DNA from: Gemmatimonadota bacterium
GTDB taxonomy: Bacteria > Gemmatimonadota > Gemmatimonadetes > Longimicrobiales > Gaopeijiaceae
NCBI GenBank assembly: GCA_007124095.1
Contig: SLFU01000026.1
Location: forward strand, 1 to 34,458
Length of the DNA stretch: 34,458 nucleotides
Direction: 5' to 3'
In this document: piece after piece, positions 1 to 34,458 of the stretch
How the letters are laid out: each line of letters starts with the position of its first letter
Numbering within the stretch: position 1 is the stretch's first letter
Translations under genes and position numbers: made by a program
The notes under the pieces: model-generated
Seen by the model: the letters and a program-made list of their open reading frames with translations, nothing else
Databases searched by the model: none
What the model was told of the DNA's origin: nothing

Positions 1-6
1 AACGCG

Positions 7-45
7 AAAGCGGCGCTGGGCTAAAGCCCAGCGCCGCTTTCCTTT
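7..45. terminator. Perfect 15-bp hairpin, likely bidirectional terminator
   Basis: Positions 7-21 and 26-40 are perfect inverted repeats around a four-base TAAA loop. Each arm ends in AAA/TTT. Reading the plus strand, the stem runs into TTTCCTTT, so it could end a convergent gene left of the window. Reading the minus strand, it lies about 14 bases beyond the tRNA-Gly gene and could end that transcript, although its T-run there is short. A role in both directions is inferred from the symmetry. Confidence 0.75.
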
Positions 46-53
46 AGGTCCTA

Positions 54-126
54 AGCGGGCGACCGGACTCGAACCGGCGACCCTCAGCTTGGGAAGCTGA
101 TGCTCTACCAACTGAGCTACGCCCGC
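54..126 (-). tRNA. tRNA-Gly with anticodon CCC
   Basis: On the minus strand the sequence folds as a standard cloverleaf. The seven-base acceptor stem is GCGGGCG paired with CGCCCGC. The D arm contains AGCTCAGTTGGTAGAGC. The anticodon stem is TCAGC/GCTGA with loop TTCCCAA, giving anticodon CCC, and the T arm has GGTTCGAGTCC. The discriminator base is U, as usual for bacterial tRNA-Gly, and the 3' CCA is not encoded. It decodes GGG, a codon expected to be common in a GC-rich genome. It has its own promoter upstream and a hairpin terminator downstream, so it looks like a single-gene transcript. Confidence 0.96.
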
Positions 127-154
127 GACCCTGCGCCGCCGTCACGCCAGACGG

Positions 155-182
155 AATGTAGGCGGTAGCCCAGGCACGTCAA
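155..182 (-). promoter_or_regulatory. Sigma70-like promoter of tRNA-Gly
   Basis: On the minus strand TTGACG (177-182) and TACATT (155-160) are separated by 16 bases. This matches the -35 and -10 consensus well. The predicted start is near position 148, about 22 bases before the mature tRNA 5' end, leaving a short leader for RNase P to remove. No promoter evidence beyond sequence match and position is available. Confidence 0.7.
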
Positions 183-228
183 GCGGAGGGATCAGAGAAG
201 CCACCGCCCGACCTGGCCCCTCACGCCG

Positions 229-1671
229 TCAGCTCGGAACCTCGTAGTAGAATCCTCCCACGGGCACATCGGTGATGAAATCGACCTGGAACCCCACGGG
301 CTCCTCAGGCTCGCCGAGGGGAACCGCAATCTCCTCGGTTCCGATCTCATTGCCCTCCAGGTCGAGAAAGTGGAATACGATCCGTACCTCGGATCCGGTG
401 GGCTCCGTCCGGTTCCAGGCCTGGGCGACCAGCGAAGCTCCCTCGCTGACCGGGTGCAGCTGGAACCCATCGAGATCGAAGGGAAGCTCCTCGAGCGACT
501 CCAGCACGTTGATCGCCTCATCCTGGCGGTCGGCCTCGACCAGGGCCTGGGTCAAGAAGAGCCGGGCATTCTCGTTGTGCGTGTCCAGCGCGACCAGCCG
601 CTCGGCAACGGGGAGCAGCTCATCGGTTTGATCGCTCAGATAGAGGGCTTGCGCATAGTTGTAGAGTGCGTCCCTGTGGTTTGGAGCCATCTCGTGGCCC
701 CTCTGGAAGGCTCGTGCGGCCTGCTCCAGATCGTCCGCGTCGTAGAGCCCCACCCCGATGCTGATGTAATCCTGGACCGAGAGGTCATCCCGCTCCAACA
801 GTTCATCATACAGCGCGTTCGCCCTCGCGGTCTCCCCTGCAGCCAGGAGTGCGGAGGCCAGGTTCCCGAGCGCCAGGAGATCGTCCGGATTCTCTTCGGT
901 GATGGCCTCGTAGACCTGAGCAGCCTCGCTGTATCGACCTGCGTCGAAGAGGAGTCGGGCCTGGTTGTGCCGGGCAATCTCCAGAGCTGCGGCCCAGAGC
1001 TCGCGGAGCTCTTCGTCCTCCACGGCGTCCGCCCTGGGTCCGGTGCTCACCTCGACCGCCTGAGCGTAGAGGTCGATCGCCTCCTCGCTCCTCCCCATGG
1101 TGTCATAGATCTCGGCGAGCTGAAGCGCAGCCTCGGGCCGCCCCTGAAATATCATGTGTGCCCGTTCGAGATGCGGGCGCGCCGCCTCCGGATCACCGGG
1201 CAGGTGTTCCACACCAGCGTTGTAGGCGTCGATCCAGGCCTCTTCCCGATGCAGATCGGTATTGATCACGTAGCGGGGATAGATCTCCTCCGCCTGGTCG
1301 AGCATGGCCCCAGCGTCCTCGATCTGTCCGAGTCCCAGATAGGCCAGACCGGCCTGGAAGTACGATTGTGCATTCTCCGGATCCGCCTCGATCCCGGCAT
1401 ACGCCGATTCGAGGACCTGCTCGTAGATCTCACGCGCGTCGTCCCCATCCGCCTGCTGCGCCTGGAAGAGGAAGATTTCCGCCTCCGTAGTGTGCTCGTT
1501 GTCCCGGGGGGGCTCTCCCTCGGGAAGCGCTTCGATCCAGTCCGGTAGGTCAGCCTCATCGAAGGCCGCTGCTGTGCCCCCGGCAACGCCGGCTCCGTTT
1601 CCGGCGGCACATCCGCCGAGGAATGCGATAGTGAGCCCCAGCGCGCCTACGGCTCTGAGTCGGAAATTCAT
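229..1671 (-). CDS. TPR-repeat lipoprotein of unknown function
   Basis: The 480-residue product begins with a lipoprotein signal peptide: a basic start, a hydrophobic core and a lipobox ending LGGC with Cys21. It should therefore be lipidated and held at a membrane facing the periplasm. Residues about 95-395 are helical and carry several TPR-like units, for example around 101-131, 179-209, 233-262, 266-295 and 301-395. The last 85 residues look beta-rich and resemble an FxLyD-like domain, which is a weak similarity judged by eye. TPR proteins usually mediate protein contacts; the partner here is unknown. The start at 1671 is chosen because AGGAGG lies seven bases upstream and the signal peptide begins there. 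An earlier in-frame start would bury the signal peptide. The gene stands apart from gltX by 135 AT-rich bases, so it may have its own promoter. Confidence 0.85.
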   Translation of the reverse strand: MNFRLRAVGALGLTIAFLGGCAAGNGAGVAGGTAAAFDEADLPDWIEALPEGEPPRDNEHTTEAEIFLFQAQQADGDDAREIYEQVLESAYAGIEADPENAQSYFQAGLAYLGLGQIEDAGAMLDQAEEIYPRYVINTDLHREEAWIDAYNAGVEHLPGDPEAARPHLERAHMIFQGRPEAALQLAEIYDTMGRSEEAIDLYAQAVEVSTGPRADAVEDEELRELWAAALEIARHNQARLLFDAGRYSEAAQVYEAITEENPDDLLALGNLASALLAAGETARANALYDELLERDDLSVQDYISIGVGLYDADDLEQAARAFQRGHEMAPNHRDALYNYAQALYLSDQTDELLPVAERLVALDTHNENARLFLTQALVEADRQDEAINVLESLEELPFDLDGFQLHPVSEGASLVAQAWNRTEPTGSEVRIVFHFLDLEGNEIGTEEIAVPLGEPEEPVGFQVDFITDVPVGGFYYEVPS

Positions 1672-1727
1672 CCAGCGCCTCCTGATATCATCTTGCGAAG
1701 TAGTGGGAAAATTCGAAATAAGTCTAT

Positions 1728-1737
1728 GAAACGTTTC
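1728..1737. promoter_or_regulatory. Palindrome GAAACGTTTC in AT-rich leader, possible operator
   Basis: The 135 bases between gltX and the TPR lipoprotein gene are markedly AT-rich for this genome. They contain the perfect 10-base palindrome GAAACGTTTC about 57 bases upstream of the lipoprotein start. A central AACGTT core is typical of LacI-family operators, but a ten-base palindrome alone is weak evidence. No convincing -35/-10 pair could be assigned nearby. The region probably holds the lipoprotein promoter; this is inference. Confidence 0.25.
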
Positions 1738-1806
1738 CATTCACATAACCCTGAAACATATGGAAGGTCCGGGGCGTTCGCCATCGGGGGGGAATCAACC
1801 GAAAAG

Positions 1807-3246
1807 TTAGGCACCTGCCCGCACGCGGGCCAGAGCCTCGTCCAGCAGCTCAAGAGTTCGGTCACGTCCGATCGCCTCCAGGACCTTCCCGAGATCCGGT
1901 CCGCTCCGGGATCCGGAGAGAGCCAGGCGGACGGGGTGAAAGAGGCCGGCTCCCCGCACCCCGATGACTTTCCCGGCCGACCGCACCGCCTCCCCTGCGG
2001 AGTCAGCCGACCACCCCGAGAGGCCGGCGAGACTGTCACGCACAGCGGCGAGGAGCTCCCCAGCACCTTCCTCCCGCATCAACTCTTCCCGAGCCGAGGC
2101 GAGGGCCCTCGCTTCGGGGAAGACGAGGGTCAGGTGCTCGTTGACTTCCCCGAAGGTCGTCAGTCGGGTACGGATGGCCTCCACCGCCCGGACCAACTCC
2201 ACTCCTTCCAGGGGAAATCTGGAGCGGTCCAGGTAGGGCTCGACCGCTTCAGCGAGCTTCTCGGTCGACATCCCGGCAATATGCTGTGACGACACCCAGC
2301 GGAGCTTTTCCGGATCGAAGACGGTGTCCGAGGCTCCCGCCCGCGCGAGATCAATTTCCCGGATGAGCTCCTCACGGGTGAGCACCTCGCGGTCGTCCCC
2401 GGGAGACCAGCCGAGTAGGGACAGGTAGTTTACGACGCCATCGGGGTGAAATCCCTCTCTCCTGAGAAGTTCCACTCCGGGCGCCCCGGTGCGTTTCGAA
2501 AGCTTCCCACCGTCCTTGCCGAGCACCGTGGGAAGGTGAGCGAAGTGGGGTCGCCGCCCGAGCAGGGCATCAAAGAGCAGCGCCTGCTTCGGTGTGTTCG
2601 AGAGGTGTCCTGCCCCACGAATCACGTGGCTTATTTCCATCGCAACATCGTCTGCGACGACGGCGAAATTGTACGTGGCACGCCCATCGCTTCTGAGAAT
2701 GACAAAGTCTCCGATATCTCTTCCATGAAATGAGATATCACCCCTGACCTCATCCTTCACCGAAATCACCCGGTCTGGGACCGCGAAGCGGATCGCGAAG
2801 CCGTCCACCCCCCCCTCGGGCGCGGCTCCGGCAACGTCCGCCCGATCGCGGCAACCCCCCGGGCACCCGGGCGAGTCTCGCGTGGCGGTCCTGCCGGAGT
2901 CGAGCTCCGCCTCGGAGCAAGAGCACCGGTAGGCCGCTCCCCGTTCCAGGAGTTCGATCGCCTTTTCGTGATGGATCCCTTCCCGTTCACTCTGCCTGTA
3001 GGGGCCGAAGGGGCCCCCGCGATCCGGTCCCTCATCCCAATGAAGCCCCGCCCAGGCGAGATCCTCGAAGATCCGTTCCTCCGCGCCCGGCCGGTTTCGC
3101 TCCCGGTCGGTGTCCTCCACCCGGACGACGAAGGCCCCGGCATGCCTACGGGCCAACAAGAAATTGAAGACGGCGATGCGCAAGTTCCCCAGGTGCAGCT
3201 CCCCGGTCGGGCTGGGCGCGAAGCGGGTGCGGACGGTCGAAGTCAT
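1807..3246 (-). CDS. gltX: Glutamyl-tRNA synthetase (class I)
   Basis: The enzyme charges tRNA-Glu with glutamate using ATP in the cytoplasm. The 479-residue length matches full-size GluRS rather than the roughly 300-residue GluQ-RS paralogue. The first residues contain the FAPSPTG signature, and the HIGH-type motif is HLGN at 18-21. The KMSKS-type motif is KLSKR at 248-252. Cys108, Cys110, Cys128 and Cys132 form a likely zinc site in the connective region. The C-terminal third is the helical anticodon-binding part. The start at 3246 is set by homology, since the first family residues follow immediately; longer reading through the upstream uvrC end is not supported. The ribosome site is weak. 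It lies 49 bases after uvrC and is probably the last gene of the long operon. Whether it also charges tRNA-Gln cannot be decided by eye. Confidence 0.96.
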   Translation of the reverse strand: MTSTVRTRFAPSPTGELHLGNLRIAVFNFLLARRHAGAFVVRVEDTDRERNRPGAEERIFEDLAWAGLHWDEGPDRGGPFGPYRQSEREGIHHEKAIELLERGAAYRCSCSEAELDSGRTATRDSPGCPGGCRDRADVAGAAPEGGVDGFAIRFAVPDRVISVKDEVRGDISFHGRDIGDFVILRSDGRATYNFAVVADDVAMEISHVIRGAGHLSNTPKQALLFDALLGRRPHFAHLPTVLGKDGGKLSKRTGAPGVELLRREGFHPDGVVNYLSLLGWSPGDDREVLTREELIREIDLARAGASDTVFDPEKLRWVSSQHIAGMSTEKLAEAVEPYLDRSRFPLEGVELVRAVEAIRTRLTTFGEVNEHLTLVFPEARALASAREELMREEGAGELLAAVRDSLAGLSGWSADSAGEAVRSAGKVIGVRGAGLFHPVRLALSGSRSGPDLGKVLEAIGRDRTLELLDEALARVRAGA

Positions 3247-3295
3247 GATGTCAGGATGAGGGTCAACGAGAAAACGGGGTCCGGCTCGGTGGAAG

Positions 3296-5158
3296 TCAGT
3301 CCTCTCCTTCCGGGCTCGTGGATTCGGCCTGCCCCTGCTCTTCAAGGTAGGCCAGAACCCTCCGGGCGAGTACCCGGGAAACCCCCGGCACCTCCGAGAG
3401 GCCCTCCTCGGTGGCGGCCTGGATTCCCCGGATGGACCCGAAACGGGTGAGAAGCGAGCGTTGCCGCGACGGACCGATCCCCGGAACTCCCGAGAGCTCG
3501 CTCCCCACAACTCGGCGACCTCGGAGCTTCCTGTTGTAGGCGATCGCGAAGCGATGGGCTTCGTTTCGGATCCGTTGCACCAACTTGAGGGCCGGATCCC
3601 GGCGAGAGAGCCGGATCGGATCCGATCGACCCGGGCGGAACAGCTCCTCCTGCTTCTTTGCCAGGGCAACCAGCGCGATCTCCGGCACTCCCAGTCGGTC
3701 GAGGATGGGCTCGACCGTGGAGAGTTGACCGCGTCCCCCATCGAGGATGACAAGCTCGGGCAGGGGCTCTTCTTCTGCGAGCCTCCGCTTCAGGTAGCGC
3801 TCCACCGCCTCGGCCATCGATCTGTAGTCGTCGTTCTTCCACTCCCCCCGGATCCGCATGTGACGGTAGAGGCCCTTTCGGGGCTCTCCGTTCTCGAAGA
3901 CCACCGCGCTTGCCACGACGTCGGTTCCTTGGATGTGCGAGACATCGAAGCAGACGACCAGCCGGGGGACTACCTTCATTTCCAGGCGGTCCTGTAGCTC
4001 GTAGAGGACTGTGTCGGCGCGGTCGACCGCCATCTCCAGCGCGGTCACTCGTTCCTCCAGGAGGTGTCGGGCATTCGAGGCGGCCAGCTCGAGGAGCCTC
4101 GACTTGGCTCCCCGCTGGGGCACTCGGAGGTGCACCTTCCTCCCTGCTCGCTCGGAGAGGACTTCCGCGAGAACCTCCTGATCGGGAAAGCCGGCCGGAA
4201 GCAAAACTTCCTCGGGAAGCTGGGCGAACCCTTCCCAACCGCTTCCAAGGTAGTAGCGTGTGGCGAAAGTCTCGACGAGCTCGGCTTCGGATTCTTCGCC
4301 CACCCCGGTGAGCCGGTGACTTTCCCTCCCCAGCAGGGCTCCCTTTCGGATCCGGAGCACCACTCCTGCCGCATAGACTCCGTCTCTCGCCACCCCGAGC
4401 ACGTCCCGGTTTCCTCCTTTGACGGTCTCCATTCGCTGCTCACGCGCGATGGTCTCCAACCCCTGAAGGACGTCACGGTGGCGAGCCGCGGCCTCGAAGC
4501 GGAGCTCGGCAGCGGCCTCCTCCATACGGCCTTCAATTTCCTTCTGGAGATCGTCCGTGCGGCCCTCGAGGATTCGAAGGATTTCGCGGATCATCTCCCG
4601 GTACTCTTCTTCCGATTGGAGCCCCACGCAGGGGGCCCGGCACCGCCCGATGTGGTAATCGAGACACGGACGGGACGGAGACTCCCGCGGGAGTTGGTAG
4701 CGACAGGATCGGACCGTGTAGAGTCGCTTCACCACCTCGAGGGCCTGGCGCATGGGACCGACGGAGGTGAAGGGGCCGAAGTACCGCGCCCCATCGTTTC
4801 GGAGGCGTCGGGTGACCAGAACGCGGGGGAAAGGTTCCTGGACCGTCACCTTGATGTACGGATAGCGCTTGTCGTCCCGGAGCTGGATGTTGAACCGGGG
4901 ACGGTGTTCCTTGATGAGGTTTGCTTCGAGGATGAGTGCTTCGGGCTCGGTGCCCACCACGATGGTATCGACCTGCGAGGCCCTCCGGACCAACTCCCTC
5001 ACCCGAATCCCCTGGCCCCGCTCGCTTCGGAAGTAACTGCGGACCCGAGAGCGCAAGGACTTCGCCTTTCCGATGTACAGGACCTCCCCGTCGTCATCCC
5101 TGAAGAGGTAGACACCGGGGTCGGTCGGTAGATGGTCCAGCGTCCTACGATCGATCAT
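3296..5158 (-). CDS. uvrC: UvrABC excinuclease subunit C
   Basis: UvrC makes both incisions around a DNA lesion after UvrA and UvrB have loaded. The 620-residue protein has the expected order of domains. The N-terminal GIY-YIG nuclease shows GVY at 15-17, YIG at 28-30, Arg36 and the EPEALILE segment near 71-78. Four cysteines (152, 165, 173, 177) match the spacing of the iron-sulfur ligands known in E. coli UvrC. A UVR UvrB-binding helix pair lies near 200-235. An RNase H-like endonuclease domain follows, with FDVSH and LDGGRGQLS motifs. Tandem helix-hairpin-helix motifs are at the C-terminus. It starts nine bases after the murJ stop without a clear ribosome site, which suggests coupling to murJ. 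Confidence 0.97.
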   Translation of the reverse strand: MIDRRTLDHLPTDPGVYLFRDDDGEVLYIGKAKSLRSRVRSYFRSERGQGIRVRELVRRASQVDTIVVGTEPEALILEANLIKEHRPRFNIQLRDDKRYPYIKVTVQEPFPRVLVTRRLRNDGARYFGPFTSVGPMRQALEVVKRLYTVRSCRYQLPRESPSRPCLDYHIGRCRAPCVGLQSEEEYREMIREILRILEGRTDDLQKEIEGRMEEAAAELRFEAAARHRDVLQGLETIAREQRMETVKGGNRDVLGVARDGVYAAGVVLRIRKGALLGRESHRLTGVGEESEAELVETFATRYYLGSGWEGFAQLPEEVLLPAGFPDQEVLAEVLSERAGRKVHLRVPQRGAKSRLLELAASNARHLLEERVTALEMAVDRADTVLYELQDRLEMKVVPRLVVCFDVSHIQGTDVVASAVVFENGEPRKGLYRHMRIRGEWKNDDYRSMAEAVERYLKRRLAEEEPLPELVILDGGRGQLSTVEPILDRLGVPEIALVALAKKQEELFRPGRSDPIRLSRRDPALKLVQRIRNEAHRFAIAYNRKLRGRRVVGSELSGVPGIGPSRQRSLLTRFGSIRGIQAATEEGLSEVPGVSRVLARRVLAYLEEQGQAESTSPEGED

Positions 5159-5167
5159 CCGGAAGGC

Positions 5168-6793
5168 TCAGGAGGGGCGGGAATTTCTGGAAAGAAGCGA
5201 GTGGATGGGGGTTGCGACCCCCAGCGCCATCGTGGCCAGGAGATATACCCCTAGGAAGGGGACGAGCGTTCCCGCGGCTTCGATCCAGGGGTGCGTCGGG
5301 GGGAGAAGGAGGTGGGCCCCGGCTCCAACCCCGGCCGCCAGTGACGCGCACAGGGCCATTCGCAGGAGCGTGCCCCGGCTCACGCCATGTGCGCCGATCG
5401 TACCCCCGAGGGCCCGACGCAGGAGAAAGAGCTCTATCCAGGCGGCACAGCTCGCCCCAAGAGCCAGTCCCGCAGCACCCAGCCCGAGGGGGCCGATCGA
5501 GATCCGGTCCAGGGGGAACATGAGGGCGAGTCCGACGAGGAGGGAGAGGGTGACTCGCACATAGGCCAGTCGTGCGGGTGTACGCGTGTCCCGCAGGGCA
5601 TAGAAGGCGGAGGAGAGGAGGCGGGAGATCGCGGACGCCGGCATCCCCAGTGCGTACGCGGCAAGTACCGCCCAGGTCACGAGCACCTCCGCCAACCCGA
5701 AGGCGCCGGTCTGATAGAGTGCGGCCACGATTACATCCCCCAGCACGAGGAATGCCAGGGCCGAGGGGATCAGGAAGTAGGCGACCCGCTCCATTCCTAT
5801 CCCGACATTCCGACTCAACCCGTCGAGCGCCGCTCCCCGGCGGCGAGAAAGCTCCGGGAGTTCGGAGGCGGCCACGGACATGCCGAAAAGAGAGATCGGG
5901 AGGACGTAGAGAGTCTGCGCGTATCCCAGAGAAGCCACGGCACCCGTGGCCAGAAAGGCCGCCAGAGCGTAGTCCAGCCACCCGCTGAGGTTCACCGCTC
6001 CGCGAGCCATCAGCACCGGCGTGAAATTCCGGATTGCCTCACGGACTCCGAAGACCTCCACGGACAGAGCCGGACGGAATTCCCCCAGGAGGCGCAGGGC
6101 CAACGGAAGCTGGATCAACAGCTGGAGCGCGCCCCCGACGAGGGCTCCCCACGCCATTCCCCGCACGAGCGCCTCCCCGGAAAGCCCCAAGCCTAGGGCG
6201 CCTCCCACGAGCGCGATGATCATTGCGGCGTTCCAGACCACGGGTGCCACGTAGGGGAGGAAGAAGCGTCGGTGCGAGTTGAGGATTCCGAGCGCCCATG
6301 CCGAAACGACGAGGAGGGCAGTCATCGGAAAGAGAACCCTGACCAGGGCGATCGTGAGCGCCTGACGCTCCGGGTCGAACCCTGCGAAGAGCACTCTGAC
6401 CAGGACGGGGGCGAGAAGGATCCCCAGAAAGGCGAGAACTCCAGCCGCCAAGGTCAGAAGTCCAAAGATGGCGCCCGCGAAGCGCGCGGCCTCTTCCTCG
6501 CGGTCCTCCTCCAGGAGCTCGGAGTAGATCGGGATGAAGGAGGCGGAAAGCGTGCCCTCCCCCAGAAGATTCTGGAGCACGTTCGGCATCCGGAGCGCGG
6601 CACGCCAGGCATCGGCGAAGGGGGAAGCGCCGAAGTAGTGCGCAAACACACGCTCCCGGACCAGCCCCGTGAGGCGGCTGAGGAGGATCCCCGTGCCCAC
6701 CTGGAGGGAGGCCCGGGATCGCGTCGATGGATCGGGCGGCTCGGGCGGGTCCCCCGCCGGGTCCCGGGAGCGATCGGGCGGCGGCGCGTTCAC
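5168..6793 (-). CDS. murJ: Lipid II flippase MurJ
   Basis: MurJ moves lipid-linked peptidoglycan precursor across the inner membrane. The 541-residue product has a proline-rich cytoplasmic N-terminus of about 30 residues. A MATE-like succession of hydrophobic helices follows, about 14 as in the family. The first helix region has the family pattern LSRLTGLVRERVFAHYFG, and RMPNVLQNLLGEGTLSASF comes after it. The start is a GTG whose GTGA overlaps the bshC stop codon by four bases, showing tight coupling. Position between bshC and uvrC is unusual for the gene, but it fits the envelope theme of the operon. Confidence 0.95.
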   Translation of the reverse strand: MNAPPPDRSRDPAGDPPEPPDPSTRSRASLQVGTGILLSRLTGLVRERVFAHYFGASPFADAWRAALRMPNVLQNLLGEGTLSASFIPIYSELLEEDREEEAARFAGAIFGLLTLAAGVLAFLGILLAPVLVRVLFAGFDPERQALTIALVRVLFPMTALLVVSAWALGILNSHRRFFLPYVAPVVWNAAMIIALVGGALGLGLSGEALVRGMAWGALVGGALQLLIQLPLALRLLGEFRPALSVEVFGVREAIRNFTPVLMARGAVNLSGWLDYALAAFLATGAVASLGYAQTLYVLPISLFGMSVAASELPELSRRRGAALDGLSRNVGIGMERVAYFLIPSALAFLVLGDVIVAALYQTGAFGLAEVLVTWAVLAAYALGMPASAISRLLSSAFYALRDTRTPARLAYVRVTLSLLVGLALMFPLDRISIGPLGLGAAGLALGASCAAWIELFLLRRALGGTIGAHGVSRGTLLRMALCASLAAGVGAGAHLLLPPTHPWIEAAGTLVPFLGVYLLATMALGVATPIHSLLSRNSRPS

Positions 6794-8382
6794 TTCGGAA
6801 GGACGGCGTCGCGGGCTCTCTCTTCCACCTGTTCGAGAAACTCTTCGCCGTACCGGAAGAGATAGTAGAAGGGATTGAGCACTCTCTCCTGGGGTCGGCC
6901 GAGCGGAAAGAGGTGGAGCTGCGCCTTCTCCACCTGGGCCAGGGTGATCTCGTTCTCACGCTTCAGTGAGTGAACGACCTTCCGCTCCACATCGTCGAGG
7001 AGCCCCATCCCCTGCTTCCGGAAATTCTCGACGGGCCCCTTGAGGGTCGGGTCGAGCGCAGCGGCAGCTGTCCTGAGCTTCCCTCCTCCCTTTCCGATCG
7101 CTTGCCGGAGAGCGTTCAGGGAAGACTTCACATCCTCCGGGATATCGTCTCGGACCAGATCCCCCGCCACCTCGTGGTGCGGGCGTGCCATGGTCTCCAT
7201 ATCCAGCCCGAACTTCTCCATGACCTTGCCCACCTTCGTCTCCTGTATGGCGAGCGAAACCCTGGGGTGGACGATCGGCCGCTCTACGCCGTGGCCCCTG
7301 AACACAGGGATCGTCTGCGGGAGATAGGCCACTTCCCCGGGGCCCGCCACGTAGGCCACAGTCGGAAGAAGTGCGCTCTCGATGACGGGACGAAGGAGGA
7401 CGTTCGGGCTCAGGACCGAAGGGTCGCCTTCGGCCCGATCCTGGATCTCCCGGAGGGTCAATCGCTCACCGGAGCCCCTCAGACGAAAGGCGCCTCCGTC
7501 CCGGAAGATCCTCTCTCTCCCGTTCGCCCCCTCCAGAAAGACGTTGGTCGCATCGTCGAAGAGGGGAACCTGGAGTTCGTATCCCGCGCTTCCCAACTCC
7601 CCAGCCGTCTCCTTCAGCTCCCCCTCTCGCAGCTCGCTCTCCTCCAGCTCCCGAAGGAGCATTGGCAGCGACCGGGCCTTTAGATCCGTCGCGTGAGCCT
7701 GCACGAGAAACACTCCCGCAGGTCCCAGCAGGGCCTCCCACACCCGCTGAAATCCCTCTGCAAGCGTCGCTCCCGACGGGTAGCTCTCCTTGAGCACGGC
7801 GGTCCACCGTGGCGAGAAGTCGGTCTCCGGGTGGAGGGCGAGGAACTGGTCGAGCGCTTCCTCCAGCTCGGATCCAAGCGCGATGCGGTGGATCGGACGG
7901 GCCGGCTCCGAGCTTCTGGGAGGGAGGGCGATCTCCCCGAGGTCGTTGGTCGGGCTCAGCACGTGAGTGCGTCGGACCTCTTCCCAGTCGTGGTCCTCCG
8001 AAGCGATCCAGAAGACAGGAAGTACAGGACGAGCGAGGCGTGCTTCGAGGCTCCGGGCGAGCCAGGCAATCGTAAGCCCCTTGTAGAGGCCATAAAGGGG
8101 TCCGCCGAATAGTCCGGGTTGCTGTCCGGTCGTCACGAGGAGCCCCGCTCGCGAGACGAACTCCTCCAATCGTTTCTTCCCGCCCTCTCCTCCACCCAGC
8201 AGATGGCCGGCCACCCTGCGTCGCGCATCCTCACCGATGCGGGAATCCACCTCCCGGGCCTTGGCCTCATAACTGTCCAGCTCCCCCGGAGCTCCGGGGA
8301 AGAACCGGAGGGCCTCCGGATCGTCCTTGAGCCACGCCTGAACGAGGGGGGCACCGGATAGGGGACGGGATTCGATCCTCAA
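6790..8382 (-). CDS. bshC: Bacillithiol biosynthesis cysteine-adding enzyme BshC
   Basis: BshC adds L-cysteine to GlcN-malate in the last step of bacillithiol synthesis, a low-molecular-weight thiol used for redox balance. Diagnostic family motifs are visible: TTGQQPGLFGG at 84-94, followed by GLYKGLT and then ASEDHDW near 127-133. The C-terminal part is rich in charged helix and is likely the coiled-coil dimer region. The 530-residue length is close to the family norm. It begins with TTG, supported by AAGGA seven bases upstream. The partners bshA and bshB are not in this window. The stop codon overlaps the GTG of murJ. Confidence 0.93.
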   Translation of the reverse strand: MRIESRPLSGAPLVQAWLKDDPEALRFFPGAPGELDSYEAKAREVDSRIGEDARRRVAGHLLGGGEGGKKRLEEFVSRAGLLVTTGQQPGLFGGPLYGLYKGLTIAWLARSLEARLARPVLPVFWIASEDHDWEEVRRTHVLSPTNDLGEIALPPRSSEPARPIHRIALGSELEEALDQFLALHPETDFSPRWTAVLKESYPSGATLAEGFQRVWEALLGPAGVFLVQAHATDLKARSLPMLLRELEESELREGELKETAGELGSAGYELQVPLFDDATNVFLEGANGRERIFRDGGAFRLRGSGERLTLREIQDRAEGDPSVLSPNVLLRPVIESALLPTVAYVAGPGEVAYLPQTIPVFRGHGVERPIVHPRVSLAIQETKVGKVMEKFGLDMETMARPHHEVAGDLVRDDIPEDVKSSLNALRQAIGKGGGKLRTAAAALDPTLKGPVENFRKQGMGLLDDVERKVVHSLKRENEITLAQVEKAQLHLFPLGRPQERVLNPFYYLFRYGEEFLEQVEERARDAVLPK

Positions 8383-8479
8383 CTCGGATCCTTCATCTGG
8401 AGGTGGAGATCAGCTTCGACCGGGAGTCCGCGCTGGCGGGAGAACACTCCGGGCCGGCCTGGGGTTCCGTCCCTCCTGG

Positions 8480-9220
8480 TCACGTTGCCAAAGCCAGCAG
8501 GATGACGCGGGGGGAGGACGGGTCGAACTCGGTCCCCGAGTAATCCCCCAGCCGGGCGCGGAGGGAAAATCCCGCGTCCACGAGTAGGCTCTCGAGCTCC
8601 TCCGCCGAATAGAGGCGAACCCGCTCCCGAAATACCTGGGGGGCGACCGAACCCTCCCCTTCGATCCGGATGCGCTTCTCCACGACCTTCCCGCCCTCGA
8701 TGAGACGGCGCTCCTGGATTACCGCGCGGCCGTCGAGCTCGTCCTCGTCCCGAGGCGACAGGGTCTCCCGAACCAGCTCGGAGTTCAGGAAGTCGAGAAG
8801 GAGGTGACCACCCGGAAGGAGTACGCGACGCATCTCCGCGGCGACCCCGTGATCATCGGTCTCGTCGGCAAAGTATCCGAAGGAGGTGAAAAAGCTCGTC
8901 AACACGGAAAATGCCGCGGCGCGGAACGGGAGGGCCCGCATGTCCCCGCGCACGAGGGGGGCCTTCACTCCCAGCTCCTGAGCTCGCAGGAGGAGCGGTA
9001 AGGACAGGTCCAGTCCCACCGGGGCGAGGCCACCTGCCTCCAAGGGGCCGAGGTGCCGCCCCGCGCCGCAGGCCAGATCAAGCACCGAGCCGCCCCGGAG
9101 ACCGGGCACCCTCTCCAGAAGAAGCTTCACGGCAGCAACGGCCTCTTCCTCGTCCCGGTGGGGGTAGAGCTCGAGATACTCCTCACCGAACCAGCTCCGG
9201 TACCAGGCGGATCCGGTCAC
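8480..9220 (-). CDS. Class I SAM-dependent methyltransferase, substrate unknown
   Basis: The 246-residue protein has a Rossmann-type SAM-binding motif I, DLACGAGRH at 48-56. An acidic residue after VGLDLS follows, then motif-like segments VRGDMRALPF and RVLLPGGHLLLDFLNSE. These place it in the methyltransferase_11/25-like class. The first 40 residues contain YRSWFGEEYLELYPHRD, a pattern seen in small methyltransferases of unassigned function. The start is a GTG at 9220, whose GTGA overlaps the rlmH stop; a longer version would run through rlmH in another frame and is rejected. Adjacency to rlmH suggests, but does not show, an RNA- or cofactor-related substrate. Confidence 0.85.
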   Translation of the reverse strand: MTGSAWYRSWFGEEYLELYPHRDEEEAVAAVKLLLERVPGLRGGSVLDLACGAGRHLGPLEAGGLAPVGLDLSLPLLLRAQELGVKAPLVRGDMRALPFRAAAFSVLTSFFTSFGYFADETDDHGVAAEMRRVLLPGGHLLLDFLNSELVRETLSPRDEDELDGRAVIQERRLIEGGKVVEKRIRIEGEGSVAPQVFRERVRLYSAEELESLLVDAGFSLRARLGDYSGTEFDPSSPRVILLALAT

Positions 9221-9699
9221 AGGCCTCCCCCCTTGTGGTAGGGCTCGTTTCGGAGAAGGGTGCCCGCACGATACAGTTGCTCCATGAGGAGGAGTCGCGC
9301 CAGATCGTGAGGCAGCGTCATCCTGGAAAGGGAAATTCGCCGCTGGGCCTCGTCCAGGAGAGTCCGCTCCAGCCCAAAGGCGCCGCCCAGGAGAAAAGCG
9401 ATCGGCCCCCCTCCATGGAGAGTTCGATCGTGCAGCTCGTTCGTCAACGCCTCCGAGGTCAGTCCCATCCCGGTTCGGGTCAGAGCCCAGCGCTCGCCGC
9501 CCTGGGGAACCCGCTCGGTAATCCGCGTCCCTTCGGCCGTGCGAACCGCTTCCGCACTGCGGTCCCCACCTCGTTTCAGTCCGGCATCGACCTCGAGTAT
9601 CTCCAGCTTCCAGTACCGGCTCGCCCGCTCCTCGAACTCCCGGACAGCCGGCTCCAGCGGGCCCCGGAGCTTTCCAACGACGACGACGTAGACCTTCAT
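9217..9699 (-). CDS. rlmH: 23S rRNA pseudouridine-1915 N3-methyltransferase RlmH
   Basis: RlmH is a SPOUT-class enzyme that methylates pseudouridine 1915 in helix 69 of 23S rRNA on assembled ribosomes. The 160-residue product matches the family length. It shows the conserved FLLGGAFGL segment near 102-110 and SLSRMTLPHDLARLLLMEQLYRA near 123-145, with a C-terminal NEPYHK. The family usually has GGADGL rather than GGAFGL. The start at 9699 (MKVYVVVVG) is chosen because it gives the canonical N-terminus and its ATGA overlaps the lpxK stop by four bases. Confidence 0.95.
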   Translation of the reverse strand: MKVYVVVVGKLRGPLEPAVREFEERASRYWKLEILEVDAGLKRGGDRSAEAVRTAEGTRITERVPQGGERWALTRTGMGLTSEALTNELHDRTLHGGGPIAFLLGGAFGLERTLLDEAQRRISLSRMTLPHDLARLLLMEQLYRAGTLLRNEPYHKGGGL

Positions 9700-10724
9700 G
9701 CTTTCTCCCGCTCCGCTGCCTTGCGACCGAGCCGGGAGAGAATCCACTGTCCGAGCCCCTCGGGGGGAGCCGGCGTGAGAGGCAGGACCCGAGTCTCGGG
9801 GAGCTGCTCCCGGAACGCAATCAGCTTCACCGCATCCTTCTCAGTCGTAGCGATCCAACGCCCTCCAGACTCTCGACGGATGTGGCGCAGGTCGGCGGGC
9901 CCGTACTCGTAGTGATCACGGAATGTTAGGAGGCTAGGAGCCGAGCCATCGACTCGATCCGTCACCAGCCGAAGAAACCCTTCCGGCTCGGCCACGGAGG
10001 CGACGGCCAAAGGGGGACCCGCCGGTCGATTCGCCGGAGTGCCATCCAGTGTCTGCCAGCGCCCGACTTCGAAGGGGAAAAGTGCAATTCGTCGTCCCAC
10101 ACCCATCTGAGACAGAGCCTCGACCATCGCGCGAGCTGGGGTCAACTGTGCTGGTCCTTTTGCCGTCACGAGTACGAGATCGGCCCGGGAGAGTGACCCC
10201 ATGGGCTCCCGCAACGGCCCGCGAGGAAGGAGTCGCGACGAGAGCGGATGGCTCGGGGAAATGAGCACGAGATCCAGGTCTCGCGCGAGGGCCCGATGTT
10301 GGAACCCGTCGTCCACCACGACCACGTCCCGGCCGATCCGGACCGCCTCCCGAACCCCGTCGATTCGTCGGGGAGCCCGGAGGACCGGAACCTCAGGATT
10401 CCACCGCCGGTGGAGGAGGATCTCGTCTTCCCCGTAAGCCCTCGTCACGAGCGCTGGACTCCAGCCCGCGTCCGCCAAGGTGGTCACCAGCCAACTCGAG
10501 ATCGGGGTCTTCCCCGTCCCGCCGACAGCGAGGTTACCGACCGAGACGACCGGAATGGACCCGGAGTGCACGGGAAGCAGGGCTCGGTCGTAGAGCCCGT
10601 TTCGAACGGCGGCCCCGGCCCTGAAGAGGAGCGAAGGGGGGAGCGTCAGCCCTGCCAGGAATCGCGGCAACGCCCCCTGCTCTCCTCGCCACATCCGACG
10701 CAATTCCCTCGTGAGCCGGCTCAC
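9696..10724 (-). CDS. lpxK: Tetraacyldisaccharide 4'-kinase LpxK
   Basis: LpxK phosphorylates the 4' position of the lipid A disaccharide using ATP at the inner membrane. The 342-residue protein has a hydrophobic N-terminal helix and then VSVGNLAVGGTGKTP (about 60-74), which holds the Walker A motif and is typical of LpxK. VVVDDGFQHRAL follows, the family signature around the Walker B acidic pair. The start is GTG, with GTGA overlapping the upstream DUF374 stop. Together with lpxB and lpxA nearby it completes much of the first part of the Raetz pathway in one operon. Confidence 0.95.
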   Translation of the reverse strand: MSRLTRELRRMWRGEQGALPRFLAGLTLPPSLLFRAGAAVRNGLYDRALLPVHSGSIPVVSVGNLAVGGTGKTPISSWLVTTLADAGWSPALVTRAYGEDEILLHRRWNPEVPVLRAPRRIDGVREAVRIGRDVVVVDDGFQHRALARDLDLVLISPSHPLSSRLLPRGPLREPMGSLSRADLVLVTAKGPAQLTPARAMVEALSQMGVGRRIALFPFEVGRWQTLDGTPANRPAGPPLAVASVAEPEGFLRLVTDRVDGSAPSLLTFRDHYEYGPADLRHIRRESGGRWIATTEKDAVKLIAFREQLPETRVLPLTPAPPEGLGQWILSRLGRKAAEREKA

Positions 10725-11428
10725 CGCGATCCTCCCCCTTCCATCCCGGCATCCGAGCCCGAGCGTTCGCCCACCTCGGTCGCCTCCTGCTCGTGCCCGT
10801 ACGCTGCATCCGTGAGTCGATCCAGCACCGCCTCGAGAACCCCCGCATGGTGCTTCAGCTCCTCCCGGCTCGCCTCCCGCGGGATCCGGTACGGTGCACC
10901 GTAGATTACCCGGAATCGGGCGAAGGGCTTGGGGATGACCATGCGGTCCCAGGAGTTCACACGCCAGGACCCCTTTCCCCCAGCGGCGAGGGGAATGATG
11001 GGAGCCCCCGTGAGCTGCGCTGCCAGGAGAGCGCCCGGCTTGAACTTCCGAGCGGGTCCCCGCGAGCCGTCCGGGGTGATCGCCACCTCCCCGCCCCTCC
11101 GGATGGTGCGAACCAAAGCCCGGAGTCCGGAAGCCCCGCCTCGGTTCGCGGATCCTCGGACCAACTGAAAACCCATGCGCCGGATCACGCGGGCGATGTA
11201 CTCTCCGTCGCGGTTCCGGCTCACAAGCACTGTGAACCCCTGGTTCCGGTGGAAGTAGGCCAGAGGGAGGATGCCGCTGTGCCAGAATGCAAGGATGAAG
11301 GGGTGTCTAGACCGGCGCAGTTCCTCGAGGGGTTCGCGGCCCTCCACAGTGAAGCGGAGAGATGCGCCCAGGCCCCTGAGGACTCCAGTGCCCAGGATCT
11401 CGAGGGCCCGTGCCTCGAAGTTCCTCAT
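10721..11428 (-). CDS. DUF374-family lysophospholipid acyltransferase-like protein
   Basis: The 235-residue product shows features of the DUF374 branch of the LPLAT acyltransferases. FILAFWHSGILPLAY near 44-58 contains the presumed catalytic His50. SRNRDGEYIARVIRRMG comes next, and ITPDGSRGP at 117-125 is very characteristic. The family is thought to add an acyl chain to a lipid acceptor at the inner membrane. Lying between lpxB and lpxK, it may act as a late lipid A acyltransferase in place of LpxL/LpxM. That role is inference from position; no LpxL-like gene is present in the window. It overlaps lpxB and lpxK by four bases each. Confidence 0.88.
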   Translation of the reverse strand: MRNFEARALEILGTGVLRGLGASLRFTVEGREPLEELRRSRHPFILAFWHSGILPLAYFHRNQGFTVLVSRNRDGEYIARVIRRMGFQLVRGSANRGGASGLRALVRTIRRGGEVAITPDGSRGPARKFKPGALLAAQLTGAPIIPLAAGGKGSWRVNSWDRMVIPKPFARFRVIYGAPYRIPREASREELKHHAGVLEAVLDRLTDAAYGHEQEATEVGERSGSDAGMEGGGSR

Positions 11429-12555
11429 GCCCCTGCATCCCGATCGAGAACCTCGTCCACGAGTTGGACGACGCGTTCGGCGGCACCCGGTTCACCCAGG
11501 CGCTCTCTCACGGTCCCCAGGCCCGTCACTGCAGCGGAGCGCTGTGGTGTGTCGCCCAGGAATGGTTCGAGGGCCTCGGCCAATGCCACGGGAGTGACCT
11601 CTCCCTGTAGAAGCTCCGGGACCACCCGGGAGCCCGCAACCAGATTCGCGAGAGCCACGTGATCCACCTGCACCAACCGTCGAGCCAGGAAATACGTGAG
11701 CGGATGCGTACGGTAGGCGACCACGAAAGGCGTGCCCTCGAGAGCGGCCTCCAGTGTCGTGGTTCCGGACTTCACGATGGCGGCCCTTGCATGGCGGAGC
11801 AGGCTGCGTCCATCCGAAACGAGCGAGATCCCCGGATCATCTGGGAGGTCCACGCGGAGACTTCCCGCCCTCGCCACCGCGAGCTGCAGACCTGGATGCC
11901 GTGACCGGAGACGGCGCCCGGCCTCGAGGAAGAGCTGGAGGTGCCTCTCGATCTCCTGGGCTCTCGAGCCGGGAAAGAGCGCCAGGATCGGTCGGCCCGC
12001 ATCCAGCCCGTGTCGATGACAGAAGGTGGACCGGTTCACGGAGGGTGCGTCCTCGCTCAGGAGAGGGTGTCCGACGAACACCGCATGTCCTCCCTCCCGC
12101 CGAAACAGCTCCTCCTCGAATGGAAGGATCACCGCGATCCGATCAGCCATCCGGGCGAGACGGGCCGCCCTCCCTGCCTTCCACGCCCAGACCTGCGGAG
12201 CGATGTAATATACGATGGGAATGTTCTTCTCGTGGGCCCGTCTGGTCATCCGAAGGTTGAATCCGGGATAGTCGACGGGTATCACGAGATCCACAGCCTC
12301 CTCGCTGAGGACGCGGTCGAGGCGGCGCTCCAACCTGAGAAAGAACGGGAGCCGGAGCACGACCTCCGCGAATCCCATCACAGCGAGATCATCCAGGTGG
12401 GCGAGAAGCTCCACCCCTTGCCCTGCCATCCGGTCTCCTCCGGTCCCGAGAAGCCGACACCCCGGCCACCGAGCCCGGAGCGCCCTGGCGACTTGGGCAG
12501 CGTGGAGGTCGCCGGAAGGCTCTCCGGCCAGGATGAGGAACCTGGGCCGGTTCAC
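11425..12555 (-). CDS. lpxB: Lipid-A-disaccharide synthase LpxB
   Basis: LpxB joins lipid X and UDP-2,3-diacylglucosamine to form the beta-1,6 lipid A disaccharide. The 376-residue GT-B-fold glycosyltransferase starts with LILAGEPSGDLHAA, the standard LpxB N-terminal signature. It continues with GTGGDRMAGQGVELL and DLAVMGFAEV. Further on are YYIAPQVWAWK and the C-terminal KSGTTTLEAAL donor-binding motif, all diagnostic. The start is GTG with a weak ribosome site, 13 bases after a small membrane ORF. The enzyme that makes lipid X (LpxH, LpxI or LpxG) is not encoded in the window. Confidence 0.97.
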   Translation of the reverse strand: MNRPRFLILAGEPSGDLHAAQVARALRARWPGCRLLGTGGDRMAGQGVELLAHLDDLAVMGFAEVVLRLPFFLRLERRLDRVLSEEAVDLVIPVDYPGFNLRMTRRAHEKNIPIVYYIAPQVWAWKAGRAARLARMADRIAVILPFEEELFRREGGHAVFVGHPLLSEDAPSVNRSTFCHRHGLDAGRPILALFPGSRAQEIERHLQLFLEAGRRLRSRHPGLQLAVARAGSLRVDLPDDPGISLVSDGRSLLRHARAAIVKSGTTTLEAALEGTPFVVAYRTHPLTYFLARRLVQVDHVALANLVAGSRVVPELLQGEVTPVALAEALEPFLGDTPQRSAAVTGLGTVRERLGEPGAAERVVQLVDEVLDRDAGA

Positions 12556-12568
12556 GGGTCGTCCCGGA

Positions 12569-12703
12569 TCAGAATCTGGTGGCTAGGAACCAGACGAGCA
12601 CACCTACGAAGATGAGCAGGAAGACGAGCACCCGGGTCGAGCGCCCCTTCCGGACATCGATCCAATGTTTTTTTCGGTCACGACGAACGCGTATCAGCGA
12701 CAT
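12569..12703 (-). CDS. Small 44-residue single-pass membrane protein (hypothetical)
   Basis: This short frame encodes 44 residues. An Arg/Lys-rich N-terminal half (MSLIRVRRDRKKHW...) is followed by one clear hydrophobic segment at about 25-41 (VLVFLLIFVGVLVWFLA) and a short ATRF tail. The layout suggests one membrane helix with a cytoplasmic basic N-terminus by the positive-inside rule. It fills most of the otherwise empty gap between the Gfo/Idh gene and lpxB, and its first 26 bases overlap the end of the Gfo/Idh gene in another frame. No good ribosome site is seen, so expression would depend on coupling. I do not recognise the family. It could be a chance frame, but the amphipathic design and exact fit in the gap argue for a real gene. 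Confidence 0.55.
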   Translation of the reverse strand: MSLIRVRRDRKKHWIDVRKGRSTRVLVFLLIFVGVLVWFLATRF

Positions 12704-13709
12704 GGCTCATGATCCGGGCTTCGATGGCAAGAGCCGTGGCGAGCGCATCCCGACCTTCGCGCGCCGACACCGCCGGCAGAGTGCCATCCAGGATGGAGTC
12801 GCGGAAGCTTTCGAGCTCCCTGCGAAGAGGCTCGGTCGGCTCCGCGGTGAGCGGGACCGTCTCCACGATCGATTCGAGATCCGGGGCCAGCCGTCCAGAT
12901 GAGGCGTCGGCACCGGAAAGTGCTTGGAGGGCTGGAAGGTCCTGTTTGAGTCGCAGGTACTTCCCGGTACCCTCCGCGAGGTTGAGACTAAGATAGCCGG
13001 AACGCTGGAAGATCCGTAGCTTCCGCAACCTCTCAGTCGAGACCCGACTTGCGGTGAGGTTTGCGACCGCACCGTTCTCGAAGGTGAGCCGGGCATTGGC
13101 GATGTCCACCGACTCGGTGAGAATTGGGACCCCTGTGGCCTGGATGTCTTGGATCGGCCCTCCCACCAGGCTGGCCACCAGATCCACGTCGTGGATCATG
13201 AGATCCAGGACCACTGCGACATCGGTGCCCCGCTCGGTGAAGGGGGCGAGACGGTGCGATTCGATGAAAAGGGGGCTGTCGAGGAAGGGGCTTGCCCCGA
13301 TCAGGGCCGCGTTGAAGCGCTCCACATGCCCTACCTGAACCACGGCCCCGGAAGTCCCGGCGGCGGTGAGGATCTGATCGGCCTCCTCGAGGGTCGATGC
13401 GATCGGCTTTTCGATGAAGACGTGAACCCCTCGCTCGAGCGCGGCGGATGCCACTGCCGCGTGTGTCTTCGTCGGGCTGGCCACCACCACCCCGTCGACC
13501 GCGCCGAGGAGGGCCTCGAGAGATGGAAAGGCGTGGATGTCCAGTTCCGCGCTCACCTCCTTCGCACGGTCGGCCTCCGGGTCGAAGAACCCCATCATCC
13601 GGACGTCGGCAAGCTCGCGGGCGATACGTGCGTGATGGAACCCGAGACTTCCGACTCCGGCCACACCGAGCCGCAGGACTCTCCCGTTCGTTCCCGTCGT
13701 CGTGCCCAT
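12678..13709 (-). CDS. Gfo/Idh/MocA-family oxidoreductase, GnnA-like
   Basis: The 343-residue protein has an N-terminal Rossmann fold with GVAGVGSLG near 15-23. It also has the EKP motif at 100-102, typical of NAD(P)-dependent Gfo/Idh/MocA dehydrogenases, and LMIHDVD near 170-176 in the catalytic domain. Its place directly after lpxA and before lpxB resembles loci encoding GnnA. GnnA oxidises the 3-hydroxyl of UDP-GlcNAc so that the aminotransferase GnnB can make UDP-GlcNAc3N for amide-linked lipid A. No aminotransferase is present in this window, so GnnA function is inference. Gfo/Idh genes of untested role also occur at this place in other phyla. The ATG is joined to the lpxA stop as TAATG. 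Confidence 0.85.
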   Translation of the reverse strand: MGTTTGTNGRVLRLGVAGVGSLGFHHARIARELADVRMMGFFDPEADRAKEVSAELDIHAFPSLEALLGAVDGVVVASPTKTHAAVASAALERGVHVFIEKPIASTLEEADQILTAAGTSGAVVQVGHVERFNAALIGASPFLDSPLFIESHRLAPFTERGTDVAVVLDLMIHDVDLVASLVGGPIQDIQATGVPILTESVDIANARLTFENGAVANLTASRVSTERLRKLRIFQRSGYLSLNLAEGTGKYLRLKQDLPALQALSGADASSGRLAPDLESIVETVPLTAEPTEPLRRELESFRDSILDGTLPAVSAREGRDALATALAIEARIMSHVADTRSS

Positions 13710-14491
13710 TAGAAGGTGATTCCTCGTTCCGAGCTCTGGATGAAGTCCAGGAAGTGCCTCACTTCCGGCAGCAGGTCTACTTCGGTCCGGGCCCGAGCCA
13801 GCGCCTGAGAGACGTTGAGGCTCGATTGAAAGAGGATCCGGTAGGCCTGTTTGAGCGCCCCTCGGGTCTCGGGCGAGAAGCCTCGCCTTTCAAGCCCGAG
13901 TGAGTTGAGCCCGTAGATCTTCGGCGGGCTCCCGGCAACCCGGCAGTAAGGGACCACGTCCTTCGAAATGCGCGAGCCCCCGCCTACGAAAGCATGGGCG
14001 CCGACCTTGACGAACTGGTGAATCGGAGTGAGTCCCCCGACGATGACCCAGTCTTCGATCTCGACATGCCCGGCCATGTTCACCGCGTTCGAGAGGACCA
14101 CCCGATTCCCCAGCCGGCAGTCATGCGCCACATGGGTGTATGCCATCAGGAGGCAATCGTCCCCCACCTCAGTCCATCCGGAGGCTGAGGTGCCTCGGTT
14201 GAGCGTGGCGTATTCCCGGATGATCGTCCGGTCACCGACGCGCAGGTGGGTCTCCTCCCCAGCGAACTTGAGGTCCTGGGGATCGGTGCCCAGCACAGCC
14301 CCCTTGTGAATGATGCACCCCTGGCCCACGGTCGTGTTTCGTTCGACGAGGACGCCGGGCCCCACCTTGGTCCCGGATCCGATTCGCACTCCCGGGCCGA
14401 TGATCGACCATGGACCGATCGTCACGCCGGGATCGAGCTCCGCGTTCGGATCCACGATCGCTTGCGGATGCACCTCCACGGGATCAACCAT
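13709..14491 (-). CDS. lpxA: UDP-N-acetylglucosamine acyltransferase LpxA
   Basis: LpxA transfers a hydroxyacyl chain from ACP to the 3 position of UDP-GlcNAc, the first step of lipid A synthesis. The 260-residue protein is a left-handed beta-helix built of hexapeptide repeats. His120 and His123 (AYTHVAHDC) correspond to E. coli His122 and catalytic His125. Lys75, His142, His158 and Arg202 align with E. coli Lys76, His144, His160 and Arg204. Gly171 aligns with E. coli Gly173, the chain-length ruler, which would permit a long chain. The residue aligned with E. coli Glu200 is Leu198. The start at 14491 has GGAGG about eight bases upstream and gives the normal LpxA N-terminus. Confidence 0.96.
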   Translation of the reverse strand: MVDPVEVHPQAIVDPNAELDPGVTIGPWSIIGPGVRIGSGTKVGPGVLVERNTTVGQGCIIHKGAVLGTDPQDLKFAGEETHLRVGDRTIIREYATLNRGTSASGWTEVGDDCLLMAYTHVAHDCRLGNRVVLSNAVNMAGHVEIEDWVIVGGLTPIHQFVKVGAHAFVGGGSRISKDVVPYCRVAGSPPKIYGLNSLGLERRGFSPETRGALKQAYRILFQSSLNVSQALARARTEVDLLPEVRHFLDFIQSSERGITF

Positions 14492-14514
14492 CTTCACGTC
14501 CTCCCCGGAGGGGC

Positions 14515-15807
14515 TCACCGATCCATGATCCGTGCCAGGAACTGCGCCTCCGCCACGAGATTGCCATCCACGTACCCCATTCCTTTCATCTTGCATACGG
14601 TCTTTCGACGTTGGACCAACTCCAGCTCGAAGACAAGCTGGTCACCCGGTGTGACCGGACGCCGCCACTTCACGTTATCGAGAGACATGAAGTAGACGAC
14701 CTTGTCCTCGGGATTGTCGATCGAGTCCATGAGGAGGAGACCTCCCACCTGGGCCATCGCCTCGATGATGAGGACGCCCGGCATGATTGGGTGCCCGGGA
14801 TAGTGGCCCTGGAAAAAGGGCTCGTTGATCGTGACGTTCTTGATTCCGACGATCCTCTTTCCACGCTCGAAGTCCACCACCCGATCCACCAAGAGCATGG
14901 GAAACCGGTGTGGGAGGTATTGCAAGATCCTCTGAGTGTCCACGATCGGATCCCCCGCAGGATTTCTGCGCGCTTCGCGGGCCATTGCCCGGGCAAGTCG
15001 AACATTTCCGCGATGGCTTGGGCGTTCGGCCACTATGTGCGCCTTGATCCGGGTCCCGAGGAGGCCCAGATCCCCCACCATGTCTCCCACCTTGTGGCGG
15101 AGGAACTCATCGTGAAATCGGAGATCCTCATTCAAGATGCCTTTCTTTCCGAGCACGATGGTATTTTCCAGGGAGCTGCCGCGGGCGAGCCCCTGGTCCC
15201 GAAGTCGATCGGCCTCCTCCTCGAATCCGAAGGTCCGGGCGGGTGCGATCTCGGAGGCAAAGCAGCCATCGTCCAACAGGAAAGAGCCGTATTGACGGCC
15301 GATGGACGGGTGCTCGAAGTCGATCGTCGCGGAAATTCTGAAGTCCTCCGACGGGGTGGCTATGTATCTCGAGCCCTGGTCCCCTTCAACCGTCAGGGGC
15401 CCGGGGAGTCGGAGGACGGGAACCTCCCCGTCCAGCTCCTCGACGCCCGCCCGTTGAAGGGCCGTAAGGTATTCCTGGAAGCTCCCATCGAGGATCGGGG
15501 GCTCGGGACCGGCGAGGTCGATCACGACCCGGGTAATCCCGAGCACGGTGAGGGCCGCCATCACGTGCTCGACCGTCATGACCCTCACCTCGTCGTCCAC
15601 GGCCAGGCTGGTGCCCAACTCAGTGCCCACTACATGGTCGAGGTCCGCCGGAATCTCCGGGCTACCCTCCAGATCGGTCCTCCGGAAGCGAATCCCCTGG
15701 CCCGTCGGATCGGGGCGGAAGGTGAGGGTCGTCTCCTCGCCGGAATGGACACCCACACCCGAAAGGGACACAGCTTGCCCGAGAGTTCGATGCATCGTTC
15801 CGTTCAT
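14515..15807 (-). CDS. lpxC/fabZ: Bifunctional LpxC deacetylase / FabZ dehydratase fusion
   Basis: This 430-residue protein fuses two enzymes. Residues 1 to about 270 are LpxC, the zinc deacetylase that commits UDP-3-acyl-GlcNAc to lipid A. Visible residues are Glu80-His81 (VEHVMAAL), His238 and Asp242 (RHKVGD) as zinc ligands, and His265 (SHRGN) as the catalytic histidine. A short linker leads to FabZ from about 285, the hydroxyacyl-ACP dehydratase of fatty acid synthesis. It has LPHRFPMLLVDR, catalytic His335 in QGHYPGHPIMPG, and Glu349. Such fusions are known in Bacteroidota and relatives. The ribosome site GGGGAGG is only about two bases from this ATG, while a second ATG at 15795 is about 14 bases away, so the exact start is uncertain. 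Confidence 0.96.
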   Translation of the reverse strand: MNGTMHRTLGQAVSLSGVGVHSGEETTLTFRPDPTGQGIRFRRTDLEGSPEIPADLDHVVGTELGTSLAVDDEVRVMTVEHVMAALTVLGITRVVIDLAGPEPPILDGSFQEYLTALQRAGVEELDGEVPVLRLPGPLTVEGDQGSRYIATPSEDFRISATIDFEHPSIGRQYGSFLLDDGCFASEIAPARTFGFEEEADRLRDQGLARGSSLENTIVLGKKGILNEDLRFHDEFLRHKVGDMVGDLGLLGTRIKAHIVAERPSHRGNVRLARAMAREARRNPAGDPIVDTQRILQYLPHRFPMLLVDRVVDFERGKRIVGIKNVTINEPFFQGHYPGHPIMPGVLIIEAMAQVGGLLLMDSIDNPEDKVVYFMSLDNVKWRRPVTPGDQLVFELELVQRRKTVCKMKGMGYVDGNLVAEAQFLARIMDR

Positions 15808-15891
15808 GGCCTCCCCGTGGTGGGAATCCCGGCAATCGCGTGGCTCCCCGAAAACCCCGGATCCCTGCTCCCCGGGGGCGAAACGCGGAAT

Positions 15892-15900
15892 AATGTAACA
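15892..15900 (-). promoter_or_regulatory. Possible extended -10 promoter before lpxC-fabZ
   Basis: In the 131-base gap between lpxD and lpxC-fabZ, the minus strand shows TGTTACATT, which fits an extended -10 element (TGn plus TACATT). It stands in a small AT-rich island within GC-rich DNA. The same TACATT hexamer serves as -10 in the tRNA-Gly promoter. No -35 match lies at the right distance. It may give internal transcription of lpxC-fabZ and the downstream operon. Confidence 0.3.
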
Positions 15901-15916
15901 CTCCGCCGGCGCGGGG

Positions 15917-15948
15917 GTGAGGCTGATCCGCGGTGAGGCTAATCCGCT
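15917..15948. repeat. Tandem 16-bp imperfect repeat across the lpxD stop codon
   Basis: Two adjacent 16-base copies (15917-15932 and 15933-15948) differ at two positions: GTGAGGCTGATCCGCG and GTGAGGCTAATCCGCT. The second copy contains the lpxD stop codon. In the minus-strand direction the duplicated unit lies just beyond the stop. It looks like a simple slippage duplication at the gene end. Confidence 0.6.
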
Positions 15949-17024
15949 TGGGGCGGCCCATCCTCTTCGAGGAGCCGGGCCAGCTCCCCCTCGAGGCGGC
16001 GTACTCGCTTCAGCAGCTCCGGCACCCGTCCCTGGGCCGCGGTCGCTCTGAGGAACTCAGTCCGGTCGCGCGCGGGAAATCCCATCACCGTCGCGCCTGG
16101 CGGGATGTCTCCCGTGACCCCCGCCTGACCGGCGAGGCGCGCCCCCCTTCCAATCGTGACATGGCCTGCGATGCCCGCCTGCCCCCCAACCATCACTCCT
16201 CCCTCGATCCGCGTTGACCCTCCGACCCCGGCCTGGCCGGCCAGAATCGAGTGGGGACCGACCGTCACGTTGTGGCCGACCTGGACCAGGTTGTCCAGCT
16301 TCCCCCCCTGACCGACCCGCGTATCTCCGATCGACCCTCGATCGACCGTCGTGTTCGCTCCAACTTCCACATCGTTCCCCAGCTCACACCCTCCGATATG
16401 GGGAATTTTCCTATACGCCCCTTCCTGGTAGACGTATCCGAATCCGTCCACTCCGATCCTGGCCCCCGCATGCACGATCACGCGGTCGCCAAGGACTGTC
16501 CCGGGGTAAAGGACCACGTGCGGATGCAGGGTCGAGTCCTCTCCGATTCGACTGTCCCGCCCCACCACCGCGTGGGCCCCGATCGAGCATCCCGCGCCGA
16601 CGACCACCCCGTCTTCGAGGACGGCGTAGGGAGCGACTCTGACCTCGTCCCCCAACTGAACCTGGTCTCCGATAATGGCCGTGGGATGCACTTCGGCGGG
16701 TTCCGCTTCGGTGGGATGGAACGCCTCGAGGAGGACGGCCAGTGATCGGTGGGCGTCCTCCACGACGAGACGGGGCCGTTCATCCCCCCCGAGATGCGCC
16801 TCCATCTCGCTGGATACGAGTAGAGCGCCCGCGTCACTCTTCTCCAGATCGACCAGGTACCGACGGTGAGCCAGAAATCCGAGCTCTCGAGGGCCTGCCC
16901 CGGAAAGGGGGGCGATCCCCCGGATCTCCAGCTCGGAGGCCGGAGGGGGGACGTCGAGCAGGCTGGCGAGTGCGGAGAGGGCCTGGGGTGTGGCCTGCGA
17001 GCGGCGTCTCGGGAAGCTGGTCAT
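15939..17024 (-). CDS. lpxD: UDP-3-O-acylglucosamine N-acyltransferase LpxD
   Basis: LpxD adds the second hydroxyacyl chain, at the 2-amino group of UDP-3-acyl-glucosamine. The 361-residue protein has the expected N-terminal uridine-binding domain (residues about 15-108). A long left-handed beta-helix of hexapeptide repeats follows from about 112. DNLVQVGHNV contains His251, equivalent to the catalytic His239 of E. coli LpxD. A C-terminal helix (about 335-355) packs the trimer. ATG at 17024 is preferred over a TTG 27 bases upstream that falls just after the terminator T-run. Neither has a clear Shine-Dalgarno, which is notable for the first gene after a terminator. Confidence 0.95.
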   Translation of the reverse strand: MTSFPRRRSQATPQALSALASLLDVPPPASELEIRGIAPLSGAGPRELGFLAHRRYLVDLEKSDAGALLVSSEMEAHLGGDERPRLVVEDAHRSLAVLLEAFHPTEAEPAEVHPTAIIGDQVQLGDEVRVAPYAVLEDGVVVGAGCSIGAHAVVGRDSRIGEDSTLHPHVVLYPGTVLGDRVIVHAGARIGVDGFGYVYQEGAYRKIPHIGGCELGNDVEVGANTTVDRGSIGDTRVGQGGKLDNLVQVGHNVTVGPHSILAGQAGVGGSTRIEGGVMVGGQAGIAGHVTIGRGARLAGQAGVTGDIPPGATVMGFPARDRTEFLRATAAQGRVPELLKRVRRLEGELARLLEEDGPPQAD

Positions 17025-17044
17025 GGTATCTGATTCGGGTAATT

Positions 17045-17096
17045 GAAACAAAAGCGGACCTCCGCTCCGGCTCGAGAAACCCGGAGCGGAGGTCCG
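17045..17096 (-). terminator. Rho-independent terminator or attenuator between ompH and lpxD
   Basis: Positions 17055-17070 and 17081-17096 are a perfect 16-base inverted repeat with a ten-base loop. On the minus strand the stem is followed by CTTTTGTTT, a typical T-rich tail. It lies after ompH and only about 20 bases before the lpxD ATG. It should stop or weaken transcription coming from bamA-ompH. A promoter between it and lpxD would have no room, so partial read-through or regulated attenuation is possible. Confidence 0.85.
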
Positions 17097-17122
17097 TACC
17101 CCGCTCGATCAGAAAGGGACGC

Positions 17123-17169
17123 TAGTGTGGTGAGTCAGACATTCGGCGAGGTCCTGATTCACCACACTA
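17123..17169. repeat. 11-bp perfect inverted repeat starting at the ompH stop codon
   Basis: TAGTGTGGTGA at 17123-17133 and its exact complement at 17159-17169 enclose 25 bases. On the minus strand the first arm begins with the TAG stop codon of ompH. The long loop makes it a weaker hairpin than the terminator that follows 26 bases downstream. It may protect the ompH mRNA 3' end; no other role is evident. Confidence 0.6.
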
Positions 17170-17691
17170 CATTTCTCCGGCCATCTGCTGGAGCCTCTGG
17201 ATGACCTCCATCGTGAGATCCAGGGAGGGGTCGGCGGCGATGATGGACTGACCTGCCACGTCGAAGATCACGGAGTATTCCCCTTCGGACCGGATTTCCT
17301 CGATCGCGGCGGACATCCGGCTCAGGATCGGTTGAACGAGTTCCTCACGGCGCTGGGCAGCCTCCTGCTCCATCTCGTCCAATCTCTGTTGGTACTGGAT
17401 CTCTCGCTGGCGAATCTCGGTCTCGCGAGTCTCCCGGGCCTCGTCCGTCAGCGTCCCCTGCTGCTGCTGGTAGGCCGTGATGAGGCTATCCAGCTCCTGG
17501 CCCATCGCCTCGATCTCCTGGCCGAACGACTCCATCTGCTGATCGAACTGCTGCTGCGCCTCGGAGGCTCCTGGAGCCTCCTGGAGGATTGCCTGCGAGT
17601 CGATATATGCGATTCGAAGCTCCTGCTGTGCCTCCACTGCCGCAGGGCCGAAGGCAAACAGACCGAGTAAGGCCACCATGAGTGAACGCAT
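17167..17691 (-). CDS. skp: OmpH/Skp-family periplasmic chaperone
   Basis: The 174-residue product has a signal peptide (residues 1-21, hydrophobic core, likely cleavage after VEA). A short beta segment follows with IAYIDSQAILQEAPG, the typical OmpH start. Residues about 42-125 are a long Gln/Glu-rich coiled coil, the tentacle helices of Skp. A C-terminal beta segment EYSVIFDVAGQSIIAADPSLDLT closes the trimer body. Skp holds unfolded outer-membrane proteins in the periplasm and passes them to BamA, which is encoded just upstream. The ribosome-site-like AGGAG is about 13 bases from the ATG, longer than usual. A terminator follows the gene. Confidence 0.93.
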   Translation of the reverse strand: MRSLMVALLGLFAFGPAAVEAQQELRIAYIDSQAILQEAPGASEAQQQFDQQMESFGQEIEAMGQELDSLITAYQQQQGTLTDEARETRETEIRQREIQYQQRLDEMEQEAAQRREELVQPILSRMSAAIEEIRSEGEYSVIFDVAGQSIIAADPSLDLTMEVIQRLQQMAGEM

Positions 17692-17714
17692 GTACGCTGC
17701 TCTACTCCTGTCGG

Positions 17715-17749
17715 GGATGGTTCGACCATCCAGTGATGATTCGCACTGG
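17715..17749. repeat. Two small hairpins in the bamA-ompH gap
   Basis: GGATGGT at 17715-17721 and ACCATCC at 17725-17731 form a perfect seven-base stem with a three-base loop. Next to it CCAGTG at 17730-17735 and CACTGG at 17744-17749 form a six-base stem sharing its first bases, so the two are mutually exclusive. They occupy most of the 69-base gap. No T-run follows, so they are not terminators. They might modulate ompH translation. Confidence 0.4.
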
Positions 17750-17760
17750 CTCGGTGGGTA

Positions 17761-20241
17761 TCAGAACGGCTGATTCCCACCCATCCGGAAATGGAGCTGC
17801 CAACCGGGAACATCTTTGTCGAATCCGTACGCGTAGTCCAGCCCCAGAGGACCGAAGGGGGTCACGATCTCGAATCCGAGCCCGGCACCCCGGAACATTC
17901 TGGATGGATCAATCTCACGGGGATGACGCCACACGTTTCCGGCCTCGTAGAAGGCTGACATCGAGATCATGTCGGAGAGGCGGAATGCCAGCTCGGCCGT
18001 CGTGGACAGAAAGGTGTTCCCCAACCGTTCGACATCCGTGATCTGCCCCGAGCCACGCGAAAAATACCCGGCGGGGGTGAGGGTGGTCTCCTCGTACCCC
18101 CGCAACCTCTCTCCAAACTGCACTCCCCCGAGCCAGAAGCTCTCGAAGGGGAAATCCTCGGCGTCCCCGAAGATGGTTCCTCCTCGGGCGCCGAGCCCCA
18201 AGGCGATTGTCATGGGGCGGGATCCGGGCTCGGTCCCACCGATGGTCCCGACGGGAACCCACCATTTTCCGCTCACCGTGTGCTTCGTGAAGTTCCCGTC
18301 GCCACCGAAGATCCCTCCGTTGAACTCGGCGGTCCAGCCCTGCTCCGATCCCACGGTCGGGAAGAGCGGGTGATCGATGGTCCTGCGGGTAATTCCCGTG
18401 CTCACCTGGCTCTGGACCCCGGCCGGGCGCCCGAAGAGTGAGGCGTCGTCCGCTCCACCCCGCAACCGGTAGTCGGTCCGGGAGAGGGAGTAACCCACAA
18501 ACACTCTGGAATAGAGGGAGCCGGGAACCGGGATGCCGAAGCGAGTGGAAACCCCCCTCAGCTTCCGCTCTCCCGTTGCGAAGGAGAAGAATCGGTCTCG
18601 GGAGTCGAAGAGGGAGACCGAGCCGCTCACCCGGGACTCGAAGAGGGAAGGATCGGTGTAGCTCAACGAGAAGTTGTTCTGATAGCGCCCGAAGTCCCAG
18701 CGGAAGCTGCCCGACTTCGCCTGTCCGAAGAGGTTCGGCTGATCGTAGCCGATGAAGCCGGAAACCCCTGTCGCCCCACCCATGCTGCTTCCGAAGTTGA
18801 TCGAGCCCGTACGCTGCTCCTCGACCCGGAAGATGATGTCCACGTCCCCGGTCTGTTCGTCAGGCTGAATGTCGGGGAGTGGGAGGGGGCTCTCAAAGAA
18901 TCCGAGTCCCGAGATTCCCTGGTAGCTCCGAAGGATTCGCTGCTCCGAGTAAACGTCCCCGGGAAGGATCGCAATCCGCTCGCGGATCACCCGGTCATGG
19001 GTGAACTCGTTTCCCTCGATCCGAATTCGACGGACGTAAGCCGGTTGTCCCTCCTGGATGTTCCATCTGGCGGACACGACCGGGGAGCCGTTTTCCGCCT
19101 CATCCGGGAGCCGCTCGATCTCCGGTGACACCTGGGCGTAGAGATAGCCTTCGTTCCGATACAGCTCTCCAACCCGCTGGGTTGCCTCCATGAACGCGGT
19201 TCGGTCGAACACTGGGGCTGCGCTCTCGTCGTTCGGGCTGGACCGAAAGCCAAGGGAGCGGAGTAGGCCTCCCTCCTCGATCCGGTAATACGCCTCGAGA
19301 TCCTGGGTTGCGAATCGGCGGTTTCCATCGACCGAAAAGTCGGCGAGCCGATACTGCGGGCCCTCCGAGACATCGACCTCGAGCCGGGCCTTCCCAGACG
19401 ATTGATCGACGATCAGGGTGTCGCCCAGCACCTCGAAATCCAGATACCCCTGGGAGGCGTAGAACTCGGGCAATCGCTCCCCGAGGTCCTCTTGGAGCAC
19501 GTCCCCATTGAAAATCCCGGAACGGAACCACAAGAACCCCTCCCGGCGAGTGGACATGACGCTCCGGAGCTCCGAGTCACGGAAAGACTCATTCCCGTTG
19601 AACACCACCTCGGCAACCGCGACCCGATGGCCTTCCTGTACTTCGAGGATCAGATCAATCTCTCCGGTGCGCCCTTCCACAGGAACCCTTCGAACCTCAA
19701 CCTGAGCGAAGGGCACTCCCTTTTCGGCCAGACCGTCGCGGATGACCCGCTGGGCGAGAAATACCCGCTGCGGGGAGTAGGGCTGTCCCGAGGGGACCTC
19801 GACCTCGTCCCAGATCTCCCGGCTGCTCATCGTCTGGAGCCCCTCGATGTCCACCGATCGAACGATGGGATGCTCCTCGACTCTGAAGGTCAGGACGATC
19901 GGCTGCCCGTTACCCCCTCGGACGGTCACCTGGACGTCCTCGAACCATCCGGTCTCCCACAACCGCTTCTCGGCCGTCTGGATTTCGCGGTAACCGATCG
20001 GTTGTCCCGTGGGCACTCCAATCGACCCGAGGAGGGCCGCCTCGGCCACGTGGTGGTTGCCCTCCACGCGGACGGAGTCCACGACTACCCCTCCCAGATC
20101 GGACGGTACCGGCTCCGTCGGCGCGGGCTCGGTGACCTGACCCGCGCCGGAGGCCGGAAGACCCCAGAGCCCCCCCAGGAGGACCAGGACCGCGAGGAAG
20201 GTCTTGGCCAGACACGGGCGGAGACAAGGCAAATAGGACAT
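17761..20241 (-). CDS. bamA: Outer-membrane protein assembly factor BamA
   Basis: BamA is the central Omp85 protein that inserts beta-barrel proteins into the outer membrane. The 826-residue precursor has a signal peptide of about 33 residues. Successive POTRA domains follow, apparently five, for example VVVDSVRVEGNHHVAEAAL at the first and YVRRIRIEGNEFTHDRVIRE at the last. From about residue 450 there is a C-terminal barrel beginning INFGSSMGGATGVSGFIGY. The protein ends in Phe after an aromatic-alternating strand, the usual beta-signal. It begins five bases after the clpC stop without a clear ribosome site, so it is likely coupled to clpC, an unexpected partner. Confidence 0.97.
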   Translation of the reverse strand: MSYLPCLRPCLAKTFLAVLVLLGGLWGLPASGAGQVTEPAPTEPVPSDLGGVVVDSVRVEGNHHVAEAALLGSIGVPTGQPIGYREIQTAEKRLWETGWFEDVQVTVRGGNGQPIVLTFRVEEHPIVRSVDIEGLQTMSSREIWDEVEVPSGQPYSPQRVFLAQRVIRDGLAEKGVPFAQVEVRRVPVEGRTGEIDLILEVQEGHRVAVAEVVFNGNESFRDSELRSVMSTRREGFLWFRSGIFNGDVLQEDLGERLPEFYASQGYLDFEVLGDTLIVDQSSGKARLEVDVSEGPQYRLADFSVDGNRRFATQDLEAYYRIEEGGLLRSLGFRSSPNDESAAPVFDRTAFMEATQRVGELYRNEGYLYAQVSPEIERLPDEAENGSPVVSARWNIQEGQPAYVRRIRIEGNEFTHDRVIRERIAILPGDVYSEQRILRSYQGISGLGFFESPLPLPDIQPDEQTGDVDIIFRVEEQRTGSINFGSSMGGATGVSGFIGYDQPNLFGQAKSGSFRWDFGRYQNNFSLSYTDPSLFESRVSGSVSLFDSRDRFFSFATGERKLRGVSTRFGIPVPGSLYSRVFVGYSLSRTDYRLRGGADDASLFGRPAGVQSQVSTGITRRTIDHPLFPTVGSEQGWTAEFNGGIFGGDGNFTKHTVSGKWWVPVGTIGGTEPGSRPMTIALGLGARGGTIFGDAEDFPFESFWLGGVQFGERLRGYEETTLTPAGYFSRGSGQITDVERLGNTFLSTTAELAFRLSDMISMSAFYEAGNVWRHPREIDPSRMFRGAGLGFEIVTPFGPLGLDYAYGFDKDVPGWQLHFRMGGNQPF

Positions 20242-20246
20242 GAAGA

Positions 20247-22745
20247 TCAGGTCTTCGTAGCGGATGCTTCTCTGAGAGTGAGGCGGTCCCGGTCCGGGGC
20301 CAGGTCCACTTCGATCTCAGCCCCCGCCCCGAATTGGGCCACCAGGATCTTCTCGGAGAGCGGATCCTCGAGGTACCGCTGTATGGCTCTTCGCAGCGGG
20401 CGGGCTCCGAACTTCTGGTCATACCCCTTTTCCACCAGAAAGGCGAGGGCGTCATCGGTGATCTTGAGGGTGAGCTCCTCCTCCTCGAGTCGCTTCCGAA
20501 CATCCCTGAGGAGAATGTGGACGATCTCACCGATCTGCTCCCGAGTGAGGGGGTGGAAGACGATGGTATCGTCGATCCGGTTCAGAAATTCCGGATTGAA
20601 GGCTCGCTCAATCTCCTCACGGACCTTGTCCTTCATCACCTCATAGCTCGACTGCGGATCGGTCGTGTGGAATCCGAGTCCCCCTCCCTTCGTAATGTCC
20701 CGGGCGCCCAGGTTGGAGGTCATGATGAGGACGGTGTTCTTGAAATCGATCACTCGCCCATAGTTGTCGGTGAGGTGGCCCTCATCGAGCACCTGGAGGA
20801 GAATATTGAACACATCGGGGTGCGCCTTCTCGATCTCGTCCAGGAGCACGACCGAGTAAGGCCTGCGGCGTACTGCCTTCGTGAGGGCACCGGAGTCCTC
20901 GTAGCCGACGTATCCCGGAGGCGCTCCGATAAGGCGCGACACGGAGAACTTTTCCATGTACTCGCTCATGTCGACCCTGATCAGGGCGTCCGAGTCGGCA
21001 AAGAGGAACTCCGCCAGCGCCCTCGCCAGCTCGGTCTTCCCGACCCCAGTGGGTCCGGAGAAGATGAACGACCCGATCGGCCTGCGCGGATCCTTGAGTC
21101 CGGCCCGACTCCTCCGGATCGCCCGGGAGATCGCCTCGATCGCGTCATCCTGTCCCACGACCCGCTTGTGCAACTCCTCCTCCATGTTGACCAGCCGGTC
21201 GGTCTCCGCCTGCCGGAGCTTGGTCACGGGGATCCCGGTCCACCGAGAAACGATGAAGGCCACCTCCTCGGGGGAGATTTCCGGTCGGTTCTCCTTCCGC
21301 TCGGCCTCCCACTCGTCCTGACGGGCCTTGATCCGGTGCTGGACATCTCGCTCCTCATCCCTGAGCTCGGCGGCTCGCTCGAAGTCCTGATCGCGGATGG
21401 CCTCCTCCTTACGATCGGCGATTCCGCCCAACTCCACGTTGAGCTCCTCCATGTCGGGCGGGGGAACCTGTGACGCGATTCGCGCCCGGGCCCCGGCCTC
21501 GTCGATGACGTCGATCGCCTTGTCCGGAAGGAACCGGTCGGTGATGTAGCGGTCGGAAAGCTTTGACGCGGCATCGAGAGTGTCGTCGGGAATGACCACC
21601 CGATGGTGATCCTCGTAGTGGGTGCGGAGGCCCTTGAGGATCTCCACAGTTTCCCCCACCGCGGGAGGGTCCACGATAACGGGCTGGAAGCGCCGCTCGA
21701 GAGCGCCATCCTTCTCGATGTACTTCCGGTACTCGTTCAGGGTGGAGGCTCCGATGCACTGGAGCTCGCCACGGGCGAGAGCCGGCTTGAGCATGTTGGA
21801 AGCGTCGATCGCTCCCTCCGCGGCCCCCGCGCCGACCAGGGTGTGGAGCTCGTCGATGAAGAGCACGACATTCTTGTTCTGCGAAATCTCGTTCATGACA
21901 GCCTTCAGGCGTTCCTCGAACTGGCCCCGGTACTTCGTTCCCGCAATTACCGCGGCCATATCGAGCGCGAGGACCCGGTGGTCCTTCAACGCCTCCGTCA
22001 CCTCACCCTTCGAGATCAACTGAGCCAAACCCTCGACGATTGCGGTCTTGCCCACCCCCGGCTCCCCAATGAGGACCGGGTTGTTCTTCTTGCGGCGGCA
22101 GAGGATCTCGATGACCCGATCGATCTCGTCCTTGCGTCCGATGGTCGGATCCAGCTTCCCCTGAGTCGCGAGGTCCGTGAGATCCCGGCAGAAGTGGTCC
22201 AGGGCCGGTGTCTTCGACTTCTTGTCACCCTTCCCTCCCCCGGTGGGAGTCGAGGAGGAGCCACCTCCGATTCCGGCCGGCTCGCCTCCTCCCCCTCCCC
22301 CACTCATCTCCGACCCCAAAACCTTCAACGTCTCGGCGCGGGCATCTTCGAGGCTGATGTCCAGGGAGTTCAGGACCTGTGCGGCGATCCCCTTCTCTTC
22401 CCTCAAGAGGCCGAGGAGTAGGTGTTCGGTCCCCACATACGAATGGTTGAGCTCTCTCGCCTCGGCCATGGCGAACTCCAGGACCTTCTTGGCACGCGAG
22501 GTATAGGGGAGCTCGCCGAGGGCGATCGTGGCCTTCCCCTTCTTCACGGATTCCTCGATCCGCTCATGGACCTGATCGAGATCCGCGCTCAGGTTCGTGA
22601 GGACGGCTGCGGCTACGCCTTCTCCCTCCCGGATCAGTCCCAGGAGAATGTGTTCGGTCCCCACGTAGTCGTGCTGAAGGCGGATGGCTTCGTCTCGGGC
22701 CATTGCCAGCACCTTTCGGACTCGATCGGTGAAGTTGTAGTTCAT
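20247..22745 (-). CDS. clpC: ClpC-type AAA+ unfoldase
   Basis: ClpC unfolds substrates and feeds them to ClpP. The 832-residue protein has two N-terminal Clp repeats containing YVGTEH at 28-33 and 103-108. Glu31 and Glu107 match the phosphoarginine-docking glutamates Glu32 and Glu106 of B. subtilis ClpC. A glycine-rich linker is followed by the first AAA+ domain (Walker A GEPGVGKT). A middle region with a UVR motif ([16 protein letters not shown]) comes next, then the second AAA+ domain (GPTGVGKTE). The ATG at 22745 has GAGGG five bases upstream; a TTG 12 bases earlier would overlap this site and is rejected. mcsA and mcsB lie directly upstream. No CtsR repressor gene or obvious CtsR box is seen. 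Confidence 0.97.
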
Positions 22746-22775
22746 TGCTGCCCTCAAAGGGGATGGGGTCGGCGA

Positions 22776-23906
22776 TCAACCGGTCGGGTCCGGCGAGGCG
22801 TTCCCGTCGACGCTGTCCTCATCTGGAGGTACGACGCCCTCGGTAGAAAGGATCCGTCGCACGAAGGTTGCGCGGTGAGCGTCGCCTTCCGAAACCGAAA
22901 GACTCCGGCCGGCCGCTTCCTCCAGATGTGCCGACTGGGTGAAGATCATGATCTTGTTGAGCGAGTATACACGCAGTCCTGGGAGGAGTTTCAGACTCGC
23001 TCCGAGGCGGATTCCACTGAGGAGATTCATCAATTCCTCGAACGACAGGGACCGTGCGTAGCGCAGCAGGCCATAGGCTCGCCAGATCTTGTCTTCAGTG
23101 ACGGAAGCCGCATCTCGGAGGAGTACCTGCCTGGCGTGCGTCTCATACTGGATGACCTGTCGAACGATCCGGTCCAGGTGGTCGACGAGGTCTTCTTCGC
23201 TCTTCCCCAGCGTGGTCTGGTTCGAAAGCTGGAAGAAGTTTCCGACCACCTCGGAGCCCTCGCCGTAGAGCCCCCTGAAGGTCAACCCCACCTGCGATAG
23301 CCCCTGGAGCACCTTCCCGATCTCCTTTGTGAGAACGAGGGCCGGAAGGTGCATGAGGACGGATGCACGGAGCCCCGTCCCGACATTGGTCGGGCAACTC
23401 GTCAAGAACCCGAACTCGTGATGGTAGGCGTACGCCAACTCCTTTCCCAACTCCTCGTCGAGCGAATCCAGCAACCTCCAGGCTTCCCGCAGCCGAAGGC
23501 CAGAGAACAGGGTCTGGAGCCGCAGGTGATCCTCCTCGTTGACCATCACCGAGAGGGGGCGATCGGGGGACAGCACGACCGCCGTCCCACGCGCTGGGCC
23601 CGATCCGTTCTCTCCCACCAGGTCGCGGGAGACGAGACGCCGTTCCAAGAGAATGCGCCGGGGGCGAACGTCCATCTCCGAGAGTTCCTGGACCTCGGAA
23701 TTTCGGAGGAGGTCGACGCGGTCTCTCACTCCCTTCACCTGCTCGAGCACCGCCGTGCGGTCATTCAACCGGGCACGTGGGCCGAAGGCGTGGCCCTGCA
23801 GGTTGCGGGCGAGCCGGACCCGCGTGGAGAGCACCATGTCGGAATGCTCGCCGCTGGCGTCCAACCAGCCGAGGCCAGAATCACGGATGGGGAGCAGGTC
23901 GCTCAT
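22776..23906 (-). CDS. mcsB: Protein-arginine kinase McsB
   Basis: McsB phosphorylates arginines on proteins, marking them for ClpC-ClpP degradation in Bacillus. The 376-residue protein has the guanido-phosphotransferase fold. STRVRLARN is at 27-35, NEEDH at 123-127, and CPTNVGTGLRASV starts at the active-site Cys171, equivalent to B. subtilis Cys167. The nucleotide-binding arginines appear intact. In the C-terminal part, the pArg-pocket motif known as RDxxRA in Bacillus reads GDAHRA at 341-346, so its first arginine is missing. A 20-residue acidic tail is added. It starts two bases after mcsA. A longer version reading back into mcsA would be a different-frame extension and is rejected. Confidence 0.96.
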   Translation of the reverse strand: MSDLLPIRDSGLGWLDASGEHSDMVLSTRVRLARNLQGHAFGPRARLNDRTAVLEQVKGVRDRVDLLRNSEVQELSEMDVRPRRILLERRLVSRDLVGENGSGPARGTAVVLSPDRPLSVMVNEEDHLRLQTLFSGLRLREAWRLLDSLDEELGKELAYAYHHEFGFLTSCPTNVGTGLRASVLMHLPALVLTKEIGKVLQGLSQVGLTFRGLYGEGSEVVGNFFQLSNQTTLGKSEEDLVDHLDRIVRQVIQYETHARQVLLRDAASVTEDKIWRAYGLLRYARSLSFEELMNLLSGIRLGASLKLLPGLRVYSLNKIMIFTQSAHLEEAAGRSLSVSEGDAHRATFVRRILSTEGVVPPDEDSVDGNASPDPTG

Positions 23907-23908
23907 CG

Positions 23909-24433
23909 TCAGGTTACCGGCTCGAGCGTCCGGATCTCGTCGCGGATCTCCGCCGCTCTCTCGAAGTCTTCGATCTCCACCGCCCTGCGCAGCTTCTTTC
24001 GGAGGGCCTCCAGCCGCTTCTCCCTTTCCGAGACGGAGGGGTCCGGGGAGAGGTACACCTTGCCTAGATGCTGGGACCCTCCATGCACCCGCCGTAGAAG
24101 CCCGCGAAGATGGAGCTCGAAGGAGGACCAGCAGTGGGGACAGCCAAGGCGCCCCGACTCCTTGAAATCGGAAAAGGAAAGGCCGCAAAACGAACAATCG
24201 CCCACGGGCTTCGAATCTTCCGGGTCGTCACCACTGGTGCCACCGGCCTCCCCACCCTTTCCGCCCATCTGGGCCAGAAAGTCGGTAAGTGGAAAGCTCT
24301 CCGGCACAGAGGACGTTTCCAGCCCCTTCTCCGCCGCACACGCCTCGCACAGGTGGAGGGTTTTCATCTCCTGATCCACGATCTGGGTGAGATGGATCAC
24401 GGCGTTCTCGGAGCCGCAGTTCTGGCAGACCAT
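23909..24433 (-). CDS. mcsA: McsA-like zinc-finger activator of McsB
   Basis: McsA binds and activates McsB in Firmicutes. The 174-residue product has CxxC pairs at 3-6 and 29-32, then a second set (CSFC and CPHC) in the middle, giving two four-cysteine zinc sites. A UVR motif (VEIEDFERAAEIRDEI) near the C-terminus matches the one in ClpC. A Gly/Ser/Asp-rich linker of about 25 residues lies between the zinc sites. The start at 24433 is chosen over two upstream in-frame ATGs because GAGGAG sits six bases before it. It also gives the normal McsA N-terminus MxCQxC. It lies 54 bases after lolD. Confidence 0.94.
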   Translation of the reverse strand: MVCQNCGSENAVIHLTQIVDQEMKTLHLCEACAAEKGLETSSVPESFPLTDFLAQMGGKGGEAGGTSGDDPEDSKPVGDCSFCGLSFSDFKESGRLGCPHCWSSFELHLRGLLRRVHGGSQHLGKVYLSPDPSVSEREKRLEALRKKLRRAVEIEDFERAAEIRDEIRTLEPVT

Positions 24434-24487
24434 TACGTTCTCCTCAGGCGCCATCGAAAGCTGGGTGCCCATACAGGAATCGTGTCA

Positions 24488-25225
24488 TCACCGTTCCGCC
24501 AGTACTCCCTCTTCCAGGCGGAGGATCCGATCGGCACGCGCGGCCAACTCCGGGTTGTGGGTCACGAGAATCATCGAGAGCTCCCGCTCCTCGCGGAGAC
24601 GGAAGAGGAGATCGTGGAGAGCCTCGCTTGCCCGGGCGTCCAGATTGCCCGACGGCTCATCCGCGAGAAGGATCATCGGTTCGTTGACGAGGGCTCGAGC
24701 CACCGCCACCCTCTGCTGCTCTCCTCCCGAGAGCTGCCAGGGCTTGTGATCCAGCCGTTCCCCAAGCCCTACGGCCACCAGAAGCTCGTGCGCCCGGTTC
24801 TCCGCCTCCAGCGGGTCCGACCCTCGGATGAGGCGTGGCAGCATCACGTTCTCCAGTGCCGAGAACTCCCGCAGAAGGTGGTGAAACTGGAAGACGAAGC
24901 CGACGAGTCGGTTTCGGATCCGCGCCAACTCCGCCGAGCCCCGACCCGCCAGCGTCACTCCCGCCAATCGTGTCTCCCCCGAGGTCGGTCGATCCAAGGC
25001 TCCTACCACGTGGAGCAGAGTGGATTTCCCGGATCCGCTACTGCCGACGACCGCCACCGCCTCGGCTTTGGACACGCGCAGGTTTACCCCCTGCAGAACG
25101 TGGAGTTCGCTTCCATCTCCGAGCGTGTAGCTCCTGCGAAGCTCCCGGGCCTCCAGCGGGGGCTCATCTGCGGAGACGTCTTCCTGTCTCCTGGCGGGCG
25201 CACCATGGCCTACCCCGTCACTCAT
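24488..25225 (-). CDS. lolD: Lipoprotein-releasing ABC transporter ATPase LolD
   Basis: LolD drives release of outer-membrane-directed lipoproteins from the inner membrane. The 245-residue ATPase has Walker A GSSGSGKST and a Q-loop in FVFQFHHLLREFSALENV, a phrase typical of LolD. The signature is LSGGEQQRVAVARAL, Walker B is ILLADEPSGNLD, and the H-loop is in VTHN. A polar N-terminal extension of about 20 residues precedes the domain. Its ATGAGTGA start overlaps the end of lolC/E by eight bases. Only one permease gene is present, so the transporter may be a LolD2-permease2 homodimer (LolF-like) rather than LolCDE. Confidence 0.93.
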   Translation of the reverse strand: MSDGVGHGAPARRQEDVSADEPPLEARELRRSYTLGDGSELHVLQGVNLRVSKAEAVAVVGSSGSGKSTLLHVVGALDRPTSGETRLAGVTLAGRGSAELARIRNRLVGFVFQFHHLLREFSALENVMLPRLIRGSDPLEAENRAHELLVAVGLGERLDHKPWQLSGGEQQRVAVARALVNEPMILLADEPSGNLDARASEALHDLLFRLREERELSMILVTHNPELAARADRILRLEEGVLAER

Positions 25226-26471
25226 TCTTGATCGCCTCGACGGGTTGCAGTCGGGATGCCTGGAAGGCGGGGTAGACGGTGGCCAGGAGTGAGATCACCA
25301 GGCTGACGGCCACGATCAGAAGGACATCGCCGGGGTTGATCGACACCGGGAGCCGATCGACGAAATAGATGTCCGGTGGAATCTCGATGATCTCGAAGCG
25401 GTGGAGGATCCACGAGAGCAGGAGCCCGAAGCTCGTCCCGAGTACGGTTCCGAGCGCTCCGATCGCAGCGCCCTGAAGCACGAAGATACGGAGCACCTGT
25501 CCGTCGGTCATTCCCATCGACTTGAGGATCCCGATTTCGGCGGTTCGGTCCACGACCACCATCACGAGGGTGCTCACGATATTGAAGGCCGCAACCACCA
25601 CGATCAGGAAGAGGATGACGCCCATTGCGAGCTTCTCTAGCTGGAGCGCGGAGAAGAGTGACTGGTGCGTCGTCATCCAGCTCTCGACGAAATACGGGAA
25701 CCCCAGGTGGTCCTGGATCCGATCCCCGACCGCAGTCGCCTCCCACGGGTCCACCAGTCGGACCCCCAGGCCGGACACCTGATCCGTGGCCTGGATCCCG
25801 AGAATGCCCTGAACCCAATCCAGAGGTGCGTACATGTTGTTCAAGTCGTACTCGTACATCCCGGTCGAGAAGCTGCCAGTGACCTCGAACTCCCGAACCG
25901 CGGGGCGCAACCCTCCCATCGGATCGGTGCGGATGTTTTCCAGGGAAAACACGAGGAGGCTGTCTCCCGGAAGCACGCCCATTCGGCTTGCCAGGCGGTC
26001 GCCCAGGAGCAGCGGGGGCAGCCCCGAAGCCGTCACACCGAGCGCGTGGGCTCCCTCGATGATCTCCCGCTCCATTTCCGTGACCGCATCCTGGGGCGTC
26101 CCTTCGAGGGAGACGCCATAGAGGTCAGCCGCCTGGGCGTATTCATCCCCGCGGACGATCACTACCTTCGAGAGGGCGAAGGGGGCCACCGCCTCCACCT
26201 CGGGCAACTGGCGGACGGAGTCGGCGATCACTTGCCAATCGCTCATCCGCAGGGAGGGGCCCCGCTCCAGGACCATGATATGGGGAGTCGACCCGAGTAT
26301 CTTCCCCTGGAGCTCCTCCTGCATCCCGTTCATGACTGCGAGAACCACGATGAGTGCAGTCACGCCAACGGTGATCCCTCCGAGGGCAATCCAGGTGATG
26401 AAGGAAAGAAAGTGTCCCTGTTTTCGGGACGAAAGGTATCGGCGGGCGACGAACCAGGAGAGATGTGTCAT
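25218..26471 (-). CDS. lolC: Lipoprotein-releasing ABC transporter permease LolC/E
   Basis: The 417-residue protein has the LolC/E layout. It starts FVARRYLSSRKQGHFLSFITWIA, followed by the first membrane helix with a short motif VLAVMNGMQEEL. A periplasmic MacB-type domain spans about 50-270, and three membrane helices lie in the last 140 residues. LSSRK and FISxIT-like wording are family hallmarks. It works with LolD, encoded next, to extract lipoproteins such as the TPR lipoprotein in this window. It begins 15 bases after lysS. The LolC versus LolE distinction cannot be made with a single copy. Confidence 0.92.
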   Translation of the reverse strand: MTHLSWFVARRYLSSRKQGHFLSFITWIALGGITVGVTALIVVLAVMNGMQEELQGKILGSTPHIMVLERGPSLRMSDWQVIADSVRQLPEVEAVAPFALSKVVIVRGDEYAQAADLYGVSLEGTPQDAVTEMEREIIEGAHALGVTASGLPPLLLGDRLASRMGVLPGDSLLVFSLENIRTDPMGGLRPAVREFEVTGSFSTGMYEYDLNNMYAPLDWVQGILGIQATDQVSGLGVRLVDPWEATAVGDRIQDHLGFPYFVESWMTTHQSLFSALQLEKLAMGVILFLIVVVAAFNIVSTLVMVVVDRTAEIGILKSMGMTDGQVLRIFVLQGAAIGALGTVLGTSFGLLLSWILHRFEIIEIPPDIYFVDRLPVSINPGDVLLIVAVSLVISLLATVYPAFQASRLQPVEAIKNE

Positions 26472-26486
26472 CTCAGGAGCTAAGGC

Positions 26487-28028
26487 TCAACCTGCCCTTC
26501 CCTCCTCGGGGCGGAGCGTCGGAAAGAGGATCACGTCCCGGATCGAAGAACTGTCCGTGACCAGCATGACGAGTCGGTCGACCCCGATCCCCACCCCCCC
26601 GGTGGGCGGCATGCCGTACTCCATCGCGCGGAGGTAGTCCTCGTCGATCGGGTGTGCCTCTTCGTCGCCGGCCTCCGCGAGGCGAGCCTGCGATTCGAAG
26701 CGGGCTCGCTGGTCCAGTGGGTCGTTCAACTCCGAAAAGGCGTTTGCCAACTCCCATCCCGCGACGAAGAGCTCGAAGCGCTCGGTGAGCGTAGGCTCAC
26801 CCCGCTTCAGCTTCGCAAGGGGAGAAAGCTCCACGGGGTAATCCGTCACGAAGGTGGGTTGGATCAATTCAGATTCTACCAGAGCCCCGAAGAGCTTGTC
26901 CAGGAGGCGACCGCGACCTCCCTCCTCGATCTCTTCACCGGTGTGGGCTCGGAGGTGGGCCCTCAACGTGTCCACCTCCATCTGGGAGACATCCCCGTCG
27001 AGCTTCTCGCTCAACGCCTCCTGGAAACGGATGCGGCGGAAAGCGCTCGCAAACTCGATCTCGTGGCCCTGATAAGTGAGGGCCGTAGCACCCGTGGTCT
27101 CCCGGACCACGTGCCGCATCAGCGCCTCCACGACCTCCATCATGTCGTAGTAGTCGGCGAAGGCTTGATAGAACTCCAACATTGTGAACTCCGGATTGTG
27201 GGACCTATCGATCCCCTCATTCCGGAAGTCCTTCCCAATCTCGTAGACCCGCTCGAAGCCGCCCACGATGAGCCGCTTCAGGTACAGCTCGTCGGCAATC
27301 CTCAGGTACAGGGTCGTATCGAGTGCATTGTGATAGGTGGTGAATGGCCGGGCGGCCGCGCCCCCGTATATCGGCTGGAGGATTGGAGTTTCCACCTCGA
27401 GGAAGTCGCGAGAGTCGAGGAAGCCCCGAAGTGCCGAGATGGTACGGGTGCGCATCCGGACCATCTCGCGGGCCTCTGGGTGCACGGCAAGATCGGCGTA
27501 TCGCTGCCGATAGCGCGTGCGGGGATCTGCGAAGGCCGAGTAAACCACTCGCTCTCCCGTGTCCGGATCCACCTCCTCTTTCCCGATCGGGAGGGGCCGA
27601 AGCGATTTCGAGAGGAGCGTCCAGGATCCCGCGCGGACAGTTACCTCTCCCGTGCGGGTTCGAAATACTGGGCCTTTCACCCCAATCCAGTCGCCGAGGT
27701 CGAGGAGTTCCAGGTCCTTGAAGGAGTCCTCTCCCAAGGCGTCGAGCCGGAAGTACAGCTGGATCCGCCCTCCTCCGTCCTCAATATGACCAAAGGCACT
27801 CTTCCCGTGGCTCCGCCAACTCACGATTCGACCCGCCACGCGTACGGTGTCTCCGTCGCCCGATTCGTCGAGGCTCCCCCCGGCCTCGGCCCGCGTGAAG
27901 CCGGCGTGCACTTCGTCGGTCCGGTGTGACCGAGAAAAGGCGTACGGATAGGGTTCGATCCCCCGCTCCCGCAGGGCCGCGAGCTTCTCCCGGCGGGTCC
28001 GGAGGAGCTGGCTCAGCTCCTGAGTCAT
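26487..28028 (-). CDS. lysS: Lysyl-tRNA synthetase, class II
   Basis: The enzyme charges tRNA-Lys. The 513-residue protein has an N-terminal OB-fold anticodon domain (about 55-160, VAGRIVSWRSHGKSAFGHIED). A class II catalytic core follows: the motif 1 region near RTRTISALRGFLDSRDFLEVETPIL, motif 2 FRNEGIDRSHNPEFTMLE, and motif 3 GGVGIGVDRLVML near the C-terminus. Length is normal. Its ATGA overlaps the prfB stop by four bases; the prfB-lysS pair is a common arrangement, known also in E. coli. Expression therefore probably depends on the prfB promoter and frameshift-coupled translation. Confidence 0.97.
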   Translation of the reverse strand: MTQELSQLLRTRREKLAALRERGIEPYPYAFSRSHRTDEVHAGFTRAEAGGSLDESGDGDTVRVAGRIVSWRSHGKSAFGHIEDGGGRIQLYFRLDALGEDSFKDLELLDLGDWIGVKGPVFRTRTGEVTVRAGSWTLLSKSLRPLPIGKEEVDPDTGERVVYSAFADPRTRYRQRYADLAVHPEAREMVRMRTRTISALRGFLDSRDFLEVETPILQPIYGGAAARPFTTYHNALDTTLYLRIADELYLKRLIVGGFERVYEIGKDFRNEGIDRSHNPEFTMLEFYQAFADYYDMMEVVEALMRHVVRETTGATALTYQGHEIEFASAFRRIRFQEALSEKLDGDVSQMEVDTLRAHLRAHTGEEIEEGGRGRLLDKLFGALVESELIQPTFVTDYPVELSPLAKLKRGEPTLTERFELFVAGWELANAFSELNDPLDQRARFESQARLAEAGDEEAHPIDEDYLRAMEYGMPPTGGVGIGVDRLVMLVTDSSSIRDVILFPTLRPEEGRAG

Positions 28029-29135
28029 GCGACGCCCTGGGCTCCGAACTGCTTGAGGTATGCATGGATGAAGGGATCCAGATCACCCTCCATGACCCCG
28101 TCCACATCCGAGATCTTCAACTCGGTTCGGTGGTCGTTGACCATCGTATATGGCTGGAACACATAGGAGCGGATCTGGTTTCCCCATCCAATTTCGGTCT
28201 TTGTCGCCTCAAGCGCCTCCCGCTCCTTCTCCTTCTCGTCCAGCGCCTGCTGGTACAACGCAGCCTTGAGCATCTTCATCGCTGTACTCCGGTTCTTGTG
28301 CTGCGACCGCTCCTGCTGGCAGGAGACGACGATTCCGCTCGGCTTGTGGGTGATTCGGATGGCGGAGTCCGTCTTGTTTACGTGCTGGCCACCGGCCCCC
28401 GAGGCCCGGAAGGTGTCGACCCGCAGGTCCGATTCATCGATCTCGATTTCCACATCTTCGTCCACCTCGGGGTAGACGAACACCGAAGCGAAGGAGGTGT
28501 GGCGCCGAGCCTGTGAGTCAAAAGGAGAGATTCGGACCAGGCGGTGGACCCCTTTTTCCGCCTTCAGAAACCCGAACGCGGATTCTCCCAAGATCTCCAC
28601 GCTCGCGCCCTTGATCCCGGCTTCCTCACCCGGTTGGAGATCGAGGAGCGTGACATCGTATCCCCGACGCTCGGCCCATCGGCGGTACATGCGCAGGAGC
28701 ATCTCGGCCCAATCCTGGGACTCCGTCCCGCCCGCTCCCGCGTGAATGGTGAGGATCGCGTTGCGATGATCGTCCTCGCCCTGAAGCATGGTGCGCAACT
28801 CGAAGTCGGCCACACCCTCCTCGAGCCGGGGGAGCTCACGGCGCCATTCTCGCTCCAGCTCCGGATCGGGGTCTTCCCGAAGTAGTTGCGCCAACTCCAG
28901 CAGCTCCTCTGCCTTTGTCTCCAGCTTCTTCCACGGCTCGATCCAACTCTTCAACCGGTTGGACTCGGCGATCACACCCCGAGCCGCATCCGGGTCATCC
29001 CAGAACTGGGGCTCGGTCATTCGGGCTTCAAGCTCCTCGACGCGGCGCTCCCGGTGTTCCAAGTCAAAGAAACCCCCTGAGTTCCACGAGCCGTTCCCGG
29101 ATGCCGCTCACGTGGCCTATCGTTTCGCTGTTCAT
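28025..29135 (-). CDS. prfB: Peptide chain release factor 2, with programmed +1 frameshift
   Basis: RF2 reads UAA and UGA stops and releases the peptide. Translation starts at ATG 29135, with GGAGAGG about seven bases upstream. It runs 23 codons to an in-frame UGA at 29064-29066, then shifts +1 to continue with Asp at 29063-29065. The joined product is 369 residues. SPF at 203-205 (stop recognition) and GGQ at 248-250 (peptide release) fall within two residues of the E. coli numbering. Reading only the downstream frame from the TTG at 29062 would miss the N-terminus. The gene is followed by lysS with a four-base overlap. Confidence 0.97.
29063..29078 (-). promoter_or_regulatory. RF2 programmed +1 frameshift site
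   Basis: The minus strand reads AGG GGG TTT CTT TGA C. An internal Shine-Dalgarno-like AGGGGG lies three bases before the slippery CTT, and the stop TGA is followed by C. This is the known autoregulatory element of bacterial RF2 genes: when RF2 is scarce the ribosome pauses at UGA and shifts +1. It differs from the E. coli site only in the codon between the SD-like run and CTT (TTT here, TAT in E. coli). Confidence 0.96.
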
Positions 29136-29239
29136 GTTTCGCCTCTCCGACATGGTCGGTGATGGGCCCGAGGCCGATGGGTCGGATCCGAGCTCTTCAA
29201 GAAAGGAGGGGTCGTCCGCTCCGGACCGACCCCTCGCAT
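29132..29239 (-). CDS. Possible 35-codon upstream ORF ending on the prfB start
   Basis: An ATG inside the base of the leader hairpin opens a 35-codon frame that ends in TGA. That TGA overlaps the prfB ATG as ATGA. The product would be Arg/Pro-rich and resembles no family I know. It has no clear ribosome site, so it may be chance. Its interest lies in the UGA stop, which RF2 itself reads, next to the RF2 start codon. Confidence 0.25.
   Translation of the reverse strand: MRGVGPERTTPPFLKSSDPTHRPRAHHRPCRRGET
29199..29235 (-). terminator. Terminator-like hairpin in the prfB leader
   Basis: GAGGGGTCG and CGACCCCTC (29206-29214 and 29227-29235) pair perfectly. An inner TCCG/CGGA stem with one bulged G extends the helix. 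On the minus strand it is followed by CTTTCTT. It lies about 64 bases before the prfB ATG and about 50 bases after a predicted promoter. It could therefore end the upstream two-gene unit, attenuate prfB, or do both. Confidence 0.65.
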
Positions 29240-29291
29240 TGACGGGCCCGGCTGGGGAGTGTCTAAGTCCCTCGCTGGGCCGTCCACACTA

Positions 29292-29320
29292 AAGATACCC
29301 CTCCACCGAAGGGGGTTCAA
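29292..29320 (-). promoter_or_regulatory. Sigma70-like promoter upstream of prfB-lysS
   Basis: TTGAAC (29315-29320) and TATCTT (29292-29297) are 17 bases apart on the minus strand, just beyond the zinc-ribbon gene stop. The predicted start near 29285 gives a leader of about 150 bases to prfB that includes the terminator-like hairpin. The match is good at -35 and moderate at -10. Confidence 0.5.
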
Positions 29321-29325
29321 CACGG

Positions 29326-29883
29326 TCAGAAGATCCGGCGTCCTTTGCCGAGGATCTCGTTCAGGGCTTCGTTGAAGTATGGCGAGGACTCGGCCAAGTC
29401 GATCCCGACCTGATCCACGTACTCCTGCCAGGATTGAGCCACTTCGTCTTCGAAGTCTTCCTTCAGCGTCCCGGCTTCCAGGGAGTCCAAGTGCTTCTCG
29501 GGAGAGTATGCGATAATGTCGGAGACGAGGACCCGGGCAAGGTGCTTGGCCCGATCCTCCGGACTCCGCCGGCCGAAACGATCGGCGCCCTCGGAGAGGG
29601 TCTTGCCGGCGAGTGTATTCTCCCCCTCGGTCCCGAGCTTGGCCCCCTGTGCTTCCGCCTCGGAAGCCAGACCCCGGAGATCCTCGAAGGACGTCGCGTC
29701 CTCCGCTCCTTTCGCATCCCCACTCCTCCGCGACGGGGGAACGACCACCGAGAAGACCCGGCCACAGGCGGAACATCTCGCCGCCACTTCCCCGAGCGGC
29801 ACCTTCGCCGGATCGACCGGAAACTCGCTCAGGCAGGAAGGACATTCGACCCTGAAGGTTGCTCTCGAATCCATCGAGCTCAT
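29326..29883 (-). CDS. MJ0042-type zinc-ribbon protein of unknown function
   Basis: The 185-residue protein opens with a compact zinc ribbon. FRVECPSCLSEFPVDPAKVP and RCSACGRVFSV give Cys14, Cys17, Cys37 and Cys40, as in the MJ0042 family domain. A low-complexity acidic/polar linker (about 50-105) follows. The C-terminal helical part contains AKHLARVLVSDIIAYSPEKH, then EYVDQVGIDLAESSPYFNEALNEILGKG. I do not recognise a function for it. AAGGA lies six bases before the ATG. Its ATGA overlaps the stop of the GGDEF gene, so the two are surely co-expressed. Phase-specific DNA, RNA or protein binding by the ribbon is possible but unsupported. Confidence 0.88.
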   Translation of the reverse strand: MSSMDSRATFRVECPSCLSEFPVDPAKVPLGEVAARCSACGRVFSVVVPPSRRSGDAKGAEDATSFEDLRGLASEAEAQGAKLGTEGENTLAGKTLSEGADRFGRRSPEDRAKHLARVLVSDIIAYSPEKHLDSLEAGTLKEDFEDEVAQSWQEYVDQVGIDLAESSPYFNEALNEILGKGRRIF

Positions 29884-30869
29884 GTCGGTCCTTCGACGGA
29901 AGGGGCGGGCTCGGTGCCCCCGTCCTCGAGTGCCTCAAATCGGCGCCGATCAACCACGTAGACGGAACCTGGAAGCGTCTTCGCGTAAGACTTCATCTCC
30001 CCGGCCAGCTCACTGGCTTGTGCGGTATGAGTGAACTCGTGGAACTGATTCGTCACTACCCCGATCGATAGTGTCATGAGAGGAATTCGGTGGATCGTTC
30101 CGCGACGGTCTCGCCCCAGGAAGTACCCGGACTTCCGGTCGTCTTCGGAGTACTGAAAGGGGATGAGCTCGTCGAAAACCAGCAGGACCTCGTCACAGGT
30201 CCTCTCCATATGCTCGAGAGGGACCAGGAAGAGGAAGTCGTCTCCCCCGATGTGGCCAACGAATCCACCGGGAGCGAGCGCCCGGACCATGTCCCGAAGA
30301 ATCATTGAAAGGAGGAGGATGACGCGATCCCCCCGAGTGTAGCCATACCGATCGTTGAATTCCTTGAAGTTGTCCAGATCCGCGTAGCAAAGGGCGAAGC
30401 GCCCCCCGTCCTCGATGCGTCGACTCAGGTCCCGCTTTATCTGCGTCGTACCCGGAAGGCGAGTCGTGGGATGCACCGACACGTCGCGCGCAGCTCGGCG
30501 CAGGAGGAGGTCGAACCTGAGATACGTCTCCCGCTCCGGTGTGTTCTCCTGCAAGACCTCATCGGCCCCGGCCTCGAGGCCCAACGAGGCAAGGTCCGAA
30601 GGGCTTTTCGGAACTATGATGGCCACGGGCATGATCGCGGAGAACGGATCCTTCTTCAGCCTTGCACAGAGCTCCAGCGCTGCCGTCGGGTCCGGTCCGG
30701 CGTCCAGGATCAAGCTGGCCGGGAACGCCCGGTTGACCCGCTGCACCACCTGCTCACTGGTCGAGACGGGGACGAGGGCGAGGCCATGGTCTCTCGCGAA
30801 GCGGTGAAGTAGTTCCGGTGGGGCGTTACGACCACCGTCGAAGAAGAGGAGGCTGTCTTCTGCCGCCAT
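29880..30869 (-). CDS. REC-like plus GGDEF-domain protein (variant diguanylate cyclase)
   Basis: The 329-residue protein has a receiver-like domain (about 5-125). LILD ends in Asp56, the expected phosphorylation site, but the usual Lys near the end is replaced (GADEVLQEN in place of the KPF pattern). A GGDEF domain (about 135-315) follows. It has YADLDNFKEFNDRYG at 162-176, the variant active-site motif GGDDF at 208-212 and LSIGV at 267-271. No RxxD inhibitory site is found at the usual place before GGDDF. It may make cyclic di-GMP or act as a degenerate sensor; activity is uncertain. The start at 30869 has AGGGA five bases upstream. A promoter precedes it. Confidence 0.88.
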   Translation of the reverse strand: MAAEDSLLFFDGGRNAPPELLHRFARDHGLALVPVSTSEQVVQRVNRAFPASLILDAGPDPTAALELCARLKKDPFSAIMPVAIIVPKSPSDLASLGLEAGADEVLQENTPERETYLRFDLLLRRAARDVSVHPTTRLPGTTQIKRDLSRRIEDGGRFALCYADLDNFKEFNDRYGYTRGDRVILLLSMILRDMVRALAPGGFVGHIGGDDFLFLVPLEHMERTCDEVLLVFDELIPFQYSEDDRKSGYFLGRDRRGTIHRIPLMTLSIGVVTNQFHEFTHTAQASELAGEMKSYAKTLPGSVYVVDRRRFEALEDGGTEPAPSVEGPT

Positions 30870-30943
30870 GGGATCCCTGTGTGGAGGTGGCTCTGCGGAC
30901 GCAAGTCGAAGAGGCGGGTCGCGGCATTGCCAGTGAGACGACC

Positions 30944-30972
30944 AGGGTACATCCGACAAGAGGTGAAGTCAA
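30944..30972 (-). promoter_or_regulatory. Sigma70-like promoter of the GGDEF/zinc-ribbon unit
   Basis: TTGACT (30967-30972) and TACCCT (30944-30949) are separated by exactly 17 bases on the minus strand. The predicted start leaves a leader of about 68 bases before the GGDEF start codon. The -35 is near consensus and the -10 is moderate. This suggests the pair is transcribed separately from rnr. Confidence 0.5.
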
Positions 30973-31053
30973 ACCCGGAAAACCCCTCCTGGCATGGCCT
31001 TTCCAGGCGTTTCACCGAGTGATCACGACGGGGCAAAGGGCCCCGACGGGGGA

Positions 31054-33168
31054 TCACCGCAACTGCTCGAGAAGTAGGAAGTCGATTTCCCGCTCCTCCT
31101 TGTTGGCCCGGACCACCCTCACCTTCACCGGGTCCCCCAGCCGAAACCGACGTCGATTGCGTTCCCCCACCAGAGAGTAGCTTTCGGGAAGGAAGGCGTA
31201 GTAGTCGTCTCCCAGAGTGCGGACATGCACCAGCCCTTCCACGAAGAACCGGTCCAGGAGCACGAAGAATCCGAAGGCGGTCACCCCGGAGATCGTGCCG
31301 CTGAAGTCCTCCCCGAGATGCTGGGTGATGAACTCGATCTTCTTCATTGCGACGGAGTCCCACTCTGCTTGCTGGGCGAGCCGTTCCCGTTCACTCGACC
31401 GGGTGCAGACTTCCTCCAGCCCTTCTCCGGTCCATCGGTCGGGAACGGACTCTCCGTCCACGAGGACCCGAGAAACCACGCGATGCAGCTGAAGATCGGG
31501 GTAGCGTCGAATCGGCGAGGTGAAGTGGGTATAGGCCCGTGACGCCAGCCCGAAGTGGCCGACATTCTTTGGGTCATAGCGAGCCCGGGTCATCGACTTG
31601 AGGATGACCCTGGAAACCAGGGAGGCCTCCGGACGATCCTCGGTTCGATCCAGGATCGCCTGCAAACCCTTGGGATGGACCTTGCCCCGGGGCAACGTGT
31701 GGCCGATCGAAGCCAGGAACTTCCGAAGCTCTTCCGTCCGGTCCTCAGAGGGAGGTTCGTGGATACGGTAGGGGATCGGCAGGCGGCTCTTCTCACACTC
31801 CCGGGCTACCACCTCGTTGGCGAGAATCATGAAATCTTCGATCAGCCGGTGGGAATCCAGTTGAGTCCTCTTCCGGATGTCCACGGGGACGCCCTCCTCG
31901 TCGAGCACCACTCTCGCCTCCGGCAGGTCGAATTCGAGAGATCCTCGCTCCCGCCTCTTTTTTCGCAGCTCGCCGGCAAGCCGATTGAGGGCGCGCAAGG
32001 CCTCGTCGGTTTCCGGGTCCACGCCCGGTCCTCCGGTCAGCACGTCCTGGACCGTTTCGTAGTCGAGCGCGTGGCGGCACCGGATCCAGCTTCGCTCGAA
32101 GCGGTGATCGCGGAGTCGCCCATCGTCATCGAGGGTAAGGAAGAGGGAAAGGGCGAATCGATCCTCGCCCTCCTTCAGGGAACAGAGATCCGACGAGAGC
32201 CGGTGCGGGAGCATTGGCACGACCTGGTCCACGAGGTATACGGAGGTGCCCCGCTGCAAGGCCTCGAGGTCCAGCGCTGAGCCTTCTTCCACGAAATGGC
32301 AGACGTCCGCGATGTGGATCCCGACCTCCCAGAGACCATCCCCGACTTGGATGACTGAGAGTGCATCGTCGTGATCCTTTGCATCCGCTGGATCGATGGC
32401 CAGAACATGGAGGTCCCGGCGGTCCTCCCGCTGTCCTGGCTCGTCAATGCGTTCTGCCGCCTCCACGGCCGCTCGCTCGACCTCTTCGGGAAAATGGTCC
32501 GGAAGACCGTGGCCGTGGAGAATGGCAAGCACGTCCACACCCGGGTGCTCGATCGGACCGAGGATCCGTTCCACCGCGCCGCTTGCATTGAGGCGGCGAT
32601 CCCCATACTGGGAGATGCGGACCACGACGACCTCCCCGTCCTCCGCCTCTCCCTCCATCCCTTCCGGAATCAGAACGTCACGAAAGACGCGGTTGTCCAG
32701 GGGCTTTACGAATCCAAAGCTCTCGTTCTTGTGATAGACCCCCACCACGGTCGGCCTCCCCCGCTCGAGGACTTTGACCACGGTTCCAACGGGAGCCCTA
32801 CCCCTGGGCCGGCTTTCGATCCGGGCCGCGACCTGGTCGCCGTCCATGGCCGATCCGTGGCCCGAGGCCGGCACGAAGACCTCTTGTGTCCGATCGCGAT
32901 CTGATCGGACGAAGGCGTCCCCCTTCTTGGTGACGCGAAGCCGCCCGACGACGAGGTTGATCTTCTCCGGAACCGCGTAACGGTTTCCCTTCACACGGTA
33001 GAGACCGCCCTTCTTTTCAAGCTCGCGGAGGAGATCCTTGAAATCCCGATAGTCTTGCTTGGGAAGATCCAACTCCCGGGCGATCTCCTTTGGCTTGAGA
33101 GGGCCCCGGGACGATTGTTCGAGGACGCTACGGATCCGGTGTAGCTCGGGAAGATCGGAAGGGCTCAC
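31054..33168 (-). CDS. rnr: Ribonuclease R (RNB-family 3'-5' exoribonuclease)
   Basis: RNase R degrades structured RNA from the 3' end. The 704-residue protein has an N-terminal winged-helix-like region (about 5-60) and cold-shock domains (about 65-210). The RNB catalytic domain contains IDPADAKDHDDALSV with its metal-binding aspartates. A C-terminal S1 domain (SGTISGVTAFGFFVLLDRFFVEGLVHV) follows, and a lysine-rich tail like that of E. coli RNase R is absent. The GTG at 33168 gives the natural N-terminus. An ATG at 33291 would add 41 low-complexity residues and overlap era by 29 bases. The ribosome site GGAG is about 11 bases away, so the start is moderately sure. Confidence 0.94.
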   Translation of the reverse strand: MSPSDLPELHRIRSVLEQSSRGPLKPKEIARELDLPKQDYRDFKDLLRELEKKGGLYRVKGNRYAVPEKINLVVGRLRVTKKGDAFVRSDRDRTQEVFVPASGHGSAMDGDQVAARIESRPRGRAPVGTVVKVLERGRPTVVGVYHKNESFGFVKPLDNRVFRDVLIPEGMEGEAEDGEVVVVRISQYGDRRLNASGAVERILGPIEHPGVDVLAILHGHGLPDHFPEEVERAAVEAAERIDEPGQREDRRDLHVLAIDPADAKDHDDALSVIQVGDGLWEVGIHIADVCHFVEEGSALDLEALQRGTSVYLVDQVVPMLPHRLSSDLCSLKEGEDRFALSLFLTLDDDGRLRDHRFERSWIRCRHALDYETVQDVLTGGPGVDPETDEALRALNRLAGELRKKRRERGSLEFDLPEARVVLDEEGVPVDIRKRTQLDSHRLIEDFMILANEVVARECEKSRLPIPYRIHEPPSEDRTEELRKFLASIGHTLPRGKVHPKGLQAILDRTEDRPEASLVSRVILKSMTRARYDPKNVGHFGLASRAYTHFTSPIRRYPDLQLHRVVSRVLVDGESVPDRWTGEGLEEVCTRSSERERLAQQAEWDSVAMKKIEFITQHLGEDFSGTISGVTAFGFFVLLDRFFVEGLVHVRTLGDDYYAFLPESYSLVGERNRRRFRLGDPVKVRVVRANKEEREIDFLLLEQLR

Positions 33169-33201
33169 GGTCGGGAAGTCTCCAGGACGGGTGTTGGGGT
33201 G

Positions 33202-33221
33202 CCGTACACTGGGGTGTACGG
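33202..33221. repeat. Eight-base perfect hairpin in the era-rnr gap
   Basis: CCGTACAC at 33202-33209 and its complement at 33214-33221 enclose a four-base loop. It lies in the 94 bases between era and the preferred rnr start. No T-run follows on the minus strand, so it is not a terminator. If rnr used the upstream ATG, this would be within its coding sequence. Confidence 0.45.
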
Positions 33222-33262
33222 GAGAAGGACGTTGAGCCGGCTCTCGAAGTGAGTGGACCGGG

Positions 33263-34225
33263 TCATGTGGACGCGGGGCCGCCGTCGTCATCAGGCAGAT
33301 TGAATCCCAGGGCGCGCAGGTGCTGCCTCTTCCGGCGCCACCCGGGAAGAATCTTTACCCAGAGGTCGAGATACACCGGCGTCCCGAGAAACGCTTCGAT
33401 CCGCTCGCGGGCTCGGGTGCCGAGTTCTCGAATTGCTCCTCCCCCTTCGCCTACCAGGATTCCCTTCTGGGACTTCCTCTCCACGTAGACGATCACATGT
33501 ATGTAGGTTCGCCGCCCCCCTTCCCGGAACTCCTCTACGGCGCAGAACGAGGAATACGGGATCTCTTCTCGGAACTGCTCGAAGATCACCCCCCGGACGA
33601 TTTCTGCCACGAAGAACCGCACCGAATCGGTGGCTATCTCGTCTTCGGGGTAGAGAAAAGGCCCCGGCGGCAGCTCGGCTTCAACGGCCTCGAGCAGCCG
33701 ATCCACCCCCAGCCCGGACGTAGCTGACACCAGATGGATCCCGCGATTGACCGCCCCTTGCTCTTCGAGCCAGACTCTCTCGGCCTCGACCGTCTCCGCC
33801 TTACCCCGATCCACCTTGTTGACCACCCCGACCCGGGGGATGATTCGGTCCCCGGCGACCTCCAGAAGCCTGGTTCGCTGGGAGGAATTGAGCGGACGGG
33901 TCGGATCGACGATCAAAAGTAATACATCCGCCTCTCCCGCTGCCTCTTCCGCGCTCTTCAAGAAGGAGCGATGGAGGAGATCCCGGGGTTCCAGAACGCC
34001 GGGGGTGTCCAGGAAGATGGATTGGTGACGATCCGTGGTTCGAATTCCCGTGATCCGCCGCCACGTGGTTTGTGCCCTGGATGTCACGATGCTCAGAGAC
34101 TCACCGACCATACGGTTGAGGAGGGTGGACTTTCCGGCATTGGGCGCGCCAAGCAGGGTGATGTAACCGCAATAGGTCTTGGGAGCGCCCCGAGCGGGGG
34201 CCTTGGACCCTGGTTTCGAATTCAT
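33263..34225 (-). CDS. era: GTPase Era
   Basis: Era binds the 3' end of 16S rRNA and assists small-subunit maturation. The 320-residue protein has all G motifs: GAPNAGKST at 26-34, the switch region ending TTWRRITG, DTPG at 73-76, NKVD at 136-139 and SATSG near 168. A C-terminal KH domain follows with KSQKGILVGEGGGAIRELG. A short Lys/Pro/Ala N-terminal extension of about 17 residues precedes the G domain. It is the first protein gene after the rRNA operon, and rnr (also in RNA maturation) follows. No strong ribosome site or promoter is evident. Confidence 0.96.
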   Translation of the reverse strand: MNSKPGSKAPARGAPKTYCGYITLLGAPNAGKSTLLNRMVGESLSIVTSRAQTTWRRITGIRTTDRHQSIFLDTPGVLEPRDLLHRSFLKSAEEAAGEADVLLLIVDPTRPLNSSQRTRLLEVAGDRIIPRVGVVNKVDRGKAETVEAERVWLEEQGAVNRGIHLVSATSGLGVDRLLEAVEAELPPGPFLYPEDEIATDSVRFFVAEIVRGVIFEQFREEIPYSSFCAVEEFREGGRRTYIHVIVYVERKSQKGILVGEGGGAIRELGTRARERIEAFLGTPVYLDLWVKILPGWRRKRQHLRALGFNLPDDDGGPAST

Positions 34226-34285
34226 GCTGTGCGAGAAGATTGAAGATTGGGCGGTCGCCTCGAGATGGGCGCCCTACGCTGGTAG

Positions 34286-34328
34286 GTTGGAGTTCGTCGG
34301 CTGGAGCTCGTCGGTCGAACGATCGTCG
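34286..34328. repeat. Tandem imperfect 14-bp repeat in the rrn-era gap
   Basis: Two adjacent copies, GTTGGAGTTCGTCG and GCTGGAGCTCGTCG, differ at two of 14 positions and are followed by a more diverged third unit ending ATCGTCG. They lie between the rRNA terminator and era. No promoter was recognised in this gap, which is otherwise unremarkable. Confidence 0.5.
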
Positions 34329-34337
34329 GTGGGAATG

Positions 34338-34380
34338 GGAAAAAGAGAGACCCCTCGGGCCGAGGGAGGCACGAGGGGTC
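34338..34380 (-). terminator. Rho-independent terminator of the rRNA operon
   Basis: On the minus strand, just after the 5S gene, GACCCCTCG (34372-34380) pairs with CGAGGGGTC (34349-34357). TCTCTTTTT follows directly. Its position 11 bases beyond the 5S 3' end and the strong T-run make it the end of the rRNA transcript. Confidence 0.9.
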
Positions 34381-34390
34381 GGAGAGGGGA

Positions 34391-34458
34391 GCGGGTCGGC
34401 GGCGACGTACTCTCCCACCGGGCTGCCCCGGCAGTACCATCCGCGCTGCGGGGCTTAA
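34391..34458 (-). rRNA. rrf: 5S ribosomal RNA, 3' part, cut by the window edge
   Basis: The minus strand at the window end reads AGCGCGGATGGTACTGC, then GGTGGGAGAGTA and CGCCGCCGACCCGC. These are the conserved 3' half of bacterial 5S rRNA (the loop E/helix IV region, then the closing 3' strand of helix I). About 68 of the usual 115 or so bases are present; the 5' part lies outside the window. The 3' end is placed by similarity and may be off by a few bases. It indicates an rRNA operon upstream. Confidence 0.9.

Follow-up and report, generated by a model that had tools for sequence, protein, structure and literature searches.

Mesorhizobium loti, a reference organism for lipid A built on GlcN3N, carries gnnA and gnnB at unlinked positions (PMC5644692). 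Most lipid A of Legionella is built on GlcN3N, to which the chains are amide-linked (PMC7867332). The GnnA protein of Acidithiobacillus ferrooxidans has been crystallised and is represented in the Protein Data Bank by entry 7bvj, titled UDP-N-acetylglucosamine 3-dehydrogenase GnnA. A gammaproteobacterial sample was searched with a fragment of 7bvj, and the 30 best loci were inspected to define GnnB by context. In most of these loci a DegT gene followed gnnA, often in the order lpxA-gnnA-gnnB or gnnA-gnnB-lpxB. Genes for KDO2-lipid A synthesis are reported to be common in Gemmatimonadota in several habitats (PMC11651109); no lipid A structure from this phylum was found in the literature searched.

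A stretch of 34,458 nucleotides (the window), which is one contig of a Gemmatimonadota genome assembly (2.83 Mb, 242 contigs, 95.8% complete), was characterized. Its minus strand carries genes in the order bamA - skp - lpxD - lpxC-fabZ - lpxA - gnnA - 44-aa ORF - lpxB - DUF374 acyltransferase - lpxK:

9696-10724, minus strand: lpxK (TIGR00682, 119 bits; PF02606, 209 bits)
10721-11428, minus strand: operon gene for a DUF374 / lysophospholipid-acyltransferase-like protein (PF04028, 96 bits)
11425-12555, minus strand: lpxB, lipid-A-disaccharide synthase (TIGR00215, 290 bits; cut-off 190)
12569-12703, minus strand: conserved unannotated ORF for a 44-aa single-TM peptide, MSLIRVRRDRKKHWIDVRKGRSTRVLVFLLIFVGVLVWFLATRF; it overlaps gnnA at that gene's 3' end and lies shortly before lpxB
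12678-13709, minus strand: gnnA, predicted NAD(P)-dependent Gfo/Idh/MocA UDP-GlcNAc 3-dehydrogenase (sequence, tree, motifs, model)
13709-14596, minus strand: lpxA, acyl-ACP--UDP-GlcNAc O-acyltransferase (PRK05289, 353 bits, cut-off 226; TIGR01852, 329 bits)
14515-15807, minus strand: lpxC-fabZ fusion (PRK13188, 489 bits; cut-off 465)
15939-17051, minus strand: lpxD (TIGR01853, 323 bits)
17167-17691, minus strand: skp/ompH, upstream envelope gene (PF03938)
17761-20241, minus strand: bamA, upstream envelope gene (TIGR03303, 405 bits)

The preliminary description had placed a Gfo/Idh gene between lpxA and lpxB with a TAATG junction. This arrangement was confirmed: the ORF is real and encodes a 343-aa protein that matches Pfam GFO_IDH_MocA with 97 bits, family models identify its neighbours as lpxA and lpxB, and the stop codon of lpxA (TAA) and the start codon of gnnA (ATG) have one A in common. 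The true start of lpxA is probably Met36, at about 14491. The 122 nt between gnnA and lpxB hold most of the 44-codon ORF. Profile search of the scanned window proteins and reading of the translations by eye revealed no aminotransferase in the window, in agreement with the earlier statement that none lies alongside gnnA. Given the DegT gene that follows gnnA in gammaproteobacterial loci, the window operon therefore corresponds to that order minus gnnB. Because gnnA and gnnB of M. loti are reported to be unlinked (PMC5644692), the lack of gnnB from the operon is in itself unremarkable. A search of the genome gave no LpxI; several metallophosphoesterases are present, among which there may be an LpxH or LpxG. 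The minus strand of the window also carries a gene for BshC, the bacillithiol cysteine-adding enzyme (6790-8382; PF10079, 244 bits), and, directly upstream of bamA at 20247-24197, genes for a ClpC-like ATPase with a UVR motif and an ATP:guanido phosphotransferase (McsB-like). This McsB/ClpC pair is firmicute-like, yet is found here in a diderm.

Sequence, fold and phylogeny make it very probable that the product of 12678-13709 is GnnA, an enzyme already known from lipid A synthesis. Among all PDB chains its best match was 7bvj/7bvk (E 2.9e-55, 191 bits), the next match scoring 62 bits (5e-16). An AlphaFold model of the enzyme (pLDDT 91.6, pTM 0.88) also had 7bvj as its top fold match, with an E value of 2.6e-34 and a TM-score to the target of 0.91-0.95, as compared with 5e-23 for the runner-up. 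The assignment to the GnnA family made in the preliminary description is thus borne out by both the closest sequence and the closest fold. E100-K101-P102, which includes the catalytic Lys, and the D169 and H173 of an Asp-x3-His motif were invariant across 24 aligned members. A quick phylogenetic tree joined the window enzyme to the GnnAs encoded in lpxA-gnnA-gnnB operons, to Legionella GnnA and to GnnAs from many other phyla, and separated it from the Gfo proteins that Gemmatimonadota encode in polysaccharide clusters (96% SH-aLRT); a position far from GnnA, which the preliminary description had named as evidence against its proposal, was not what the tree gave. Within the GnnA tree, Gemmatimonadota form a branch of their own outside the gammaproteobacterial one. 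The best NCBIfam match of the window enzyme, NF040723 (archaeal UDP-GlcNAc 3-dehydrogenase), reached 181 bits, below the cut-off of 450. Since the operon-canonical GnnA (149 bits) and the Legionella GnnA (206 bits) also fall below this cut-off, the archaeal model cannot serve to delimit GnnA in bacteria.

When 200 genomes were sampled across the phylum, 169 of them proved to carry a gnnA orthologue. Wherever loci were inspected, gnnA followed lpxA and preceded lpxB, with a single exception (G001) in which gnnA-lpxB stands apart from lpxA; recurrence on this scale indicates that the lpxA-gnnA-lpxB arrangement is not due to chance. The same operon is found in named relatives labelled Gemmatimonadota. 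In 14 relatives from the same family that lack gnnA, lpxA directly adjoins lpxB and the remaining operon is intact. In a tree of LpxC-FabZ, LpxA and LpxB, 13 of these relatives make up a single clade and the remaining one is an outlier; one further clade without gnnA lies outside the family. Comparison of LpxA from relatives with and without gnnA and from E. coli revealed differences that follow clade, and none of the residues known to govern the choice between GlcNAc and GlcNAc3N stood out. Three genomes of genus g68, of the same class (G120, G125, G176), had no match to lpxA, gnnA or P0001, the aminotransferase described below; in this genus the pathway to lipid A may have been lost.

The 44-codon ORF encodes a basic, single-TM peptide with the consensus MSLIRvRr.RK..wiD..kG..p..L..ll..v...iWyLg..F. 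The family has 38 distinct versions of it, 43-46 aa long, and these occur in operons with and without gnnA alike. Outside the gnnA overlap, pN was lower than pS in 584 of 595 pairs, a signal of purifying selection, and no Pfam or NCBIfam family matched above chance. The peptide is a candidate new membrane protein of the lpx operon.

A search of the genome assembly for DegT/DnrJ/EryC1 aminotransferases returned two strong DegT proteins, P0001 and P0002, of which P0001 is a strong GnnB candidate. P0001 (G000:C156:4731-5870, outside the window; PF01041, 351 bits) carries the PLP lysine motif SFFPTKNLG, as read from its sequence. Its nearest solved relatives are 7b0d, DesV, QdtB and WbpE; 4-aminotransferases score far lower. 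DesV, QdtB and WbpE are 3-aminotransferases that use 3-keto sugars. P0001 was 42-49% identical to the gnnB products of gammaproteobacterial lpxA-gnnA-gnnB loci and outscored P0002 at every such locus. P0002, which is LegC/perosamine-like (4-keto class) and adjoins genes for an ABC transporter and a glycosyltransferase, was rejected as GnnB.

The P0001 gene lies in the order TPR - P0001 - bamD - nadD (BamD, 131 bits against a cut-off of 81). Inspection of the closest family members with gnnA showed this TPR-gnnB-bamD-nadD order in most of them; in genus g2 and in G161 the P0001 homologue is located elsewhere. In 13 family members lacking gnnA, TPR and bamD are kept at this locus, as is nadD where the contig reaches it, and gnnB is gone from its place. 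One genome without gnnA (G154) has a DegT homologue a few kb off the syntenic place, beside a nucleotide-sugar dehydrogenase gene. An independent-pairs test of gnnA/gnnB co-loss found three gnnA changes in all on the LpxC-FabZ/LpxA/LpxB tree. With so few changes the paired absence is not independent statistical evidence, and it goes back to no more than one or two events in evolution. The preliminary description had offered two alternatives. That gnnB lies elsewhere in the genome, with amide-linked lipid A as the predicted outcome, is supported by a DegT protein of 3-keto-sugar type encoded beside bamD, which related genera without gnnA lack as well. That the enzyme has an undescribed job in lipid A synthesis gained no support in this genome and is not needed there.

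The arrangement in Legionella offers a parallel. In L. bononiensis (L211) and L. adelaidensis (NZ_LR134421), gnnA overlaps lpxB and no gnnB is nearby. L. bononiensis has a single DegT close to P0001 (L261, 4395-5507). Its gene directly follows lapB, which encodes LPS assembly protein B, and in the DegT tree it forms a pair with WbpE. This DegT is likely to be the unlinked GnnB of Legionella.

We propose that GnnA, in keeping with its family, uses NAD+ to oxidise UDP-GlcNAc at the 3-OH, giving the 3-keto sugar, and that an aminotransferase encoded elsewhere, most likely P0001, would add an amino group to yield UDP-GlcNAc3N. LpxA would then acylate the 3-amino group, and LpxC, LpxD, LpxB and LpxK would continue the pathway, so that at least part of the lipid A would carry amide-linked chains at position 3. 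The data show the identity of the gene, its place in the operon, the presence of both genes and their joint absence in a related clade; the two catalytic steps, the partnership of the enzymes and the lipid A chemistry are predictions. We consider it probable that the unlinked pair serves amide-linked lipid A in this way, by a known route with split genes.

The phylogeny of P0001 does not coincide with that of operon-encoded GnnB. In the DegT tree the homologues of families f1 to f5 and f9, except those of g2 and G161, cluster with one another, within a group to which WbpE belongs as well. P0001 lies outside the GnnB clade of the lpxA-gnnA-gnnB operons: gammaproteobacterial GnnBs form their own clade (99%) and P0001 stands in a neighbouring group, nearer to WbpE with weak support (84%). 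P0001 may work like GnnB without belonging to the canonical GnnB clade. In families f4 and f5 its homologue is clustered with genes for a WbpD-like acetyltransferase, another Gfo protein and nucleotide-sugar dehydrogenases (L058, L060-L062, L252, L254, L259), and in f5 the homologue in such a polysaccharide cluster is sometimes still followed by bamD-nadD. Both the tree position and these WbpE-like settings count against the proposed pathway. They are what would be seen if the product of GnnA and P0001 fed a surface polysaccharide (UDP-GlcNAc3NAcA made in the manner of WbpB/WbpE, or similar), with ordinary lipid A and an operon position of gnnA that reflects co-regulation only. We regard this as improbable, since P0001 of the window's genome has no such flanking genes and a profile search of the assembly found no second Gfo/Idh/MocA enzyme. 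Moreover, it is gnnA and not a polysaccharide Gfo gene that is locked between lpxA and lpxB phylum-wide, and gnnA adjoins lpx genes in other phyla as well. One other weak Gfo hit in the assembly (26.9 bits) reads as a Rex-type regulator/repressor and was set aside.

The f4 and f5 clusters suggest a common origin of the GnnB candidate and a 3-amino-uronate pathway. In the simplest history, the aminotransferase of a 3-amino-uronate cluster would act for GnnA as well, and nothing of the cluster but this enzyme would have remained in the window's family. It is conceivable, if rather unlikely, that in Gemmatimonadota such a WbpE-side enzyme takes the place of the canonical GnnB lineage, its polysaccharide partners having been lost in the window's family, where it was kept only for GnnA, and that genus g52 dispenses even with that enzyme, its GnnA relying on some aminotransferase not yet recognised or acting in a manner so far undescribed.

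When a match at 1e-60 was taken as a close DegT, 154 of the 200 genomes had both gnnA and a P0001-like DegT, 15 had gnnA only, 13 had the DegT only and 18, among them those of g68, had neither, a table that is blurred because in f4/f5 and in G154 the DegTs are found within or close to WbpE-like settings. The exceptions in both directions count against the pathway proposed above. Eight of the 15 genomes with gnnA only belong to genus g52 (including G042/G163; L108, L109), in which gnnA is intact between lpxA and lpxB and the best DegT hits to P0001 are at about 1e-35; another is G006 (L110), which is 99% complete and likewise has gnnA in the operon. In these genomes GnnA does indeed lack a visible GnnB. 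If the pathway runs in g52, another aminotransferase must therefore be possible, and GnnA could likewise make UDP-GlcNAc3N in the window's organism with P0002 or an unrelated PLP enzyme, P0001 serving something else. This is very improbable, as P0002 belongs to the 4-keto class with transporter and glycosyltransferase genes beside it, and the related clade that lacks gnnA lacks P0001 too. That GnnA acts without transamination, 3-keto-UDP-GlcNAc or a derived epimer itself entering lipid A synthesis or regulating flux, would accommodate the g52 genomes and G006 but is scarcely credible, as we know of no LpxA that acylates a 3-keto sugar, the window's genome does encode a suitable aminotransferase, and gammaproteobacterial relatives pair gnnA with gnnB.

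We conclude that the locus most likely represents known chemistry with a split gene order, in which GnnA would act with a partner encoded in trans. If this is true, most of an under-studied phylum, as represented by the 169 gnnA-bearing genomes in the sample of 200, is predicted to make amide-linked lipid A. It would also follow that a gnnA with no gnnB next to it gives little reason to expect a new function; the partner gene can adjoin bamD, as here, or, seemingly, lapB, as in Legionella. The clade without both genes provides a natural comparison for the role of GlcN3N in the membrane.

Several known systems resemble this one in part. P0001 belongs to the same group of 3-keto-sugar aminotransferases as WbpE and WlbC, which act on UDP-3-keto-GlcNAcA, but it lacks WbpA-, WbpB- or WbpD-like neighbours, and its genome yielded no second Gfo enzyme. 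M. loti MAFF303099 (PMC5644692) likewise has gnnA separate from gnnB, whereas gnnA of the window sits inside the lpx operon. The Legionella loci share with the window a gnnA placed by lpxB without gnnB and one close DegT elsewhere beside an LPS-assembly gene, in a genus with GlcN3N lipid A (PMC7867332); they differ in that they come from another phylum and in that their DegT pairs with WbpE, its GnnB role being proposed here, with no publication of it found. The A. ferrooxidans GnnA (7bvj/7bvk) shares with the window enzyme its fold, about 36% identity and the EKP and D-x3-H motifs. In close relatives of the 7bvj protein gnnA is immediately 3' of lpxA, as in the window, but is directly followed by gnnB; in the window the 44-aa ORF and lpxB come next, and the aminotransferase is encoded at an unlinked locus.
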